A model generated the notes under the pieces. The model was given only the letters and a program-made list of their open reading frames with translations. It was not told the origin of the DNA and searched no databases. The position numbers were made by a program, and so were the translations under genes. A stretch of DNA of 64,000 bases from Methanoculleus sp. (GTDB lineage: Archaea; Halobacteriota; Methanomicrobia; Methanomicrobiales; Methanoculleaceae). The number at the start of each line of letters is the position of its first letter. Positions within the stretch are counted from its first letter, which is position 1. Where the stretch lies: the NCBI RefSeq assembly GCF_020696975.1, contig NZ_JAJGBK010000020.1:62001-126000 (forward strand), written 5' to 3'. This document shows positions 1 through 64,000 of the stretch, piece by piece.

Positions 1-357
1 CTCCTCGTCGCATCCACAAACGGGATATACGGATGGAACGGCTCGAGTGTCACCCTGCATGTTACGTCGGGAGATGGGATTCGCTCGAACGCCGTCAAGA
101 AACTCTTCGTCGATGCCAGCGGAAGATGCTGGTTTGTTGTCCCCAGAAACGTGGGCTACATCCCGCTGATAGCGGGCTCACCCTCCCTTGATCTCTCCGC
201 CGTTTCGACGCAGACGCCGGAAGTGCTGGAGACCACCCTGCCCCGGACCCCGGCGCCGGAGGTGACACCCGGAGAGTCTCAGGAGGTGCTTGAGAATGCG
301 TGGGCGTCTCTTGTGGGATGGTTCGGATCGGTGGTCGGCCGGGTGAGCGGGGAATGA
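1..357 (+). CDS. C-terminal end of a two-component-regulator propeller-like protein (partial)
   Basis: The frame is open from base 1 to the TGA at 355-357, giving 118 C-terminal residues; the start lies outside the window. The first 50 residues contain a blade-like pattern (GIYGWNG, then GDGIRSNAVKKLFVDASGRCWF) matching the loop-strand consensus of two-component-regulator propeller repeats. A Pro/Thr/Glu-rich linker and a short hydrophobic end containing WASLVGWFGSVVG follow. A role as an extracytoplasmic sensor or secreted propeller protein is inferred; no catalytic domain is visible in the retained part. Confidence 0.6.
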   Translation, partial: LLVASTNGIYGWNGSSVTLHVTSGDGIRSNAVKKLFVDASGRCWFVVPRNVGYIPLIAGSPSLDLSAVSTQTPEVLETTLPRTPAPEVTPGESQEVLENAWASLVGWFGSVVGRVSGE

Positions 358-484
358 GACCCGGATCGGGAAATGGCTTCGATCATCCCTGACGTGGATC
401 CCCACGGTCCACGGTATTGGGCTTTTGCCTCGCTTCTAAGGTGTAACTGTTTGTAAATGGCAGGTGTAATACACCTGCACCCCT

Positions 485-2257
485 TTACGACTTCGAGATC
501 TCCGCGTAGTAATAGTCCCCGGCGGCGATCTGCTCCCTGTCCAGGAACGATCCCGGTTTGTTGATCCGCGGCCTCCCGCTCTTGTCCCGGCGGAAGGTGA
601 TCCCGAGCTCGTGAAGGAACCGGTTCATGCCCGGCGCCATATCGAACGGCCCTGCAGCCTTGCCGTGGATGCCCGGCTCGCCCTCGAAGACCAGGATCCG
701 GTCGCTGATCATATCGATGACGTAGATGTCGTGGTCGATCACGAGGGTGCTCGCGTCGCGCCCTTCGGCGTGCTTCCGGATCATGCGTGAGATCTTCACC
801 CGCTGCTCCACATCGAGGTGGGCGCTCGGTTCGTCCAGGATATAGAGGTCGGCGTCGCGGGAGAGGCAGATCGCGATCGCCACGCGTTGGAGTTCCCCGC
901 CGGAGAGCGTGTTCACCGGCGCCTGCAGGAGTTGCGAAAGGGAGAGGGGCTCTAAGATCTCGTGCTGGTAGTACGATGTGTCGAACTTCGTCGTCGTCTG
1001 CCGGAGGACTTCCTCGACGGTCGCCTCTGTGTCGCCTTTGATATACTGCGGCTTATACGAGATCCGCACCCGGGTATCCATCGCCCCAGTATCGGGCTCG
1101 AGCACCCCGGCAAGGAGCTGGGCGAACGTGCTCTTCCCGATACCGTTCGCCCCGAGGACCCCGAGGACCTCGCCGCTCCGGATCTCCCCGCCGTCGACGG
1201 TGAGCGAGAACTGTTCAAAGCGTTTCGCCATCGCCGGGAACTCAAGCAGCACCTCCCGGTCCGCGTCGGCGGCGTGGGCCCGGGTCTCGAACGTCACCGC
1301 ATACGTCCTGAACCTGACGTTCTCCTCCGGGAGGAAGCCTTCCAGGTACTGGTTAATCCCCACCCGGACGCCCTTCGGGTGAGTGATGACACCGAAGACC
1401 GCCGGTTCACCGTAGGCGATATGCACGGTGTCGGCAAGCATGTCGAGGATGGCGAGGTCGTGCTCGACGATCACGACCGGCCGCTCCAGGGCGAGTTCCC
1501 GGATCAGGTTCGCCGCGGCCATCCGCTGGTAGACATCGAGATACGGCGTGATCTCGTCAAGGAAGTAGAAGTCGGCGTCGCGGGCGAGGCAGGCGGTGAT
1601 CGCCACCCGCTGGAGTTCGCCGCCGGAGAGGGTTCCGATCGGCCGGTCGATGACCGCCGCAAGTGAGAGCCGGTCGATGTAATAGTCGAGTTTCCCGCGC
1701 TCATCGGTGGTCGCGAGGAGGTCGCGCACCGACCCGGTGAAGACCTTCGGGATCTGGTCGATGTACTGCGGTTTTACGGCGACTTTGACGTTCTTCTGCG
1801 AGAGCACCTGGAGGTAGTCGAAGAGTTCGGTCCCCTGGTAGAGGTCGAGGACATCCTTCCAGGAGACCTCGGCGTCGGTCCTTCCCAGGTTCGGGACGAG
1901 CGTGCCCGAGAGGATCTTCACCGACGTGCTCTTGCCGATACCGTTCGGACCCAGAATCCCGGTGACCTTCCCCTCGACGGGGATCGGGAGACCGTAGAGG
2001 ACGAAGCCGTTTCTGCCGTAGCGGTGGGTCGGCTGGTCGAGCTGTTCGGGGAGGTTGACGATATCGAGGGCCTCGAACGGGCACTTCTTGACGCAGATGC
2101 CGCATCCGACACAGAGTTCCTCGGATATGACTGCTTTCTGGTCTTCACCGATGATGACGGTCTCGTCACCGGTTCGGACACGCGGACAGTAAAGGATGCA
2201 CTCGGTGCCGCACTTGACAGGGTGGCACCGATCACGGTGTACAACAGCAATACGCAT
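485..2257 (-). CDS. rli1: ABCE1/Rli1 ribosome-recycling ATPase
   Basis: This 590-residue protein has the full ABCE1 layout: an N-terminal ferredoxin-like region with eight cysteines for two 4Fe-4S clusters (CHPVKCGTEC, then CVGCGICVKKCPFEAL), a first nucleotide-binding domain with Walker A GPNGIGKST and signature LSGGELQR, and a second with GANGIGKST and LSGGELQRVAIA. In the known family it splits post-termination or rescued ribosomes with Pelota or aRF1 in the cytoplasm. The start lies 6 nt after the stop of the upstream EMC6-like gene, so the two are probably co-transcribed. Pelota and NFACT lie about 700 bp upstream on the same strand, which fits a ribosome-rescue neighbourhood. Length and motifs are typical, so the identification is very secure. 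Confidence 0.97.
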   Translation of the reverse strand: MRIAVVHRDRCHPVKCGTECILYCPRVRTGDETVIIGEDQKAVISEELCVGCGICVKKCPFEALDIVNLPEQLDQPTHRYGRNGFVLYGLPIPVEGKVTGILGPNGIGKSTSVKILSGTLVPNLGRTDAEVSWKDVLDLYQGTELFDYLQVLSQKNVKVAVKPQYIDQIPKVFTGSVRDLLATTDERGKLDYYIDRLSLAAVIDRPIGTLSGGELQRVAITACLARDADFYFLDEITPYLDVYQRMAAANLIRELALERPVVIVEHDLAILDMLADTVHIAYGEPAVFGVITHPKGVRVGINQYLEGFLPEENVRFRTYAVTFETRAHAADADREVLLEFPAMAKRFEQFSLTVDGGEIRSGEVLGVLGANGIGKSTFAQLLAGVLEPDTGAMDTRVRISYKPQYIKGDTEATVEEVLRQTTTKFDTSYYQHEILEPLSLSQLLQAPVNTLSGGELQRVAIAICLSRDADLYILDEPSAHLDVEQRVKISRMIRKHAEGRDASTLVIDHDIYVIDMISDRILVFEGEPGIHGKAAGPFDMAPGMNRFLHELGITFRRDKSGRPRINKPGSFLDREQIAAGDYYYAEISKS

Positions 2258-2263
2258 GAGAGA

Positions 2264-2626
2264 TCACAGAACGGTGGTGGTTAAGAGGATCGTCCAGGTC
2301 ATGAACCAGAGCGCGAACGTCATGAAACTCTGGTAGAACCAGTCCTTGCCGGTCAGTTCCATGTAGTCGACCCGGATAAGCATGAAGATGTGTTTCTGGA
2401 AGACGACGCCTGCCATCAGGAGAAGGATGCCGATGATAGCGTTTTGCTGGAGCCCGGTTGCCGGGTCAGGGGTGCCGGAGAGATAGAACGAGAGCCCTCC
2501 GGTCAGAATGCCCATGAGACAGGCTACAAGCGTCCGTTTTATCCGATCTCTGTGCTCGACCTGTTTCTCGGCACGTGTCCGGGGCCGTGTCTTTTCAACC
2601 TCTGCTGCTACCGCATTCTCGCTCAT
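2264..2626 (-). CDS. EMC6-like archaeal membrane protein
   Basis: The 120 residues comprise a basic, charged cytosolic N-terminus and three predicted membrane helices, at about 32-50, 64-82 and 99-118. Size, three-helix topology and the charged N-terminal segment match archaeal EMC6-like proteins, relatives of a subunit of the ER membrane-protein insertase. A GGTG element sits 5 nt before the ATG. The gene is immediately upstream of ABCE1 (6 nt gap), a translation-linked context that would suit a co-translational insertion role. The family call is by pattern recognition; function is inferred and untested. Confidence 0.6.
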   Translation of the reverse strand: MSENAVAAEVEKTRPRTRAEKQVEHRDRIKRTLVACLMGILTGGLSFYLSGTPDPATGLQQNAIIGILLLMAGVVFQKHIFMLIRVDYMELTGKDWFYQSFMTFALWFMTWTILLTTTVL

Positions 2627-2971
2627 CGTGACACCAGTGTTACGCCATTCCGGGAAGGGAGGTCTCCTTGGGACGGCGACCCGAGAGAATAACAGGCTCC
2701 CGGCCGCCCCCCCGGATCGACGGAATTACTACATTATAGGGTGTTCTCCGGTTATAAAGGTAGGTACCTCCGACCCTGCGGAACCGGAGGCCCGGCAGAT
2801 CGGGATGATTCGTGACGAATTTCATGTGGGGATACGGCAGAGGAGGCGGAGGCAGGAGGTTGTCGGGAAGTTGGGGTTTCAGGGTCAGTCGCGCTTGTAT
2901 ATCGCGTATAAGGTGCTCCGACTTCTTCTCACTCTCGAACTCCCGGATCAAAAACCCGATAAACCCGGGCC
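2627..2971. other. Intergenic region with a probable promoter for the EMC6-like/ABCE1 operon
   Basis: No convincing gene is visible. Read on the minus strand, 2750-2759 gives CTTTATAACC, a good archaeal TATA box, which would place transcription initiation around 2725 and give a leader of about 100 nt before the EMC6-like ATG. A second TATA-like AT-rich stretch lies near 2733-2740. The rest is the untranslated space after the Pelota stop. Confidence 0.4.
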
Positions 2972-3997
2972 TCACTCGATCTTATACCGCAGGATTGCTG
3001 CGGCTCCGCCGAGGGCCGAAAGACGCTCTCCCGGCTCGAACTCGGTGCTCATCACGACGACCGATGCGTTGACGCGCTCGGCCTCCCTGACGACGCGCGT
3101 AGCCTCTTCGTCACGGAGCAGGGTGTCGGAGACCAGGACCGTCTCCGCCGCACCGTAGGCAACCGCTTTACGGACCTCGTCGATGCCGTAGGCGACGGGA
3201 CCGTCGGTCGCGATCCGGTGCAGGACCTCGTCCATCAGCCTGACCTCCCGGGCAAGGTGAAGATCGCCGAGCAGTCGCTCCAGAATCCCCTGCCCGATCA
3301 CCTCCTGGACGGCGCCGCGCCCGATGCGTCGTGTCTCGGCAACGACCATCCGCTCAGCAAGGTCGGGTACACGGGATTTTGCGTAGGTCACGAACTCGTC
3401 CTTCACGAACCCCGGACCCGCGACGACAATGGGGCCGGTGACCGCGGCGATCGCCTCGAGCGTCTTCTCGAAGAGCGCGGACCGGGTGCCGGCGTCCGCA
3501 CCCTTGCTGCTTCCGGCCGTGACGGTGGTCACCCACTCCGGGCCGAACTGGCGCAGACGGTAGACCTGCGTCTCCCCTTCCTCGACGCTCACGACGTGGA
3601 CCACGCCGTATGCGGAGGCATCGACGGCCCGCCGGACCCTCTCGCAGTCGACGTTCCGCCACTGCTTGATGACCGAGATCTCGAATCCGGGCTCGACGTT
3701 GAGGGTGTGGTGCGCGGTGACGTCCACACCGCTCTCGATGACGCCAGCGATGCGGAGGCGATTCGTGTGCTGGTGAAACTCCACCTTCTCGACCCGGATC
3801 CCGAGCCGGACCGGTCTCTTTTCCGCCTTTTCAGGCCGGAGTTTATCGGTTGCCGCCTCAACGCTCCGAAAAGTCGTCGCAAAGACGAGATCCCCCGGCC
3901 CGACCAGGTGGGAGAGGTGCCAGAGGTCGTCGAGTGTCTCTGCAAAGAGGCGTATCTCGCCGAACTGCTTCCGGAGTTCCTTGACTTCAGCCTTCAT
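2972..3997 (-). CDS. pelA: Archaeal Pelota (aPelota/Dom34), mRNA surveillance and ribosome rescue factor
   Basis: The 341-residue product starts MKAEVKELRKQFGEIRLFAE and has the three eRF1-like domains: an N-terminal Sm-like fold (1-130), a central domain lacking the GGQ peptide-release motif, and a C-terminal L7Ae-like domain around VAYGAAETVLVSDTLLRDEE. In the known family it enters the empty A site of stalled ribosomes and works with aEF1A and ABCE1. The start is fixed by the first ATG of the conserved domain. This ATG overlaps the TGA of the NFACT gene (ATGA at 3994-3997), indicating translational coupling. An open frame continues upstream but is antisense-like extension, not part of the protein. 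Confidence 0.95.
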   Translation of the reverse strand: MKAEVKELRKQFGEIRLFAETLDDLWHLSHLVGPGDLVFATTFRSVEAATDKLRPEKAEKRPVRLGIRVEKVEFHQHTNRLRIAGVIESGVDVTAHHTLNVEPGFEISVIKQWRNVDCERVRRAVDASAYGVVHVVSVEEGETQVYRLRQFGPEWVTTVTAGSSKGADAGTRSALFEKTLEAIAAVTGPIVVAGPGFVKDEFVTYAKSRVPDLAERMVVAETRRIGRGAVQEVIGQGILERLLGDLHLAREVRLMDEVLHRIATDGPVAYGIDEVRKAVAYGAAETVLVSDTLLRDEEATRVVREAERVNASVVVMSTEFEPGERLSALGGAAAILRYKIE

Positions 3998-5892
3998 GAT
4001 TCCACGATGTCGGAGCCGCCCGGCGGGACGAATGCTGCGACCGCCTCGGTATTCAGGGCGGTCTTGAGGCCTTTCCACTCGTCCTCCGAGAGTCTCTCCC
4101 TGAGTGCCCGGACAACCTTCTTTGCTGTATCGTTCGGCTCGAACTGCCCGGGACGGAGTTCCACCCATACCTTCGCACGTCCGGTGACGGCCCCGGGCGG
4201 GCCGCCGATGACGGCGACTTCGGGCGCTATCGCAAGACCGATCGCCACTCCGAGCGGGACGTTTCGGAAGTACTGCCGTTCTCCCCTGACGATGAAGGCT
4301 CCGCGGGCCACGTACTCGCCGGACTCGGCCGTCTTGCTCACCTGGTCGGGGCGGGCGGCGTAGACGTCCGCCGTGAAGTGCCCGGCCTTCCAGGCGTTGG
4401 AGTAGGATGCGGCGAACTGCACGGCCTCGTCCAGGTGTTCGGTCGTGCCCTTCACGATGACGACACTCCCGCCGTGGACGTCGGCGTGGACGAAGAGGTC
4501 TCCGCCTTCCATATACTTCTTGACGAGCTCCTCGTTCTGGGAGGCGTCCCGGCCCCCGATGACGAGGATGCCATCGGAGGTCGTGAACCAGCGGAACCGG
4601 TGGTACCACCGCTTCTTCTGGAGGGCGAGATTCCGTTTCGTCCGGGGCTTCTCGGGGACCATCCGCTCCATCGCCGCGAGTGCGCCTGTCTTCTTCTTCT
4701 TGAACTTCTTTATCTGGTCGTAGTAGCGGCCGATGTTCTGCTCGATCGTCTCATGGACGTAGACCTTCACCCGCTCGCCCGATAGATCGAGGTCCACCGC
4801 CGCCTCCGCGGGGTGGACCGCCCGGACCATCTTTGCCGTCGGGTTATCGCCGTTCGACTTGAGGACCCGTTCGATCTCCTGCCAGGATCGGGTCTTGCTC
4901 GCCTCATCAAGCGTCGTTATGATCCCGGTGACTGCAGTGTAGTTCTCGTAGAGCACTTCCACGATACGCCCATACCGCTCAATCTTCTTCTCAAAGCCTT
5001 TGATCGCCTCTGCCTGGCGCCGGCGGATCACCTCCGCCTGGGAGAGGCGCGGTGTCTCGGCCGCAGCCCCCTCCTTCTCGGTCGCCACCTTCGGGTAGAA
5101 CGCATCCAACGCCTCACTGAACGTCGCAAACCGCTCGCGGACCTCCTCGCCGGCCAGCACCACCGGCCAGCACCCGGACGACGTTATCACCGGCTCCCGG
5201 CGCCCGGCGACATCGGCCATCAGCCGTTCGAGCGCTTCGCGGACGGCTTCTGCGTCCACCTCCGCGGCCGCGGCACTCTTCTCGACGCCCGCGATCCTGC
5301 AGACCTCCTCGGCATACGCACCGCCGAGCATGCACCCGACGGCAAGCGTCCGGACGATGTCGCGGTCGGACCCGGCGAGCATCTTCTGGAACTCAACAGG
5401 AGGAAGTGCCGAGCAGTCGGAGCCCTCGAAGGCGTAGACTGCCCCCGGGACCACCTCCCTGGTCTTGAACCGGTGGTGCCAGAGGGGTTTGATGATCGTA
5501 TACCCTTCGTCGCAGAGGACCGCGTTCCCCTCATCGAAGAGTTCGAATATCAGGTGGTAGGTTGTATCCCGTTTCCCGACATCGATGCTTATCGTGCGCT
5601 CAAGCCCGAGCTGGCGGATGCCGAGCACCTTCCCGCCATCGAGGTGCTTTCGGAGCAGCATCGCAAAACTCGGTGGGTTCTTTGGGGGTGTCGGGAACTC
5701 CGCGGTGAAGTGAGCACGCCGTCCTGTCTCGACGAGCAGCTGATACTTTGCCCGGTCTTCACCGTTCAGCCTGATCCCGAGGGTCTTTGCGTCGAACTGG
5801 TAGATCTTGCCGACCCAGAGCGGAAGGCGATCGGCAGCCTCCGCTACCAGCGCCCGAAGATCGACCCCGCTCATTCCCTGTAATGTTGCCAT
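3994..5892 (-). CDS. rqcH: NFACT-family ribosome quality-control protein (RqcH/Rqc2 homologue)
   Basis: The 632-residue protein has an NFACT-N domain (about 1-220), helix-hairpin-helix-like and coiled-coil segments rich in Lys/Glu (about 230-440), and an NFACT-R domain with KKRWYHRFRWF, SDGILVIGGRDASQNE and DLFVHADVHGGS (about 450-560). Family members bind 60S/50S-nascent-chain complexes and recruit tRNA to add C-terminal tails. The D-R pair important for tailing in bacterial RqcH appears here as Glu-Arg (LGLERTISI), a conservative change. I chose the ATG at 5892 (MATLQGMSGVDL); a second ATG at 5874 is possible, and longer in-frame extensions look non-coding. The stop overlaps the Pelota start by 4 nt, so both are made from one message. 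Confidence 0.92.
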   Translation of the reverse strand: MATLQGMSGVDLRALVAEAADRLPLWVGKIYQFDAKTLGIRLNGEDRAKYQLLVETGRRAHFTAEFPTPPKNPPSFAMLLRKHLDGGKVLGIRQLGLERTISIDVGKRDTTYHLIFELFDEGNAVLCDEGYTIIKPLWHHRFKTREVVPGAVYAFEGSDCSALPPVEFQKMLAGSDRDIVRTLAVGCMLGGAYAEEVCRIAGVEKSAAAAEVDAEAVREALERLMADVAGRREPVITSSGCWPVVLAGEEVRERFATFSEALDAFYPKVATEKEGAAAETPRLSQAEVIRRRQAEAIKGFEKKIERYGRIVEVLYENYTAVTGIITTLDEASKTRSWQEIERVLKSNGDNPTAKMVRAVHPAEAAVDLDLSGERVKVYVHETIEQNIGRYYDQIKKFKKKKTGALAAMERMVPEKPRTKRNLALQKKRWYHRFRWFTTSDGILVIGGRDASQNEELVKKYMEGGDLFVHADVHGGSVVIVKGTTEHLDEAVQFAASYSNAWKAGHFTADVYAARPDQVSKTAESGEYVARGAFIVRGERQYFRNVPLGVAIGLAIAPEVAVIGGPPGAVTGRAKVWVELRPGQFEPNDTAKKVVRALRERLSEDEWKGLKTALNTEAVAAFVPPGGSDIVES

Positions 5893-6234
5893 TGGTTCCA
5901 GAATACATTCGGTCCGGTACCTAAAGAAGGGTACGGGCAGGTGATGCAGGTTCTTGATCCGGTGGGGAGCGGGCGGAGGAGCGAGGGTTGGGATAGTGAG
6001 TCTGGGCCCGCCGCACCCGGTAACTTGCAGAGTGCACTCTGAACTTATCAAGACGTTTCAAGTGCATCCTTCATTACCAGTGCTTATGTTCACAGACTGC
6101 TTGCACCCCGGAGACCAATGGCATGTTTGGTTGTGACCGGTAGGAGTGAACTTAGTGCTAGATATTCAAGCATCGAAAGCCCGAACTGTAATAGACGGTG
6201 CATTCAAAGCGTGGGAAAAACCCGATGCACTGGA

Positions 6235-6329
6235 CCGTGGGAGTATCGCCCTAAGGGGGGTGGGGACAGGGGAGGGGGGGTGCTCCCCCCTCCTCGTCAG
6301 CCCCTCCCCTGCGTGGCGATATCCACCGG
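6235..6329. repeat. Long nested inverted repeat (about 95 nt hairpin)
   Basis: The arms pair in nested blocks. TATCGCC at 6244-6250 pairs with GGCGATA at 6315-6321. GGGGTGGGG at 6257-6265 pairs with CCCCTCCCC at 6301-6309, with one central T-T mismatch. GGAGGGGGG at 6271-6279 pairs perfectly with CCCCCCTCC at 6285-6293, leaving a GTGCT loop. CCGTGG at 6235-6240 can add outer pairs with CCACCGG at 6323-6329 across one bulge. This is seen directly in the bases; whether it acts as RNA or DNA is unknown. Confidence 0.6.
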
Positions 6330-6435
6330 GAATCTGTGTTCGGGGATGTGCAACCGCAGGAGCGTAAAAGTCCGGCCAGGGCTACCCCACGCCCCACAGC
6401 ATCTCAAAGATGCACACTAACGTAGAATAGTCTTC

Positions 6436-6442
6436 AAAAAAA
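6436..6442 (-). terminator. T-run terminator of the FKBP gene
   Basis: A run of seven T on the minus strand lies 25 nt downstream of the FKBP stop codon. Short T-runs are the usual archaeal transcription termination signal. No strong hairpin precedes it. Confidence 0.45.
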
Positions 6443-6467
6443 GCAAAACCCTAAGAGCAGAGGAGAA

Positions 6468-7208
6468 TTACTCCTCGGACTCTTTCGTCTCTTCCGTCTC
6501 AGCGGGCTCTTCGGCCTCAACGACCTCAGGCGCCGCCTCTGGCTTGGCCGGGCGCGAGATCGTCTCCTTCATGACGACGTCGTTGATATCGGGGTAGTAT
6601 TCAAATATCTCGCGGACGAGGGTGCCCCGCCAGACCATCCAGCGCCGGTCGTATGTAATCGCGGGGGGAAGCGCCAGTTCGACCACGCCGTCGGTGATGC
6701 TGATGCCGATGTCGGTCCGGCCCGAGTAGAGCTTAATGAGACCCTTGATCTGTTCCACCGGGTCCTCGACCTTCTCGATGATCGCGTAGGAGTAGTTCAG
6801 GGTCTTTCCGGCAAGCGGGTGGTTGAAGTCGACGACCGCACGCCTTCCGATGACGTCAACAACAACGCCCTCGCGCCCTTCAACCTCGATCCGCGTCCCG
6901 CGCTTCGGCTTCTCGCGGAACTGCGCGACCGGGACGGACCGGACGTTCTCGTCATCGTGTGCCCCGAACGCTTTCTCGGGCGGGACGTCAACCTCTCCCT
7001 CAGCGCCGACGTCCTTTCCAATCAGCTCGTCCTCAAGGCCGACGATGATGTGGTGGCTCCCCAGGCGGACGGTGACCGGACCGTACTCCGCCCGCGGGTT
7101 GTAGAGCCCCTCTTCCTTTGCCTTCTCCTCATCTGTTGTATCGAAGATATTCTCATCGAAGCGGCCGGTATACCTGAGCCTGATAAAATCTCCTTCCTGA
7201 AGTGCCAT
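6468..7208 (-). CDS. Long-type archaeal FKBP peptidyl-prolyl cis-trans isomerase
   Basis: The 246-residue protein opens with the FKBP core (MALQEGDFIRLRYTGRF, then IIVGLEDELIGKDVG), an insert-in-flap chaperone domain at about 90-145 as in SlyD-like FKBPs (VDVPPEKAFG through VVDFNHPLAGKTL), and an additional C-terminal domain ending in a Glu-rich tail. It isomerises X-Pro bonds and acts as a holdase/foldase in the cytosol. The start at 7208 has GGTGA 5 nt upstream; an in-frame GTG nine bases earlier lacks this. It is a single gene, ended by a T-run. Confidence 0.93.
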   Translation of the reverse strand: MALQEGDFIRLRYTGRFDENIFDTTDEEKAKEEGLYNPRAEYGPVTVRLGSHHIIVGLEDELIGKDVGAEGEVDVPPEKAFGAHDDENVRSVPVAQFREKPKRGTRIEVEGREGVVVDVIGRRAVVDFNHPLAGKTLNYSYAIIEKVEDPVEQIKGLIKLYSGRTDIGISITDGVVELALPPAITYDRRWMVWRGTLVREIFEYYPDINDVVMKETISRPAKPEAAPEVVEAEEPAETEETKESEE

Positions 7209-7492
7209 TCCATTCACCTTGGATAGCAGATTGCGTTGCGGTCCCCGGCACGCTTCCCGTGCCGGCCCGCCGCATGCCTGCGTCTCGTTGTTCTAGTTTA
7301 TTTGGATGGAATGGTATTTATAGTGTTTACCGGGCCGCCCCGGGGGACACATGGCTGCCTTGTATGGGGCGGCCTTTCGCCGCTGTTGTCTCACAGGCAC
7401 GGCTGCCAATCTCCGGGCATGTCCGGCGCACCCCTGAGACCCCCGCCCAAACGTTGAAGTATGCCCCGGATGGAGGGTAGGCGGGCAGGATC

Positions 7493-8989
7493 ATGGACGA
7501 GGTGCAGCAGCAGGCTGAGGGTGTCTCGTATGCACCCTCCCCTCCAGAAGAGTTCTGCGGCAGACAGGAAGAGCGTGAGCGGCTCACGGTCCTCCTCTCG
7601 CAGGCAGGGGAACGCGGACAGGTCGTGATGATCTCCGGCCCGCCCGGCATCGGGAAGAGTTCACTCTTGAGCTGGCTCGCATACGAGGTGCAGGAACGCC
7701 CCGGCGGTCTCCGGTCTCCTGCTCTCAAAGGAGAGGTCTTTGACCTCCCGGGGATGATCTTTTCTGCATTTCGGGACCTGTTGAAAGACCTGCGGAGGCA
7801 TACTGCGTCCACGAGGTTCGGAGAGACCCTCGGTGTCGAGAGGATCAAGGAAGCGGTCCGGTACGCCGATGATGTGCTCGAGAAGTATGTCGCCCCGGTC
7901 GAGCCGGTCGGCCTCCTCTCAAAGTCCGGAGAGGAGATCATCGGCATATTCGCTCGTTCGCCTGAGGTCGGGTATGACCGGGTGTGCCAGGCATTCCTCG
8001 AACTGCTCCAGGAACTCGGGAGACTGATGAGCGGGACCGGTCGTATCGGGACGATTCTGCTGGACGACGTCCATCTTGCCTCAAGCCTTGATCGCCGCCT
8101 CCTCCTGGACATCATGCGCGACCTCCCGCCAGGCATCATCCTTGCCTTCACCTGCCGGGCAGAGGATGGGGCCTGCCCCGGATACCCGGCGATGCAGGAG
8201 GAACTCCGGGATCTCGGTTTTTCCGAGGTGCGCCTCTCCGGCATGCGGGGGGATGAGATCCGTGAGATGGCAGAGAGGCGGTTCGATCTCTTTGTCAGCG
8301 AAGCAGCCGCCGATCTCCTCGAAGGTACCTCGGGCGACCCATTCAGCCTCATGGCCTGCTTCAACGCTCTGAGCCGACGGGGCCTCGACCCCTCTCCCGA
8401 GAACATCGCAACCATCCTCGCCGGTGCAAAGAGTCCGGCAGAGATCGCCTTTGCCGGGCTCACCGGGTCCGGGAGGACGTGGGCAAAAGAACTCTCTATC
8501 CTGAGCCCCCCGTTCCCGGTCCCGGTCGTGGCCTGTATGCTCGGTCTCCAGGGAACGAGCGCTACTGACCGGCTGCGGGAGAGCAGCGTATTCCGGAGGC
8601 TTCCGGGCGGGGAGTACGCCTTCGCCCATCCTCTCCTGCAGGAGCACTGCAGGCGCGAACTCCCTGCCGACGCACGAGCGGCGCTCAATGCCCGCGCGGC
8701 AGACTGCTTTGAGCGGTCCATGCACCGCCTCCCCGGCAGGCTGCACACACTTCTCTCGCTTGCCTGCCACTTCTTCCACGCGCGGGAGTACGGGAAAGCA
8801 GCGGACCTGAACCTGGAGCTCGGGCTCCGGTTCTACCATCGTGAGGATTACGATACTGCGCTGGTGCTCACGGAACGGGCGATCACCGCTGCCGGGCATC
8901 TTGCGGACGACACCCTCCTTGCCGCCGCAGAGCAGCAGAGAGACCTGGTCCGGCAGAAGGTCTCCGGGCCGGGACGGGCCGGCCGGTGA
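7493..8989 (+). CDS. AAA_16-type ATP-binding protein
   Basis: The 498-residue soluble protein has an ORC/AAA_16-style start (FCGRQEERERLTVLL), Walker A GPPGIGKSS at residues 49-57 and Walker B-like TILLDDVHLASS near residue 185. The C-terminal half is alpha-helical, with Ala/Leu-rich repeats resembling the TPR-like segments of STAND-type ATPases. Similar methanogen proteins act as signalling or regulatory ATPases, but no partner domain is visible here and the substrate is unknown. The high-G+C composition opens long frames on the opposite strand; those are shadows. The next gene starts 42 nt downstream on the same strand. Confidence 0.7.
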   Translation: MDEVQQQAEGVSYAPSPPEEFCGRQEERERLTVLLSQAGERGQVVMISGPPGIGKSSLLSWLAYEVQERPGGLRSPALKGEVFDLPGMIFSAFRDLLKDLRRHTASTRFGETLGVERIKEAVRYADDVLEKYVAPVEPVGLLSKSGEEIIGIFARSPEVGYDRVCQAFLELLQELGRLMSGTGRIGTILLDDVHLASSLDRRLLLDIMRDLPPGIILAFTCRAEDGACPGYPAMQEELRDLGFSEVRLSGMRGDEIREMAERRFDLFVSEAAADLLEGTSGDPFSLMACFNALSRRGLDPSPENIATILAGAKSPAEIAFAGLTGSGRTWAKELSILSPPFPVPVVACMLGLQGTSATDRLRESSVFRRLPGGEYAFAHPLLQEHCRRELPADARAALNARAADCFERSMHRLPGRLHTLLSLACHFFHAREYGKAADLNLELGLRFYHREDYDTALVLTERAITAAGHLADDTLLAAAEQQRDLVRQKVSGPGRAGR

Positions 8990-9031
8990 GGATTTATCAC
9001 GCTTCCGGAGAGACGGTTTGACTCGACTGAT

Positions 9032-9562
9032 ATGCTCGAAGTAGAAGCAAAGTTTGCGGTTCCGGGTCTTGAGGAGATCAGGGGCCGGCTTGACCGGCGG
9101 GGAGTGCGGATGGCCAGCAGGCAGCAGGAGCGCGACGTCTACTACAACGCTCCTCACCGTGATTTCGGAGAGACCGATGAAGCATTAAGGGTCAGGTATG
9201 ACGACACCGGGTTTACCGTGACATATAAAGGGCCCAAGGTCCGCGTCGGGAGCGCGAAGGCCCGTGAGGAGTTCAACCTCGTAGTGGCCTCGGGGAAGAC
9301 CCTTGAGGAGATCCTCTCCCGTCTCGGTTTCCGCCGGGCTGCCACGGTATCTAAAGTGCGGGAGTTCTACGAGATGGGGGACGTGACGGTGACACTCGAC
9401 GACGTCGACGGCCTTGGGAAGTTCATCGAGATCGAGATCCTGACTGAAGAGGAAACAAGCGACGCTGCCGACCGGATCGGAATGATTGCAAAAGAATTGG
9501 GTGTAGACGGTCCACCGATCTACACCTCGTATCTGGAGATGCTGTTATCTAAACAGCAATAA
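9032..9562 (+). CDS. cyaB: CYTH-domain protein (class IV adenylate cyclase/CyaB-like)
   Basis: The 176-residue protein begins with the CYTH signature ExExK (MLEVEAKFAV) and retains the alternating charged strands of the beta-tunnel fold (YDDTGFTVTYKGP, VTVTLDDVDGLGKFIEIEI). CyaB-like archaeal members bind triphosphates; cyclase, triphosphatase or other phosphotransfer activity cannot be told apart from sequence. The last 14 bp overlap tail to tail with the metallophosphoesterase gene. A TATA-like sequence around 8991-8998 suggests its own, nearly leaderless transcript. Confidence 0.88.
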   Translation: MLEVEAKFAVPGLEEIRGRLDRRGVRMASRQQERDVYYNAPHRDFGETDEALRVRYDDTGFTVTYKGPKVRVGSAKAREEFNLVVASGKTLEEILSRLGFRRAATVSKVREFYEMGDVTVTLDDVDGLGKFIEIEILTEEETSDAADRIGMIAKELGVDGPPIYTSYLEMLLSKQQ

Positions 9563-10190
9563 GGTCGATATGGATATCTTTTGGCTCCGTCCCAAAGTGG
9601 ATGAGAGCGCCATACCCTTCTGAGGCGGGCCCGGGGTTAACGACGGTGACCCCGTCGACCTCGGTGATGCCCCGTGCCTCGTGGATATGGGCACAGCAGA
9701 CCAGGTCGAACCGGGTCATGTGCTTCCGAATGCTCTGGCTCCCGACGTGATTCTCGCCGACAGCGTCCAGCGCTTCGTACGGCGGGGCATGGCTGATCAG
9801 GACGTTGTGAACGTTCTTGTCCATGTGGTTGACAATCCGGGTGAGTTTACCATCAATCTCGTCTTCCATCATCTCAAACGGTGTGTCGAAGGGCGTCTTA
9901 TTCGAGCCCCCGAGACCTGCGAGCGTAATCTTGCCGAGTGCGATCCACGAGTCATGCAGACAGACCGCATCAGAACGCTCGAGCACGTCGATGATCTCGC
10001 GGGGATCACAGTTGCCGGGGATTGCGAAACACGGTACTTCAAAGTTGGAGAGCACCGAATCTACAGGCTCAAGTGGACCGAAATTGGTGATGTCGCCTGC
10101 AATGATGACTGCATCGTAGTCGTAGCTGAGAAAAGCGTCAAGCTTTCCGTAGTTACCGTGCAGATCTGCTAAGAGTAGCACATCCGTCAT
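9549..10190 (-). CDS. Calcineurin-like metallophosphoesterase (YfcE/MJ0936-like)
   Basis: The 213-residue protein carries every metal-binding block of the family: LADLHGN (D-x-H), GDITN, GNCD in place of GNHD, SHAPP and AHIHEARG. Family members hydrolyse phosphodiesters or phosphomonoesters with two metal ions in the cytosol. The gene lies 3 nt downstream of the radical SAM gene in the same direction, so the two are probably one transcription unit. Its 3' end overlaps the convergent CYTH gene by 14 bp. Confidence 0.9.
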   Translation of the reverse strand: MTDVLLLADLHGNYGKLDAFLSYDYDAVIIAGDITNFGPLEPVDSVLSNFEVPCFAIPGNCDPREIIDVLERSDAVCLHDSWIALGKITLAGLGGSNKTPFDTPFEMMEDEIDGKLTRIVNHMDKNVHNVLISHAPPYEALDAVGENHVGSQSIRKHMTRFDLVCCAHIHEARGITEVDGVTVVNPGPASEGYGALIHFGTEPKDIHIDLIAV

Positions 10191-10193
10191 GCA

Positions 10194-11303
10194 CTATAGA
10201 TGAGAAGTGCGTCTAAAAAACCTTATCTCATGATCCATCCATGAGCCGGTTATTCTGCCGCCGAGCGCCAGTTTGCCAAGAACTTTTTCCGTTTCCGGGA
10301 GAAGCCGGCGGGGCCGGGCGTTTGAGAGCGGGGTCCCGGGCAGCGGCATGAAATAGTGGATGTGCGCCTTCCCGTGCCGGGTCACCTGCCGCACGAGGTC
10401 GAGCGTTGCGCGCTGATCGTCGTCGCTCTCAAACGGCAGCCCCAGGATGAAGTCGACAATCGGCACGAGCCCGCTCTCCCGGCAGAGATCGACGGCACGG
10501 ATGACGTCCTCAACAGTATGCCCCCGGTGCAGCCGGCGAAGCACCTCATCACTCCCCGACTGGGCCCCGAAGTGCAGACGGGTGTTGGCGCAGTAGTCGA
10601 GGATGAGCTCGATGGACTGTTGCGAGACGCATTCAGGGCGCACCTCGCCGGGAAACGTCCCAAAGTAGATCTGGCCGTTGAGGCTCTGGAGGAGACGTTC
10701 TACCCGATCAAGCCGCAGATGAACCCCGTCCGAGCCGTAGGCAAAGGCGTTCGGGGTGACGAACCTGATATCACGGTAGCGTGAGGCATACCGGGCAATC
10801 TCGTCGACGGAGCGGTGGCGCATGCACCTCCCGAAGAGACGGGGCGTCTGGCAGTAGCCGCAGGAGAACGGGCATCCCCGGGTGATCTCGATGAACCCCT
10901 TGATATGCGAGAAGGGCGGGTGACCGTCAAGAAGAACGGTATGGCGGGCGGGGGTATACCCGGCGGCGGTTGCGACACCCGGGGGCGGGTCCCTCCCCTC
11001 CTCGATCGCGGCAAGGAGGGCAGGGAGCGTGTACTCGCCCTCTCCGACGACGACATAATCGGCATACCGCGCCACCTCCTCGTAGCATGCGGAGGGGTGA
11101 GGGCCCCCCGCGATCGTTATGCAGTCCGCTTCCGCGATCTCGTCACGATACAGGCGCTCATTGATGGAGTTTATGCTGTAGATGGTGACATCGTGAAGCG
11201 GTCTGTCAGTGACCTCAAGGTGATAGCCGTAGCCCTCGCACGCCGCGGAGAGGGCAGCGAGGGAGTTGTTTGCCTGGGATATGGCTCGCCAGTTAACGTT
11301 CAT
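10194..11303 (-). CDS. B12-binding/radical SAM protein (MJ_1487-type family)
   Basis: The 369-residue protein has a B12-binding-like N-terminal half (AGGPHPSACYEEVARYADYVVVGEGE) and a radical SAM core with the CxxxCxxC cluster motif CPFSCGYC at about residue 145. FILGLPFE in the TIM-barrel part is typical of the family. It resembles the methanogen TIGR04013-type radical SAM proteins, whose substrate is unknown. It is followed after 3 nt by the metallophosphoesterase, and the pair may act together. The start is the first ATG of a domain-complete frame. Confidence 0.88.
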   Translation of the reverse strand: MNVNWRAISQANNSLAALSAACEGYGYHLEVTDRPLHDVTIYSINSINERLYRDEIAEADCITIAGGPHPSACYEEVARYADYVVVGEGEYTLPALLAAIEEGRDPPPGVATAAGYTPARHTVLLDGHPPFSHIKGFIEITRGCPFSCGYCQTPRLFGRCMRHRSVDEIARYASRYRDIRFVTPNAFAYGSDGVHLRLDRVERLLQSLNGQIYFGTFPGEVRPECVSQQSIELILDYCANTRLHFGAQSGSDEVLRRLHRGHTVEDVIRAVDLCRESGLVPIVDFILGLPFESDDDQRATLDLVRQVTRHGKAHIHYFMPLPGTPLSNARPRRLLPETEKVLGKLALGGRITGSWMDHEIRFFRRTSHL

Positions 11304-11478
11304 AGGTGCGAAAGGTTCTTGCCTGCCGTCCCGTCCGGGAATCGGGGCCGGCAGAAGCAGTTTCGGTGTTGATTCTCCCGCGGAGCCGGGGAACGATTGG
11401 CTCTGCAGGGCATTCTATATACCGTCTCTGTAAAGAACAAGATTAATCTGACGATGCCGACGAAGTATTAGGAGACAC

Positions 11479-12228
11479 ATGAAGATCACCGATTTCATGC
11501 GGATCTTTTCGAGTGAACGTCGAATTGAGGTTCTTGATGCACTCATGCGGCAGGAGACCAAGGATGAGATTAAGAAGCATATACCATCCTCAACCTACGC
11601 TTTCACAGTCAATTACCTCAAGAAAGTGGGTTTTGTAAGAGAGGCTGACGGTGACGTTTCGCTGACCGATAGGGGACATGCCAACCTCGTCATATTTGAG
11701 AGATTCAAAGAGAGCATCAATACTCTCAGGCTGCTCTACAAAGCCTTTCCAGACCATTCTATTGCTTTTCCTGACGAGTTTGCTCTCCGTCTCTGTGAGA
11801 TCTGCGATGCCGAGGTTATCGTCTCGGAGCCGTCCGACATCTTAAAGCCACACCGGGTATTTACCGACTACCTGAAGAATACCCGGGAGATTTACGGTGT
11901 CTCGCCAATCCTCTTCCCTGATTATCCTGAGTTCTTCCAGGGTCTGGCAGAGAGCGTCGATACGATCTCACTTGTGGTCACGCAGGATGTCTTCGATATT
12001 GTCTCGACCTACCCGCTCGGGAACTACGATAACCTTGAGATATACCTCGCTCCAAAATCCCCCGGGATCGCCGCCACTGTTACGGATACGTTCCTCTCGA
12101 TCGGGTTCTTCTACAAATCGGGAAGTTACGATTTCACGCGCGACCTCATCGCAGTGTCTCCTGAGGCGATAAAATTTGGAAAGGATCTTATCCACTACTA
12201 CAGGACACAATCCCGCAGGATTGTATAG
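11479..12228 (+). CDS. FilR1-domain winged-helix transcriptional regulator
   Basis: The 249 residues comprise an N-terminal winged helix-turn-helix (1-75, FSSERRIEVLDALMRQETKD) and a C-terminal ligand domain (about 110-245) of the FilR1 type (PF08350), named after the methanogen regulator paired with FilI. A good ribosome-binding site (GGAG, 11471-11474) precedes the ATG, and an AT-rich TATA-like element lies near 11411-11420. The 3' end overlaps the convergent prenyltransferase gene by 31 bp. The ligand and target genes are unknown; the adjacent prenyltransferase and radical SAM genes are candidates by position only. Confidence 0.88.
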   Translation: MKITDFMRIFSSERRIEVLDALMRQETKDEIKKHIPSSTYAFTVNYLKKVGFVREADGDVSLTDRGHANLVIFERFKESINTLRLLYKAFPDHSIAFPDEFALRLCEICDAEVIVSEPSDILKPHRVFTDYLKNTREIYGVSPILFPDYPEFFQGLAESVDTISLVVTQDVFDIVSTYPLGNYDNLEIYLAPKSPGIAATVTDTFLSIGFFYKSGSYDFTRDLIAVSPEAIKFGKDLIHYYRTQSRRIV

Positions 12229-12968
12229 CCTGTATAGAGAATCCATTCCCCATCGACGAGCGCGTTCCGAAACATCTCGAACCGGTTGCAGTAGGCGATG
12301 ATGTAGAAGGTGCTGTGAACCGAACTGATGAGCAGAACGTCGATACCGGCAATAAAACCTGAGAAATACGCGCCGATAACTGCCAGGTGGGCGACCAGGC
12401 TGAGGCCGAGCAGCAGGGCGGTGACCTGAGTCCGGGAGAGGACTGTCGGGATGGTCAGGATACCTGCCACTTTATCTTTATCAACATCGCGAACGTCGTA
12501 GATGACGGTGTTGACAAAGCTTTTGCAGAAGAAGAAGAGGCAGACCAGCATGACCGGCATACTGATGGTGCCGAGGAATATCAGGATGCCGAGCGACCAG
12601 GTGAGAGCGACGATACAGTTCTTTATCCCCCTGCTGCCTTTCAGCCGGTACCCGCCGATTCCTTTTGTATAGAGGTATGCGACGAGGAACGGCACAAGAA
12701 GGGCGGGGTTCGGGTAGAGGGCGAATGCACCGATTGTGGCGATGACTGCTGTCACCAGGAGCGCTTTTTTGAACCGACTTCCACGCTTCTCATCCTCCTT
12801 ATTCTCCACACCACGATCGAACGCATAGGCCGCGTATGCAATGAGCGCCGCGGCGGCAAATTCAGTGAGCGGTACATGGTCACCGAGGAATCCATACGCA
12901 AACTGCAGTTTGAGGGCTCCTGAAAGCGTAACCACAAGTATCGAGATGATTAGGCCTTGTGCTTGCAT
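12198..12968 (-). CDS. UbiA-family prenyltransferase
   Basis: The 256-residue integral membrane protein has about eight predicted helices and the two Asp-rich loops of UbiA enzymes: YAFDRGVENKEDE near residue 55 and YDVRDVDKDK near residue 155. The second is the clearer match to the diphosphate/Mg-binding DxxxD. Such enzymes attach polyprenyl groups to acceptors such as lipids, quinone-like rings or heme in the membrane; the acceptor here cannot be told. I chose the ATG at 12968; the open frame continues upstream to 13040, but that part looks non-coding. A near-palindrome (ATTGTATACAAC) directly abuts the start and could be an operator or TATA element. The gene overlaps the regulator tail to tail by 31 bp. 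Confidence 0.82.
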   Translation of the reverse strand: MQAQGLIISILVVTLSGALKLQFAYGFLGDHVPLTEFAAAALIAYAAYAFDRGVENKEDEKRGSRFKKALLVTAVIATIGAFALYPNPALLVPFLVAYLYTKGIGGYRLKGSRGIKNCIVALTWSLGILIFLGTISMPVMLVCLFFFCKSFVNTVIYDVRDVDKDKVAGILTIPTVLSRTQVTALLLGLSLVAHLAVIGAYFSGFIAGIDVLLISSVHSTFYIIAYCNRFEMFRNALVDGEWILYTGYTILRDCVL

Positions 12969-13097
12969 ATTGTATACAACCCACAAGGGGAAAATATTAC
13001 ATTCTGATGGAAATTGTACAGTACTATTGTACAGATTCAATCCTGCTGTAATTTCTCAAAATACCTGTATTCTTTCGGCGAAACCGTAAGAAAGCAA

Positions 13098-13105
13098 TTT
13101 ATATT
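13098..13105 (+). promoter_or_regulatory. TATA box for the PAS-domain gene at 13137
   Basis: The sequence TTTATATT lies about 36 nt before the chosen ATG, predicting a transcription start near 13127 and a leader of about 10 nt. It argues against the upstream TTG at 13014 as start. Confidence 0.45.
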
Positions 13106-13136
13106 GGTTATTTTAATGTATATCACGGGGAAACAG

Positions 13137-14348
13137 ATGCATCAGTCCGGGACGGCGAGTATGAATTGCAACGGGATCGGACAGCAGAAACCGAAACGAG
13201 AGCAGGTAGCCGAGATGCTGCTTTACCGTGACAGTTGCTGTTCTCAGAACGGTGTCCGCGCTACGGTATCCGCCCGGGATCTCCTGGCGTTGCTGGTTGG
13301 CTGCCAGGGGGATGGAATCGTGGTGATTAGCCCGGATCAGACTGTGGCCTGGATGAACAAGGCCATGGAAGATCTCTTCGGGGTGAGCGAATACGAAACC
13401 ATCGGCATGAATGCCGTGGAGTTCATCTCTCTCTGCATCTCCCCAAATCTCGTGAACGGTGAGGATTTAAAAGCCGAATTCATCAGTTCCTGTTTTTTTT
13501 GTGAAAATATCCCGACAAGGCAGTACTGCATATCCCGTACTCCGGCTGAAAGGGTCTGGGTGGAGTACTCAAGCACCGTGATCCCCACCGGGGTGAGCCG
13601 GGGCGCGCGCCTGGACATCTATCACACCGCCGTGGACTCCAGCCGGCTGGAGGCGAGCTGTCAGGAGTACCGACAACGGTATGAACTTCTGACGGCTCTC
13701 TCTTCGGATCTCGTCGTATCCCTCGATCTCGACCTTACGATAACATCGGTGAGCCCCTCGGTGAAGCACCTCCTCGGGCACAACCCTGACAATCTGGCAG
13801 GCAAACACCTCTCTTCCATAATGACCCGGGATTCTGTTGCTGAACTCCAGAAAGCCTGTTTCCTGGATCGCGTCTCCAGAGGATCGGCGGGGCGCTCCGA
13901 TCCGGCCGGGGGAGCGCGCATAGTGGAGGCGAACCTCACCGACGTGCGGGGCCGGCAGGTAGCCGTGACCTTCGGATTTTCGTTGGTCAGGGACTGTGGA
14001 GGCAATTTCACCGGGATTATCGCGGTTGCAAAGCAGAAAGCCGACGATAACCACAGCGATGACTCCGTATGGCGGGAAGTCTCCTCACAGATCGATCAAA
14101 ACATCGAGCAGCTCGCATGCCTTGGCGACCGCATCAGAAACCCGCTCGCTGTCATCGTCGGTCTTGCAGACCTGGAGGGTGATGAGGCCGCCCGAAAGAT
14201 CGCCGGGCAGGCCCGGGTTATTGACGGGATCATTACAGAGCTGGATAGAGGGTACGTAGCGTCGCTGAGTGCCAGGCAGTTTCTGAGGAAGCACTATCAC
14301 CTGGGAGACGGTACCGACCTGCAGGACGGCACCTCTCACCCCCCATGA
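13137..14348 (+). CDS. PAS-domain protein with a degenerate H-box module and no ATPase domain
   Basis: The 403-residue soluble protein has two PAS-like domains (about 45-170 and 180-300) and a C-terminal module NIEQLACLGDRIRNPLAVIV that resembles the H-box of a histidine kinase but has Arg where the phospho-accepting His should be. No HATPase domain follows; the protein ends about 70 residues later with SARQFLRKHY. The same ending occurs in the PAS proteins at 32135 and 41746, so this is a defined module rather than a truncation. The start at 13137 follows from the TATA box; an ATG at 13116 is an alternative. A cytosolic sensor or adaptor role is inferred. Confidence 0.75.
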   Translation: MHQSGTASMNCNGIGQQKPKREQVAEMLLYRDSCCSQNGVRATVSARDLLALLVGCQGDGIVVISPDQTVAWMNKAMEDLFGVSEYETIGMNAVEFISLCISPNLVNGEDLKAEFISSCFFCENIPTRQYCISRTPAERVWVEYSSTVIPTGVSRGARLDIYHTAVDSSRLEASCQEYRQRYELLTALSSDLVVSLDLDLTITSVSPSVKHLLGHNPDNLAGKHLSSIMTRDSVAELQKACFLDRVSRGSAGRSDPAGGARIVEANLTDVRGRQVAVTFGFSLVRDCGGNFTGIIAVAKQKADDNHSDDSVWREVSSQIDQNIEQLACLGDRIRNPLAVIVGLADLEGDEAARKIAGQARVIDGIITELDRGYVASLSARQFLRKHYHLGDGTDLQDGTSHPP

Positions 14349-14431
14349 GGGTCGTTTGCACCGGTCGTCCTAACGGTCCGCAAGAATATCACGATGGGCT
14401 GAGCGGGGACTTATCGGCTGCAATCCTGCTG

Positions 14432-15217
14432 TCAGTGCACTCGCAGCCAGAGATGCAGGTTGCGATAACCGGCATCGAGGAGGTTGCTCTCCGGGCTCTC
14501 TTCCGGCGGCGTCTCCTTGTGGAGAAGGAACTCGATCCTGTTTGCATCCGGATCCATGATCCGGAAGGAGTAGGGCTGCTCCACGGTCTGGTTGTGCGGC
14601 ACCGTGACGGAGAACCGGTCAAGAAGCGTCGCTGAGATGACTGTCGACTGATTTGCTGCGCTGTCATACCTGCTCTCTACGGCAAACGTCTCCACAGTGT
14701 AGGTGATATCCCGGTACTCGTGGTTCCCGATCCCGATGATGACCGTCTGGGGTACTCCGGCCATGAACTCGGTCGGGTAATCGGCTGCCTTCCCTTTGGG
14801 GCCGAGAATATAGAACTCGGTGAATTTCTCTCCTTCCTTTGGGCTCACGACAATGAGTATCGTCGTCGCGGCGGCCACAAGGAGGGCGGCAGCAAGGACG
14901 ATGCTCAAGACCCGCTCGGCAGGGGATGGAGAGGTGCTGGAAGAATTGCCTTTTGTCGAGGAGAAATGTGTTTGGCCCGGGGCTATGAGATGGACCTCTT
15001 CAGCACGCTTATTCTTTTGAGACTGCACGGTAAGGCCGATGGCGCGATTGAATGCCGCGAGCATGAGGGGAATGGGAGCGGGCCGGACACCGCCGGGCGC
15101 ATAACTGAGCATGAGGCCGGAAAGCGGCGTGATGGCTATCAAGACTCCGTACGCAAGCAGGATGGCGCGAGGGTCGGGGGGATGGACGAGATGGCCCATA
15201 GCGGCTTTTACCAGCAT
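14432..15217 (-). CDS. DUF1616 membrane protein, N-terminally shortened
   Basis: The 261 residues match the later part of the archaeal DUF1616 family: a helix with TPLSGLMLSYAPGGVR, a cytosolic linker, another helix (SIVLAAALLVAAATTILIVV) and an extracytoplasmic beta-rich domain with NHEYRDITYTVE and SFRIMDPDAN. The first two helices and the usual LPGY-like segment are absent, although a TATA box lies about 30 nt before the ATG, so the short form may be expressed. Family function is unknown; members are often near archaellin or surface genes, as here. It could be a decayed paralogue. Confidence is high for family membership, lower for intactness. Confidence 0.75.
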   Translation of the reverse strand: MLVKAAMGHLVHPPDPRAILLAYGVLIAITPLSGLMLSYAPGGVRPAPIPLMLAAFNRAIGLTVQSQKNKRAEEVHLIAPGQTHFSSTKGNSSSTSPSPAERVLSIVLAAALLVAAATTILIVVSPKEGEKFTEFYILGPKGKAADYPTEFMAGVPQTVIIGIGNHEYRDITYTVETFAVESRYDSAANQSTVISATLLDRFSVTVPHNQTVEQPYSFRIMDPDANRIEFLLHKETPPEESPESNLLDAGYRNLHLWLRVH

Positions 15218-15242
15218 TCTGTTACCCCATAAAAAGGCATGC

Positions 15243-15250
15243 TATAAATA
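15243..15250 (-). promoter_or_regulatory. TATA box for the DUF1616 gene
   Basis: On the minus strand this reads TATTTATA, about 26-33 nt before the ATG at 15217. The spacing predicts a leaderless or almost leaderless transcript. Confidence 0.5.
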
Positions 15251-15389
15251 GGTTCCCGGTGCAGAAACCCCTGCTACGTTTTCACCACGGGAACGGACGA
15301 GGCGCCCGGAAACAGGGTTTACTTTCAGCGCTTCAATGCTGACTGCAGTCTGAAGAAAAAATCAGCAGGTTTTAATTAAAGTGCGACCA

Positions 15390-15965
15390 ATGCCCCATAA
15401 GATGCCCCGGGAAGACAGGGACGATCAGGCTTTCACCGGTCTCGAAGCAGCCATTGTCTTCATCGCCTTCGTTGTTGTTGCATCGGTCTTCGCGTACGTC
15501 GTGCTTGGAGCGGGCATGTTTGCGTCGCAAAAGAGCCAGGAGGTGATGCATGCTGGCCTTGAGAAAGCCGGATCCGCCCTTCGTCCAGGATACGCGGTCA
15601 TCGCAAAGCTGGACAACGATCAGGGCCTCGTTGTGTCTGTAGAGTTCGATCTTGAGGTCACGACCGATCTCGCCGCAATTGATATGAGGAGCATGACCTA
15701 CACCGTCGCCACAAAAGAGGCCCTTGTCACGCTTCCTCCGGGTGACGACCGCATAACTGATATAGAATGGCGTTACCCCAAAGATGGTGGAAACCTCCTG
15801 GAAGCCGGCGAAGTCGTCAAGGTGAAACTGGATTTAAAAGGGATGGGCATTGGGCGGGGGGATACGTTTACGATCGGTATGAACGCCGCGGAAGGGGCGG
15901 CCGCCTCACTGACCAGGACCATTCCCGCAGGCATTGAGAAGAATGTCTACATCGAACTCTTCTGA
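15390..15965 (+). CDS. arlB: Archaellin-like protein 1
   Basis: The 191-residue precursor has a short charged class III signal peptide ending FTG, then the archaellin assembly helix LEAAIVFIAFVVVASVFAYV. The cleavage by FlaK/PibD between G and L is known for the family. The remainder is beta-rich, with Ser/Thr and Gly content as in archaellin outer domains. Start codons at 15381 (GTG), 15390 and 15402 (ATG) are all possible; none has a clear ribosome-binding site, and the AT-rich stretch TTTTAATTAA at 15370-15379 may be the TATA box, favouring 15402. The second archaellin overlaps its end by 23 bp. No motor or export archaellum genes are in the window. Confidence 0.85.
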   Translation: MPHKMPREDRDDQAFTGLEAAIVFIAFVVVASVFAYVVLGAGMFASQKSQEVMHAGLEKAGSALRPGYAVIAKLDNDQGLVVSVEFDLEVTTDLAAIDMRSMTYTVATKEALVTLPPGDDRITDIEWRYPKDGGNLLEAGEVVKVKLDLKGMGIGRGDTFTIGMNAAEGAAASLTRTIPAGIEKNVYIELF

Positions 15966-16545
15966 TGCTTCCGGCCTGCCGGATGCCGGGTTCACCGGGC
16001 TCGAGGCGGCAATCGTGCTGATTGCCTTTGTAGTGGTCGCTGCCGTCTTTGCCTATATCGCCCTTGCGATGGGTCTCTTCTTCTCGGAGGAAAGCCAGTC
16101 TACCGTTCACCAGGGCATCCGGCAGGCCGGCTCGGCCTGTATGGTGTCCGGTAGTATCCATGGCGTCAGCGAGGCTCCCTATAACTATATCGACTCCGTC
16201 ATCATCCCGATCAAGCTCACCGTCGGCGGCGAACCGATCGATATGACCACAGTCTCCGTCCGTTTTGTTGGCCGTAACCACATGATAGAAATTGACCGGA
16301 ATGATCCTCTTGTTTCTGTAAATCCCAAAAGAAATCGATGGAGCATCCAGGAACGGTTGAACGGCGACTCCGATCTGCTCCTCGAAGCCGGGGAAGAGTA
16401 TGTGTTGAACATTACGCTGGAAAACAGAAAGGACTGCGCCCCATACAGATCGTTTGCCATCGAGATCAAACCGGCGGGGCGGGCGGCGCTCCGTGTGGAA
16501 AGGACTGTCCCGGGTAGTATCAGCCAGCTGACCCGTCTGGACTGA
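15943..16545 (+). CDS. arlB: Archaellin-like protein 2
   Basis: The 200-residue precursor has signal MSTSNSSDASGLPDAGFTG followed by the assembly helix LEAAIVLIAFVVVAAVFAYI, almost identical to that of the preceding gene. The outer domains diverge strongly (for example AEEYVLNITLENRKDCAPY here). The helix similarity with divergent tails indicates an old tandem duplication. The start lies inside the previous coding sequence (23 bp overlap, different frame), so translation is likely coupled. It is probably a surface filament subunit; a minor archaellin or another type IV-like filament cannot be excluded. Confidence 0.85.
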   Translation: MSTSNSSDASGLPDAGFTGLEAAIVLIAFVVVAAVFAYIALAMGLFFSEESQSTVHQGIRQAGSACMVSGSIHGVSEAPYNYIDSVIIPIKLTVGGEPIDMTTVSVRFVGRNHMIEIDRNDPLVSVNPKRNRWSIQERLNGDSDLLLEAGEEYVLNITLENRKDCAPYRSFAIEIKPAGRAALRVERTVPGSISQLTRLD

Positions 16546-16547
16546 GG

Positions 16548-17234
16548 TTATTCGGTATCCAGGAGTTTCCGGTGCCTGACCACCCCCATGACCCCGATGG
16601 CACCCACCGCTGCAAGCAGCAGGTAATCCTCCGGCCCTGCCCCGGCCATCAGGATGCTCTCAGGGATACCGGTCACCCAGGCGTAGAGAGAGGCAATGGC
16701 GAGGATTCCAAGGAGCGGAGTGGCGGCGCGAATGAGCCCGTGGGCAGCCCCGGAGAGATCGGGGCAGAAGCCCCGGCATGCCGTGAGGGCAATACCTGCC
16801 GATGCAGCGAGGAATATCCACTCCGAGAGGGAAGAGACTTCAGCGAGAATCGCGTTGCCGAAGTAGTTAGTGAACTCATAGGGCCGATACGAGCCAAGGA
16901 GCGGGAAGTACCAGGTTACGGGCACTGTCCACATCGCATCGAGGATCTGGTGGGAGAGTGCGCCTGCCGTGACGACGATGAGCGCAAACGATCCACGCTG
17001 TCTTTTGAGGGCAATGCCTGCGATAAGCAGGAGTGCAAGGAAGAGCAGGCCATGCCCGAATATTCGCCCGTAGTTGAGCGAGTCCGCAAGAAGGATATGC
17101 CCCACCGGCTTGTCGAGCAGGTCGGGAAGGACGGCCCCGAGAGCAGAGAAGCCGATGAACCGCCGATCACCCAGGCGTTCGGCGATCACGAGGCCCAGGA
17201 TGAGGCCGACAAAGAGGTGGCAGGCGATGAACAT
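16548..17234 (-). CDS. YdjM-type membrane-bound metal-dependent hydrolase family protein
   Basis: The 228-residue membrane protein has about six helices and the polar residues of the PF04307 (YdjM/LexA-regulated) family: FIACHLFVGLILG near the start, LGAVLPDLLDKPVGH, RIFGHGLLF and LSHQILDAMW. These His/Asp residues are thought to bind metal, but the substrate is unknown. The stop lies 2 nt from the convergent archaellin gene. There is no operon partner on the same strand nearby. Confidence 0.8.
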   Translation of the reverse strand: MFIACHLFVGLILGLVIAERLGDRRFIGFSALGAVLPDLLDKPVGHILLADSLNYGRIFGHGLLFLALLLIAGIALKRQRGSFALIVVTAGALSHQILDAMWTVPVTWYFPLLGSYRPYEFTNYFGNAILAEVSSLSEWIFLAASAGIALTACRGFCPDLSGAAHGLIRAATPLLGILAIASLYAWVTGIPESILMAGAGPEDYLLLAAVGAIGVMGVVRHRKLLDTE

Positions 17235-17301
17235 TCTTCATGAGTTCGACACTGGTTGATTATAATCCTGTGGTTGGGGGTATTCGCAACCGATATGACT
17301 T

Positions 17302-17535
17302 GTGAAAACCGATGCTTCTCCATCAACCGGCAGGAAAATAGTCATGGTAAGACTGGACAGACTGGAGATCCTCATCATCTTCGCCTCCTTCCTCATCGGC
17401 AGTGTTGCGGGCTGGTGGAGCCGTATCCACTGGGGAAACGATCTGATCACCGTCGTATCGACGCTTCTCGGGACCGTCTTTGGCTACTTCATCATCATAA
17501 CCGCTCTCCGGGCTGCGGGTCACCCGGTCGAATAA
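17302..17535 (+). CDS. Small two-helix membrane protein
   Basis: The 77 residues contain two predicted membrane helices (LEILIIFASFLIGSVAGW and ISTLLGTVFGYFIIIT-like). An ATG at 17344 would give a 63-residue form starting MVRLDRLEIL; 17302 is GTG and starts a longer one. I do not recognise the family. Its end overlaps the convergent DUF5714 gene by 16 bp. Confidence 0.45.
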   Translation: MKTDASPSTGRKIVMVRLDRLEILIIFASFLIGSVAGWWSRIHWGNDLITVVSTLLGTVFGYFIIITALRAAGHPVE

Positions 17536-18260
17536 CTCGCGTGGAAGGGGCACTCCTCTCTCAGGCATTCGCGGTTGATATCGCTGAACTCACACCGCAT
17601 TGCTTCCCCTAACGGGAGAGCCACGCCGAACCGCTCGGCAAGGAAGGTGACCGCCGTCCGGATCGCAAGCCACGAGTCGCGTTTGCAGCACCGGGGACCG
17701 CCGTGCCGGGCGATCGCCATCAGGCTTCGTGCGGTCATCTGGTTCGAGACCGACCACTCCTGCTTCTTCAGGGGCGTCGACCCGGTGATCAGGCTCACGA
17801 AGATACCGGTCCCGACCGCCGCTCCACAGGTGCCGTGGGTGCCGCAGAATCCTCCCATGACCACATTGGCTCTCGCACGCGCCTGCCGGAGCAGCGCCCC
17901 TTTTCGCCCCGGCTCCCCCTGATGGTTACAGTATGCGGCGATGAGGCTAGCGGGCACAAGGAAGTGGTGCTCCGGCCCATGCATCCTGATCGCCGGATGA
18001 CGCATCAGGGTATGGGCGATGGCAAGCGGGTCCTCGAGCGTTGTCGTGATGCAGAACTCTTCGATGAGATCGAGCGCCTCCAGGCTGTGGCACCGGTCGC
18101 AGACAAAGTGTCCGGCTTCGCAGGCCGCCGTGGTGCTCCGGGTCTCACCACAGACGGCGCACACCATATCCCCGGGCTCCTCGCTGTACACAAGATCTCT
18201 TCCGCAGATGAGGCATCCTGCCTTATGCTCCATGCCATAGGGTGCGTCGCAGTATCCCAT
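17520..18260 (-). CDS. DUF5714-family cysteine-rich protein
   Basis: The 246 residues have a zinc-ribbon-like N-terminus (CLICGRDLVY, CAVCGE, CDRCHS) and the conserved DUF5714 body: MHGPEHHFLVPA, GGFCGTHGTCGAAVG, GGPRCCKRDSW and the ending ECPFHASYS. The many conserved Cys and His suggest metal or iron-sulfur binding; the biochemical role is unknown, and the family is common in methanogens and other strict anaerobes. The start is the ATG at 18260 (MGYCDAPYG); the frame is open further upstream only as antisense of the ABC exporter. The exporter stop is 16 nt upstream in the same direction, so co-transcription is likely. Confidence 0.82.
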   Translation of the reverse strand: MGYCDAPYGMEHKAGCLICGRDLVYSEEPGDMVCAVCGETRSTTAACEAGHFVCDRCHSLEALDLIEEFCITTTLEDPLAIAHTLMRHPAIRMHGPEHHFLVPASLIAAYCNHQGEPGRKGALLRQARARANVVMGGFCGTHGTCGAAVGTGIFVSLITGSTPLKKQEWSVSNQMTARSLMAIARHGGPRCCKRDSWLAIRTAVTFLAERFGVALPLGEAMRCEFSDINRECLREECPFHASYSTG

Positions 18261-18276
18261 AAGCCTGCGGCCGGGA

Positions 18277-20133
18277 TCAGGGGACGGCGGATTGGCCGGG
18301 ATCTGGCGAGGCACGATCCGGATCAACCCCGCGACCGGCCCCCGCTCCCCGCTCCTCCAGCACCCGCCCGCCTTCGATCGCGAGGACGCGGTCGGCGAGG
18401 GACAGGAGCGAAGGGCGGTGGGTGACAAGGATGGTTGTCCGGTCCCGGACGAGAGCCTGGAGCGTCTGCCGGATCTGATCCTCGGTCTGCATATCGAGCG
18501 CCGATGTGGGTTCGTCGAGGATCAGGATGGGCGCGTCCTTCAGGAACGCCCGGGCGATGGCGACCCTCTGGCGCTGACCGACGGAGAGCTGGGTCCCGCG
18601 TTCCCCGACGATCGTCCCGTATCCCTCCGGGAACTGCAGGATGTCATCGTGAATCTGCGCTTTTTGAGCTGCTACGATGACCTCATCAAGGGTCGCCTCG
18701 GGCCTGCTGTAGCGGATGTTCTCCTCGATGGTGGTGTGAAAGAGGAAGAGGTCCTGCGAGACGAGCGATACTTGCCGCCGCAGCCACCGGGGATCGAGGA
18801 TTGAGAGGTCGTGTCCGTCGAGCGTGATCGTCCCTTTCTGAGGCGAGAACGCCCGGAGGATCAGGTTGATGAGCGTCGTCTTCCCGGCACCGGTCCGCCC
18901 GACGACGGCGACCACCTCCCCGGGATGGGCGACGAAGTTCGCGTCCGAGAGGACCGGTTCCGATTCCGCGTAGCCGAACGTGACACCCGAGAACTCGATC
19001 CGTCCCTGCACCGTGGGGGGGACAATCCCGCCGGTGCCGGAGACTGTGCCCGGCTCGCCGTGCATACGGAAGAGGTCGCGCAACCGTGCGGCGGATGTCA
19101 CCGCGGGCTGCATGACGACAGGGAAGGCGAAGAAGGTGTTGACGGTGGGAGCGAACGTCACGATATAGACAGCGAACGCGACAAAATCCCCGACAGTCAT
19201 AGCACCGGCGATCACTTCAGTCCCGCCGAACCAGAAGACGGCAATCAGCATAAGCGACATCGTGCCGATCCTGAAGTACTCAGAGAACGCCGAGAGCATG
19301 GTGTTCCGGATCCGGGCATCGACCATGTTCCGGAGCGTCCCGGATACTTTGCGCACCTCCCGGTCCTCCGCGGCATGTGATTTCACGGTGTCGATGCCGG
19401 AGATCACCTCCTGCAGGTCCCGCGAGACGTAGGCCTGCCGCTCGCGCTCCCGGTGGGTGGCGGCACGGATCCTCCTGATGAAGACGGCGTTGACCAGCAG
19501 GTAGAGGGGAATAAAGGCGACGACGACGAGGGTCAACTTGAGGTTTAAGATGCAGAGGATGGCGAAGGTGAAGATGACATAGAGGGCGTTTGCGATGATC
19601 TGGGGGAGGTACTGGGAGATAGTATACTGCAGGATCTGGACGTCGTCGGAGAGGCGGGACATGATGTAGCCGGTCTGCTGCGACTTGAAGTACGAGAGCG
19701 GGAAACTTAAGACGTGCTCGACAAGAGCGGTCTGGAGATTGAAGGCGTAGCCTTCCCGGAACCGGGCGGTCCAGTAGTTCCGCAAGAGATCCATGCCGCC
19801 GGTGAAGAACCCGAGTACCAGGAGGGCGGCGATCAGGGTGTTGAGCGACGAGAGGATCCCTCCGGCCCCTGCAAGGAGGGTATCGGTGGCCGGGGTCTCC
19901 CCGAGCAGGATGTTGTCGATGAAGAACTTGATGCTGAGTGGGAGCACGGTCTTTGCGGCCGAGACGAGAGCAGTCGCTGCGAGGGCCAGCACGCCCACGC
20001 TCCAGATGGGCCGGGCGAACCGGAGGAAGAAGCCAAGGTCGGAGAACTGGAGGTCTCTCCTTGTCTTCACCGGCTGGCGCATGATATCCCGGGTGAAGGC
20101 GACGGTACGTCGACAGTAGTCAGTGATGCTCAT
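18277..20133 (-). CDS. MsbA-type ABC exporter, fused permease and ATPase
   Basis: The 618-residue half-transporter has six membrane helices (about 45-330, type IV exporter fold) and an ATPase domain (about 360-605) with Walker A GRTGAGKTT, signature LSVGQRQRVAIA (LSVGQ instead of LSGGQ), Walker [13 protein letters not shown] and switch His in LVTHRPS. It probably works as a homodimer exporting lipids, peptides or drugs; the substrate cannot be deduced. The DUF5714 gene follows after 16 nt. The N-terminus (MSITDYCRRTVAFTRDI) is accepted as the first ATG. Confidence 0.92.
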   Translation of the reverse strand: MSITDYCRRTVAFTRDIMRQPVKTRRDLQFSDLGFFLRFARPIWSVGVLALAATALVSAAKTVLPLSIKFFIDNILLGETPATDTLLAGAGGILSSLNTLIAALLVLGFFTGGMDLLRNYWTARFREGYAFNLQTALVEHVLSFPLSYFKSQQTGYIMSRLSDDVQILQYTISQYLPQIIANALYVIFTFAILCILNLKLTLVVVAFIPLYLLVNAVFIRRIRAATHRERERQAYVSRDLQEVISGIDTVKSHAAEDREVRKVSGTLRNMVDARIRNTMLSAFSEYFRIGTMSLMLIAVFWFGGTEVIAGAMTVGDFVAFAVYIVTFAPTVNTFFAFPVVMQPAVTSAARLRDLFRMHGEPGTVSGTGGIVPPTVQGRIEFSGVTFGYAESEPVLSDANFVAHPGEVVAVVGRTGAGKTTLINLILRAFSPQKGTITLDGHDLSILDPRWLRRQVSLVSQDLFLFHTTIEENIRYSRPEATLDEVIVAAQKAQIHDDILQFPEGYGTIVGERGTQLSVGQRQRVAIARAFLKDAPILILDEPTSALDMQTEDQIRQTLQALVRDRTTILVTHRPSLLSLADRVLAIEGGRVLEERGAGAGRGVDPDRASPDPGQSAVP

Positions 20134-20307
20134 GGTATACCGGTCCGGTTAAGGAGCAGCGAGTCTGAGGCCGGATTCCGGAGGGCCGCCACCCGGTCTC
20201 CCGCCACGTCTCCGTTCCAGTTCCATAACCTCCTCGCGTATAATACCTCTGCTCTGGAGGCGGGGGTAAACCGAAACGGATAATATCCGGCGAAATGAGA
20301 TCGACGC

Positions 20308-21093
20308 ATGGTATCGCGTGCCGTAGCCAGACGCTTCTACGGGGCGGTTGTGGGAGCGGCGGTGATCGGTGCAGCCTCACTCCTTGGTCTCCTGAAGGTC
20401 CTCCCCGGGTCGTTTGAAATAGTGGCGTTCCTCTTTTGCGGAGGGCTCATTGCCGGGCTTCTCACCCCGGGCTCGGTGAAGGACGGAGCCATCACCGGCG
20501 CCGTCTGCGGGGTGCTCGTGGCCCTGCTTGCAGCCTCTACGATAACCCTCATGAGCCTGGTGGAGAACAACCCGCAGTATCCCCCGTTCTGGATGACTTT
20601 CCTCTTCTACGCCCTCATCCTCACGGCGCTCCTCCTCCCCTACAGCGCCGTCGGCGGAGCGGGCGGGACGGCGGTGCGAAACGGCATCGGGAGAGGAGGC
20701 ACTGCCGACGGCCACGGACGGGGCCGGTGGCTCGGGATCGGCATCGGGACGGCCGTCATCGCCGGTTCGGCTCTCGTGCTCGTCTTTATCGCCCCGTTCG
20801 TCGTGATCGTTCCGCTCGCCGGCGGATTCATCGCAGGATATTCCGCCGGGACCCGGCCGGAAGACGGCCTCGAGGCCGGGCTTGTCGCGGCGCTCTTCGG
20901 GACCGGTCTTTTCTTGCTCCCGATGCTCTGGACGGCGTCCCATGGAACGGGGTTCGCCGCCGGGCTTGCCGGGATGGTCGCCATCGCGCTGGGACTGCTC
21001 TTTCCGCTCCTCGGGACCGCCGGGGGGGTTGCCGGCGCGGTTGTGCGGCAGAGTTTCGGGAAAAGAGCAGGACAAGAACTTGAAAGGGCCTGA
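20308..21093 (+). CDS. Polytopic membrane protein, DUF5518-like
   Basis: The 261-residue protein has about seven Gly/Ala/Leu-rich helices and two related segments (GGLIAGLLTPGSVKDGAITGAVCG near 50 and GGFIAGYSAGTRPEDGLEAGLVAA near 180), an internal repeat typical of archaeal DUF5518-type proteins. No catalytic residues are evident and the function is unknown. A TATA-like GGATAATATCC lies at about 20277-20287, close enough for a leaderless message. It stands alone between two divergent/convergent genes. Confidence 0.6.
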   Translation: MVSRAVARRFYGAVVGAAVIGAASLLGLLKVLPGSFEIVAFLFCGGLIAGLLTPGSVKDGAITGAVCGVLVALLAASTITLMSLVENNPQYPPFWMTFLFYALILTALLLPYSAVGGAGGTAVRNGIGRGGTADGHGRGRWLGIGIGTAVIAGSALVLVFIAPFVVIVPLAGGFIAGYSAGTRPEDGLEAGLVAALFGTGLFLLPMLWTASHGTGFAAGLAGMVAIALGLLFPLLGTAGGVAGAVVRQSFGKRAGQELERA

Positions 21094-21113
21094 GGATTAA
21101 GGGGAGGCTCCTT

Positions 21114-22148
21114 TCACCCCCCGTAAAATATGCTCGCGATCTTGTAGAGGTCCATATCCACCGTCTTGAGGTTCGCCACCGCCTCCTCGATCGGGACCGC
21201 GACGATATCGTCCCCCCGGAGCGCGACCATCTTCCCGAAGTCTTTCTCCTTGATGAGGTTCGCGGCTGCCACCCCGAACCGGGTCGCGAGCACCCGGTCG
21301 TGCGCCGTCGGCGATCCCCCGCGCTGGACGTGCCCGAGCACCGTCACCCGCACCTCCATGTCGAGCCTTTTTTCGAGTTCGTCGCGCAGGTAGTTCCCGA
21401 CGCCGCCGAGCGTCACGTGGCCGAACTCGTCCGTCCTGCCCGACCGGGTGATTGCGCCCTCCATCTCCTTCGGCTGGGCGCCCTCCGCGACCACGACGAT
21501 GCTGAACTTCTTTCCCCGCTCGTAGCGCGCCCGGAGGTGGTGGGTGACCTCGTCGAGGTCGAACGGGATCTCCGGTATGAGGATCTCGTCGGCCCCGCCC
21601 GCGATCCCGGCCATGGTTGCGATCCACCCCGCGTGCCGGCCCATCACCTCCACCACCATAATCCGGTGGTGCGACTCCGCCGTTGTATGAAGCCGGTCGA
21701 TCGCCTCCGTGACGGTCGCGACGGCGGTATCGAACCCGAAGGTGTAGTCGGTCGCACCGACATCGTTGTCGATGGTCTTTGGTACCCCTACGACCGGAAT
21801 GCCCATCTGCGAGAGTTTGTTTGCGACACCGAGGGTATCCTCGCCGCCGATCGCAACGATCGCATCGATCCCGAACTTCCTGATGTTGTCGCGCAGCCGC
21901 TGGACGTCCGCCTCACTCTTGAAGGGGTTCGTCCGCGACGTCCCGAGGATCGTCCCGCCCTTCGGGAGGATGCCGGTTACCGAGTAATCGGTGAGCGGCT
22001 CGACGTTTCCGGCCACGAGGCCGAGCCATCCGTCCCGGATCCCGATCGTGTCGAACCCGTGCTTCGCCCCTGTCCGCACGACCGCCCGGATCACCGCGTT
22101 CAGACCCGGGCAGTCCCCTCCTCCCGTGAGGACGCCGACCGTCGTCAT
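21114..22148 (-). CDS. pfp: Phosphofructokinase with pyrophosphate-type active site
   Basis: The 344-residue PFK-A family protein has the phosphate loop LTGGGDCPGLNA, the substrate motif PKTIDNDVGATD and MGRHAGWIA. Two diagnostic positions differ from ATP enzymes: GGEDT replaces GGDGS (Asp at position 104 by E. coli numbering) and PKTIDND replaces PGTIDND (Lys at 124). In the known family, the Asp104/Lys124 pair marks PPi-dependent, reversible phosphofructokinases. The gene follows the aldolase gene with a 1-nt gap, so consecutive glycolytic/gluconeogenic enzymes are co-expressed. Phosphoryl-donor specificity is inferred, not shown. Confidence 0.9.
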   Translation of the reverse strand: MTTVGVLTGGGDCPGLNAVIRAVVRTGAKHGFDTIGIRDGWLGLVAGNVEPLTDYSVTGILPKGGTILGTSRTNPFKSEADVQRLRDNIRKFGIDAIVAIGGEDTLGVANKLSQMGIPVVGVPKTIDNDVGATDYTFGFDTAVATVTEAIDRLHTTAESHHRIMVVEVMGRHAGWIATMAGIAGGADEILIPEIPFDLDEVTHHLRARYERGKKFSIVVVAEGAQPKEMEGAITRSGRTDEFGHVTLGGVGNYLRDELEKRLDMEVRVTVLGHVQRGGSPTAHDRVLATRFGVAAANLIKEKDFGKMVALRGDDIVAVPIEEAVANLKTVDMDLYKIASIFYGG

Positions 22149-22149
22149 C

Positions 22150-23073
22150 CTAACACCTCCCTCCCATGCAGATCCTGTTTGCCTCCGCTACACTCGCATC
22201 GTCGAGAGTGATCGCCGAAATCGCGTTGCAGAACCGGACCGCCTCCTCGAGCGGCCGCTGGTGGATGTTCCTGCCGGTCGCGTTCCCGACCGTACCGCCG
22301 ATGTGGATCTGATCGTGGAGCTGTTGCAGGAACTCCTGCATATCGGCATGCGACCCGCCCGCACAGACGACACCGGTCCTGCCCGCGGCCGCCACCGCCT
22401 CCCGGAGCAGGGCGGGATCGATCGACCCGCCCACCTTCGGCGGATTCACCTTCGCAAAGTCGCTCCCGAGGGTCGCTGCGACACCCGCTGCGCCCGCGAT
22501 CAGGTGCGGGTCACGCTCGTCCTTGACCGCCTTGCCGCGGGGATACATCCAGAGAACGGTGATGAGGCCGTTTGCGTGCGCATGGTTGACGATCTGGGCC
22601 GCCTGGTAGAGCATCATCGGCTCGTACTCGCTCCCCAGGTAGACCGTGTAGCCGACGCCGAGGATCGACAGCCCCGTCTCGTCCCGGAGATCGACGGCCT
22701 GCCGGACGTGGTGAAGTTCCGAACTGAGGGGGTCACGCTGGGCGGTCCCGACCAGGTTGGTCTTTGAGTTGAGTTTGACAAGGTACGGCACGTCACGGTA
22801 GTCAGCACCGTACCGCGCTATCATCCCGAGTTGCGTCGCAAAGACCCCGATCCTCGCGCGGCTCGCTATCCGGAAGAGGTGCTCGGGGTCGGCGTCTTCG
22901 GGATGGATACCCTCGCCAAAGAAGTCGTCATTGAGATGCTCGATCTTCTGGTCCCCGGCAAAGAGCATCAGCCTCCCGGTGCCATGGGTGATCGCACTGT
23001 AGTTCTCCCGGTACCTCTCCTGCTCCTCGGCGGGCACATCGAGAGGGATCCTGATATCGGGTGCAGGTGGCAT
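22150..23073 (-). CDS. Class I (DhnA/DeoC-type) aldolase, probable fructose-bisphosphate aldolase
   Basis: The 307-residue TIM-barrel protein belongs to the archaeal class I aldolase family: FAGDQKIEHLND, LVKLNSKTNLVG, WMYPRGKAVKD and AKVNPPKVGG. The lysines in the last motifs include the likely Schiff-base residue. It probably cleaves or forms fructose 1,6-bisphosphate; related enzymes of this superfamily use other dihydroxyacetone-type donors. The start at 23073 (MPPAPDIRIPL) has a strong ribosome-binding site (GGAGG, spacer 6); an upstream ATG at 23094 lacks one. The phosphofructokinase follows after 1 nt. Confidence 0.87.
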   Translation of the reverse strand: MPPAPDIRIPLDVPAEEQERYRENYSAITHGTGRLMLFAGDQKIEHLNDDFFGEGIHPEDADPEHLFRIASRARIGVFATQLGMIARYGADYRDVPYLVKLNSKTNLVGTAQRDPLSSELHHVRQAVDLRDETGLSILGVGYTVYLGSEYEPMMLYQAAQIVNHAHANGLITVLWMYPRGKAVKDERDPHLIAGAAGVAATLGSDFAKVNPPKVGGSIDPALLREAVAAAGRTGVVCAGGSHADMQEFLQQLHDQIHIGGTVGNATGRNIHQRPLEEAVRFCNAISAITLDDASVAEANRICMGGRC

Positions 23074-23366
23074 ACCCCTCCTCCCCATCCCCACATACTT
23101 AAGTGTTGCTGGAGTCCCGGGAGAATGGGGCTGGATGCGGTAAGCCGGACACGAGCCGGTTCATGTTTCCCGGCGAAGATTTGGCAGAACTTCTTTTCCA
23201 AGCGATGACTCCGGTGGACCGGGCAGTGTATTAATGGAAACCATGTTCGGAATCGAAGTGCGTTTCAGAACGTTTATTTTGCTCTCCGTCAGAATCATTC
23301 GTAGATTACCTGGCGCTGTTCTTCCGGCTGAGAAATAGTGCCGCATGATGATTCAGGGATAGCCAA

Positions 23367-24044
23367 ATGGACGTTCTGTTAATCCTTATCGACTGGTTTC
23401 CATACCTTCTCTCAGGCATTGCCACAACTCTCGGTCTTGTTCTGAGTGCTCTGGGCCTCGGCCTCCTTCTCGGTCTGCCCATGGCGCTCGGCCAGGTGTA
23501 CGGCTCCCGGCCGGTGCGCTGGGTCATTGGAATATACGTCTGGTTCTTCAGGGGTCTTCCCATCCTTGTTCTGCTCTTCCTCTTCTGGTTCGGCATATTT
23601 CCCATGCTCGGGCTCGGTGCTCTCCCGGCATTCGCGGTCGGGGCTGTGGTACTGGGCCTCCGCGGGGCGGCATACCAGTCCCAGATCTTCAGGGGAGCCG
23701 TCCAGTCGATCGGGGAAGGCCAGATGATAGCGGCGCGCTCCCTCGGGATGAGCAGGCTCACCGCCATCCGTTCTGTCATTCTCCCGCAGGCGATGCGGAT
23801 CGCTCTTCCGGGGTGGTCGAACGAGTACCCCAACATCCTGACCGATTCAGCGGTCTGCTACGCGATTGGGGTCGCTGAACTGCTCACCATTACGTCGCGG
23901 ATGGTCACGCAGACCCATATTACGATGCCGATCTACCTCGCTGCGGCGGGGATCTTCATCATCTTGAACTACGGGGGCCTCAAAGTCCTGCACGGGCTGG
24001 AGAAGAGGATAGCAATCCCGGGATTTGGATCCGGAGCAGTATAA
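23367..24044 (+). CDS. Polar amino-acid ABC transporter permease 1 (HisM/GlnP-like)
   Basis: The 225-residue protein has about five helices and the EAA-like cytoplasmic loop of PAAT permeases ([29 protein letters not shown]), which contacts the ATPase. First gene of a three-gene operon with the ATPase (1 nt gap) and a second permease. AGGGAT lies upstream of the ATG. The roughly 290 bp before it hold no gene. The import substrate is probably a polar amino acid; which one cannot be told. Confidence 0.92.
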
Positions 24045-24045
24045 C

Positions 24046-24798
24046 ATGAACAACGATATTGTGCTGAGAGTCGAGGACATACACAAGTCCTTCGGGGATA
24101 ACGAGGTGTTGCGTGGGGTCTCGTTTGACGTCCGGAGAGGTGAGACGAAGGTCTTCATCGGCCCCTCGGGGACAGGGAAGAGCACGCTTCTCCGGTGCAT
24201 CAACCAGTTGACGCCGCCTGACCGGGGAAGGGTCTGGCTTGACGGAGAGGAGGTCACCAACTCGGGAGCCCGGATCAACTACTTCCGACAGAAGATCGGG
24301 ATGGTCTTTCAGAACTTCTTCCTCTTTGACCACCTCACCGCGTTAAAGAACGTCGAACTGGCGCTCTTGAAGGTCAGAGGCATGGGAAAAGCGGAGGCGC
24401 GCGAAAAAGCGCTCAACGAACTCCGGCAGGTGGGGATGGAAGACTGGGCCGACCATTACCCGGCCGAGCTCTCGGGCGGCCAGGCCCAGCGGGTATCCAT
24501 CGCCCGGGCGCTCGCCATGGACCCGGACGTCATCCTCTTTGACGAACCGACGTCTGCGCTCGACCCCGAGCTGACCCGGGAGGTGTTGGAAGTCATGAAG
24601 AAACTGGCCGGGGAGGGGATGACCATGCTCGTCGTCACCCACGAGATGGGGTTTGCCTGCTCGGTTGCAAACGAAGTGCTCTTCATGGAGAATGGTGTGG
24701 TGGCCGAACAGGGGACGCCTGACCAACTCCTGCATGACCCGCAGTACACCCGGATGAAGGACTTCATCGGCCGGATCGACTCACGCCTGGGAGACTGA
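24046..24798 (+). CDS. Polar amino-acid ABC transporter ATP-binding protein (GlnQ-like)
   Basis: The 250-residue ATPase has Walker [11 protein letters not shown]-loop [10 protein letters not shown], signature [12 protein letters not shown], Walker [13 protein letters not shown] and His in VTHEMGFA. The start ATG at 24046 has GGAG upstream inside the first permease gene end. It lies between two permease genes of the same family, so the transporter core is a heterodimeric permease with this ATPase. It energises uptake in the cytoplasm. Confidence 0.95.
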
Positions 24799-24806
24799 GG
24801 AGCGGT

Positions 24807-25493
24807 ATGGATCTAGCGGCCTTTACGTTCGACATCCTCCTCCCGGCGCTGATGCAGGGGCTGATCATAACCCTGCAGTTGATTGCATGCTCCGCTCCGT
24901 TCGGCCTCGCGTTCGGAATCGCCATTGCGGTGGGAAGACAGTACGGCGGCGGTGCCATATCATGGCTCTGTAAGACGTTCGTCTTTCTCATCAAGGGCAC
25001 GCCGCTACTCCTCCTCCTCTTCATTCTCTACTTCGGGTTCCCGGCGATCGGGATAACCTTCACGGCGTTCACGGCATCGGTGGTCGGGTTCATCCTCTGT
25101 AACGCGGCGTACAACGCTGAGTACATCCGGGGTGCGCTCATATCGATCAAGGATGGTCAGATGATCGCCGCCCAGGCGCTCGGGATGACCCGGTGGCAGG
25201 CGATCCGGCACGTGGTCCTGCCCCAGGCGCTCCGCCGCGCGATCCCGGGACTCTCGAACGAGTTCATCTACCTGATCAAGTACTCGTCGCTCGCCTACAT
25301 GATCACGGTGATCGAGCTCTCCGGGGCGGGGAAACTGGTGGCAACGAAGTACTTCCTTTATACGGAGTCGTTTGCAGCCGTCGGCATCGTCTATCTCGTG
25401 CTGGTGACGATCACGACTGTCGCGGTCAATATCCTGGAGAAGCGTGTGGCCATCCCCGGAACGACCCGGGGCACCACCGCGGCTCAGTTGTAA
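24807..25493 (+). CDS. Polar amino-acid ABC transporter permease 2
   Basis: The 228-residue membrane protein has the EAA-type loop KDGQMIAAQALGMTRWQAIRHVVLPQ and about five helices, paralogous to the permease at 23367. GGAG 5 nt before the ATG is a good ribosome-binding site, 8 nt after the ATPase stop. The stop is followed by a short T-run (25494-25498). The cognate binding protein gene is not in this operon but lies 1.4 kb away on the opposite strand. Confidence 0.92.
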   Translation: MDLAAFTFDILLPALMQGLIITLQLIACSAPFGLAFGIAIAVGRQYGGGAISWLCKTFVFLIKGTPLLLLLFILYFGFPAIGITFTAFTASVVGFILCNAAYNAEYIRGALISIKDGQMIAAQALGMTRWQAIRHVVLPQALRRAIPGLSNEFIYLIKYSSLAYMITVIELSGAGKLVATKYFLYTESFAAVGIVYLVLVTITTVAVNILEKRVAIPGTTRGTTAAQL

Positions 25494-25725
25494 TTTTTAA
25501 AGAGGGACCGTTGGAGTTCCGGGATGGTCTCAAGCAGCCCCACTCTTTGGGCGCGATATCCGCTGGAGATCCGTGCCAGAGTTTATCCAACGAAATGGGG
25601 CATGGTATGCGAAAAGCGCAAATGCGGTTGCAAAAACCGTGAGAGATCGTCAAGCTTTGAGTTGTGCTCACTCCCACCCGCTCACCCGCACTACTTGTAA
25701 CAGGTGCAAAAGCCCCCCCCTCATC

Positions 25726-26850
25726 CTATCGCCGGTGCGAATGCCGGTGATGGATATCGGGCTGGTGCGGGTGCTCGTGGAAGATCTCGGTATGGGCGTG
25801 CATGTGAGAGTGCTCGCCGCTCGCCGAGAACGGCGGGTCGCCGGCCGCGTGGGTGTGGTCGTGGTGAAGGTCGTCGTGGCGGTGCCTGTGCTCGTGGACG
25901 ATTTTTGGGTGCCGGTGGGGGTGGGTATGCTCCTCGGAGATCAGCAGCCACGCCCCGAGTGCCATGATGGGTAACGCGACGTAGAACGCGCTCGTCGGGA
26001 GTTCGGCAAAGAGCAGGAGCGAGAAGAAGACGCCGAAGAACGGGGAGACGGCAAGGAGCGAGCCTGCCCGTGCGGCGCCGATACCCCGGAGGGCGAGGAG
26101 GAAGAGGATGCTTGTCAGGCCGCCGTAGCAGAGGAACCCGACGATCATAGCGGCAGCGGCCGTGACCGGTGCCGGGAGAGCCTCGCCGGCGGCGAGCGCG
26201 GCGAGGAACGTGACGGTGCCGGAGCCGATCCCCTTTACGGAGATGACGATAAGGGGGTCTTTCGCCGAGAGCCGCTGCCCGAGGTTGTTGTCGACGGCCC
26301 AGAAGAGGCAGGTGAGCAGGATGCCGAGCGCCGGGAGCGAGAGGCCGAGACCGGCTGCCGGGTCATAGGTGAGGATGATGCATGAGGCGGTGATACACCC
26401 GAGCGCGACCCAGACCCGACGGCTCACCCACTCGCCGACGACCGCTGCGGCGATCAGCGTCGTCGCTACGGCCTCGAAGTTCAGGAGGAGGGCCGCCGTC
26501 GCTGCCGCCGTCCCCGGGAGGCTGAAGATCAGGGTGACCGGCGCGAGGACCCCGCCAAAGAGGGTCACGCCGATGAGCCAGGGGATGTCATTCCTTCCTG
26601 GCGGCGCCTCCATGTTGCTCCGCCGGGTGCCTGACGCGGTCCCGAAGAGGGAGAAGAGCAGGGCGCCCGAACCGCTCCCGAGCGAGACCAGCGCGGCGAG
26701 CGCGAGCGGCCCGGCACCATCGATGAGGAGTTTGGTGAACGGGGCGCTCCCGCCGATGAGGATTGCCGTTAAGAGCGCACAGATGACGGGTGCCCGGTAG
26801 CGGGCAAGAGTGGCTCCGTGGTCTATGCCGGCGGGTTTACGGGGATACAG
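25726..26850 (-). CDS. EamA/DMT-family transporter with histidine-rich tail; no standard start codon
   Basis: The 374-residue reading has ten predicted helices in two EamA halves (about 20-290) and a C-terminal cytosolic tail of about 70 residues with 23 histidines in HxH and HH patterns (EEHTHPHRHP, HHDHTH, HHRHSHRR). The first ATG (26613) lies after the first two helices, which continue in frame upstream (RYRAPVICALLTAILIGGSA). No ATG, GTG or TTG occurs in that upstream part. A CTG at 26848-26850 has GGAGG 8 nt before it and is my proposed start. A base error or an N-terminally decayed gene are alternatives. The tail suggests metal binding or metal sensing. The gene lies 58 nt after the binding-protein gene, same strand. 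Confidence 0.75.
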   Translation of the reverse strand: MYPRKPAGIDHGATLARYRAPVICALLTAILIGGSAPFTKLLIDGAGPLALAALVSLGSGSGALLFSLFGTASGTRRSNMEAPPGRNDIPWLIGVTLFGGVLAPVTLIFSLPGTAAATAALLLNFEAVATTLIAAAVVGEWVSRRVWVALGCITASCIILTYDPAAGLGLSLPALGILLTCLFWAVDNNLGQRLSAKDPLIVISVKGIGSGTVTFLAALAAGEALPAPVTAAAAMIVGFLCYGGLTSILFLLALRGIGAARAGSLLAVSPFFGVFFSLLLFAELPTSAFYVALPIMALGAWLLISEEHTHPHRHPKIVHEHRHRHDDLHHDHTHAAGDPPFSASGEHSHMHAHTEIFHEHPHQPDIHHRHSHRR

Positions 26851-26908
26851 AAGAAGGGCCTCCGGATGAATTGAAAGTTTGAAAAATTGGGGGATAGATC
26901 GTCCCCGA

Positions 26909-27703
26909 TCAGCTCAGGTTGTGCTTCACTTTGAGTTCTTCCCAGTACGGGTCGGCCTGCAGTTCCGCGATCCCCTCGTTCATGAGCGCAAGGAGTGCGG
27001 TATCCTCCTTCCGGATGGCGACACCGAACTGCTCCTGCTCCTGCGTCTCGACGGACCCGATGGTCTTCAGCGCCTTGCCCCTGATGATGTCCTGCAGGGA
27101 GACGTCATCGTACATGACTGCGTCGACCCTGCCGATCTCGAGGTCGCTGACGGCAGCCACTGTGTCGGGGTAGTATTTCAGGTTGTCTTTGGGCAACTTC
27201 CCGGTCTCGATCAGGTTCTCCTCGATCCAGATGGCGGCAGTGCATCCCCGCTGCGCTCCGATGACCACCTTTCCGGCAAGGACATCATCAAGCGTCACGT
27301 TTGAGTCCTCGCGGGCCGCGACGTCCTGGTTGATTGACCAGTAGGGGTTGGTGAAGTTGACCGCTTCCTGCCGCTCAGGGGTGATCGACATCCCGGCATA
27401 GACCATATCGATCTTCCCTGCCTGGAGGGTGGGGATGATGGCGTCCCAGTCTACTGCCTGGAATGTTACTTTGATACCCTTCTTCTCGGCAATCCACTTC
27501 ATGGAGTCGACATCAAATCCCTGGGCGTTGCCGTCCTTATCGACGTAACTGTAAGGCGGGTATGCACCGTCGATCCCGACGATGTAGGAATCTTTCAATT
27601 CTGCTCCACCGGTCTGTTCGGTTGTGCCGGTGCACCCTGCACCTGCGACTGCCAGCACTGCAACCATACAGGCGAGCAACGTAAGAATGCCCTGCGTTCT
27701 CAT
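26909..27703 (-). CDS. Polar amino-acid ABC transporter substrate-binding lipoprotein
   Basis: The 264-residue protein has a lipoprotein signal (helix ending VAGAGC, Cys at 23) and the family 3 solute-binding fold: YIVGIDGAYPPYSYVDKDG, GFDVDSMKWIA, DMVYAGMSITPER and a conserved lobe hinge. It captures amino acids outside the membrane for the permease-ATPase pair at 23367-25493, which is on the other strand. It is transcribed away from the DUF2795 gene and is followed by the EamA gene after 58 nt. Confidence 0.95.
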   Translation of the reverse strand: MRTQGILTLLACMVAVLAVAGAGCTGTTEQTGGAELKDSYIVGIDGAYPPYSYVDKDGNAQGFDVDSMKWIAEKKGIKVTFQAVDWDAIIPTLQAGKIDMVYAGMSITPERQEAVNFTNPYWSINQDVAAREDSNVTLDDVLAGKVVIGAQRGCTAAIWIEENLIETGKLPKDNLKYYPDTVAAVSDLEIGRVDAVMYDDVSLQDIIRGKALKTIGSVETQEQEQFGVAIRKEDTALLALMNEGIAELQADPYWEELKVKHNLS

Positions 27704-27913
27704 GGAGAAGGAGTTAGTTAGGTATGTAAAATGAACCTTTTGATTTGGCTTTCGAGAACGGCCTGGTCCCGCAGAGAGCCATCATGAAGAGGCTCTCCTT
27801 TCATCGCTCTTTAGGTACTCCTTCCTGCTGTCTACGGACGATACCTTTTTATTCCATATTCTCCTTCAGGGGCCGCCTCCCGAGATGGGGCGCGGATTTG
27901 GTGGTGAGAAGGT

Positions 27914-28168
27914 ATGAGAGGCATGAAAGAATCCGCCACAGGCGGAATGTCAAAGGCCGCCGGGGCCCTGCAGGGGCTTGACCCACGGCTCATCGAGCAG
28001 ATCTCCTCCAGGATCAAGTTCCCTGCATCGAAGGATAGTCTTATCGCCCAGGCAAAGGACAGCGGAGCGTCTCAGGGCATCCTTGACATGCTGAACCAGT
28101 TCGAGGACAAGCAGTACAACAGTCCGGATGACATCAAGTCCGAGATCCAGAGGATTCAGGGAAAATAA
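27914..28168 (+). CDS. DUF2795-family small protein
   Basis: The 84 residues contain the DUF2795 pattern: KFPASKDSLIAQAKDSGA, ILDMLNQFEDKQYNSPDDIKSEI. Family members are small soluble helical proteins of unknown role. GGTGA 6 nt before the ATG supports 27914; a second ATG three codons in is possible. A T9 run right after the stop acts as terminator. Confidence 0.8.
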   Translation: MRGMKESATGGMSKAAGALQGLDPRLIEQISSRIKFPASKDSLIAQAKDSGASQGILDMLNQFEDKQYNSPDDIKSEIQRIQGK

Positions 28169-28170
28169 TC

Positions 28171-28179
28171 TTTTTTTTT
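28171..28179 (+). terminator. T-run terminator after the DUF2795 gene
   Basis: Nine consecutive T start 3 nt after the stop codon at 28166-28168, an archaeal-type terminator signal. Confidence 0.55.
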
Positions 28180-28340
28180 AGCCCCGGGGACCCGGGTAAC
28201 TCTTCCGCTACGAGTGCCACGCCGGAGACAGGGTGCCCGGGTCCGGGCAGAAGCCGTGGCAGCCGGTATCGGCATCATGAGCCTGGATATCTCCGGGGTC
28301 GTCCGCCAGTTATATCTGGTTCCTGGATGCATGGCGTTGC

Positions 28341-29045
28341 ATGCTCATCGTCGGACATCGTGGCGCGAAGGGCGTCGAGCCGGAGAACACTCTCCGGGCA
28401 CTGCAAAGCGGCATGGCGTGTGCCGACCTCGTCGAGGTCGACGTGCGCCTCACAAGGGACGGCATTCCTGTTATAATGCATGACGCAACGGTCGACCGGA
28501 CGACCGACGGATCCGGACCGGTCAAAGGCTACACCCTTGATGAGTTAAAACGGCTGGATGCGGGTGAAGGCGAGACTGTTCCGACACTCCATGAGGTTCT
28601 CGATCTGACCCATGGTCAGACGGGGCTCGTCGTGGAGATCAAGGAACCCGGGACTGAAGCCATCATCGCCTCGGGGCTCATGGACCTCATGCCGGAACGG
28701 CTCATTCTAGTCTCGTTTCATCCTGAAAGCGTCGCGATGGCAAAGAAACTCTTCCCCGGGGTGCAGGCCGGCCTCATCTACTCACAGGAAACCAGCGATC
28801 CTGTTGGGCTCGCGAGTCCGGTGCAGGCGGACCTCATCCTCCCGCGGTGGGACCGGGTCTCGCGTGAGGTGGTGGAACGGGCGCATGATGCCGGGCTGCT
28901 CGTCATCCCCTGGGTCCTGAATGAAGAGGGCGCCATTCAGGAAGCAGCCCGGCTTGGTGTTGACGGTTTCGCGAGCGACGACCCCTGCGTTGCACGGCAG
29001 TGCCTGGAGGGGAGGAACGCGGAGTCTCGTGTCCCGGCAGGGTGA
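28341..29045 (+). CDS. ugpQ: Glycerophosphodiester phosphodiesterase
   Basis: The 234-residue TIM-barrel enzyme has the catalytic blocks GHRGAKGVEPENT, DLVEVDVRLTRDGIPVIMHD, and the second glutamate strand LVVEIKEPG. It hydrolyses glycerophosphodiesters to glycerol phosphate and alcohol, probably in the cytosol (no signal peptide). A TATA-like TATATCT at 28311-28317 lies about 28 nt before the ATG, suggesting a leaderless message. The convergent hydrolase gene begins 9 nt beyond its stop. Confidence 0.92.
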   Translation: MLIVGHRGAKGVEPENTLRALQSGMACADLVEVDVRLTRDGIPVIMHDATVDRTTDGSGPVKGYTLDELKRLDAGEGETVPTLHEVLDLTHGQTGLVVEIKEPGTEAIIASGLMDLMPERLILVSFHPESVAMAKKLFPGVQAGLIYSQETSDPVGLASPVQADLILPRWDRVSREVVERAHDAGLLVIPWVLNEEGAIQEAARLGVDGFASDDPCVARQCLEGRNAESRVPAG

Positions 29046-29053
29046 CGGACCGG

Positions 29054-29752
29054 TCAGATGAGCGTTCCCGGCAGGTGCTTGAGGAGCCACGCCTTCACCT
29101 CGACGTAGAGGCTTTCCGCCACCTCGTCAAGGGTGTGGCCCGCTCCTTCGTAGATGACCAGCCGCCGGGGCTCCTGAGCGCGCCGGTAGACATCCTCTGA
29201 AGAGTGGTGAGAGACGACCGTGTCGGCATCCCCGTGAACCAGTAGGATTGCCGCACGGCCGGCGAGATTTTTGACCGGTTCGGTTCCGGCGACCTGGGAG
29301 GAGATGGCGACGACGGCCCTGACTGCCGGATCGCTTGCTGCTGCCTGGATCACCACTGCTCCCCCGAGCGAGTGCCCGATCAGTCCGATGGCCGTCATAC
29401 CCTGGCTCTCGAGGTAGCGTATGCCGAGGATCGTATCGACGGTCGATTCCACGAGATTGGTCGGGTGCCGGTAGCGTACCCGGAGCGTGCTGATCCGGTC
29501 GTTTCGGAGGTCCTGCGCCAGCCGCGGGTAGAGTCTCCGGGCGGGGGTATCAAACCCACCGCCGACGCCGCCCACCATGACGACGCCGCTTCTGGCACCC
29601 TTTGCCTCGCAGTAACGGCAGGTGGTCGTTCCGCGGTCGGTCTCAATCTCTACGAGATCATAAGCCTTGCCGGCCTCCGGCACTCTTCTCACGTTCGTGG
29701 GGTGTACCTCGATCCTCGTTGCGTCCACTTCAATCGCAGCCGTCCCAAGCAT
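29054..29752 (-). CDS. Alpha/beta hydrolase (dienelactone hydrolase-like)
   Basis: The 232-residue form starting at the ATG 29752 contains the core of an alpha/beta hydrolase: GLIGHSLGGAV (nucleophile Ser in GHSLGG), LLVHGDADTVV and GAGHTLDE (catalytic Asp and His). The likely substrates are esters or lactones, unspecified. The frame is open further to a TTG at 29917, with another ATG at 29839; no start has a ribosome-binding site, and a TATA box (TTTATAAT read on this strand) near 29917-29924 excludes the longest form. The HtrA gene is divergent, sharing this short promoter region. Confidence 0.8.
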   Translation of the reverse strand: MLGTAAIEVDATRIEVHPTNVRRVPEAGKAYDLVEIETDRGTTTCRYCEAKGARSGVVMVGGVGGGFDTPARRLYPRLAQDLRNDRISTLRVRYRHPTNLVESTVDTILGIRYLESQGMTAIGLIGHSLGGAVVIQAAASDPAVRAVVAISSQVAGTEPVKNLAGRAAILLVHGDADTVVSHHSSEDVYRRAQEPRRLVIYEGAGHTLDEVAESLYVEVKAWLLKHLPGTLI

Positions 29753-29929
29753 AGTGGGGCAATAGATACTGTCCCTATTTGTCCCTTGCGGCGTGGAGCC
29801 CGGGAGCGATCGGAACGGTGGGAGCCCTATGCGATCCATGAGAGTGGCAGCCCTGCGCACCGTGGATGGCGTGATGTCGCCAATCGGTGCAGAAAGTACA
29901 TTACTATTGGTTACCAATTATAAACAGTA

Positions 29930-30985
29930 ATGAATAAAACCAGCCACAAATTCTTCCAGCAGGTTGGCGAATCTCGACCGGTATCCGGTGCACATGTGCC
30001 CGCTGCACCTCTCGATACCGGGGAGTCCGATGCCGACCTCCTCGACGCCTACTCCCGGGCTGTCATCCAGGTCGTTCGTTCTGTGGGACCCGCGGTCGTG
30101 AGCGTGGTTGTGGGGAAGAATCCCCGGGGCCGGCACGGCGAGCAGACGGGAGCAGGTTCAGGCGTGGTCGTGGCGCCGGAAGGCTACATCATGACCAACA
30201 ACCATGTGGTGCAGGGGGCAGGGAGGATTGAGGTCCGTACGTCGGATGGGACCACTATTCTGGCACGCCTCGCCGGGGCCGACCCCGCGACCGATCTCGC
30301 CGTGCTCCGTGTGGATACCGGCGGGCTGCCGTACGCATCGTTTGGGGACTCCGGGTCTCTCTCGGTAGGCCAGCTCGCTATAGCCATCGGCAACCCGCTT
30401 GGTTTTGACTCAACCGTCTCGACGGGAGTTCTGAGCGCTCTCGGGCGGGCGTTCCGGAGCCGGGACGGCCGCCTGATCGAGAACATCATCCAGCACACCG
30501 CTCCCCTGAACCCCGGCAACTCCGGCGGTCCGCTGGTTGACTCGCGCGGCCGGGTCATCGGCATCAACACAGCCATCATTCCGATGGCCCAGAGTCTCTG
30601 CTTCTCGATCCCCTCAAACACCGCTGCCTGGGTCCTTCCGCAGCTGGTCGCCGACGGCAGGGTGCGGCGCGGGTACCTCGGCATCGCCGGTCAGTCCCGG
30701 CCGCTTGAGCGTTCGCTCATCACGGTGCTCGGGCTTACCGCAAACCAGGCGGTTGAGGTCGTCTCGGTGAGCAGGGCAAGCCCCGCCGGTCGGGCAGGGC
30801 TCCGCCCGGGAGACCTCATCATAGCGATCAACGAGACCGACGTCGCGTGCGTGGACGACCTGCACCGGTTCCTCACCACCTGGCCGATTGCGGAGCCGGC
30901 GACCCTGACGCTTATTCGCGGAGGACGGCGGATCACGCTCCCGATCGTCCCGGCGGAAGCTGTCGCGTGCCCTGCAACCGGATGA
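29930..30985 (+). CDS. htrA: HtrA/DegP-like serine protease with PDZ domain
   Basis: The 351-residue protein has a trypsin-like domain with the His of TNNHVV, Asp of ATDLAVL and Ser of GNSGGPL, followed by a PDZ domain (about 250-345, GYLGIAG, RAGLRPGDLIIAIN). No signal peptide or membrane helix is present, so it may act in the cytosol, unusual for HtrA proteins and more like some archaeal members. It is a quality-control protease/chaperone by family. The AT-rich promoter is shared with the divergent hydrolase. Confidence 0.92.
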   Translation: MNKTSHKFFQQVGESRPVSGAHVPAAPLDTGESDADLLDAYSRAVIQVVRSVGPAVVSVVVGKNPRGRHGEQTGAGSGVVVAPEGYIMTNNHVVQGAGRIEVRTSDGTTILARLAGADPATDLAVLRVDTGGLPYASFGDSGSLSVGQLAIAIGNPLGFDSTVSTGVLSALGRAFRSRDGRLIENIIQHTAPLNPGNSGGPLVDSRGRVIGINTAIIPMAQSLCFSIPSNTAAWVLPQLVADGRVRRGYLGIAGQSRPLERSLITVLGLTANQAVEVVSVSRASPAGRAGLRPGDLIIAINETDVACVDDLHRFLTTWPIAEPATLTLIRGGRRITLPIVPAEAVACPATG

Positions 30986-30997
30986 GACGAGGGGCGG

Positions 30998-31582
30998 TTA
31001 TGGGATCCACGTGATCCGGGGTTCCCGCCGCTCTGCTTTCGGCAGCAGGGGGGCGGGATAACCGAAGATCAGTGGTGCCACTATCTGGTGGTCGTCGGGG
31101 ATCTTCAGTGCCGCGCGGAAGTCGGGGTTCTGCTCGATGAGGGCCGCAGAACCGATCCAGCAACTCCCGATGCCGAGCGCCCAGGCGGCAAGCATCATGT
31201 TCTCCGCGCAGAGGGTGCAGTCCAGAACACTCGATACGGTCTCCCGTGCGCCGAGGACCAGGACCAGCACCGGGGCGTTGTAGAAGATGCTGTACTCCGG
31301 ATCTTTGAGCGCCGCAAGGAACTCTTCGGTCCCCGGGCGGGCCTCCTCGCCGATCTTCTCTGCCAGGATCGGCTTACAGTAGTCGGAGACCCGCCGCATC
31401 AGGTCTCTGTCCCTCACGACCACGAACTGCCAGGGCTGAAGTCCAAGAGCAGTCGGCGCCTGGATGCCCGCAGCGATGATCGCCCGGATGGCCTCATCAG
31501 AGACTTCCCGGTCGATGTAGTTCCTGACACTCCGGCGTTCCCGGATCACGGAGAGGATCTCGACTGGTTCCATATCCCTCAT
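30998..31582 (-). CDS. Nitroreductase-family FMN oxidoreductase
   Basis: The 194-residue protein matches nitroreductases: RRSVRNYIDREV at the start (phosphate-binding Arg), SAPTALGLQPWQFVVV-type segment (IQAPTALGLQPWQF) and LAAWALGIGSCWIGS near 130. Members bind FMN and reduce nitro, quinone or enone groups. The start 31582 has GGGAG upstream with a 6 nt spacer; 31573 (MEPVEI) is also possible. A TATA box (CATAAATATT, near 31607-31616) precedes it. Convergent with HtrA. Confidence 0.9.
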   Translation of the reverse strand: MRDMEPVEILSVIRERRSVRNYIDREVSDEAIRAIIAAGIQAPTALGLQPWQFVVVRDRDLMRRVSDYCKPILAEKIGEEARPGTEEFLAALKDPEYSIFYNAPVLVLVLGARETVSSVLDCTLCAENMMLAAWALGIGSCWIGSAALIEQNPDFRAALKIPDDHQIVAPLIFGYPAPLLPKAERREPRITWIP

Positions 31583-31647
31583 CATGGACTCCCGTATGAC
31601 CCGCTGGCAATATTTATGTCTTGAGGGGGGCCGTACGGATCTCTCCC

Positions 31648-31923
31648 TCACCGAAGGATGGAGAACGCGGTGCACTCCCCTGAATACTCCTCCGGGATGA
31701 CCTGCACATCCTCGACCCGGGCCGTTGTCGGACCACGGCGGCAGAACTCTATCATCCGTTGCACCTGCTCCTCGTCACCCTCAAAGACCGCTTCCACGCG
31801 GCCGTCGGGGAGGTTCCTGACCCAGCCGGTGATATCTGCCGCCCGGGCTTTGTCCTCTACGGCCCACCGAAACCCGACACCCTGTACCTCCCCGCTGATG
31901 AACAGATGCGTTCTCACTGCCAT
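31648..31923 (-). CDS. acyP: Acylphosphatase
   Basis: The 91-residue enzyme has ISGEVQGVGFRWAVEDKA (catalytic Arg of GFRW) and ITGWVRNLPDGRVEAV (catalytic Asn of WVRN), the full acylphosphatase signature. It hydrolyses acyl phosphates such as carbamoyl or acetyl phosphate in the cytosol. The start is the ATG at 31923 (MAVRTHLF); upstream in-frame residues are not conserved-looking. Confidence 0.95.
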   Translation of the reverse strand: MAVRTHLFISGEVQGVGFRWAVEDKARAADITGWVRNLPDGRVEAVFEGDEEQVQRMIEFCRRGPTTARVEDVQVIPEEYSGECTAFSILR

Positions 31924-32134
31924 ATACCAGAGATCGCCGCGGCAGAACTTATCCGTACTCAATCCCCCTTCCGGACACCGCATCGGGGGATGATCCTCCA
32001 GGAGACCGGGAATCTCACCGAAAGGCCCCCGGATATTGGAAAACCTGACTGCATGGCCGGAAGTCGGATGGAACTGTTTTTATCCCCGCGGACTCAAAAT
32101 CACTAAAGTGACTACATTCCAGCGCGGGAGGGAT

Positions 32135-33883
32135 ATGACAGACTCACATCAAGACCGGGAGCTCTGTGATCGTGGAGTGCTCGATGCTCTCGACGACGGG
32201 CTTCTCGTGGCAAACAGCGATCGTAAGATTCTCTGGTACAATCCGGCTCTCGCGCGGATCCTTGCCATCCAGCAGGAAGATATCACCGGGATGGATCTGT
32301 GCACTCTCTTCAGCAGGTACCTTGTACCGATCCTCGACGACGATGCCTCCGCGCTGCTGCTTCGACAGGCCCTGGAGAACGGGGCGAGCCTGCCTGCCCA
32401 TCCCTGCCGTGTCCGGGCACCTGACGGCACCCGGCACTGGATCTCGATATCGGATATGCCGTCCCCGGCTTCCACCGGAGGTCGGCTCATCCAGATCCGG
32501 GACGTCACCGGAGACCTGGATGCGCACCACTTCAGGGCCGCGCTCGATCAGTCGCCGGTGGTTGTCTTTGCGCAGGATGAGGACCTTCGCTACATCTGGT
32601 CGTATAACCAGCAGCTGGGGCCCCCGGATGCGTCCATCATCGGCATGCGGGATGATGAGGTCTTTCCTGATGATACCGGGCTCCTTACCTCGCTTAAGCG
32701 CCGGGTCCTCGATACAGGAGAGACCGTGCGGGCGGCGGTGCCCATCACCGTCACAGGCGATCCCCGCGTCAGGGATCTGACGTTAAAGCCACTCCGGGAT
32801 GCCGGAGGCCGGATCGTCGGTGTTACCGGGACAGCCCTCGATGTGACCGAACGAAATCGGGTAGAGAATGCGCTCCGGGAGAAGACGTGTGAGTTGAAGA
32901 AACGGATGGATGAACTCCGGTGCCTGTACACCATCACGCATCTTGTGGAAACGCCGGGGATGACACTCGACGGGCTCCTGCAGGCGGTTGCCGGCACCCT
33001 TCCCTCGGGCTGGCTGTACCCGGAGAATACCGCAGTCCGGATCCGGGTCGACGACCGCGAGTACCGGTGGGGTGACCCTGGAGAGACCCCCTGGAAGCAG
33101 AGTAGCCCGATCATTGTCTGTGGGGAGCAGCTTGGCGAGGTTGAGGTCAGTTACCTCGCAGAGGCACCGGAGGCGGGGGAAGAGCCGTTTCTGCCGGAAG
33201 AGCAGATGTTGCTTGACGCTGTCGCGGAGCGGCTCGGCCGGATCATCGAACGGCTGCGGGCCGAAGCGGCGCTCCAGAAGAGCGAGGAGAAGTTCCGGGG
33301 GATCGCCCAGCGGAGTTTTGACCTCATCGTCACATCGTACCTGGTCGGTGGGTTGAACTATGTCTCGCCGGCGACGGGACGGATACTCGGATACTCTCCT
33401 GAGGAGATGGTCGGGACAGCCTGGGAGGAGTATATCCTCCCTTCAAGCCTTCCGGCATGGGAGGAAGGACGGTGGAAGGTACTCCGGGGCGAGCAGGTCG
33501 AAGGGCTCAAGATTGAAGGCAGGCGAAAGGACGAGGAGACCGTCATACTGGAACTGAACGTCTCTCCGATCATTGAGATGAGAAAGATCGTGGGGTTTCA
33601 GGCCGTCGGGAGAGATATATCCGAGCGGATCCTGTATGAGCGGCTCCGGGAGCAGGCCTTTGATATGACCGAGCGAAACATCGCGCAGTTTGCCGTTCTT
33701 GCCGACCACGTCCGCCACCCGCTCCAGGTGATCATGGGGGTTGCGGACCTGCTCGACGACGAGGAAGCCGCAGAGAAACTCCGGGAGCAGGTCCGGAGGA
33801 TCAACGCCCGGATCAGTTATCTCGACCGGGAGTGGATTGAATCGCGGAAGATCCGTGAGTTCCTGAAAAGGTACGAACTCTGA
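32135..33883 (+). CDS. Multi-PAS/GAF-like sensor protein with H-box module but no ATPase
   Basis: The 582-residue cytosolic protein has PAS domains at about 15-115 and 130-245, a GAF-like domain at about 255-380 (SGWLYPENTAVRIRVDD), a third PAS at about 390-510 (SEEKFRGIAQRSFDLI) and a C-terminal module with FAVLADHVRHPLQVIMG, resembling a histidine-kinase H-box with its His kept, but with no HATPase. The chain ends ESRKIREFLKRYEL. It is paralogous to the gene at 41746 and shares the module with 13137. GGAGG lies 3 nt before the ATG. How it signals is unknown; a scaffold or phosphoryl acceptor role is inferred. Confidence 0.82.
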   Translation: MTDSHQDRELCDRGVLDALDDGLLVANSDRKILWYNPALARILAIQQEDITGMDLCTLFSRYLVPILDDDASALLLRQALENGASLPAHPCRVRAPDGTRHWISISDMPSPASTGGRLIQIRDVTGDLDAHHFRAALDQSPVVVFAQDEDLRYIWSYNQQLGPPDASIIGMRDDEVFPDDTGLLTSLKRRVLDTGETVRAAVPITVTGDPRVRDLTLKPLRDAGGRIVGVTGTALDVTERNRVENALREKTCELKKRMDELRCLYTITHLVETPGMTLDGLLQAVAGTLPSGWLYPENTAVRIRVDDREYRWGDPGETPWKQSSPIIVCGEQLGEVEVSYLAEAPEAGEEPFLPEEQMLLDAVAERLGRIIERLRAEAALQKSEEKFRGIAQRSFDLIVTSYLVGGLNYVSPATGRILGYSPEEMVGTAWEEYILPSSLPAWEEGRWKVLRGEQVEGLKIEGRRKDEETVILELNVSPIIEMRKIVGFQAVGRDISERILYERLREQAFDMTERNIAQFAVLADHVRHPLQVIMGVADLLDDEEAAEKLREQVRRINARISYLDREWIESRKIREFLKRYEL

Positions 33884-33900
33884 GAGGCAAGAGACCCGCG

Positions 33901-34263
33901 CTACCGCCGCTGGCGCTTCTCGCGGGGGCTACGGACTGCCGGCATGGCCTCACGGATGGCAGCAAGCGTCTCCGGGAGCAGAGTGCCTTTCTTCCCGATG
34001 ACGTCCGCTCTCCGGATGGTGGAAGCGTGGGCGGTCAGGGCGTAACTCTCGGTGAAGAGGTCGAGCCCGCCCCGGGCAAAGTCGTCGAGCGAGATCGGGA
34101 TCGAGGGAGCGTCGGACGACGGATTGCTTGACACCGGACAGATGAGCAGGTCCCCGTTCTCTGCAGAAATGATCACCACCGGGCGCACTTTCCGTTCGCC
34201 GAGACCTCCTATGCGCACGGGGGCCAAGACGACGTCTCCACTGATATACTGCCCCATGTGCAT
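33901..34263 (-). CDS. mazF: PemK/MazF-type toxin, solitary
   Basis: The 120-residue protein matches the MazF/PemK endoribonuclease family: GQYISGDVVLAPV at the start, KVRPVVIIS (conserved Arg-Pro-Val) and LICPVSSNPSSDAP. In the family it cuts single-stranded RNA and is paired with an antitoxin. No antitoxin-like frame is visible directly upstream (34264-34502) or downstream, so its partner may be elsewhere or absent. The ATG at 34263 or 34257 could be used. Confidence 0.85.
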   Translation of the reverse strand: MHMGQYISGDVVLAPVRIGGLGERKVRPVVIISAENGDLLICPVSSNPSSDAPSIPISLDDFARGGLDLFTESYALTAHASTIRRADVIGKKGTLLPETLAAIREAMPAVRSPREKRQRR

Positions 34264-34502
34264 ACAGGTTGGTTGCAGAACCGATAAGTGGATTGATCCG
34301 GGTTGTAGCGTGCGGCTCGAGGTTAGCGTTCTCCTCCTTTATTCGGGCTGTGAACTGAACCGTTACCTTCAATAATGATCCCACGCGTCGGCTTAAGGAG
34401 AGCCTGGTTGTATCCAATGGAAACCAACAAAGCCTCGTTTGGGTTTGAGGCAACGTCTACAAAATAGTAAATGGGGGGATTCAGGCCCCCTCCGTTGCAC
34501 CA

Positions 34503-35300
34503 TTACGATGCCTGTTTGTTTGCGTTTCTGTTCTGTTTCTGGTGCTCTTCACGGAACTCCTTCTGGTTCTTCACCTTCTCTTTTGCATTCCCGGCATGTC
34601 CGTTATGGTTGCCGAACTCTCCCTTCTGCCCGTTGCCCGGATTGATCGCGGATATGGCACCATTGCCGATCACGGTCAGGTTACCGTCGCTGGCGGCGGG
34701 GTCGAGATCTGCTCGCCGGTATTTGAGGATGAGCGTGCCGCCGTCCTTCATGCAGAAGTTGATCCTCTCGGGCGTTGCGTTTCCGATCCTGAACTCCGAG
34801 GGGTCAGGTGTTGTCATGTTTGTGCGGTCGGTCCGGGCGAATCCGAGCCATTCCGCAAGGTTGACAAAGACGGTCGAGACGCCGTTGCCCTTCTCATTCA
34901 GGGTCTTTGGGACGACCTTCATCTCTGCAGGCTGGCGATTCACGGTCACGTTCAGGGTGTCGTAGGCGGCAGCACCCGTGAGATTGTCTGCAACCTTCAC
35001 GGTGACGGCGTAGGTTCCGGCGGTAACGTAGGTGTGGGTGGCCTGTATGGTGCCATTGTGGCCGTCGTCCGGCACGATCTCCGCCTCAGTCGTTCCTGTG
35101 CTCCAGTTGATGGAGGCGGAGATGTTCATCGCATCGAAAGAATCCGTCCCGTTGAATGTAGCGAGGATGGTGATCGGCTCCCCGGCGAGTATGGTGCGGT
35201 CGCTCCCTGCATCGACCGTGAGAGCGGCCTGCACGGCAGGGATCGCCACAGCGAGGGCGATTAAGAGGGAGAAGACCCGGATCGTAGTATTACGCTTCAT
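34503..35300 (-). CDS. Secreted PKD-domain protein
   Basis: The 265-residue precursor has a signal peptide (MKRNTTIRVFSLLIALAVAIPAVQA) and a PKD-like beta-sandwich at about 28-120 (VDAGSDRTILAGEPI, THTYVTAGTYAVTVKVAD). A second beta-rich segment and an Asn/Lys/Gln-rich, strongly charged C-terminus (KEKVKNQKEFREEHQ) follow. No membrane anchor is present after the signal. It is probably exported to the cell surface or medium, with an adhesive or structural role inferred from the domain. Confidence 0.8.
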   Translation of the reverse strand: MKRNTTIRVFSLLIALAVAIPAVQAALTVDAGSDRTILAGEPITILATFNGTDSFDAMNISASINWSTGTTEAEIVPDDGHNGTIQATHTYVTAGTYAVTVKVADNLTGAAAYDTLNVTVNRQPAEMKVVPKTLNEKGNGVSTVFVNLAEWLGFARTDRTNMTTPDPSEFRIGNATPERINFCMKDGGTLILKYRRADLDPAASDGNLTVIGNGAISAINPGNGQKGEFGNHNGHAGNAKEKVKNQKEFREEHQKQNRNANKQAS

Positions 35301-36155
35301 GAGTGATCGAGCTCCGGTAGATACTGGCCATTCTCTCTATTTGACCGCATTGAGCTTCCCGGTTCAACCGATCGCCCGGGCACTGATCCCGGCAATCACG
35401 ATGCCTGCGCTCGTCAGCACTGCCCCGGCGGCCGGGGTGAGGATGATACCGATACCGGAGAGCGTGCCGCGGCAAGTGAGATGGCAACGGCGCTGGAGCC
35501 GGCTCGGGACGATAAACCGGCGCCGCAGGTCCTCGAGGCGTGGTGCTGCTGCGATGTTCCTGAAAACGGAACTCGAACTCTGGCTGCCCTGGGGCCGATG
35601 GCTCTCCGGCGGCTTCTGCCGGATCGCCTCCGCACGTTGCGCCCCGGGCTGCCGTCTGGTTCCCCCGTACCTGTGGTTCCCTATCCGCCCCTCCCCGTCA
35701 AACTTCTCACTGCGCCCCGGGGGCCATCCTCATCGGTCTCGCCCCGCGCGAAGCGCTCCCGGAGCACGCCCGTCACCGTATGGTGGCCGTTGTCCCGGTA
35801 CAGGTGCATGCATCTGTCCATGGTGGGGGATGCAGATTTCCGGAATGAGGCTATACCGGCTACAGCGGCATAGGAGAATCTCAGGCACCTTCCCACAGTT
35901 CAGGACGGCCGGAAGTATACTGTTGCAGGAAGCGTCCGCCACCGGAGAGACACGAATGCCCTCCAGAGGAAATGAACAGGTTTATAAATTCAGGGGAATA
36001 GCATACTGCTTGTAGTCAGGCAAACCTGCCCCCAGAAGTGGCATATCGGGCAAATTCCTCTAAATGCTGCTTTGATCTGTTCGAGCACGATGGGAACATT
36101 TTATCTACATATGGTATAAAAATCCCCTAATAGTAATGGAAGGTGGCCCTGTCCG
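35301..36155. pseudogene. Gene-poor region with possible remnant of a SHOCT-like membrane protein gene
   Basis: No intact gene is convincing in these 855 bp. On the minus strand, 35681-35821 encodes VTGVLRERFARGETDEDG, similar to the SHOCT helix pattern (LRERYARGEI). Farther downstream on that strand, 35365-35465 gives a hydrophobic helix-like segment ending in a stop (GIGIILTPAAGAVLTSAGI). The two are in different frames with stops between, as in a decayed gene. A long plus-strand frame here reads as low-complexity Arg/Pro/Ser and is rejected. The last part (36113-36155) is the promoter and leader of the histidine kinase gene. Confidence 0.25.
36113..36123 (+). promoter_or_regulatory. TATA box of the PAS/GAF histidine kinase gene
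   Basis: GGTATAAAAAT lies 33-43 nt before the ATG at 36156, predicting transcription start close to 36140. AGGTGG at 36141-36146 could serve as ribosome-binding site. Confidence 0.5.
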
Positions 36156-38519
36156 ATGCACGAATACACACCCGAACATGGCGGTATCACGGCGCTCTCC
36201 GGCATACTTGATGCGCTTGACGAAGGACTGCTCGTTATCGGTCCAGATAATCGGGTGGCCTGCATCAACAGGTATCTCCAGGGTCTACTTGGCATCGATC
36301 GGGATGCGCTCAGCGGCACCGATGCGGATAGGCTCATCCGCCGGATCCTGGTCCCCCTGATCTCCGACGAATCCTCTCGGGCGGAGGTTCTGGCGTCTCT
36401 CTCCAGCCACTCCCCGACCGATGATATGCCATGCACAATACACTCGCCTGCCGGGGACAAGCGGGTTTGTTGCTCGTGCAGGATCGTCGATGAAGGGCCT
36501 CTCCGGGGTATGCGGGTCATCCGCCTGTCTCCCGAGCCCTCCGGCCACCGGGGAGATACAGTCTCCGGCACCTCAGGGCAGAGGCAGATAGACGAGATTG
36601 TGCAGCAGAACGAGAACTGGTATCGGTTCCTCGTTGAGAACCTCAATGAAGGCATCGGGCTGATCGACAGGGAGGGTATCGCGGTCTTTGCCAACCAGAG
36701 GATAGCCGATATCCTTGGCTACCCGGTCGCCGAGATGATCGGGATGCCTGTCTCTGCGGTCGTTGATGACGAGGGGGCCCGGTGCATGGCAGAGTACCTG
36801 CGGAACCTGGATACATCCCCGCATGAGGTTTTTGAGATCGATCTCATCCGCAAGGACGGTGGCCGTATCCACACGCTGATGGCGACCACCCCGGTCCTTG
36901 ACGCCGGAGGCGCCCCTCTGGGGTTCCTTGCCGGGGTCCAGGACATCACCCCTCTGAAACGGATGGAGATGCAGCTCCGGGAGAGCGAGGAGAAGTACCG
37001 ATCGCTCGTCGAACTCTCCGCCGAAGCGACCCTGATCCATCGCGATAGAAAGATCGTATTCGTCAACCCCGCCGGGCTGAGGCTGCTCGGTGCTTCGCGC
37101 CCGGAGGAGGTTCTCGGGAAAGCTATCCTTGATATCGTCCACCCGGAGGCCCGGGACACCATCCGGTCCTTCAGTGCGCGGGACCTGCAAGGGGAGGAGA
37201 CGCCTCTTGCCGAACTGGAGGTTGTCAGGCTTGACGGGAAGACGGTCCCCATCGAGGGGAGGGGTACACGGACGTTCTTTGAGGGGCGGCCTGCGGTTCA
37301 GGTCGTTATGCGGGATATCACCCATCGAAAGCAGGCGGAGGAACGGCTGCAGGCGAGCAACCGGCACCTTCTGCTGTTAAACAAGATCATCGGTGCATCA
37401 GCATCAGCCCGAACACCCGGCGAACTCCTGGAGACGGCGCTTGACCAGACACTTGACCTCCTCGGCTACGATAGCGGCGCCATCTACCGTCTCGATCCTG
37501 GACTGAGTGAGGCAACCCTTGAGTGCCGGCGAGACATGCCGGACGCGTGCCAAAACTCGGTTGAGGCCATTCTGGGAGTCTCGTTCGCCGAGACCCTCAC
37601 CACCGGTTTGCCCTGCTACCTTGAACAGGACAGAGCCCCGGATCCTTCGGGATCTCGCCTCCTGCGGGAACTCGGGTTTGCGGCACTTGCCTGCATCCCG
37701 CTCGTTGTCGAGTCCGCTGTCGTCGGGGCGCTCCTTGTCGGGAGCAGGGCCCGGGGCTCCTTCTCTGCCGAGGAGCGTGCGCTCCTTGAGGCGGTCTGCC
37801 GGGAGATCGGGGGCGGCATCCTGCGGGGGATGCTCTACCAGAGACTTGAGGCGGCAAACCGGGAGGCGAACCTCTACCTCGACATCCTCACCCACGATAT
37901 CCGGAACGCTGACAATGTGGCGAACATCTACGCCGACCTCCTCATCGAAGAACTCGACGGGGAACCGGCCCGGCACGCCCGGAAACTGAAAGACGGGATC
38001 AAGAAGAGCATCGAGATCACCGCAAATGTCGCCACTATCCGCAAGATCCACGAGACCCGTGCCGGACTTGCGCCCCTTGACCTCCACGACGTAATCCGGG
38101 ACGAGATTGCTCACTATCCCGATCTCAGCATCCGGTACAACGGGCTGCCGCTGAAGGTCCTCGCCGACGATCTCCTGTCGGAGGTCTTCACAAACCTCTT
38201 CGGCAATGCCGCAAAGCATGGTGGGCAGGGCATCGAGGTCGCTGTGGATATCGAAGACCTGGACCGGAGCACCATCCTTGTCACCGTTGCCGACAACGGT
38301 CCTGGTATCCCCGACAATGCGAAAGAGGCGATATTCTTCCGTTTCGAGCGGGAGGGCGGCAGGCAGGGAAGCCAGGGTCTCGGCCTCTCGATCTGCCGGA
38401 TGCTCACTGTGCGTTACGGAGGGAGGATCTGGGTCGAGGACCGTGTCCCGGGCCGCCCGGAGATGGGTGCGGCGTTCCGGTTCACGCTCCGGAAGGCCGA
38501 CCAGGATAGGGGAGCGTAA
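36156..38519 (+). CDS. PAS/GAF sensor histidine kinase
   Basis: The 787-residue cytosolic kinase has three PAS domains (about 15-110, 155-275, 283-400), a GAF domain (about 410-560), an H-box with LDILTHDIRNADN (phospho-accepting His near 585), and a HATPase domain (about 665-780) with N-box LFGNAAKH, DNGPGIP, FFRFERE and SQGLGLSICR. It is the only complete histidine kinase in the window, and no response regulator gene is adjacent. The three PAS proteins with H-box-like ends (13137, 32135, 41746) could be partners by inference only. The start is supported by a TATA box and AGGTGG. Confidence 0.92.
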   Translation: MHEYTPEHGGITALSGILDALDEGLLVIGPDNRVACINRYLQGLLGIDRDALSGTDADRLIRRILVPLISDESSRAEVLASLSSHSPTDDMPCTIHSPAGDKRVCCSCRIVDEGPLRGMRVIRLSPEPSGHRGDTVSGTSGQRQIDEIVQQNENWYRFLVENLNEGIGLIDREGIAVFANQRIADILGYPVAEMIGMPVSAVVDDEGARCMAEYLRNLDTSPHEVFEIDLIRKDGGRIHTLMATTPVLDAGGAPLGFLAGVQDITPLKRMEMQLRESEEKYRSLVELSAEATLIHRDRKIVFVNPAGLRLLGASRPEEVLGKAILDIVHPEARDTIRSFSARDLQGEETPLAELEVVRLDGKTVPIEGRGTRTFFEGRPAVQVVMRDITHRKQAEERLQASNRHLLLLNKIIGASASARTPGELLETALDQTLDLLGYDSGAIYRLDPGLSEATLECRRDMPDACQNSVEAILGVSFAETLTTGLPCYLEQDRAPDPSGSRLLRELGFAALACIPLVVESAVVGALLVGSRARGSFSAEERALLEAVCREIGGGILRGMLYQRLEAANREANLYLDILTHDIRNADNVANIYADLLIEELDGEPARHARKLKDGIKKSIEITANVATIRKIHETRAGLAPLDLHDVIRDEIAHYPDLSIRYNGLPLKVLADDLLSEVFTNLFGNAAKHGGQGIEVAVDIEDLDRSTILVTVADNGPGIPDNAKEAIFFRFEREGGRQGSQGLGLSICRMLTVRYGGRIWVEDRVPGRPEMGAAFRFTLRKADQDRGA

Positions 38520-38604
38520 TCCGTCCGGGGAGTCTTTCCTGCCCCCGGGTCTCCGGCTGGCCAAAACGATAGGATTTAATTCCCCTGTCATGGAAAATAT
38601 AGCC

Positions 38605-39468
38605 ATGCACAAGATTGTTTTGCCTCTCTTTGTCTGTATCCTCCTCTCCGCCGGCTGCCTCACCGCAAGCGAGTCCCCGGCAGAGACGGAGATCGCGCTG
38701 ATCACCCCGGTCGACGAGATCTCTCTATTCGATGGCCAGGCGACCTACGCCGGGCTCATCGGGAATGAGACCCCGCAGATCCGGACGAACTACAGCGCGG
38801 GCTGCGTCGTCATCCCGCCCGGAAACGCGACGCCCCCGCACCGACTGCTCGGAAGTACCGAGCTCGTCCACGTGATCGCCGGCGTGGCGGAGATCCGCTG
38901 CGACAACGAGACGGTGACCGCCCGCGAAGGGGAGACCGTCCTCCTCCCGGAAGGAGTGCTGCAGTCGATAGCCTCGGTCGGAGATGTTGATCTCTGCTAC
39001 CTCACCGTCACCCAGCCCCCCTTCTCAGCGGATATCGAGATCGCAGGGGACAACCTTGACGCACTTGATATCACGACGGACGGTACACCGATCGTCGTAG
39101 CCGATCCCCACGAAGGGATCGAGTGGGACCTCGAGTCCGGCGTGGCGGTCTTCACTCTCATAAATCCGGTACTGATGAACGAGACGGAGATCCCGATCGA
39201 CTACAGCGTTGCCTACGTGGAACTCCTCCCGGGCGGCTATCTCGGCTATGACGGAATCCGCGGCTCATCGGATCTCCTCTACGTGATCGAGGGGGAGATT
39301 GAGGTCGCCACACCCGGCGGAAGTACAATCCGGGTCCCTGCCGGGAGTGCTGCGTATGTTCTCCCCGGCCAGGTGAAAGAGACCCGAAACACCGCGAACT
39401 CGACGACAACGATCCTCTCGTTCATCGATCCGGCATGGACACCGGAGAAGACCGGCCTCTTTGAGTGA
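38605..39468 (+). CDS. Bicupin lipoprotein
   Basis: The 287-residue precursor has a lipoprotein signal ending LSAGC (Cys near 16), then two cupin domains, the first with VIPPGNATPPHR, ELVHVIAG and ETVLLPEG, the second with VELLPGGYLGYD, DLLYVIEGEIEVATPGG and PAGSAAYVLPGQ. Most metal-binding histidines of cupins are missing; only one or two remain. The substrate or ligand is unknown. An AT-rich element (GATTTAATTC) at about 38571-38580 suggests a leaderless start at 38605; an ATG at 38590 is also in frame. Confidence 0.82.
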   Translation: MHKIVLPLFVCILLSAGCLTASESPAETEIALITPVDEISLFDGQATYAGLIGNETPQIRTNYSAGCVVIPPGNATPPHRLLGSTELVHVIAGVAEIRCDNETVTAREGETVLLPEGVLQSIASVGDVDLCYLTVTQPPFSADIEIAGDNLDALDITTDGTPIVVADPHEGIEWDLESGVAVFTLINPVLMNETEIPIDYSVAYVELLPGGYLGYDGIRGSSDLLYVIEGEIEVATPGGSTIRVPAGSAAYVLPGQVKETRNTANSTTTILSFIDPAWTPEKTGLFE

Positions 39469-39499
39469 GGTGCTTCTCCTTTTTCTGCCGGCCGGCGCC

Positions 39500-41470
39500 T
39501 CAACTGCCGGTGTCCGGCCGGCCTATCCTGAGGGCGTTCGCGATCACCGCGAGCGAGAGTCCCATGTCCCCGAACGCCACCGCCATCCAGAGGGTGACGA
39601 GACCGACGACGGCGAGTCCGGCGATGCCGAGTTTCACAACGAGTGCTGCCGCGACGTTCTGCCGGATGACCGAGACCGTCTTCTCCGAGAGGGCCACGAG
39701 GTAGGCGACCCGGGATACGTTGTCCTCCATCACGACGATATCGGCCGCCTCGATCGCGACATCCGACCCGATGGCCCCCATCGCGACCCCGACGTTCGCC
39801 CTGGCAAGCGCCGGCGCGTCGTTTACGCCGTCGCCGACCATCACGACGAGCCCGTAGCGGTCCATCAGTCGCTCGACCATCGTCACCTTCTCCTCGGGGA
39901 GGAGCCCGGCATGACACTCGTCGATCCCGATGCGGCGGGCCACCGCTTCCCCGACGCGCTCGTTGTCCCCGGTGAGCATCACCGTACGAATCCCCCGTGA
40001 CCGAAGGTTGGTCACGGCCGTTTGGGCGTCCTCCTTAATGACGTCCGCGAGAGTGATGAGCCCGATGGCCGTCGTATCGGTACCGGCGAGGACGACCGTC
40101 TTTCCCTCGCGCTCCAGGCGGTCATACGCTGCCCGCCATCCGCTGTCCCCGACGTCTGCAAAGAGAGTCTCGTTCCCAAGGAGATAGGTCTCGCCGCCGA
40201 TCACTCCCTGAACGCCCCTGCCGGTGATCGAGATAAACTCTTCCACATCCCGGAGGGCGGCGCCCTCCTCCTCCGCCCGACGCCGAACCGCCTCTGCGAT
40301 AGGGTGGCCGGAACGGGACTCAAGCGACGTGGCGATCGCGAGCACCTCCGCCGCCGGGACTCCGAAGCCGACCACATCGTCCACCTCAAGCCTCCCGGTT
40401 GTGAGCGTCCCGGTCTTGTCAAAGACGACCACCTTTGCAAGCCCCACGGCCTCGAGAGCGTCCCGGCCCTTGATAAGCACCCCGTTATGCGCCGCAGTCG
40501 TGATCCCCGAGACCATCGAGACCGGGGTGGATATGGCAAGCGCACAGGGGCAGGAGATGACAAGGAGGATCAGCGCCCGGTAGAACGCCTCAAGGAACGG
40601 GACGCCGAAGGCGAGCGGCGGGACCACGATGAGGAGGGCGGCGAGGAGGATGACCGCCGGGGTGTAGTAGCGGGAGAATCGTTCAATGAACGCTTCGGTT
40701 GCGGAGGTGTGGGCCTGGGCCTCCGCGACCAGCGCCACGACCCGGGCTATCGTGCTCTCCTCCTCGGGCTTCGTCACCCTGACCTCGAGGTAGCCTTCCA
40801 CGTTCCGGGTCCCGGCATAGACCCCGTCGCCGACACCCTTTGCCACGGGGACGCTCTCGCCGGTGATCGCGGCCTGGCCGACGGAGGATGCGCCGGCGAT
40901 GACGACGCCGTCGAGCGGGACGGTGTCGCCCGGTCTCGTGACCACCGTCTCGCCGACGCCGACCTCGCTGACGGGGACGGTCGTCTCCCCGCCGTCCCGC
41001 CGGACCCGGGCCGTCTGCGGCGCGATCTCAAGAAGCGAGGCTATCGAGCGCTCCGCCCTCCCGGCAGCGTACTCCTCCAGGAACTCGGCGATGGCGTAGA
41101 GGTAGAGGACGGTCGCGCCTTCTGCGGGGTTGCCGGTCAGGAACGCCCCCGCCGCCGCAATGGATATCAGCACGGCGATGCTGAACTGGAGCCGTATGAG
41201 AGCGAGAAATCCGGCTCTCAGGACCTCGTAGCCGGATATGACCGCGGCGGCGAGGAGCAGAACCGTGCCCGCAAGGGGGTATGGGGTGAGATACTCGACG
41301 AGTATCCCGGCGAGGAGGAGGATGCCTGATATTGCGAAGACCGCAACCTCCCGCCGGCCGACGATCGGTCCGTGAACCTCACAGACGCCGGCCCGGCAGC
41401 GGGGGCAGGATGGGCATGCCTCATCAGCGGCCACGGCTCGCCTCCGGATACTTCCCCGCCGTCCGGGCAT
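39500..41470 (-). CDS. zntA: P1B-type heavy-metal ATPase (Zn/Cd type)
   Basis: The 656-residue pump has a short Cys-rich N-terminus (CPSCPRCRAGVCEVHG), eight predicted helices, the actuator motif ITGESVPV, membrane CPC motif SCPCALAIS, phosphorylation motif FDKTGTLTTG, SGHPIAEAV and GDGVNDAPALA. The last helices carry the Asn...Lys and Asp-x-Gly pattern (VKLG, FGDMGLSLAVI) of Zn/Cd-type P1B-2 pumps. It exports divalent metal from the cytosol. The start at 41470 is the first ATG next to the Cys-rich part. Longer open frame upstream looks non-coding. Confidence 0.93.
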   Translation of the reverse strand: MPGRRGSIRRRAVAADEACPSCPRCRAGVCEVHGPIVGRREVAVFAISGILLLAGILVEYLTPYPLAGTVLLLAAAVISGYEVLRAGFLALIRLQFSIAVLISIAAAGAFLTGNPAEGATVLYLYAIAEFLEEYAAGRAERSIASLLEIAPQTARVRRDGGETTVPVSEVGVGETVVTRPGDTVPLDGVVIAGASSVGQAAITGESVPVAKGVGDGVYAGTRNVEGYLEVRVTKPEEESTIARVVALVAEAQAHTSATEAFIERFSRYYTPAVILLAALLIVVPPLAFGVPFLEAFYRALILLVISCPCALAISTPVSMVSGITTAAHNGVLIKGRDALEAVGLAKVVVFDKTGTLTTGRLEVDDVVGFGVPAAEVLAIATSLESRSGHPIAEAVRRRAEEEGAALRDVEEFISITGRGVQGVIGGETYLLGNETLFADVGDSGWRAAYDRLEREGKTVVLAGTDTTAIGLITLADVIKEDAQTAVTNLRSRGIRTVMLTGDNERVGEAVARRIGIDECHAGLLPEEKVTMVERLMDRYGLVVMVGDGVNDAPALARANVGVAMGAIGSDVAIEAADIVVMEDNVSRVAYLVALSEKTVSVIRQNVAAALVVKLGIAGLAVVGLVTLWMAVAFGDMGLSLAVIANALRIGRPDTGS

Positions 41471-41745
41471 GGGTCGTAAGCATACTGCAGGAGGTATTTG
41501 CCATGCTCGGGATAAATATGGCGCTCCGACCATCCGCGCGCAGCCCCGGGGCGAGACTGCCCTTTCTTCAAATGGTAACCATTATAGTGAGATCCCTCAA
41601 ATTATGGTGCGATTGCACCGGGTGGTTGCCCGGACCACCGGTGCACGGTTGTACCCGGGTGCGAGACCCCTTCCGGAGGTGGCGCCCCAAACGACAGGCG
41701 GGGCCAGACGCTGCCTCCCCTGCACCAACCATTCAGGACCGAAGC

Positions 41746-43479
41746 ATGAGAGCACCCGACGTTGCCCGAGCACGGCAGAACGACCCTGACGCGTCTGTGT
41801 GTCCTGCCGGAGAGCGGAGAGCCTGTAGCGTCTGGATCTGCGGGCCGGGGGGCGAGCCCCTCTCCCTCCCGGAGCCCTGTCCTCTCCTCGCCGGGGTGAT
41901 GCTCGAAGTCTGCCGGGGCTCCGGGTGGGTGGAGGCTCTCCACCCCGAGGACGCTGACGCAGTGCTTGCCGGATGGAGAGAGAGCCTTGCGGCCGGCACG
42001 CCGTGGAGGTGCACCTACCGCATCAGAGGCGAGGATGGGGAGTATCTCACCGTCGCAAGCAGGGGCGTTCCCGTCAGGGATGCGGCTGACAGGGTCCTCT
42101 TCTGGGTAGGGATCAGTCTTGATGCCACCGTCCGTGATGAGCCGCATCGCGAGGACCCTGCAATGCTCTCTGCCGTGAGCATTATGGAGCGATCAGGGGT
42201 ACCGATCGACGAGATTCTCAGGGTCATCGCGGCCGTCCTTGCCGGCTGGCTCGACCTTGAGGAGGCTGGCATCCGGATCGCGTTCGAAGGCCGGGAGTAC
42301 CGGTCGCCCGGTTACGTCGAGACCTCCCGGCGACAGGAGAGCCCGCTCCTGGTCCACGGCCGGACTGCCGGGAGGGTAGAGATCTGCTACCGGGAGGGTG
42401 AAGGATCATTCCTCGCCGACGGGCGTCCTCTGGCCGATGCAGTCGCCATCAGGCTCGGCCGGGTCATCGAGCAGGTGCAGCCGACTTCCGGCAGGGCCGA
42501 TGAGGGTTACCGTCGCCTCTACGAACAGATGCTCGAGAGTTATACTCTCTACGAAGTGATCCGGGACGGCGCCGGGAACCCCGTTGATTACCGCATCCTT
42601 GAGTTGAACGAGAAGGCGGCCGATCTCTTTGGCCGCAGTCGGGAGGAACTGGTCGGCCGAAGGCTCTTCGACGTCTTTCCGGCGATTCGCGAGGGGGCAC
42701 GCCTCCTCTACGGTGAGGTCGCCGATCAGGGTGTTCCTGTGCAACGGCGGCTGCAGGAGCCGAGGAGCGGGCGGTGGTACGACCTCTACATCTTCCGCCT
42801 GGAGGTCGGGAGGCTCGCTGTCGTCGGGCAGGAGATCACCGAGCAGAAGAGGGCGGAACGCGCCCTCCGGGAGAGCGAGGAGCGATTCCGGAAGATCGCC
42901 CAGCGGAGTTTCGATATGATCTTCATCTGCGACGCAGATCGGGGGATCACCTATATCTCCCCGGCTGTGGCAAGGATCCTCGGCTACACCCCGGAAGAGA
43001 TGACCGGCCGCCGTTGCAGGGATTACCTCCTTGAGCGGGCTCTCCCCGGATGGCAGGAGGTGCGACGCCGGATCGCGCAAGGGGAGTCCGTTGAGGGGGT
43101 CCTGGTTGAGTTCTGCCGCAAGGACGGGACGGTTGCCGTCATCGAGATGAACTGTTCGCCCGTCGTCGAGGATGAAACAGTGATCGGCGTCCAGGTCGTC
43201 GGGCGTGATGTCTCGGATCGGAAACGCCACGAGGCCCTGCGGCTGCAGGCATTCGAGCAGATAGAGCAGAATATCGAGCAGTTTGCCGTCCTCGCGGACC
43301 ACATCCGCCTGCCCCTGCAGGTGATCCTCGGCATGGCCGACCTGATCGAGGACGGACCGGCCTCGGAGAGGATCCGGGAGCAGGTGAAGCGTATCAACGG
43401 GATTGTGAAGCAGCTCGATGAGGGCTGGGTTGAATCACGCGAGATCCGGGAGTTCCTGCGGAGGAACGAGTTGGTCTGA
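41746..43479 (+). CDS. Multi-PAS/GAF-like sensor protein with H-box module but no ATPase (paralogue)
   Basis: The 577-residue protein begins with a PAS-like domain (about 35-130), a GAF-like domain (about 135-250, AGIRIAFEGREYRSPGY), two more PAS domains (about 255-375 and 380-500) and the C-terminal module FAVLADHIRLPLQVILGMADL, with the H-box His present, ending SREIREFLRRNELV. No HATPase domain exists. From the second PAS on it is clearly paralogous to the protein at 32135. The start ATG at 41746 is chosen because the residues before it (Arg/Pro-rich) look non-coding and overlap the P-ATPase gene head-on. It is followed by the A+T-rich island. Confidence 0.82.
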   Translation: MRAPDVARARQNDPDASVCPAGERRACSVWICGPGGEPLSLPEPCPLLAGVMLEVCRGSGWVEALHPEDADAVLAGWRESLAAGTPWRCTYRIRGEDGEYLTVASRGVPVRDAADRVLFWVGISLDATVRDEPHREDPAMLSAVSIMERSGVPIDEILRVIAAVLAGWLDLEEAGIRIAFEGREYRSPGYVETSRRQESPLLVHGRTAGRVEICYREGEGSFLADGRPLADAVAIRLGRVIEQVQPTSGRADEGYRRLYEQMLESYTLYEVIRDGAGNPVDYRILELNEKAADLFGRSREELVGRRLFDVFPAIREGARLLYGEVADQGVPVQRRLQEPRSGRWYDLYIFRLEVGRLAVVGQEITEQKRAERALRESEERFRKIAQRSFDMIFICDADRGITYISPAVARILGYTPEEMTGRRCRDYLLERALPGWQEVRRRIAQGESVEGVLVEFCRKDGTVAVIEMNCSPVVEDETVIGVQVVGRDVSDRKRHEALRLQAFEQIEQNIEQFAVLADHIRLPLQVILGMADLIEDGPASERIREQVKRINGIVKQLDEGWVESREIREFLRRNELV

Positions 43480-43859
43480 CTGAAGAGCGCTTTCAGCCTT
43501 TAGCAGGATATTCTCGCCCATAACCCCTTTAGGCTCTTTGTTTGCGGCGAGCGGCGATCAACGCCGGTATCTCTTCTGAGGTAATTTAAATAGTTGTTGT
43601 ATCTAGCACTGTGAATAAAATTCGAGAAAGGTTCGTCGACGTCAGCGGCCGCGGCAGGCGCCCCGGTCTGGATGACGTTCTCTTGTAAGCGCCGAAAGAG
43701 TAAATAACGCACATGGGCAGTACCGATACGATCAGGAAGACCGGAGCCACCAGGAAGGGGGCACGGTTCGAGATCCGGGTGCCGAATGGGAGGTATCGGT
43801 TCGGGAACTGTTGATGGTGCCGGCCAACATATATATAATATGAATTGCACGCTTGCACT
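43480..43859. other. Boundary region between core genome and A+T-richer island
   Basis: The 380 bp hold no long gene. A TATA-like TAATTTAAATAG at 43582-43593 precedes a GTG at 43611 that starts a 25-codon frame (43611-43688, MNKIRERFVDVSGRGRR...) about 26 nt downstream, as in leaderless archaeal genes. Two in-frame TAA codons later the same frame resumes at an ATG (43713) for 33 residues ending at 43814. It could be a broken small gene or two tiny ORFs. The LicD promoter occupies the end. Confidence 0.35.
43829..43840 (+). promoter_or_regulatory. TATA box giving a leaderless LicD transcript
   Basis: ATATATATAATA is centred about 26 nt upstream of the ATG at 43860, the spacing expected if transcription starts on the A of the start codon. 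No ribosome-binding site is visible. Confidence 0.6.
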
Positions 43860-44699
43860 ATGGTTAGCGAGGGTGCAACTCTTCGTAAATTACAGATTCT
43901 CGAATTGAAGATATTACTGGAGTTTAAGCGTATTTGTGAAAGACACAATCTCCAATACTTCTTGATCGGGGGTACACTTCTTGGCGCTGTTCGCCACCGG
44001 GGATTTGTTCCTTGGGACGATGATATTGATGTCGGGATGATGAGATCCGAGTATATCAAGTTCCTTAACGTCTGCAAAGACGAGTTGTCGCAGGAATATA
44101 CCCTTCAAACATTCGAGACTGACAGGACATATGCTCACCCCTTTGCTAAAATTCGCCTGGTTGGTACCGAGTATCCTGAACCGAAGTACAAGGCCGTATC
44201 TGATCAGAGAGGCATCTGGATGGATATATTTCCATTTGATTCCACTCCAAGCAACCGTCTTCTAAGAGATATTCACCGGTTCAGGCTTATGACAATCATT
44301 CATATGTGCGAGATTAAGTACAATTATACGGTAGAACCTTCTACGCTGCTAAGAAGAGTGCTCTATTTGGGTTTGCGATGGTTTTCAAGACCATTCAGCA
44401 GAACCTGGCTTGAGAATCGAAGAGAGTACCTGTTTCAGAAGTACAACAGAGAAAATCCGGGCTCGTATATCTACAGTACGCTCTGTTGTTTCCCATCGGA
44501 AGCATTCGAACAATTTGTGGAGCTAGAGTTTGAGGGTATCAAATTTCCAGTCCCGGCAGGCTACACTGACTGTCTTACGTGCGCCTTTGGGGACTATATG
44601 AGTATACCTCCCAAAAACAAACGTATCAGACACACGCCGCATGCGCCGAATTTTGGAAAATATGCTGACATCTGTTCTGTTGACGAGATACGGGACTAA
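43860..44699 (+). CDS. licD: LicD-family nucleotidyltransferase-like protein
   Basis: The 279-residue protein has the LicD signature: LGAVRHRGFVPWDDDIDVGM near 45-65 with the metal-binding DDD/DID and the FLIGGTLLG strand. In known bacterial systems LicD family proteins transfer phosphocholine or similar phosphoryl groups onto glycans or teichoic acids. The archaeal role is likely decoration of a surface polysaccharide, inferred from the glycosylation context. First gene of the island; the A+T-rich codon use differs from the flanking core genes. Leaderless start supported by the TATA box. Confidence 0.85.
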   Translation: MVSEGATLRKLQILELKILLEFKRICERHNLQYFLIGGTLLGAVRHRGFVPWDDDIDVGMMRSEYIKFLNVCKDELSQEYTLQTFETDRTYAHPFAKIRLVGTEYPEPKYKAVSDQRGIWMDIFPFDSTPSNRLLRDIHRFRLMTIIHMCEIKYNYTVEPSTLLRRVLYLGLRWFSRPFSRTWLENRREYLFQKYNRENPGSYIYSTLCCFPSEAFEQFVELEFEGIKFPVPAGYTDCLTCAFGDYMSIPPKNKRIRHTPHAPNFGKYADICSVDEIRD

Positions 44700-44771
44700 A
44701 TATAATTTAGCGAGATTGATTATAACGTATGCACGCTTGATTGAACCTATGGAATCCTCTAACTGATGCGT

Positions 44772-45428
44772 CTATGTGATGGTATCCACGTATTTTCTCA
44801 TTATTCGGATGATCTCCTTCTGCACTGTCTCAGATCTGGAGTTCGCGTCTATTATCGGGATGTCTAATTGAGTGGCAAGTCTCCTGTATGCTACTACTTT
44901 TTCGGCTATCTTCTTATCATAATATACATCGCTCCTTCTCTTCCGTAACTGCTCCGGATCCGCGATTAGCAAGATAACAACTAATTTCGATGGCACTAAC
45001 CGCAAAAACAATTTTCCTATCTTTGTAGAGATTATCTCTTTGTGATTAATCGATAGACCCAGATCAATAAGGGTATCAAAAACGAACCGGTCACAGATTA
45101 TATTCTGACCAAGGATGTACCTGGGAATGTAGTATTTAAGTGTTAAATGTATTACGGTATCCAGCCATAACGATAGAGGATAAAAAAAACACAGGAATTT
45201 AGACTCCTCGAAATGGTGATAACTAACTTTTTCCCCATTCGGGGGCACTTCTACACTGGTGTACCCCATTGCCCTTGCATAAAGGAGAAGAGGAATCGAT
45301 AGAAGATAACGAGAACCCAACCAGCAATACTTGTATTCTTGATCTTGCTGCCCGAATTTTGCAATGAGTTTTGTAATATGTGATGTCTTACCTGCTCCAT
45401 CAGGTCCAATTATACAGATATTGTGCAT
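44772..45428 (-). CDS. Thymidylate-kinase-like P-loop protein
   Basis: The 218-residue protein has Walker A GPDGAGKTS at the N-terminus, the DR motif CDRFVFDTLIDLG near 110 (base and substrate binding in thymidylate kinases) and a lid-like RKRRSDVYYDKK. It is longer in the middle than typical Tmk, so it may phosphorylate a different nucleotide or sugar. Similar proteins occur in polysaccharide loci, consistent with the flanking LicD and flippase genes, but function is inferred. Convergent with LicD. Confidence 0.65.
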   Translation of the reverse strand: MHNICIIGPDGAGKTSHITKLIAKFGQQDQEYKYCWLGSRYLLSIPLLLYARAMGYTSVEVPPNGEKVSYHHFEESKFLCFFYPLSLWLDTVIHLTLKYYIPRYILGQNIICDRFVFDTLIDLGLSINHKEIISTKIGKLFLRLVPSKLVVILLIADPEQLRKRRSDVYYDKKIAEKVVAYRRLATQLDIPIIDANSRSETVQKEIIRIMRKYVDTIT

Positions 45429-45826
45429 TTTATCCCCTTTGACGTGCTTATCAATCGTATGACCTCTAGATTGTTTGCGGGTATTAAATGCCTTGCTATA
45501 GAATCATACATTCCTGCCGGGGTAAACGCTGCCGGGGTAAACGGATTTATGAGGGCTGCCAAGATTTATTGACCTCTGCTGAGGTTGTGGGTTTTGATCT
45601 GAAAGGGAAGCAGATTCTATCAAAAACAGTTAACCATTCCTATTTTTTTGTGAATCGTACATCGGAGGGTAAATTTGGCTGACGCTTTAAACCTGGAATA
45701 AAGTGCAGTTTTCAAGGAGGCTATACTGCTCCGATCGCTTCAGTGCCAGGGAATGGCTCTTCAGATCGCTCTCTCATTTAATGGAGGCACCGAAATCGTT
45801 AATACATCTATCGGGCATATCAGGGC
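45429..45826. other. Intergenic region with a 15-bp tandem repeat
   Basis: No convincing gene is seen; a short plus-strand frame at 45488-45682 has no recognisable feature. The 15-bp unit CTGCCGGGGTAAACG occurs twice head to tail at 45514-45543. The last bases (AGGGC before ATG at 45827) could bind the ribosome weakly. Confidence 0.4.
45514..45543 (+). repeat. Two perfect copies of a 15-bp tandem repeat
   Basis: CTGCCGGGGTAAACG is repeated exactly, copies at 45514-45528 and 45529-45543. It could be a slippage duplication or a protein-binding site. Confidence 0.7.
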
Positions 45827-47644
45827 ATGGTCGGGATAAATGCTCTCATCTCCTCTGGAATGTCAGATCACCGCATAAAATTTTCTGATATTCAAAATAC
45901 GATGTTGCATTACCCTAAATACCAGGCAAATACGCTGTTCGAAGATGACTGCCTTCTTATTGGGTCGACAGCATACGATCAGTATCCCATAACCTGTTTT
46001 GAAAGCCCCGGATCTTTCATTCTCCTTGAAGGTATAATATACAACATCGATGATGCGACAATTAAAAACAATCTTTTTGCCATCGCAGATCTTGTTCCGG
46101 AAAGAGCAACGGTTTCAGAGACGATAGCCAGATTTTTAACTCATGCCGATGGCGAGTTCATTGTCCTGATCTACGACAAACCGACAAAGCTTCTTTGTGT
46201 CTTCAATGATGCGCTGGGAAGGTTGCCGTTCTTCTGGTACAGGGATGATGCGGTTCTGGTATTCTCTCGCGAGATGAAATTTATGTACCCCTTTGTGAGA
46301 CCAATAGCATTCAACAGGCTGGCGCTCATGGAGTATCTTCTTTATGAATTCCCCCTCGGTGAGAGGACACTTATTGAGGGCGTTGAAAGGCTGCTGCCGG
46401 CTACCGTAATGATGTATAGCGGATTGAGTCAGACTCTCTTAAAGGAACAGGTTCTACCTCTCACGTTTGAATTTGAGAAAGAAGACCGGAAGATATCCAA
46501 GGAAAATATCAAAGACCTCAAGCGATCTTTTCTCGCGGGTCTCCGGAGCAGGGTCTCAAAACTGGGTCCCAGAAGGTCCCTTATCTCGCTGAGCGGGGGC
46601 CTGGACTCGAGGGCGACGCTGGCAGGATTGATTGCGCAGGGAGTTAAACCCCGGGGGATAACCTATGATACGGCCCCGGAGGATGCCGGGGAACTGGGAT
46701 ACACTCAAAAAATTGCAGAAACCTTCGGTGTTTCGCTCACTCATTTCGCTCCCTCAAAGGATATGGATTATGAGGAGTATCTCCGTTATGTCGCACTGGT
46801 CGATGCAGGCCAATCTATAAACCTGGCAAACGTCGTGAACATCGAAGAACAGATCATGCTTCACGAGGGAAGCGATATTGTTCATTACACCGGACTGTAT
46901 GGTGGGGAGTTATGCAGATATCTGAATGTGACGTCCGGCTTTGGCTCAGACGATGATCTGGCACAATTTCTCCTCACCACCCCGGATCAGTATGGGTATG
47001 CTCACCAAAAAGTCTGCGCGATGCTGCAGGCTTCAAAAGATGAGATCCAGGAACATATCCGGGAGCATATCGCTGCTTACCCGGAGAAGGATCTCTATGC
47101 CAAGTATCTCCATTTCAAGTTTGAGAAAGACTATAAGTGGGCTGGTCTGGGTGAGGATAGAAACCGATTTTTCTTCTGGACAGTTACACCGTTTTACTCC
47201 AGAGACTTTTTCTGGACAGCGTATACGATAGATGAGCGTAAAAAGGACACTCTCTTCTTCAGAGACTTTCTTTACTCGCTTGACCCCAGAACCTGCGCTG
47301 TGGGCTACTACAATACCGGAATGAGTCTTAAGAACCCTCTAACATTGTATATCTACAGGTTTGCAGAGAAGGGAGTGCGGACCCCATGGATAAGACAACT
47401 TGGATGGCAGGCATTGCATTTTAAAGAAAAATTCGGCGTTTCAAAGAGATTCAACCCGAAAAAGGAGGAAATTCGAGCCTTTGCGTTGAACCTGCTTGAG
47501 AGATCGAGCCTGATCCAGAGATACTTCTCTCTTGCCGCAACCCGGAATGTGATTCGTACCGAGGAGGAACTGGACAAACTGGAGAGAATACTGACCCTCT
47601 TTATATATATGGATATGATCGATCGCGGCAAGCCGGATTTCTAA
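45827..47644 (+). CDS. Asparagine-synthetase-like amidotransferase lacking the glutaminase cysteine
   Basis: The 605-residue protein has a glutamine-amidotransferase-like N-terminal part (1-200, GSFILLEGIIYNI, NDALGRLPFFWYRD) and a synthetase PP-loop LISLSGGLDSRATLAG near 250 with the family fold to about 480. In asparagine synthetases Cys2 is exposed as the glutaminase nucleophile; here the start reads MVGINAL, with Val in that position, so glutamine hydrolysis is unlikely and free ammonia may be used. Related proteins amidate cofactors, peptides or sugars. It is probably part of the surface-glycan island, though a distinct role is possible. Confidence 0.75.
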   Translation: MVGINALISSGMSDHRIKFSDIQNTMLHYPKYQANTLFEDDCLLIGSTAYDQYPITCFESPGSFILLEGIIYNIDDATIKNNLFAIADLVPERATVSETIARFLTHADGEFIVLIYDKPTKLLCVFNDALGRLPFFWYRDDAVLVFSREMKFMYPFVRPIAFNRLALMEYLLYEFPLGERTLIEGVERLLPATVMMYSGLSQTLLKEQVLPLTFEFEKEDRKISKENIKDLKRSFLAGLRSRVSKLGPRRSLISLSGGLDSRATLAGLIAQGVKPRGITYDTAPEDAGELGYTQKIAETFGVSLTHFAPSKDMDYEEYLRYVALVDAGQSINLANVVNIEEQIMLHEGSDIVHYTGLYGGELCRYLNVTSGFGSDDDLAQFLLTTPDQYGYAHQKVCAMLQASKDEIQEHIREHIAAYPEKDLYAKYLHFKFEKDYKWAGLGEDRNRFFFWTVTPFYSRDFFWTAYTIDERKKDTLFFRDFLYSLDPRTCAVGYYNTGMSLKNPLTLYIYRFAEKGVRTPWIRQLGWQALHFKEKFGVSKRFNPKKEEIRAFALNLLERSSLIQRYFSLAATRNVIRTEEELDKLERILTLFIYMDMIDRGKPDF

Positions 47645-48423
47645 ATATCTTCGTATCGTTCTCTGCAATCCGTTTAATGGGAAATCCACTTTCCGGGCCG
47701 CTTTGAAACGGAAAGCCGGAAACCTATTGGGCTTGCCCGCCATCGTTCATCCCGGAACTTTTGTTCAGGACTACTTCGCAAATGAACTCGTTACAGATTC
47801 AGAGCGCCTGAGCGCCCTGCTTCCCCGGAATCCTGCAGAAGATGCTGATGTGTTCAAACCTGGATGGTCCAGCGATGGGTTTGACAGATTCGTTGGAGGT
47901 TATACTGAAAATTGGATTGCTGCAGCATACTGGTTACCATGCGGTCGAAACGAAGACAGAGGTTATGATCTGGGCAAAGTAACCCCCGGTGAGACTGCCT
48001 GACATAGCAATGTATAGAAACATTTATACATGCTGATGCGATGTGTCTTGTATCTCACCTGAAGCGATTACCATGTGCATACTCTGTTAGTCCGCATCTT
48101 TCAGAGACGAGGGGTCTCGTATCGTTGTCCCGGGCAATTGCATCGGGTCCTACGAGTGACTGCCTGAAAATGCGCCGTTGCTGTAACTGCAGGGTGATCG
48201 TTGCTTGATGCTGGCGTGCAGGGGCTCCTTGCCGTGTGAGTGTGGGTACTCCCTGGCAGGTGATATCGGAGCGTCAGAAGATATGGCGGGGATAAGTGTA
48301 GATCCACAAAACGAGAGAAAACAAGCCTTAAATGTAACGCATAGTCACAGGTGAATCCTCCAGTCGCTCTGTATCTTTTTGATCAGCATACGAATCCGCT
48401 AACACGTAAATGAGGTTGAAATC
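47645..48423. other. Intergenic region, no convincing gene
   Basis: About 780 bp lie between the amidotransferase-like and flippase genes. A 99-codon plus-strand frame (47703-48002, TTG start) contains GWSSDGFDRFVGGYTENW but matches no family I recognise; it may be a decayed gene. At 48011-48030 the inverted repeat TGTATAgaaacattTATACA could be a TATA or operator element. Confidence 0.35.
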
Positions 48424-49737
48424 TTGAAGATCCCGGTGAGCAAGGCAATAATAGATGTACAATGGGCATTCATCAGTATTGCCACGGCATCACTGGCTCA
48501 CTTCATCCTCAGGATCGTCCTCGGCAGGGAACTCGGGCCAGAAGGGCTTGGGGTGTACACCCTTGCCTTCACTATCTATCTCTTTGGGATGCAGTTTGCC
48601 GCGTTCGGGATTGGAACTGCGTTGACAAAATACGTTGCGGAGTTCCTCGATAATCACGTCGCTATAAGAAATTACGTTTCTTCAGGGATGGTTAGTTCGA
48701 TCATTGTAGGCGCCCTGATGGGAGTTGCACTCTACTTTCTGGCTCCCTCTATTGCAGTATCTTTTTTCCGGATCCCTGAACTGGAGCCGTTGATCCAGCT
48801 GACCGCCCTCTGCTACCCCTTCATCGCCATCCAGAAGGCAGTGCTTGGGACACTGAATGGGTTCCGTAAAATGCATCTTTATGCGTTTCTGAACATCATT
48901 CAGAATGTCACCGTTGTCGTAGCATCTATTACTCTGGTGCTACTGGCAGGGATGGGTGTGATGGGGGCGGTGATCGGGTTTGTTGGCCCGACCATACTCA
49001 TCGGCAGCGTATGTCCTGTTCTGATCCGTGACTGGATCCAGCTCGATGTATCTTTGAGCAATATCGCCGCCCTTCGTGCAACGACAGTTTTTGGGTTTTA
49101 TGTCATGCTCGGAGATTCGATATCGTTTCTTAGCGGTCAGATTGACAGCATCATGATCGGGTACTATCTCAACCCGACTGAGGTAGGGATCTATGCTGTC
49201 GCTTTCCTCTTCACACAGATACTCACGCTCATACCTACGGCTGTTCAGGGAGTGACAGCACCGGTGACGGCGACGCTGTATGGGAAAAGGGATATCGAAG
49301 GTATAAGAAGGCTCTTTTACTCAACATTGAAGAAGAGTCTTCTCATTTCAGCAGGAATTGCAACGCTCATTGCTGTTTTTGGTCAATATGTCATTGTTCT
49401 TCTCTTTACCGAAGAGTATCTTATGTCGTATACCCCGCTGCTGATATTGCTGCCGGGGTATGCCGTCAATGCGTCTTTTGGTGCGGTTGGTGCCACACTG
49501 GCAAACATCGGAAAGGTGCATATTCCCTTCCGGATCAGCGCAGTCTCCGGGGCATTGAAGATCGTCCTGAACATCCTGCTCATCCCTCATCTCGGGATAA
49601 ACGGAGCTGCTCTGACAACAGGGGTAGCCGCGGTAATAAGTTTCGGGATAAAGGTAGCAGTCGTTCACCACTATATCGGGGGTCATTGCAGTGGTTTAGA
49701 TCAACGAGAACACGCATCCGATGAGTTAACTCCTTAA
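48424..49737 (+). CDS. Oligosaccharide flippase (Wzx/MATE-like)
   Basis: The 437-residue membrane protein has about 14 helices and begins with the typical Wzx-like segment (AHFILRIVLGRELGPEGLGVYTLAFTIY). Such proteins move lipid-linked glycans across the membrane. The start is TTG at 48424, preceded by GAGGT (7 nt spacer); no in-frame ATG exists at the N-terminus. A hairpin terminator follows (49796-49823). The context of glycosyltransferases and sugar-modifying genes supports the role. Confidence 0.88.
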   Translation: MKIPVSKAIIDVQWAFISIATASLAHFILRIVLGRELGPEGLGVYTLAFTIYLFGMQFAAFGIGTALTKYVAEFLDNHVAIRNYVSSGMVSSIIVGALMGVALYFLAPSIAVSFFRIPELEPLIQLTALCYPFIAIQKAVLGTLNGFRKMHLYAFLNIIQNVTVVVASITLVLLAGMGVMGAVIGFVGPTILIGSVCPVLIRDWIQLDVSLSNIAALRATTVFGFYVMLGDSISFLSGQIDSIMIGYYLNPTEVGIYAVAFLFTQILTLIPTAVQGVTAPVTATLYGKRDIEGIRRLFYSTLKKSLLISAGIATLIAVFGQYVIVLLFTEEYLMSYTPLLILLPGYAVNASFGAVGATLANIGKVHIPFRISAVSGALKIVLNILLIPHLGINGAALTTGVAAVISFGIKVAVVHHYIGGHCSGLDQREHASDELTP

Positions 49738-50063
49738 TGTGTGCTTACCGGCAAGTACCTCCGGACAGGTGCCTGGGAGACATGAGGTCTTCTTTGCGGG
49801 GCGGTATGGCCCTGCTCTTTTTTAGGGTGATTCATCCAGCATACCTGCCATACTTACGAATATGAAGGAATCTTTGATACAGAGGCCGACCCAGCATCCT
49901 CTGGAGTGGGCCGTACCATACCTTTTTAGCGCTCACCCATCCCCTGTACCTTCCCCGTGAGGCAATAAATGACACTTTGCGCTCTCAAGGCCCGGGAGAT
50001 GAGATGCACCGATGGTTTGCAGAGCGTGTTGAATACTGGACGATTTTGCCTTCTGGATAGCCC
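49738..50063. other. Intergenic region with terminator
   Basis: No gene is seen in these 326 bp. It separates the plus-strand flippase from the minus-strand polysaccharide operon, so the genes converge here. The hairpin and T-run at 49796-49823 are the only feature. Confidence 0.5.
49796..49823 (+). terminator. Hairpin plus T-run terminator
   Basis: GCGGGGC (49796-49802) pairs with GCCCTGC (49809-49815), allowing one G-T pair, with loop GGTATG, then TC and six T (49818-49823). It resembles an intrinsic terminator, 59 nt after the flippase stop. Confidence 0.55.
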
Positions 50064-51824
50064 TCACGTCGAATAAATCTCAATATCGCGATTGTCATAG
50101 ACTTTTGTACGAATTGACCGGTCGCTTCTGAACCAGGCATAATCTCCTGCAGTATACCGGCCGACTTCCCTGTATCCGGGAACTTCCTGGTACAAAAGTT
50201 CATCGAGATTCAGCAGAATGACATAACCCTGCTGATCAGGCTCTAGATTTATATCGGCAAATGTTCTATGAGAGGAGTTGTAACCGAAGTGATCGGGTAT
50301 CTGGATCTCATTGTCGATTCCCCCATCATCAAATAGATCGTGGAACCTCTGGATCTGACTCACCGGGACAATCGTATTCTCACCAGTCCTTGCTTCATAA
50401 TACCACTCAATTCCTTCAACTTCGTTATGCGTCAGAGCGGCATTTGTCACGAAGATATTTGGTGAATCAAACGTCCCGAAAAGACCAAGGCTCCACATAC
50501 CTGTCAAAATGATGAGTACAAGTGCGGTTTGCCGGTTGAAAAACTTCGGCGCTGCAAATACTACAGAGAGGGAGAGCACAAACAACGGTACCTGGGCATA
50601 AAGCATGAAGTTTAAATTGGTCAGGCGGTCGGGTTGATGGGAAAACATAGGGTTCAGGAAGATGATTGCCTCAATGATCAGGAGTGCGATATAGAAGGCT
50701 GAAAAGAAGTACATGCGGTTCTTTACTGCTTGAGTGATCTTATCCTGCTTAAGGCGGATCAGAATTAGCGCGATGCCAATGATGATGAAGGGGATTAGAT
50801 ATCGGCCGTAATAGACGAATAGCAATTTCATCATGCTGGGAAGATCAATATTGATACGTGCTATCTTCTCTGTCGTCATAAGAAGGCTGGGTTCGGTTAT
50901 CTTCAGAAGATAACTCTGAAAGTTTATCCTGAGACTGCCCATGAGGGCGTCACAGTAGACAAACCATGCAAGAAACCCCATGATGGAGATTGTGAGAGGA
51001 TGTGCGGCACGCCAATAACGTTCGTGAATAAACCGGTTCAGTAGCCCTCCGGACAGTATTAAGGAGAGAAGGAGGGCAAACACGAAGAGAACGATGAACG
51101 GATGCATGAAAGGGACAAGAATTGTCGGGAGAATAAGCAGAATGGCATTCGAGAAACCGGCTTTATTGATGTAACGACTCAGAATGAAGATATATAGGGG
51201 CATATACGCGAAAAACAGGGCATGAGGGACGTTGAGAAAGTTGTAGGGGCCCAGGTAAAGAATGAATGAGGAGAGGATAGCGATATTCATCAAGTTCTTT
51301 CCCTTCAAGAAGAAACGGCAACAGAGATACAGTCCACCGACGAGGATGAATGAAAAGATAACCGGCATCACGAAGGCTGCACCGCTCACCGGGAGCCCCG
51401 ACATCATTGAGAGAGCAGCACCAAGGATGAGGCTTCCCGGGTAGATGTTCCACTCATCATTGGTGAAACCTGTCTTGCTGATGTGGAGATACTCACCAAT
51501 ATACGACATGTCGTCTGCCCTGCCCATGGAGTAGTAGCCGAGCATGTAGGGAATCAGCAGGATGACTGCATGATTGAGAATAAGTAACAGAACTCCGAGT
51601 TTTTTCGCACGTTCCCGTCCCGAAAGGAGAGCGATAGAACTGATAAGGTAGCAGAGTATTGCGGCACTGTAAAATGATAGTGGGAGAACCGAGTAGATGT
51701 CCACAGCATAGCCTTGAGGCTGATGCGAGTACAGAATAAGGAGGTTATAGAGTATGAGGATGAACCCGAGAGTCAGGAGAAACTTTGGACATTTTCCATT
51801 TAAGAAAGGGTCTGATATCTTCAT
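50064..51824 (-). CDS. Large polytopic membrane protein, probable polysaccharide-locus protein
   Basis: The 586-residue protein has about 12-13 hydrophobic helices over residues 15-450, then a soluble C-terminal domain (about 455-586) outside the membrane. Motifs such as MGRADDMSYIGEY in the first large loop (acidic, near residue 103) resemble GT-C-type glycosyltransferases or polymerases, but I cannot assign a family. It lies last in the minus-strand run, 165 nt after the GT4 gene stop, so it is likely part of the same locus. Role inferred from context only. Confidence 0.55.
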   Translation of the reverse strand: MKISDPFLNGKCPKFLLTLGFILILYNLLILYSHQPQGYAVDIYSVLPLSFYSAAILCYLISSIALLSGRERAKKLGVLLLILNHAVILLIPYMLGYYSMGRADDMSYIGEYLHISKTGFTNDEWNIYPGSLILGAALSMMSGLPVSGAAFVMPVIFSFILVGGLYLCCRFFLKGKNLMNIAILSSFILYLGPYNFLNVPHALFFAYMPLYIFILSRYINKAGFSNAILLILPTILVPFMHPFIVLFVFALLLSLILSGGLLNRFIHERYWRAAHPLTISIMGFLAWFVYCDALMGSLRINFQSYLLKITEPSLLMTTEKIARINIDLPSMMKLLFVYYGRYLIPFIIIGIALILIRLKQDKITQAVKNRMYFFSAFYIALLIIEAIIFLNPMFSHQPDRLTNLNFMLYAQVPLFVLSLSVVFAAPKFFNRQTALVLIILTGMWSLGLFGTFDSPNIFVTNAALTHNEVEGIEWYYEARTGENTIVPVSQIQRFHDLFDDGGIDNEIQIPDHFGYNSSHRTFADINLEPDQQGYVILLNLDELLYQEVPGYREVGRYTAGDYAWFRSDRSIRTKVYDNRDIEIYST

Positions 51825-51989
51825 CGGAACCTGGTCTTCACTTCAAGCACGCAGCACAACCTGTTAGCGGGAATGCTTGTTCCTCCTCTTTGCAGATCTT
51901 TCGGGATTGCCGGTGGCAGGCGAACGAGAGCATGAGTTTGCTCGTAGCAGAGCCGTTCTGGCTCTCTCCTGGGAGATCTCATCCAGTTC

Positions 51990-53174
51990 TCATCCTAAAA
52001 ACCGGGCATAGACGCCCATCGTCTCCTTTGCAATATTTGCCCATGTATACCGCTCCGCATACGCGAGGATTGCCTCCCGATCCCACTCCCGGTCCAGCGC
52101 GGTGAGGATCTTCTCTGCCAGATCATCAGGGTCGGCGGGCTCGACCAGCAGACCGTACTCGCCAGAGGTGATCACCTCCGGCACTCCGCCGACCCTGGTC
52201 CCCACAAAAGGCTTTCCGCATCCAAGGGCCTCGAACATGACCGTCGGGTTGCCTTCGTTGAGGCTCGGCAGGACAAAGAAGTCGCTGGCGTTCATCCAGA
52301 GGGTCAACTGATCCCCGGGGACAGACCCTAGCAGTTGCACATTCTCCTCCAGATGCGATCGGATGATCTGCTTTTGCAGACCTCTCCACTCCGGACCTGC
52401 CCCACCGATATAACAGAATGCATCATCCCGTTGGCTGCAGACCTGTTCCATCGCGTTGATTAAGTAATTGAAGCCCTTTCGCTTGATCAACCCTCCCAGT
52501 GTGAAGATGATCTTTCTCTCCTCCGGGAGGTTGAGCCGTTCCCGTGCGATGGCTGTCTCGATAGGATGGAAGGCTGGAGAGAATCCGTTGGGAATCGCAC
52601 GGACACATCTGTTGTAACGTTGTAGCACTGGGACGTCCTTCTTGTTCACCCTGATGAGGGCATCGGCACCAGACCAGGCCGTATTGATAAGAGGGTGATC
52701 CATGGTGACCTCCTGTTCAAACCAATCACCATTCTCGTGAATGGTGGTGACTACCGGCTTCCCGTATTTCTCCTTCAGTCTAACCCCTATATAGCCGGAT
52801 GGCCAGGTGAAATGAGCATGAATAAGATCAAAGTGGAGACGGTGTTCCTTGATGGTTTGTTCCACCACCTGTAACCGGTTGTCGATCAGGATCTTACTCA
52901 GCCAGACGATTGGGATATAGATGCTTCGGGGATAATAGACTTCTACGTTGTCGTAAGAGTAGTCTTTACAGATCTTATCTTTCCCAAAACGACCATAGGA
53001 TTGAAAGATTGGAGAAATGATCACGACCTTCTTGAAATAGTGACGCAACTCGGCAACAGGGTTTTTTACAAACGTATCCCCGGCAAATGAATCATCCTGA
53101 TCTGGATAGGACGAAGTGAGAAGCAGGAGAGATTTATCCTTTAGAACCTCCAGCCGATCCGGTTTTGCGTACAT
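51990..53174 (-). CDS. Glycosyltransferase family 4 protein
   Basis: The 394-residue GT-B enzyme has the GT4 donor-binding region TLGGLIKRKGFNYLINAM, LWMNASDFFVLPSLNEGNPTV with the E-x7-E motif (EGNPTVMFE) and TRVGGVPEVI. It transfers a sugar from a nucleotide donor to a lipid-linked or growing glycan on the cytosolic side. The gene is 110 nt after the stop of the amidotransferase paralogue 1 and precedes the large membrane protein. No signal peptide. Confidence 0.93.
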   Translation of the reverse strand: MYAKPDRLEVLKDKSLLLLTSSYPDQDDSFAGDTFVKNPVAELRHYFKKVVIISPIFQSYGRFGKDKICKDYSYDNVEVYYPRSIYIPIVWLSKILIDNRLQVVEQTIKEHRLHFDLIHAHFTWPSGYIGVRLKEKYGKPVVTTIHENGDWFEQEVTMDHPLINTAWSGADALIRVNKKDVPVLQRYNRCVRAIPNGFSPAFHPIETAIARERLNLPEERKIIFTLGGLIKRKGFNYLINAMEQVCSQRDDAFCYIGGAGPEWRGLQKQIIRSHLEENVQLLGSVPGDQLTLWMNASDFFVLPSLNEGNPTVMFEALGCGKPFVGTRVGGVPEVITSGEYGLLVEPADPDDLAEKILTALDREWDREAILAYAERYTWANIAKETMGVYARFLG

Positions 53175-53284
53175 TATCTCAATCTCCAGTGTCTGTCAAT
53201 CCCCTCATGAGTCGGAACAACGATTTACTCTCCCTCACTACAAGTATTTAAATGAGGTGGTGAACGGAACACGCAACATGACTA

Positions 53285-54427
53285 TTATTCCCTGTTATAA
53301 CTCCCGTAGATCTTAGTGGGAAACAGATGCAGTCTGTATGCGATGGTTATCAGATGCTGTAGTCTACGGACGAGAGGATAATACGAATCGAATTCGGACT
53401 GTGCTCTCGGCTTAGAATTGATAATATTCTCGAATTCTTCAAGGCTGATGCCGAACCTGTTGCGGAGATACAGCATATCTGCCCTAACTGTATCATCATT
53501 GCATGCCGGCAGTTCAAGTTTCGCCAGAGCTTCGTCCCGGGTCATCTGGTTGGATCGAACGAACGCCGAATAATGAATTTTCCTTTTATCTATGCCAAAC
53601 TTCTTCGGCAGCAAATATCCCTGAACAAACCGGGTATATATGGACTCATGGTGACCTGTACCGTAATCGATCCATCCCAGTTCTTTTTCGAGAAGTCTCT
53701 TTACATCCTCCTTAACATACGGCAGATAATACAAAGGCTTAATCTCTCGTATCCCCTTAAAAGCGAAGTAATACAGATAATCTTTAAGCAGCACATTCGG
53801 GAACGTCTCAAGAGTTACGTGGCCAAATCTATCATGAACGGATTTTAAGTATTTTCCATCGCCATAACTCCATCCCGGAGGCATTTTTCCTTCGGTTCTA
53901 AACGAACTGCCGACGAGAATGTACTTTATCCCGAACTGCGCAGCGCATTTATACAGCGATGCCGTTATGGCCAGATCTGGAGGCACTTCCAGATCCGGAA
54001 CAGATGCTTTAAAGAAAGCTAATTCTAAATCAACGATCTCTTTCTCATCTAATTTTACAGTATACAGATCAACATTCAACCTGTTTACCGCATTTTGAAT
54101 ATTTTGGATGGATATCTCCGTGTCGCATCCATCATCTACATGCAGCACCAGCGGGTTAAGTCCGTATTTACATGCAATGTATAGAGTATAGATGCTATCT
54201 GTTCCTCCGCTAACCCCTATAAGGCAGTCATATTTTGCGGTTCTTTGACTCCGTTTTATACTGTCAACAATCTGCTGGAATCTCTGCTGTGTAGCCTCAC
54301 TTAAGGGGAACTCCTGTTCGATGAGATCGTAGTTCTTGCACAGATTACATACTCCATCCGTATCGAAAGATATTCCCGGGATACTGTCGTCACAGACGCA
54401 TCTTGTACAAACTCGTAGTTCGGTCAT
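53285..54427 (-). CDS. N-acetyl-sugar amidotransferase, paralogue 1 (WbpG/PseA-like)
   Basis: The 380-residue protein has an N-terminal Cys cluster (CTRCVCDD, CNLCKNYD), PP-loop GVSGGTDSIYTLY near 70, and the family signature KKFGIDKRKIHYSAFVRS near 275. WbpG/PseA-type enzymes convert an acetamido group of a nucleotide sugar to acetamidino, using ammonia supplied by a HisH-like partner in Pseudomonas. No HisH or HisF homologue is near. It is paralogous to the gene at 58109. The start ATG (54427) overlaps the stop of the 106-residue ORF by 4 nt (ATGA). Part of a seven-gene overlapping operon. Confidence 0.87.
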   Translation of the reverse strand: MTELRVCTRCVCDDSIPGISFDTDGVCNLCKNYDLIEQEFPLSEATQQRFQQIVDSIKRSQRTAKYDCLIGVSGGTDSIYTLYIACKYGLNPLVLHVDDGCDTEISIQNIQNAVNRLNVDLYTVKLDEKEIVDLELAFFKASVPDLEVPPDLAITASLYKCAAQFGIKYILVGSSFRTEGKMPPGWSYGDGKYLKSVHDRFGHVTLETFPNVLLKDYLYYFAFKGIREIKPLYYLPYVKEDVKRLLEKELGWIDYGTGHHESIYTRFVQGYLLPKKFGIDKRKIHYSAFVRSNQMTRDEALAKLELPACNDDTVRADMLYLRNRFGISLEEFENIINSKPRAQSEFDSYYPLVRRLQHLITIAYRLHLFPTKIYGSYNRE

Positions 54428-54744
54428 AATAACCCCCAATGCATATCAGTGTCGGAAGACCTCGCTTTCACTCCAACCCATGCGGGTCCTGGCAGTTTTA
54501 GCATCAAGAACCTTACAAAGGCCGTCAATGTTTTTTTGTGAGGAAGATCGATGATGGCATCCGTCACGGCGTAGAGATGCCTGCCCCCCCTCCGAAAACC
54601 ACCTCCGTCGAGATTGGCGGCTTGCACTTTCATAAATCCATTGATCTCCCCGGACGTATCAGCAGCGTCACAGATCGTAAAAACCAGACTACGTGAGTGT
54701 GTGGCGCCCGGACCGGGCATAGGGCCTGATTGAACCTCTATCAT
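54424..54744 (-). CDS. Unrecognised 106-residue protein coupled on both sides
   Basis: No family is recognised. The evidence for a gene is positional: its ATG (54744) overlaps the TGA of the PHP gene (ATGA at 54741-54744), and its TGA overlaps the ATG of the amidotransferase (54424-54427). Removing it would leave a 313-nt gap in an otherwise gap-free operon. The sequence has a Gly-rich central part (DGGGFRRGGRHLY) and no signal or membrane helix. The weak protein character leaves open a degraded or fast-evolving gene. Confidence 0.45.
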   Translation of the reverse strand: MIEVQSGPMPGPGATHSRSLVFTICDAADTSGEINGFMKVQAANLDGGGFRRGGRHLYAVTDAIIDLPHKKTLTAFVRFLMLKLPGPAWVGVKARSSDTDMHWGLL

Positions 54745-55352
54745 CCTAAATCCTCAACACAATGGCAGTCACTGCCCCTGACAAAGTTTACCTGCTGGCC
54801 TCTCGCCAGATCGATCCACGCATCCGGAGGTGCGTTGTACCTTTTATTTAGTTCGATCAGGACCTCGCTGTTGCTGAGCGCTTTAAATATCAGACATAAC
54901 TCTCCTTCCTGTAAATGTAACCCGGCTCGTTTCAGGAATATACCGGGATGCGCCCAGGTATTGATACGGGGGTTTTTCAGGACATGGTAGAATGCATCGA
55001 GATAGACATCTATATCCTGTGGAAATGAATGGAAAGCAAATATCGGGTAATCGACCTGTTCCAGGACATTATCTTCAACATCAAGAGTTCCGTCAGGGAG
55101 GACCTTCGCTTCGCACCCGGAAAGGATGAACAAATCGTACTGCTCTCGCGCTCTATCGATATCTTCCAGATAAGCCTGAAAATCATAACCCGGATTCCGG
55201 CGGATATGTTCAGTGAACGCAACCAGAGGAATGCCGAGTTCTGCCGCTCTTCTGCAGTAATCTGCGACTGAACCTTTACCATCGGTATAATCTGTATGAA
55301 TATGCCATTCGCCGGACAACAGATACTGTGAGTATTTCTGCCAGACTTTCAT
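54741..55352 (-). CDS. PHP-domain metal-dependent phosphoesterase-like protein
   Basis: The 203-residue protein has the PHP metal motifs GEWHIHTDYTDG (HxH), VAFTEHIRRN, SGCEAKVLPDG, FAFHSFP, WAHPG and GSDCHC. Histidinol-phosphatase-like PHP enzymes hydrolyse phosphate esters with metal ions. The start ATG at 55352 overlaps the stop of the ATP-grasp gene by 4 nt; the frame is open farther upstream but only as antisense/overlap. Within the operon it could remove a phosphate from a sugar intermediate; this is inference. Confidence 0.85.
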   Translation of the reverse strand: MKVWQKYSQYLLSGEWHIHTDYTDGKGSVADYCRRAAELGIPLVAFTEHIRRNPGYDFQAYLEDIDRAREQYDLFILSGCEAKVLPDGTLDVEDNVLEQVDYPIFAFHSFPQDIDVYLDAFYHVLKNPRINTWAHPGIFLKRAGLHLQEGELCLIFKALSNSEVLIELNKRYNAPPDAWIDLARGQQVNFVRGSDCHCVEDLG

Positions 55353-56407
55353 AAAAATCCCACAGCAGTATTGTTGTTCTCGAGTCCTATGCCCCCCCAA
55401 TAACGAAGGATCTTCGTCCCCCATTTAATCTGGAAACCAGGCACATCTTCGTTCAAAGCACGCTTAACAGCAGCATAAATGATATTGGCACCTGCAAACG
55501 TCGAAAGAACCATTGTGCCCTGAACTCTCGGGTTGGACTCCAACAATTTTGGGGTATTATGTTCGTCCATTTTGAACTGGAAACCGAACGCGTAGTTTAG
55601 TCCGGTTGCTTCACTAAGTTTTCGCGCATACGTGATGAGAGCCTCGTGATACTCGACCGTGCCGTGGAAGGTGATGCCTGATTGAATGAGGTCCCGCTTC
55701 CTTGGAACAATTGTATATTCCGGGGTTTTCAAGACATCGACAGTGTATTCTGCATTGGGGAGATACTCCATTACTATCAGAGGCGGAAAGTCGGATCCTA
55801 AAATCTCGTACAGACTCTTCATCTTCACGAACAACGACGTCGGTTTTTCCAAATAGAACATCTCTTTAAGATCACGGGATTCGTCGACTATACGTACGCC
55901 TCTCATCCCGTTGGAGAGCGGTGGTTTGACAACCACCGGTTTATCCGGCCATCCCAATTCCTTTGCAAAATCAGTCAGGGCCTCAAAATTGTTTACAAGA
56001 CCGTATTTCGGAGTAGGCACACCTATCTGTTCTGCCAGCCTCATCAGTCTGTATTTGTCATTTGCGACAGAGATTGCAGATGCATCGGAGACAGCAACAG
56101 ATGTTCCAATGTCGGAGAACGAAGATCTATTCTCTGCTAAAACGGGTAGTTCAAGGGTGTTTTGAGGGACTACGACGTCTACGCCCTCCTTTTGACAGAT
56201 TGAGAGGAGTAGGTCCAGATAACCCGTGTCAGTTGGTCTTGGAATGCGGTAAAAACTGTCGCATAGGTATTTTCCAACGACCTCTTGCTTTATGTCTGTT
56301 CCGATTACCCTTACGTCTCTATTCTCGAAGTTTCCTTTTAGGGAATAGAGTGTACCTTTTATGCCGGGAGCCCCTGCGCCAGTCACAAGAACAGTCAAAC
56401 CATCCAT
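55349..56407 (-). CDS. ATP-grasp ligase (CarB/PylC-like)
   Basis: The 352-residue protein has an N-terminal Rossmann-like preATP domain (VLVTGAGAPGIKGTLYSL), the ATP-grasp core with KPVVVKPPLSNGMRGVRIV near 170 and the Mg-binding LLESNPRVQGT near 295. ATP-grasp enzymes join a carboxylate to an amine or thiol using ATP. Next to a deacetylase and two amidotransferases, a job in acylating an amino sugar or amino-acid-sugar ligation is plausible. The start overlaps the PIG-L gene by 13 bp; its stop overlaps the PHP start by 4 nt. Confidence 0.87.
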   Translation of the reverse strand: MDGLTVLVTGAGAPGIKGTLYSLKGNFENRDVRVIGTDIKQEVVGKYLCDSFYRIPRPTDTGYLDLLLSICQKEGVDVVVPQNTLELPVLAENRSSFSDIGTSVAVSDASAISVANDKYRLMRLAEQIGVPTPKYGLVNNFEALTDFAKELGWPDKPVVVKPPLSNGMRGVRIVDESRDLKEMFYLEKPTSLFVKMKSLYEILGSDFPPLIVMEYLPNAEYTVDVLKTPEYTIVPRKRDLIQSGITFHGTVEYHEALITYARKLSEATGLNYAFGFQFKMDEHNTPKLLESNPRVQGTMVLSTFAGANIIYAAVKRALNEDVPGFQIKWGTKILRYWGGIGLENNNTAVGFL

Positions 56408-57024
56408 CGTACAACCTCAAAAGCCTCAGCGTATTCCGAACTACACTGGATTCCTCGAGTCTTCGCCAGGCCATAAATAAACTCTTTTGAAAAGTAGGGT
56501 TTACCCTTGATGAACTGGGATCGATAATTTGTCAGGATCTTACACTTCCTCTCGACCTGATGCTCATTGAGTTTGTTGAAACACTGTGTGTTAAATGTGA
56601 CATGGTTCCAGGGTAATTCATAGCAGATAACACTCGACGTAGTCTTGAAGGCTCTGACCATCTCGTGTGCTACGACCTGATGATCTTGATGAAGATCGTT
56701 GAGAGACGGCCCAATCACAATATCAGGGTTGTACTGATTCCTGGTTTTGATCAAGTCCTCCAATATATCCTGACGATATTGGTGGAGATTCCGTACCTTG
56801 AAATCAAACACTTTGCAGTTTTCCGTTCTAAGATCGAGATCACGGGTTACATTGAGAAATTCTACCTTTAAGGTATCTTTTGGGAGGCCTTCAGGTAAGG
56901 AATCTTCAGCTGTGGAGAATGTGACCCAGAAGATCTCATGCCCCTCTTCTAAGAGTTTAATGATTGTTCCACCACACCCCAGTTCAGCATCGTCTGTGTG
57001 AGGAGACAATACTAATACCTTCAT
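56395..57024 (-). CDS. PIG-L family N-acetyl-sugar deacetylase
   Basis: The 209-residue protein begins MKVLVLSPHTDDAELGCGG, the PIG-L/LmbE zinc motif (PHxDDxE), with a later His pair in NDLHQDHQVVAHEMVRAF that completes the site. Known relatives remove acetyl groups from N-acetylglucosaminyl compounds (phosphatidylinositol, mycothiol and bacillithiol paths). It is followed by the ATP-grasp gene (13-bp overlap) and preceded by DUF354 (9-nt gap). It would expose an amine for the ligase, by inference. Confidence 0.9.
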   Translation of the reverse strand: MKVLVLSPHTDDAELGCGGTIIKLLEEGHEIFWVTFSTAEDSLPEGLPKDTLKVEFLNVTRDLDLRTENCKVFDFKVRNLHQYRQDILEDLIKTRNQYNPDIVIGPSLNDLHQDHQVVAHEMVRAFKTTSSVICYELPWNHVTFNTQCFNKLNEHQVERKCKILTNYRSQFIKGKPYFSKEFIYGLAKTRGIQCSSEYAEAFEVVRWMV

Positions 57025-57033
57025 AACGACCTC

Positions 57034-58107
57034 CTAAATTGAAAAGTTATTCTGAAAATCGGGACGTTCTTTCATTATCCCTACGCTTCCGGGGAAATTC
57101 TCAACGAACCAGATCATGAAGGTCGTTATGTTCATCTTTTCGTGATTCAATCGATCCCGTTTATGTCGCCCTGCATTCCTGAGTTCTGGGTTCCGAAGCA
57201 ACTCGATTGCCTTTTTGAGGGTATCATCATCACTTTCAGACGTCCAGAGCAATTCATATTGGTTCAAGTCACGGAATATACCACAATGCTTTGCCGTAGT
57301 GGATACATGAATGGCATGCGTTCCCAGGCTTGCCGCCTCTGACGCTGTCGTCCCTCCCTCGCCCACGTACAGTGTTGCATAATACAACAGGTCATGCAAC
57401 TTCTCCGGGGAGATCCGGATCTGGTAGTGCTGCAACTCTGGTGGTACGGCCCCCTCTGAGGTGATCAGGACGCGCCCGTACCTTTCCAGCGCCTTCACGA
57501 GCCCGACCTTGTCGCGGACACCGCGCTGGCCGATGTCGTGGCTCGCCTGCCAGGCGACAAACCTGACGACAATAAACGTATCATTCTCGGTCAACCCTAC
57601 TTCCGACAACACTGAGGGATCGGGCGTGAAGCAGGCGGAATGCAGGGCAGCCAGCTCCATATAACTGTCGAACCGGACCTGTTTTTCCCCAAGATCCTTG
57701 CGGAAGCAACTCGGTGTCATGATCACAGTGGAGAAAGGAACGTACAGAAGGTGTTCCCACGCGGCATGCTCGGTGTCATCGAAGATAACAGCAGGCACAC
57801 CTAGAAACTTGGATGCATGCGCCGCCCTGATTGAGGAGAAGCCGAGAAGGATGTCGGGGCGGAAGTCCTTTACCGCCCGGTACATCTTTATGTCCATTAT
57901 TGGGATATTGATCAGTTTCTGAAAAGGTGAGATCCCATAACTCCCGAGGTCAACGTAATCCAACCCGTACAACTGGAGCAGCTGAGTTGCCACATCTTTA
58001 TGGCTTGCCGTAATTATGATCTCATGGCCTCTCTGTTTCATCTCCCGGATGAAATTCTTGAAGTAATGAACATGACCCGGATGGTTGATATCGACAACGA
58101 TCCGCAT
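57034..58107 (-). CDS. DUF354 protein (GT-B-like fold)
   Basis: The 357-residue protein starts MRIVVDINHPGHVHYFKNFI and keeps the DUF354 features: LGFSSIRAAHASKFLGVPAVIFDDTEHA near 100 and YVGEGGTTASEAASLGTHAI near 260, a nucleotide-sugar-binding region similar to UDP-GlcNAc 2-epimerases and MurG. Exact reaction unknown; it may be a glycosyltransferase or epimerase acting on the nucleotide sugar. The start ATG at 58107 is 1 nt after the stop of the second amidotransferase, so they are coupled. Confidence 0.85.
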   Translation of the reverse strand: MRIVVDINHPGHVHYFKNFIREMKQRGHEIIITASHKDVATQLLQLYGLDYVDLGSYGISPFQKLINIPIMDIKMYRAVKDFRPDILLGFSSIRAAHASKFLGVPAVIFDDTEHAAWEHLLYVPFSTVIMTPSCFRKDLGEKQVRFDSYMELAALHSACFTPDPSVLSEVGLTENDTFIVVRFVAWQASHDIGQRGVRDKVGLVKALERYGRVLITSEGAVPPELQHYQIRISPEKLHDLLYYATLYVGEGGTTASEAASLGTHAIHVSTTAKHCGIFRDLNQYELLWTSESDDDTLKKAIELLRNPELRNAGRHKRDRLNHEKMNITTFMIWFVENFPGSVGIMKERPDFQNNFSI

Positions 58108-58108
58108 A

Positions 58109-59257
58109 CTACGTCTGCGCCCCCAGGTACTTTTCATAAAAGATCTTCGGGATGACGTTCATGGAGCAGGCCAGTCTGATAGGCCATTTCAAAGCCTTGA
58201 TCAGTGGATAACTGGTAGGGTAGTCGAGGAAGGTCTTTGGAGGGAGAGAGAGAATTTCTCTGAACTCTTCTTCTGTAAATCCAATCTTCCCGAGAACGAT
58301 CTCTGTAACCTCTGCATCCCCGCCCGGAGGAGTCTTCAGGATCTCAAGTGCTGCATCCCGGGTTAACTTCTCTGAACGCACTTCGGCAGATAACTGAATC
58401 TTCCGCTTATCTATCCCGAATTTCTTCCAGAGGAGATCGGTGATCACGAAACGTGTGTAAAGAGACTCGAAATGGTGCCCTCCACAGTCACTCCAGTCTA
58501 CCTCGCGCCTGAGGATATCCTTCGTCTCCGCCTTACTATAGTTCATGTAGGCCAGGAGAGGGAGGGTCTTGATACCCTTAATGAGAGAAAAATCAACCAT
58601 ATTCCGGATTGTCAGGTTAGGGTAGGTTACAAGCGGAAGATGGCCATACCGCTCCTGTATGCTCCGGACATACCTCCCATCCATGTAACTCCACTTAAGA
58701 GGTTGTATGCCCTCAGTGCGGAAATTCATCCCATTAATGATCCATTTGACATTATTCTTTGCGGCCACGCGGTGGAGAACCGCATGGATGGCAAGATCTG
58801 TCGGGATCTCAACATCGGGAACTGATGCTTTCAGGAACGAGCGCTGGATATCGCTGAATTCTTTAAAGTCGACGGTAATCCACTCGAGATCAACCTCAAG
58901 TATTCTGATAGCGTTGTTGATATTGGCAATGGAGACTTCAGAATCCCACCCGTTGTCGAAGTGAACCGCAAGTGGACGCAATCCCAATCTCTTTGCCATG
59001 TACAGGCAGAAGGTGCTGTCCGTGCCTCCGCTGACACCTACTATGCAGTCATACTTCCGGAATTGACCATCTCTCTGTATCTTACCTACGATCTGGTCTA
59101 ACTTCTGTTTTCCTTTATCATTAAGGGGAAACTGCTCATTCAGGCTGTCATGAATACGACAAAAATTGCAGACACCCCTCTCATCAAATCTGATATCAGG
59201 TATGGTTGCATCTGAAATGCATCGGGAGCAGATCTGATGGTTATCGTTGGAACTCAT
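58109..59257 (-). CDS. N-acetyl-sugar amidotransferase, paralogue 2 (WbpG/PseA-like)
   Basis: The 382-residue protein matches paralogue 1 along its length: CSRCISDATIPDIRFDERG with a second CNFC pair, PP-loop GVSGGTDSTFCLYMA and KKFGIDKRKIQLSAEVRS. Like it, no glutaminase partner is encoded nearby. As first gene of the operon that ends in paralogue 1, it brackets DUF354, PIG-L, ATP-grasp and PHP genes. The two copies may act on different sugars or on two positions of the same sugar, or form a heterodimer; no evidence distinguishes these. Confidence 0.88.
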   Translation of the reverse strand: MSSNDNHQICSRCISDATIPDIRFDERGVCNFCRIHDSLNEQFPLNDKGKQKLDQIVGKIQRDGQFRKYDCIVGVSGGTDSTFCLYMAKRLGLRPLAVHFDNGWDSEVSIANINNAIRILEVDLEWITVDFKEFSDIQRSFLKASVPDVEIPTDLAIHAVLHRVAAKNNVKWIINGMNFRTEGIQPLKWSYMDGRYVRSIQERYGHLPLVTYPNLTIRNMVDFSLIKGIKTLPLLAYMNYSKAETKDILRREVDWSDCGGHHFESLYTRFVITDLLWKKFGIDKRKIQLSAEVRSEKLTRDAALEILKTPPGGDAEVTEIVLGKIGFTEEEFREILSLPPKTFLDYPTSYPLIKALKWPIRLACSMNVIPKIFYEKYLGAQT

Positions 59258-59339
59258 TCTGGATCACTGTGATAGATGGGTTTACCCGGCCATTTCAGGG
59301 TAGAGATGCTTAAAGTGGGGACAAGAAGACCAAATCTCA

Positions 59340-60401
59340 TCATTGGCCTCCACTTATTTGCAACTCAGCCTGCATGTCAAACAGCATTGCGAAGAACAAG
59401 AACTGCATCCCCATCATAAGCATCAGGAATGACAGTGTCCCGTGCACGAAGAGTACCGAGTACCCCAACACGAACTTCTCCCAGAGCGTGACGAGCCCCC
59501 CGATGATCCCGAGCGGCGTGAGCACCGCCCCGGCGAAGTAAAAGAACGCAAGGGGATGAAAACCCATCTGGATGTACTTCGTCTTCAAGCGGAAGAGGAA
59601 GTTCCCAAGAAGGAGCTTCGAGACCCGGGGGATATAGGTCGAGTAGCGGATCTTCGACTTCTCCCGGCCATACCGGGCCGGGATCGCGACATCCTGCACC
59701 TTCATCCCATAGATATTGAGCCAGACCAGAAGATGGTTACAATAACCGTAGCCCTGGTAGATGCTGTTGAGAGGGATCTCAGAGAGGGCCTTTTTCGAGA
59801 TTGCCGTGTAACCGTTCTGGGGGTCCATCATCTGCCAGTAACCCGAGGCGATCTTGGTGAGGAAGGTGAGGAGAGAGTTGCCGAGACTGCGCCACGCTGG
59901 CATCCCTATCCTGTAGGTCTCGTTGATAAGGCGGTTGCCCTTCGTGTAATCGGCTCGACCGTCGATGATTGGGTCAAGGAGGCCGGGCAGGTAAGCCGGA
60001 TCCATCTGGTTATCGCCGGCCATCACTGCGGCAACATCCATTCCATCCTCGATTGCCCTCCGGTAGCCGGAAGTGATTGCTCCCCCAACACCCAGGTTTG
60101 GGTTGTGATGGATGGGAACAATCCTCGGATCGTGTCGAGCGTAGGCATCGATGATTGCCCCGGTCCGATCGGACGAACCGTCGTCCACCGCATAGATCCT
60201 GGTAATGTAGTCGGGGATGCCGTCGAGCGTCTCACCGATCAGATCTTCTTCGTTGTATGCCGGGACAACCACGGCAACCCGCCTCCCGCGATAGCAGGGC
60301 TCCTCAATTACACCGCCGGCTACCGTGACCGATTCTTCAGCCACAAATGAATGCGACAGGACCGCGCTTTCCGCATGAATTCGTGTCAACCCGGATTGCA
60401 A
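59340..60401 (-). CDS. Glycosyltransferase family 2 (DPM1-like) with C-terminal membrane helices
   Basis: The 353-residue protein has GT2 motifs VAVVVPAYNEEDLIGETLD, YAVDDGSSDRT and VAAVMAGDNQMDP (D-x-D-like), QNGYTAIS, and two C-terminal helices (about 285-345) for membrane anchoring. It resembles dolichyl-phosphate sugar synthases, which make lipid-linked sugar donors. The frame starts at TTG 60401, with GGGTG 7 nt upstream; an in-frame GTG at 60344 is an alternative and no ATG exists in this part. It lies 82 nt upstream of the amidotransferase operon, same strand, and its codon use is closer to the core genome. Confidence 0.9.
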   Translation of the reverse strand: MQSGLTRIHAESAVLSHSFVAEESVTVAGGVIEEPCYRGRRVAVVVPAYNEEDLIGETLDGIPDYITRIYAVDDGSSDRTGAIIDAYARHDPRIVPIHHNPNLGVGGAITSGYRRAIEDGMDVAAVMAGDNQMDPAYLPGLLDPIIDGRADYTKGNRLINETYRIGMPAWRSLGNSLLTFLTKIASGYWQMMDPQNGYTAISKKALSEIPLNSIYQGYGYCNHLLVWLNIYGMKVQDVAIPARYGREKSKIRYSTYIPRVSKLLLGNFLFRLKTKYIQMGFHPLAFFYFAGAVLTPLGIIGGLVTLWEKFVLGYSVLFVHGTLSFLMLMMGMQFLFFAMLFDMQAELQISGGQ

Positions 60402-61281
60402 AGAATCACACCCGTAGACAGGCCCTTATCCTATAACATATCTGCTCGCCCGAATTTATTGAGCGAACCCATTCCGGGTCGCTTGAGCCGAAAGGGAGAT
60501 GGATTTCTAGGAGCCTGGCCTGGTGCTACTGAGTCATCCATTTTATATATAATTTTCCATCAATTGAGCCCGGAGGCAATTGAGACAATCGATTCTAATA
60601 TTCTGTATGTGCGTTTAATCAAAATTTAACCCGATTTAATTGCCTTTTTGGCGATCCTGGGCGAGAGGTGGACATTCGGGCGTAAGTGCATTTAATGATA
60701 TTTAAGTATGTCCCTTATAGGTCACGCCCGGTTACAGCTGCATCTGGAATATTCTTGAAAAATTTTGACCATTCAGTGAAACATTATTGATTCTGCGAAG
60801 ATCAACAGACCTTCAGGATTTTTTCCGAAATAGAGAGGCGTTGGTCATCCTGAATCATGTTTTGAGGAGTAGTCACAGTTTCCTTGACCTGCTATGCATG
60901 GAGTCCCGCCAGTAGACGACACATGCTTTGGTTGTGGTGCCAGGATACTTTGCCAGAACCTGGTCAATTTATTCTGAATATTCTGACGGTTCAAGTTAAT
61001 AACGATGGTATCCGTCGCTGCATGGCAATTGATGAATGCGCGCGCCATGTCCTGCCGGCAGGCAGCAACCATCCCGGACGGAACTACTCTGGAGGACAGG
61101 GCTGCGCCATCCGGAATGGATCCAATGTTGAGAAGAGGCGCAACTCTGACAGTGTTAAGGAGCACGTGAGAGCATCTGCCGAATTTAAACTATTCATCAA
61201 GGTCCCTTCCCCTACACCCCGGAAGAGGGTTGGTCATTCTAACAAAAAAGTATATAACGGGGTTTAACGATTGGGTTCACC
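60402..61281. other. Long intergenic region
   Basis: About 880 bp separate the divergent GT2 and secreted-protein genes. TATA-like CTATAACAT (60431-60439, read on the minus strand) suits the GT2 gene. Another strong TTTATATATAATTTT lies at 60541-60555 without a clear downstream gene. Overlapping frames at 60845-61165 (minus) and 60884-61267 (plus) have no recognisable feature and are not convincing. The last 40 bases carry the promoter of the next gene. Confidence 0.4.
61249..61257 (+). promoter_or_regulatory. TATA box of the secreted-protein operon
   Basis: AGTATATAA lies about 25-33 nt before the ATG at 61282, predicting a leaderless or nearly leaderless message. Confidence 0.5.
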
Positions 61282-61653
61282 ATGAAGAGCCTTATAATAG
61301 GCATGTTGCTGCATGGTGCGGTCATCGCCCCCCTCATCCCGGCAGCCGCGACCGCCACAGGCCCAGACGCCCGCGTCACGGTACCACCAGTCGATGATGT
61401 CAGGGAGTATAAGGGTCTTCATCCTGCCACCGTCGGGCCTGCTACAGGTTCAGGCCTCATGGTTGCCGCTCGCTACAGGTTTCATAGGCATGCAAGCACA
61501 TTGGAGGTCAAGGTTCCGAGCGAGGCCCTTTTGCCCCTCGAACCCGGTACCGATTCCCACCATGCCCGGGGCATAGCGGGAGAAGATATCGTTGAAGTCG
61601 ATTACCGCGAGGTTGGGGTCTGGACAACCTCATCCACTCCATACATCCCCTGA
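61282..61653 (+). CDS. Small secreted protein of unknown function
   Basis: The 123 residues start with a signal peptide (MKSLIIGMLLHGAVIAPLIP, cleavage near AAATA). The mature part is hydrophilic with GIAGEDIVEVDYREVGVW near the end. No family is recognised. It is the first gene of a plus-strand run: the next start follows after 10 nt, and that gene overlaps a third by 4 nt. A TATA box supports the start. Confidence 0.55.
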   Translation: MKSLIIGMLLHGAVIAPLIPAAATATGPDARVTVPPVDDVREYKGLHPATVGPATGSGLMVAARYRFHRHASTLEVKVPSEALLPLEPGTDSHHARGIAGEDIVEVDYREVGVWTTSSTPYIP

Positions 61654-61663
61654 TCTGCGAACC

Positions 61664-62329
61664 ATGACGCCGAAGCCGCCGGGAACAAAGCCTCCCACTG
61701 GACCCGCTGTCCGTCTGAAAAGAGCTGCCGGGGAGTCCCGGGCAACCTCCCGTTCCGTCGAGGAGGTGCATGCGATCTTGGACGCTCCGCACGAAACCGA
61801 CGAGTGGCTCCGGTCTCTGTCTGAAGGTGGAACCGAGACACGATCCGGAGGGTCCGGAGCAGTTATATCCAGGATCTCGGCCATAACAGCAACCCTGGCG
61901 TCCGGGACAGGCGGGAATAGGAGGATCTCACCACAGGCTGAAACTCACCTGGACACCGTTGCGTTGTCCGGGGACCTGCGACCTGAGAGATCTCTTCGGG
62001 TTCCTTTCTCCAGGGGAGGGAATATTGTCTCAGATTATCGCTTGCAGGGCCGAAAGGTCGTGATGCCAGGCGCAAAAAAATACTATGCTGCGGCTTTCCT
62101 CGCAATCTGGGTCATCATTGTTGCCTTTTTCATGGTTCTTAACCGTACTCTCGATCTTGAGATATTCTTTGTCCTCTCTCTCATGGGCTTCCTCGTCGTC
62201 GCGGTTCTGATTGACGGTGCTTTCTCGCAGCCTCGTTACATGCGCTACATCGGTTACCTCATTATGGTAGGAGTCGCCTGCTTTGCCTACATTGTCATGA
62301 ATAAGATTCTGGAGATCCTTGCCATATGA
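61664..62329 (+). CDS. Membrane protein with soluble N-terminal region
   Basis: The 221 residues have a Ser/Thr/Arg-rich hydrophilic N-terminal half (1-130) and three helices in the last 90 residues (YYAAAFLAIWVIIVAFFMVL, IFFVLSLMGFLVVAVLI, IGYLIMVGVACFAYIVM). No family is recognised. The start 61664 is the ATG 10 nt after the upstream stop; longer forms would overlap it. The stop overlaps the next start (ATGA at 62326-62329), so they are co-translated, probably as partners in the membrane. Confidence 0.6.
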   Translation: MTPKPPGTKPPTGPAVRLKRAAGESRATSRSVEEVHAILDAPHETDEWLRSLSEGGTETRSGGSGAVISRISAITATLASGTGGNRRISPQAETHLDTVALSGDLRPERSLRVPFSRGGNIVSDYRLQGRKVVMPGAKKYYAAAFLAIWVIIVAFFMVLNRTLDLEIFFVLSLMGFLVVAVLIDGAFSQPRYMRYIGYLIMVGVACFAYIVMNKILEILAI

Positions 62330-63942
62330 ACATCTGGGCTTCACGTTTTATCCTCACGGTCGCTGCCATCGCGGCGCTCCTCCTCCTTGCCAGTGAGGTA
62401 ACCAGCCCGGCCCTCTACACTGCGTTGAATACTTCCACCGCCGCTCACGTCGATCCGGGAACTGTTCCAGGGCACCCGGGTAGTGACGTCAGCACTCTTA
62501 TCAGCATGATGGATGCTCTCCTTGAACATACCGGGTCTCTCACCTTCATGATCAAACATAACGATTACAAGAGTGCTGAGCGCGACCTCGCCCACTACAG
62601 CGACCTCTCCAGGCAATTCGACCAGCTGGTTGTCACCCTTGATGTCTCCGGTACCGACATAGGCGAGTTCCAGCAGAGCAATCAGGAGAATTTCGCTTCC
62701 CTTGCGACCCTTTTACACGACGTCCGGCGATTTGAAGATCTCCAGCGGCTCGAGATCGAAGTCCGCGACGATGATGAGCAGCATGCAGCGATCGTCTACG
62801 AGAGCGAGACCCTCCGGCAGAAGATGCAGGAAGGATTTGCTACCTATGTAAGCCATGAAGCCGAAGTGACCGAGATCGGAGAAAAATACAGGCTGAATTT
62901 GACCCCATATCAGGAAAGCATCAGGAATTTTGTGGAGATCGCGAACGCCACGGAAGAACGATGGAACGAGACTCGCAAGAATACAAAATCGCCCCTCCTG
63001 ATAGGGGTCATCCCCGGTAAAGGGCGCTATGGGGACACCCTTTCTATCACCGGGAGTTACGTCAATAGCACTCCCGGGACCCCCGTTGAGGTTTACGTCA
63101 ACAGCAGAATTGCAGGAAACGCCACCCTTGACGAATTGGGCAATTATACATGTTCCTACCTGATCGGCAAAATTCCTGCCGGGCAGCACCTTGTCCATGC
63201 AACCTCGGGGCCAATCTACTCCGGGGTCGCGAGATTTCTCGTCCAACCTCAAAACACCACCATCACCCTCGCTGTCAGGGAACTGAATCGACCGACCATC
63301 ATCTGCACCGGGAATCTTATGGCAGAGAATGGTCGGCCGGTCGCGGGTGCTCCCGTCATCCTCCGGATCGACGGCACCACCCTTATCGGGGTCGAGACAG
63401 ACAGGAATGGCAATTACAGAAGAGAGGTCACCCTTTCCGCCGGGGAGCACGCTATCCGGGCGGAGTTTCACGCCGTGAACTATCCCTTGAACACCTCTGA
63501 GAGCCCGACGGCAACCGCTATCATACGAGGCCAGGAGTTGTCTCCTCTTCCGTTCGTAGCAGCGGTAGGGGCTGCGCTTGGGACCGGGTGGTACCTCCGG
63601 CGCCGCCTACCGGTGAAGAACCTCGTGGCGACAGGGCCCATGAAGATAGATTCGACGCCGGTGATCGAGACGACACCAGAAGTCGACCAGACAATCCCGT
63701 CGCATGTGGAGATCGCGGCTCTCCCCCCACGAGTTGCCGCGACCGTCCTCTTCCACACACTCCGTGCACGGCTCGGGCTCCCCGAGACAAAGACCCCACG
63801 GGATTGTGCCTGGCTTGTCCCGGCACATGCCGGGTTCTTCGAGCGCTACGAACGGATCCGTTACGCGGGAGAGATACCATCGGAGGAAGAGCTCCAGGCA
63901 ATGGAACAGGAAGCTCTCGGGTGGGATGATGATGCAGCGTGA
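62326..63942 (+). CDS. Membrane-anchored protein with Ig-like region and DUF4129-like C-terminus
   Basis: The 538-residue protein has an N-terminal signal or anchor helix (8-25), a helical extracytoplasmic region (to about 220), two beta-sandwich segments (220-390: VYVNSRIAGNATL, GRPVAGAPVILRIDG, GNYRREVTL) and a membrane helix near 405-420. Its cytosolic end with PPRVAATVLFHTLRARLGLPE and SEEELQAMEQEAL is the pattern of DUF4129-like proteins that, in many archaea and bacteria, lie next to MoxR-ATPase, DUF58 and DUF4350 genes. The four-base overlap with the upstream gene and a 17-bp overlap with the downstream start fit that operon. Function unknown. Confidence 0.7.
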   Translation: MNIWASRFILTVAAIAALLLLASEVTSPALYTALNTSTAAHVDPGTVPGHPGSDVSTLISMMDALLEHTGSLTFMIKHNDYKSAERDLAHYSDLSRQFDQLVVTLDVSGTDIGEFQQSNQENFASLATLLHDVRRFEDLQRLEIEVRDDDEQHAAIVYESETLRQKMQEGFATYVSHEAEVTEIGEKYRLNLTPYQESIRNFVEIANATEERWNETRKNTKSPLLIGVIPGKGRYGDTLSITGSYVNSTPGTPVEVYVNSRIAGNATLDELGNYTCSYLIGKIPAGQHLVHATSGPIYSGVARFLVQPQNTTITLAVRELNRPTIICTGNLMAENGRPVAGAPVILRIDGTTLIGVETDRNGNYRREVTLSAGEHAIRAEFHAVNYPLNTSESPTATAIIRGQELSPLPFVAAVGAALGTGWYLRRRLPVKNLVATGPMKIDSTPVIETTPEVDQTIPSHVEIAALPPRVAATVLFHTLRARLGLPETKTPRDCAWLVPAHAGFFERYERIRYAGEIPSEEELQAMEQEALGWDDDAA

Positions 63943-64000
63943 GACCTGGGCGATCCTCCTTGTCCTCCTCCTTGCTGGCGGGGTGATCTTTGTTCATGTC
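63926..64000 (+). CDS. Start of a membrane protein gene, truncated by the window end
   Basis: Three consecutive ATG codons (63926, 63929, 63932) begin a different frame that overlaps the previous gene by 17 bp and continues to the last base. The 25 residues are a signal/anchor helix (ETWAILLVLLLAGGVIFVHV). In the operon context, a DUF4350-like protein is my guess; only the N-terminus is visible, so the family cannot be shown. Confidence 0.5.
   Translation, partial: MMMQRETWAILLVLLLAGGVIFVHV

Follow-up and report, generated by a model that had tools for sequence, protein, structure and literature searches.

The locus described here raises the question of where translation of an archaeal exporter gene begins when its reading frame offers no canonical start codon ahead of the first two transmembrane helices. 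The window, by which we mean the whole 64,000-nucleotide stretch analysed (positions 62,001 to 126,000 of contig NZ_JAJGBK010000020.1), comes from an archaeon whose closest named relatives in our searches belong to Methanoculleus. On its minus strand, a frame is open between a TGA at 26916 and a TAG at 25726–25728. The first in-frame ATG lies at 26613, and the 100 codons preceding it contain no ATG, GTG or TTG. An earlier note on this DNA had placed an exporter gene at 25726–26850, which is correct, and had proposed that it starts at a CTG with GGAGG 8 nt before it. Both elements are present on the minus strand, the CTG at 26848–26850 and the GGAGG Shine–Dalgarno sequence at 26859–26863, separated by an 8-nt spacer. 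It is also true of the window that no ATG, GTG or TTG stands in frame before the first two helices. The note had called the ATG at 26613 the only one in the gene; helices 1 and 2 do precede it, but it is the first ATG, with more Met codons downstream.

Read from CTG to TAG (25726–26850, minus strand), the gene encodes a protein of 374 residues. EamA (PF00892) was the sole Pfam family above its cut-off, scoring 67.8 bits against a cut-off of 28.2 in two stretches that correspond to the two EamA repeats, and orthologues within the genus share about 74–84% identity. The AlphaFold model (mean pLDDT 79.3, pTM 0.75) matched solved structures of DMT transporters in a Foldseek search, among them 9i20, 5i20 (YddG), 5y78 and 7paf, and the matches place the protein in the DMT fold. 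By both repeats and fold, the exporter is an EamA/DMT transporter. Transmembrane helices 1 and 2 (residues 19–72, 26635–26796, minus strand) lie 5′ of the first ATG (26611–26613), which encodes residue 80; they are modelled with pLDDT mostly of 84–96 and are strongly conserved. The same genome carries one further EamA protein (C24).

Comparison within the genus provided the main evidence on the start. Of 35 Methanoculleus genomes, 24 contain an orthologue (25 copies, with two in G026) and 10 have no match, while the sole homologue in G007 is distant and groups outside the genus clade. The 5′ end is complete in 24 of the 25 copies, the copy of G018 (L023/L133) being cut by a contig end. The CTG is in the exporter frame in 22 of these 24, and a TTG replaces it at the same place in one (G001, L017); ATG occupies the equivalent position in none of the genus copies read. 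The GGAGG, invariant in 22 copies and in all 24 rows of alignment A2, keeps its 8-nt spacing in every complete copy. A separate pattern scan found the start site in 20 of the 35 genomes, and for the orthologues of G025 and G022, in which the second or fourth codon is altered, the start region was read directly. The earlier note had named a sequencing error and orthologues with ATG at the equivalent position as observations that would overturn its proposal. The number of genomes rules out a sequencing error behind the CTG, and no orthologue carries ATG at the equivalent position, where one has TTG, so the CTG, proposed as a credible start, is strongly supported.

A canonical alternative is scarce in these copies. 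In 19 of the 24, no ATG, GTG or TTG occurs from the upstream stop to helix 1; the remaining five are L008, L017 (through its start-site TTG), L020, L024 and L118. L008 and L020 have an in-frame TTG upstream, without an evident Shine–Dalgarno sequence. An ATG at the position common outside the genus is found in L020, L118 and the 5′-truncated L023/L133, and L024 has one two codons earlier. Because some copies thus carry an ATG near that position, the CTG is not the sole possible start in every Methanoculleus species. In L118 (G023:C312:25083-26045), GGAGG-N8-CTG is retained with the CTG out of the exporter frame; this is a draft genome in which the gene reaches the contig end, and an assembly error is possible. 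Three near-cognate codons of the window, ATC at 26895, ATT at 26871 and ATA at 26826, were considered as starts and rejected, since the start-like codon is not conserved (the ATA is GTA in several copies). Judged from these sequence comparisons, a CUG initiation codon, with UUG as the one variant, is very probably conserved in this archaeal genus.

The coding signal changes at the same place. Codon periodicity begins at the CTG: across codons 2–9, mean pairwise diversity at codon positions 1, 2 and 3 was 0.14, 0.19 and 0.34, and upstream of the GGAGG no frame showed such a low-low-high pattern. Several indels just 5′ of the start are not multiples of three; those downstream are. Of the Leu codons in the exporter genes of the genus, 21% are CTG, and among the other columns that are Leu in all genus sequences, 1 of 30 is restricted to CTG or TTG. 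Retention of the start CTG therefore exceeds chance, because the third base of an ordinary Leu codon should vary. That the CTG is instead a Leu codon in a longer frame, entered by frameshifting or read-through from the binding-protein gene upstream, is extremely improbable: the two genes are closely spaced on the same strand, and the frame is open further upstream in L010 and L024, but the TGA at 26916 limits the frame of the window, in-frame stops between the binding-protein stop and the CTG of L006, L018 and L022 exclude an earlier start or translation entering from upstream in these copies, upstream indels break the frame, and the GGAGG is invariant at start-site spacing.

Selection on the encoded protein bears on a start further downstream. 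The ratio of nonsynonymous to synonymous rates (N/S), a simple count of single-base codon differences among genus copies, was 0.473 for residues 2–19, 0.205 for residues 20–79, 0.167 for residues 80–305 and 0.100 for the His-rich tail, which is the most constrained part of the gene. These ratios rule out that the exporter is a pseudogene. Purifying selection acts on helices 1 and 2 as it does elsewhere in the gene, since residues 20–79 differ little from residues 80–305 (0.205 versus 0.167). Translation could in principle start at the ATG at 26613 or at another internal canonical codon, yielding a protein of about eight helices with the upstream frame untranslated or used otherwise. That ATG is the first canonical start in the window, and a gene finder that accepts just ATG, GTG and TTG must take it or a later one. 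However, the first two helices are not only selected like the remainder but fold with the core, and in five copies (L012, L014, L015, L016 and L022) the first ATG, GTG or TTG comes only at codons 113–115, inside the next helix. An internal start is thus very unlikely.

Homologues outside the genus indicate how the CTG start may have arisen. Their usual ATG start lies 13 codons downstream of the CTG position; in many, it stands exactly 19 codons before a GG(S/T)AP motif, where the window has a Thr codon (26809–26811). The exporters of the clade carry a specific 13-residue extension (26812–26850, minus strand), which ends before this codon. Among 98 homologous loci outside the clade with a readable start region (our own count of rows), 96 offer one or more canonical codons after the upstream stop and ahead of helix 1. 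One of the other two (L077) is cut by a contig end. The second, L112 (Ketobacter sp. contig NZ_RCHN01000023.1), is bacterial and has no ATG, GTG or TTG in this interval, which may reflect another non-canonical start, of separate origin, or an error in the sequence. The genus forms a clade with 100/100 support (29 rows in the tree), with the CTG throughout, including the first branch drawn (L019). On the simplest reading, the clade gained the upstream CTG start and most members then lost the downstream ATG; regain of the downstream ATG in some lines is equally possible.

A genome-wide habit of starting at CTG does not account for the finding. The window and 20 further stretches (372,609 bases), together 436,609 bases or about 19% of the 2.29-Mb genome with 361 gene-like ORFs, were scanned on the basis of codon usage and stop-to-stop ORFs of at least 100 codons. 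Just two ORFs combined a coding signal upstream of all canonical starts with a Shine–Dalgarno-preceded CTG, namely the exporter and an ORF elsewhere in the same genome (C19; L139 4865-5563). The latter is a degraded-looking frame resembling a nucleotide-sugar dehydrogenase, with its CTG directly after a stop, and is probably a broken gene. Other high scorers lacked a Shine–Dalgarno-preceded CTG start and read like antisense shadows of real genes. The exporter is the only intact gene of this kind in the 437-kb sample, and its CTG start looks exceptional for the genome, as far as a sample of about a fifth can tell.

The C-terminal His-rich tail (residues 306–374, 25729–25935, minus strand) points to the function of the protein. 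As the earlier note had stated, the tail has 23 His residues, counted over the last 80 residues. The note had also called such a tail unusual for EamA transporters. His-rich tails are indeed rare among EamA proteins at large, but here the tail marks a widespread subfamily that includes CnrT, and it is a subfamily feature rather than a local oddity. In a single comparison that included the tail, the exporter and CnrT of Cupriavidus metallidurans were identical in 126 of 303 columns (42%, E 9e-60), which supports the suggested link of the tail to metal. Relatives of the exporter occur in 64 plasmid records, CnrT among them, and heavy-metal RND genes lie near the homologue in five of six plasmid regions opened, plasmids being a biased sample. 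Among 80 public loci, 73 encode 10 or more His within the final 80 residues, a count biased by one search pattern drawn from the tail and therefore not used as evidence; LLNxE was found in 64 and DNN in 71, several of the misses being frames cut at a stop by the script. In L024 (G014) and L040, the frame stops shortly after the last helix and its final 80 residues contain 2 His; the tail is either missing or frame-shifted. A search of titles in the open-access literature for an EamA subfamily with a histidine-rich tail found none.

CnrT is the nearest characterized likeness. PMC11647595 lists it alongside DmeF and CnrCBA among exporters of Ni(II), and PMC7019866 assigns it to the DMT family. 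CnrT of C. metallidurans CH34 (pMOL28) shares with the exporter the EamA/DMT architecture, the His-rich tail and the motifs LLLN-x-E and W-x-V-D-N-N. It differs in being annotated with an ATG start, and in standing at the end of the cnrYXHCBAT operon, whereas the exporter lies beside an amino-acid importer without cnrCBA. No cnr- or ncc-type nickel-resistance operon was met around the exporter, whose neighbours are the importer and unrelated genes, and no metal-resistance gene was noted beside the archaeal gene; location in a cnr operon is a trait of the operon rather than of the transporter. NreB is another nickel exporter of the inner membrane and has a His-rich end. The inner-membrane nickel exporter RcnA has a cytoplasmic His-rich loop comparable to the tail of the exporter, as described in an excerpt of PMC11247825. 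RcnA and NreB both belong to transporter families other than EamA. Homology makes Ni/Co export the best-supported function, and CnrT-like metal export is, in our judgement, the probable activity of the protein.

The genomic neighbourhood raises the possibility of another substrate. Upstream, with 58 bases in between, lies a gene on the same strand (26909–27703) for an amino-acid ABC transporter substrate-binding protein (NCBIfam TIGR01096, E 3e-45, below the curated cut-off of that model). On the plus strand, three ORFs at 23367–24044, 24025–24798 and 24807–25493 (23367–25493 overall), named permease, ATPase and permease from reading their translations, converge on the exporter and probably belong to the amino-acid importer of the binding protein. 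The importer set stands beside the exporter in L134, L135, L037, L039 and L053; L036 and L040 end before it would be reached. The adjacency to a binding-protein gene, on which the earlier note had remarked, is conserved within the genus and recurs in a minority of other genera: outside the clade, a binding-protein gene lies directly upstream in 3 of 13 loci (L042, L044 and L053) and, by coordinates, in G043 (L030), and in all four the exporter has an ATG in its start region. In Methanoculleus chikugoensis L21-II-0 (L039), the block that follows the exporter has the opposite orientation to its counterparts in the window, L134, L135 and L037; it comprises phosphofructokinase-like, aldolase-like and importer genes, names taken from reading the window. 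Elsewhere in the window, positions 44000–60000 have a GC content of 42–50%, against roughly 60% or above across most of the left part, and the genes there look like ones for sugar modification and surface polysaccharides; the region may be an acquired island.

Export of metabolites is common among DMT proteins. The exporter might likewise release a metabolite, an amino acid or, as the earlier note had proposed, a metal–amino-acid complex, balancing the importer, while its His tail just senses or buffers metal. The adjacency kept in the genus, in 3 of the 13 outside loci and in G043 is in keeping with this. Against it, CnrT exports nickel and bears the same tail, and the binding-protein neighbour is absent from 10 of the 13 outside loci. 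Such a role is unlikely, though it deserves to be taken seriously. Importer and exporter may be functionally linked, for example through uptake of a metal chelate combined with export of surplus metal.

The leader between the two genes contains a further element. A terminator-like stem-loop (26890–26906, minus strand), followed by a T run at 26880–26889, lies between the binding-protein stop and the GGAGG. In an alignment of 24 sequences (23 distinct), 92.8% of cells were paired and three of the six pairs showed changes on both sides (4 cells); the covariation score was reached by 1 of 500 shuffles, a control that ignores relatedness. A consensus terminator scan recovered the stem-loop, but with two found against 1.8 expected by chance, the result was not significant. 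Most likely, the stem-loop terminates the binding-protein transcript, because a binding-protein gene without the exporter in G002 (L158, G002:C44:97000-100400) keeps both hairpin and T run after it. Past the hairpin, this locus has a different reading frame that resembles a membrane protein. If the stem-loop acts as this terminator, the exporter would therefore depend on read-through or on its own promoter, and no promoter of its own was found. Several single-sequence folds paired the Shine–Dalgarno sequence with the spacer; this pairing is absent in L017 and L022, so it is not universal.

Taken together, we consider it likely, from comparison of sequences, that a terminator-like hairpin is followed here by the gene for a Ni/Co exporter resembling CnrT, and that this gene uses a conserved CUG start that is probably weak. 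The protein, an EamA/DMT transporter with 10 helices and of the same type as CnrT, would most likely export Ni(II), Co(II) or a related cation, and its cytosolic His-rich tail would bind metal. In Methanoculleus, the start would have shifted upstream, with ribosomes binding the GGAGG and initiating at the CUG eight bases on, which the initiator Met-tRNA would read as Met by near-cognate pairing. Since initiation at CUG is weak and the terminator-like hairpin of the binding-protein gene stands in front, synthesis of the exporter would then probably be held at a low, fixed level.

Whether this weakness has a function is less certain. The CTG start may be real and yet a neutral relic, a reading to which we give serious weight, somewhat short of even. 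The TTG of L017 and the downstream ATG codons in four copies are what a relic might show. Arguing against it, a single substitution, of A, G or T for the C, would create a commoner start, yet only one such change is seen in 24 complete copies. The figures in an excerpt of Belinky et al. 2017 (PMC5622118), which reports selection for AUG and two AUG-to-CUG switches among 61,358 ancestral AUG starts, also make long retention of an unfavoured CUG unexpected. CUG starts are seldom annotated in prokaryotes: an analysis of model bacterial genomes, cited in PMC11983097, counted 20 in nearly 85,000 genes.

An excerpt of the same article (PMC11983097) describes a precedent in the RepFIB rep gene, which has a CTG start with a good ribosome-binding site and was misannotated at a downstream canonical codon; use of the start was confirmed by mutation, and it is thought to set low expression. 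RepFIB rep is a bacterial plasmid replication gene with experimental proof, whereas the exporter is an archaeal chromosomal transporter known from comparison only. The sigR gene of Streptomyces, in an excerpt of PMC5472188, offers a second parallel, a non-canonical start with a regulatory effect, repressed through IF3; it differs in that its codon is GTC rather than CTG, the initiation factor is bacterial and the product is a sigma factor, not a transporter. Because of the likeness to RepFIB rep and the rarity of switches to CUG, we infer by analogy that selection may have kept the exporter start weak for a low dose, which is plausible without being the safer bet. Going further, selection might maintain the CUG genus-wide as a means of setting the dose of a metal exporter or of regulating it, an archaeal counterpart to RepFIB rep or sigR, with archaeal initiation factors discriminating against it and output following initiation stringency or, via the leader, metal state. 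This extension is speculative and rather unlikely.

In titles and abstract openings of the open-access literature, we found no report of a conserved CUG start in Archaea. A CUG, once UUG, kept in an archaeal genus would be a natural, testable case of near-cognate initiation in this domain. The locus also illustrates how comparison of relatives can reveal starts beyond the reach of gene finders; annotations of these genomes probably omit the first two helices of the exporter. Methanogens need much nickel, and a CnrT-like exporter held at limited dose would, if true, be a new piece of methanogen nickel homeostasis.

Follow-up and report, generated by a model that had tools for sequence, protein, structure and literature searches.

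A patchwork surface-glycan locus of Methanoculleus with a candidate deacetylase-ligase-phosphatase module

Archaeal surface glycans are chemically diverse and few of the enzymes that tailor them are known. The N-glycan of Methanococcus maripaludis reportedly carries acetamidino and threonine decorations, and, as an acetamidino-bearing glycan of an archaeal surface, it resembles what the genes described here could produce; we know of no PIG-L/ATP-grasp/PHP module for it. In Porphyromonas gingivalis and Tannerella forsythia, the Wbp/Vim pathway acts on a diamino uronic acid, whose C-2 amine is uncovered by VimE, a putative deacetylase. A second enzyme, VimA, attaches Ser or Gly to this amine, and the uronate is amidated by WbpS, which is of AsnB type. 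VimE has been placed in carbohydrate esterase family 4, and VimA among the N-acyltransferase/FemAB families (PMC7468200). Acetamidino systems include WbuX (TIGR03573)-HisH-HisF2, as in a Sphingomonas exopolysaccharide cluster (PMC11340318), and PseA/PtmG of nonulosonic acids (PMC13317340). Bacillithiol (BshA/BshB/BshC) and mycothiol (MshA/MshB/MshC) are made by a glycosyltransferase, a deacetylase and amino-acid ligation to the freed amine, mycothiol synthesis needing a phosphatase as well (PMC7278568).

The stretch studied here, part of a window of 64,000 nucleotides from Methanoculleus sp., is a patchwork surface-glycan locus of a methanogen. On the minus strand, the genes of two amidotransferase paralogues, WbuX2 and WbuX1, enclose a DUF354 gene, a PIG-L deacetylase gene, an ATP-grasp ligase gene, a PHP phosphoesterase gene and a 106-aa ORF. 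WbuX2 is separated from DUF354 by 1 nt and DUF354 from PIG-L by 9 nt, PIG-L and ATP-grasp overlap by 13 nt, and 4-nt overlaps join ATP-grasp to PHP, PHP to the 106-aa ORF and this ORF to WbuX1. The sequence-only reading had given the same coordinates, gaps and overlaps, all of which we reproduced. Its family calls also hold, both WbuX scoring above the TIGR03573 cut-off and PIG-L, DUF354, PHP and ATP-grasp above their Pfam cut-offs. It had counted seven genes: their order stands, while the number falls to six, the 106-aa ORF being a remnant. Nor does the cluster end at 53285 and 59257, as then proposed. The same low-GC locus includes a GT2 glycosyltransferase at its 5′ edge (59340..60401, minus strand) and a GT4 glycosyltransferase framing it on the 3′ side (51990..53174, minus strand), then a 586-aa multi-span membrane protein at the 3′ end of the frame (50064..51824, minus strand; 70% identical to its counterpart in genome G090) and a polysaccharide flippase (Polysacc_synt; 48424..49737, plus strand). 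An AsnB-like gene at 45827-47644 is a distant match (50.7 bits against a cut-off of 267).

WbuX2 (58109..59257, minus strand), which adjoins GT2 and DUF354, and WbuX1 (53285..54427, minus strand) belong to the N-acetyl sugar amidotransferase family. The two paralogues, 44% identical to each other, score 256.1 and 247.1 bits against the TIGR03573 cut-off of 203.2. Like members of the WbuX-HisH-HisF2 systems, both surpass the curated threshold and retain the PP-loop (SGGxDS; SGGTDS in WbuX2) and the paired Cys motifs (four conserved Cys, intact, in WbuX2), which are invariant in the alignment. In contrast to these systems, neither has a HisH/HisF neighbour at the locus, and the whole assembly encodes a single HisF and a single HisH, each only about 40% identical to the dedicated type. 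Dedicated HisH/HisF ammonia suppliers accompany most WbuX relatives. A complete WbuX-HisH-HisF triad adjoins DUF354 in the archaeal loci of G118, G216, G218 and G129, and in G158 tandem WbuX genes are separated by a HisH remnant. The ammonia used by the two Methanoculleus enzymes would come from elsewhere than a dedicated HisH/HisF pair. One sugar might be amidated twice, but none of the present results points that way.

The best relatives switch along the operon. WbuX2 goes with the GT2/DUF354 side, its closest relative (78%) occupying the same place beside GT2 and DUF354 in the nearest named relative, another Methanoculleus (G062, locus L013), whereas WbuX1 goes with the GT4/membrane-protein side and has its closest relative in G090 (81%). 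Among the 232 genomes of the order, 22 carry WbuX, 7 carry PIG-L, ATP-grasp and PHP together (hereafter the cassette) and 2 carry both, a co-occurrence that is not above chance (P=0.13). The two WbuX enzymes seem to have arrived separately from the cassette. These data bear on the single seven-gene pathway first proposed for the locus, in which the same sugar would be deacetylated, re-acylated by ATP-grasp and amidated by one or both WbuX. In its favor, the six intact genes form a head-to-tail series whose members overlap or are separated by short gaps, and thus may be co-transcribed, and in G118 a WbuX-HisH-HisF triad is found directly upstream of DUF354-PIG-L-ATP-grasp-PHP. Nevertheless, we consider such a pathway quite unlikely, given the chance-level co-occurrence, the different module origins of WbuX1 and WbuX2, the five other genomes of the order with the cassette and without any WbuX, the many with WbuX and no cassette, 11 further WbuX genomes that also lack it, and the fact that one of the seven supposed genes is a pseudogene remnant.

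This is the 106-aa ORF (54424..54744, minus strand), which gave no family match in profile searches. Over residues 29-73 it matches positions 292-337 of the intact UDP-sugar dehydrogenases from several genomes (40-44%; E 1.8e-5 with the whole window as search space). In relatives, intact dehydrogenases occupy its position in the locus, truncated ones recur at the same site in related genomes, and both forms are common neighbors of DUF354 here. The ORF is a recombination scar, a leftover from the C-terminal region of a UDP-sugar dehydrogenase, and no functional gene. That it could encode a small conserved protein was considered and rejected, its relatives being dehydrogenases only.

DUF354 (57034..58107, minus strand; PF04007) gave a predicted model of GT-B fold (pLDDT 78, pTM 0.75), which in a fold search matched LanGT2, CapG and MurG and also UDP-GlcNAc 2-epimerases, such a match being common to GT-B transferases and these epimerases. 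In Haloarcula GH36 a separate wecB gene adjoins DUF354. The protein is probably the glycosyltransferase of the locus. In shuffle tests that ignored relatedness, N-domain similarity goes with the WbuX neighbors (p=0.003; C-end p=0.21) and C-end similarity with the cassette (p=0.0002; N-domain p=0.29), correlations between domain and neighbor that plain physical linkage would equally give. We read DUF354 as a recombinant gene with an N-domain from the WbuX side and a C-end from the cassette side. Overall, the locus joins at least three source modules, most likely assembled by recombination, which would be GT2-WbuX2-DUF354 (N-half), DUF354 (C-end)-PIG-L-ATP-grasp-PHP followed by the dehydrogenase that is now a scar, and WbuX1-GT4-membrane protein. 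Such a history could also mean that the assembly is decaying, only some genes being at work and the second WbuX and the scar resulting from a recent, partly non-functional recombination. The scar itself, the two WbuX without dedicated HisH/HisF and the HisH remnant of G158 would fit this, but the six other frames are full length and free of stops, and all catalytic motifs tested are kept, so that we give it hardly any credence.

The best-conserved, co-travelling unit of the locus is the cassette. Beyond the order it was found in G253, G451, G346 and on a Halobaculum plasmid, and it usually lies downstream of a DUF354 gene. Few members of a genus carry it. The 13-nt overlap between PIG-L and ATP-grasp is present in all complete cassettes compared, from methanogens to the Halobaculum plasmid. 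In a plasmid search (E<=1e-20), the ATP-grasp was found on haloarchaeal plasmids only. As to the conserved neighborhood expected in other archaea, DUF354, PIG-L, ATP-grasp and PHP do remain together; all seven families do not. Literature searches returned nothing relevant on PIG-L with ATP-grasp and PHP, or on DUF354 with ATP-grasp, and no tested reaction for any enzyme here or a close homologue.

All three proteins have kept their catalytic motifs. PIG-L (LmbE-type; 56395..57024, minus strand) scores 63.1 bits against the PF02585 cut-off of 28.2, and its metal motifs H9-T-D-D12 (HTDD) and H112-Q-D-H115 (HQDH) are invariant in 11 homologues. The ATP-grasp ligase (55349..56407, minus strand), with a PylC-like N domain and an ATPgrasp_Ter/CPSase-like part, reaches 124.9 bits against 29.1 for PF15632 and its ATP/Mg residues K161, E214, E290, N292 and R294 are invariant. 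PHP (54741..55352, minus strand) scores 46.3 bits against 26.4 for PF02811, and its metal ligands H17, H19, D24, H49, E81, H108, H135, D195 and H197 are invariant in seven homologues. The single-sequence AlphaFold model of the ATP-grasp has a pLDDT of 32. Its closest solved structure, 2pn1, was deposited as carbamoylphosphate synthase large subunit, which tells little about its acid and acceptor.

Gene content, conservation, overlaps, mosaicism, the scar and the intact motifs are observations; all catalytic steps, together with sugar, acid and order, we infer from the sequences. Most likely, PIG-L would remove the N-acetyl group of an amino-sugar intermediate, ATP-grasp would activate a carboxylic acid with ATP and join it to the freed amine, and PHP would afterwards hydrolyse a phosphate ester carried by the product or by the acyl donor. 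DUF354 would be the glycosyltransferase handling the sugar, and the WbuX enzymes would convert N-acetyl to acetamidino groups independently, on sugars made by their own modules. Deacetylation followed by re-acylation, already put forward from the sequence alone, remains the best reading of the PIG-L/ATP-grasp pair, and PIG-L homologues elsewhere adjoin possible acylating or ligating enzymes (WbqC-type, LpxD-like acyltransferase, AsnB). Taken as a whole, a mosaic locus with a central three-gene N-acyl-swap module and independent WbuX is a reading in which we place somewhat more trust than doubt.

This deacetylate-then-aminoacylate logic echoes that of Wbp/Vim, as do AsnB and FemAB-type genes in related archaeal loci, but here PIG-L, ATP-grasp and a phosphatase, of other families, would take the roles. 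The deacetylase of the operon is PIG-L (PF02585) and not a CE4-type VimE, and no VimA homologue (TIGR03019-like FemAB) is among its genes; for WbpS, the sole candidate is the distant AsnB-like gene at 45827-47644. In two related loci, L059 and L063, the cassette does have FemAB, a possible alternative aminoacyl transferase, as a neighbor, which means that ATP-grasp does not simply stand in for it. A sortase-linked role, on which there has been speculation for relatives of VimA, found no support, no exosortase-family match being found in the window genome and five of nine others.

ATP-grasp could act instead on a sugar carboxylate, activating that of a uronic acid and attaching an amine or amino acid to give a uronic-acid amide, with PIG-L and PHP in other steps. 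A dehydrogenase commonly adjoins DUF354, and the cassette is followed by one in G087 and by the scar of one here; AsnB-type genes come after the cassette in G196 and G182, and enzymes of this type make uronamides in bacteria (PMC7468200). However, PIG-L in complete cassettes always immediately precedes and overlaps ATP-grasp, which fits a freed amine as acceptor, and the neighborhoods retrieved for several cassettes (L060, L074) contain no dehydrogenase. We judge this route rather unlikely. The order of glycosyltransferase, deacetylase and amino-acid ligation also recalls bacillithiol and mycothiol. Transferase, phosphatase, deacetylase and amino-acid ligase make up the same activity set (PMC7278568), and BshB1 is the nearest equivalog of PIG-L. 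A low-molecular-weight thiol-like pathway, with a GlcNAc glycoside made by a glycosyltransferase, deacetylated by PIG-L, charged with an amino acid by ATP-grasp and dephosphorylated by PHP, is nonetheless very improbable in our opinion: the ligase is of another class, PIG-L reaches 54.9 bits against the BshB1 cut-off of 182.5, and the genes belong to a surface-glycan locus that is variable and also encodes a flippase and glycosyltransferases, few members of a genus having them, in contrast to a cellular thiol pathway.

In five haloarchaeal loci a HAD phosphatase, and not PHP, directly follows the same ATP-grasp family, and a distant Omnitrophota homologue has an adjacent HAD and a PIG-L nearby. 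Since two unrelated phosphatases occupy one slot behind this ligase, the phosphatase step seems to be part of the ligase chemistry. This would be explained if ATP-grasp ligated a phosphorylated acid (e.g. phosphoserine or 3-phosphoglycerate) to the deacetylated amino-sugar, PHP or HAD then stripping the phosphate to leave a seryl- or glyceroyl-type group. We advance this undescribed pathway as a tentative possibility; if true, it offers candidate genes for glyceroyl-bearing sugars, for which the gene has been noted as elusive in Tannerella (PMC6120980).

The compact, movable deacetylase-ligase-phosphatase module provides a defined group of enzymes for testing; in haloarchaea, a second phosphatase family apparently takes over the same task. 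WbuX without HisH/HisF poses a direct question about the source of ammonia. DUF354 and the dehydrogenase end suggest, moreover, that glycan clusters of methanogens are shuffled inside genes, much in the same way as bacterial capsule loci.

The seven minus-strand ORFs at 53285-59257 stand exactly as the sequence-only reading gave them, in their order, 1- and 9-nt gaps, 13-nt overlap and three ATGA overlaps. The two outer ORFs, WbuX1 (53285-54427) and WbuX2 (58109-59257), proposed there as amidotransferase paralogues, both belong to the WbuX family by curated score and share 44% identity. The family calls of PIG-L (56395-57024), ATP-grasp (55349-56407), PHP (54741-55352) and DUF354 (57034-58107) all exceed Pfam cut-offs, and alignments show unbroken active-site motifs in every family-assigned gene of the run.

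Our search covered 232 genomes of the order and afterwards 393 of the phylum. Within the order, seven genomes encode a highly similar ATP-grasp protein, and each of them has PIG-L, ATP-grasp and PHP side by side, with DUF354 preceding this cassette in five. Beyond the order, the trio occurs in genomes G253 (with DUF354), G451 and G346 and on one Halobaculum plasmid. The PIG-L/ATP-grasp overlap is 13 nt in the window and in the 10 complete cassettes from relatives for which gene spacing was examined; the annotated start in the Halobaculum record gives 4 nt. The more distant relatives G343 and G409 possess PIG-L and lack PHP. The neighbourhood is thus kept elsewhere for the trio and DUF354, but WbuX and the cassette occur together no more often than chance would give: among the 232 genomes, WbuX is present in 22, the cassette in seven and both in only two, G118 and the genome of the window (hypergeometric P=0.13), and ATP-grasp is absent from all 11 further WbuX-bearing genomes checked.

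Frequent partners of WbuX are instead HisH/HisF, an association already described for HisH and HisF2 (PMC11340318), and in archaea also DUF354. WbuX-HisH-HisF-DUF354 is found in G216, G218, G129, G118 and a KSB1 bacterium, and WbuX adjoins DUF354 with HisH/HisF absent in G062, G090, G158, G185 and neighbourhood L014. The window's assembly (95% complete) contains a single HisF and a single HisH, both encoded on other contigs and sharing only some 40% identity with the dedicated type. G062, G090 and G185 also have a single HisH, and in G158 (C1:1355245-1355696, L098) two tandem WbuX genes flank a HisH-like remnant, which lies on the other strand and has an internal stop. WbuX without dedicated HisH/HisF is thus common in this group.

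In many methanogens the locus has the frame GT2, variable genes, DUF354, variable genes, GT4 and membrane protein, and along the window's copy the closest relative shifts: G062 for WbuX2 and the N-terminal half of DUF354, G087 for PIG-L, ATP-grasp and PHP (87, 79 and 70%), G090 for WbuX1 and the 586-aa membrane protein (50064-51824; 81 and 70%) and G072 for GT4 (51990-53174; 78%). The whole glycan locus is contained in a low-GC island (44-62 kb, 42-54% versus about 61%). The island further carries a flippase gene (48424-49737) and a gene distantly resembling AsnB (45827-47644); LicD (43845-44699) is encoded at the island's edge.

DUF354 is itself recombinant. Over residues 1-140 it shares 64-80% identity with three homologues that neighbour WbuX and 37-42% with cassette carriers lacking WbuX, whereas over residues 263-357 the four nearest cassette carriers reach 60-65% and the others about 40% or less. 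In a comparison of 59 DUF354 proteins against shuffles, N-domains proved alike among WbuX neighbours (46% versus 39% in shuffles, p=0.003; C-terminal end, p=0.21) and C-terminal ends among cassette carriers (55% versus 39%, p=0.0002; N-domain, p=0.29). This pattern needs no more than physical linkage plus recombination within the conserved middle part. The predicted fold is GT-B (pLDDT 78), with LanGT2 and CapG, and also UDP-GlcNAc 2-epimerases, as best matches. GT-B N-domains usually bind the acceptor and C-domains the donor, and a corresponding functional link of each domain to its neighbours is only a suggestion.

The 106-aa ORF (54424-54744), which has no Pfam or NCBIfam match, is, judging from alignments, the scar of a UDP-sugar dehydrogenase. 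In G087 a 439-aa enzyme of this type comes after the cassette, and its residues 293-337 match window positions 54660-54526 in the ORF's frame (40% identity, E 1.8e-5 over the whole window); by blastp, dehydrogenases from several genomes match the same residues of the ORF. Relatives carry shortened dehydrogenases between DUF354 and GT4: C-terminal-only forms cut at about residue 284-292 in L111, L118, L119, L120 and L122, and slightly longer pieces in L113, L117 and L132; in this set as a whole they lie mostly upstream of GT4. They may be scars left by repeated recombination or a C-terminal domain that stands on its own. Since the cut ends recur, the 3′ end of the gene seems to be kept as a flank during exchange of the locus middle.

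The position beside ATP-grasp is occupied by PHP or by a HAD phosphatase. Haloarcula GH36 and four haloarchaeal genomes lack PIG-L at the locus and have HAD directly after a gene of the same ATP-grasp family. In the haloarchaeal neighbourhoods L078, L079, L080, L081 and L085, PIG-L and PHP are replaced, with GT2 before ATP-grasp and HAD after, and DegT aminotransferase-like genes lie nearby. HAD also adjoins a distant Omnitrophota homologue (28%), with PIG-L two genes further; the same cluster encodes a NeuB-like protein and HisF-HisH. A second ATP-grasp type found in such loci has an adjoining PHP gene in three cases (L060, L074, L110). We read this recurrence as a ligase that would need a phosphatase partner, and the filling of one slot by PHP or HAD favours genuine dephosphorylation. 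A nonulosonic-acid-like Omnitrophota cluster (L154:3498-7050) combines DegT, distant ATP-grasp, HAD, NeuC-like, PIG-L and HisF-HisH.

As enzyme families, PIG-L removes N-acetyl groups from amino-sugars, ATP-grasp couples a carboxylate to an amine, and PHP and HAD both cleave phosphate esters by hydrolysis. In the proposed scheme, PIG-L would deacetylate an amino-sugar, ATP-grasp would then acylate it, and PHP (or HAD) would take off a phosphate. This deacetylate-then-acylate order is favoured, on sequence grounds, by the kept PIG-L/ATP-grasp overlap and by the possible acylating or ligating neighbours of PIG-L homologues in glycan loci: ATP-grasp in window-type loci, WbqC-family proteins in L074 and L039, an LpxD-like acyltransferase in L053 and AsnB in L136. 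Separately, a set comprising a ~520-aa protein, PIG-L, DUF354 and more large proteins recurs in L128, L129, L130, L134, L135, L139 and L143; the ~520-aa protein carries a WbqC-like HQPN motif in L128 and L134, and in L128, the one case scanned, the large proteins after DUF354 have no Pfam match. Near the archaeal cassette there is also FemAB (L059:3661-4725, L063:4917-5945), close to TIGR03019 (PEP-CTERM/XrtA-associated, VimA-like), and some, not all, of these genomes have exosortase-family matches.

In the Wbp/Vim pathway, the putative deacetylase VimE acts before VimA puts on Ser or Gly, and WbpS produces a uronamide (PMC7468200). Deacetylation followed by addition is common to both systems, although the archaeal enzymes are different, and our literature search found no paper on PIG-L combined with ATP-grasp and PHP. 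The archaeal module would therefore represent a known logic carried by other enzymes, with putative chemistry.
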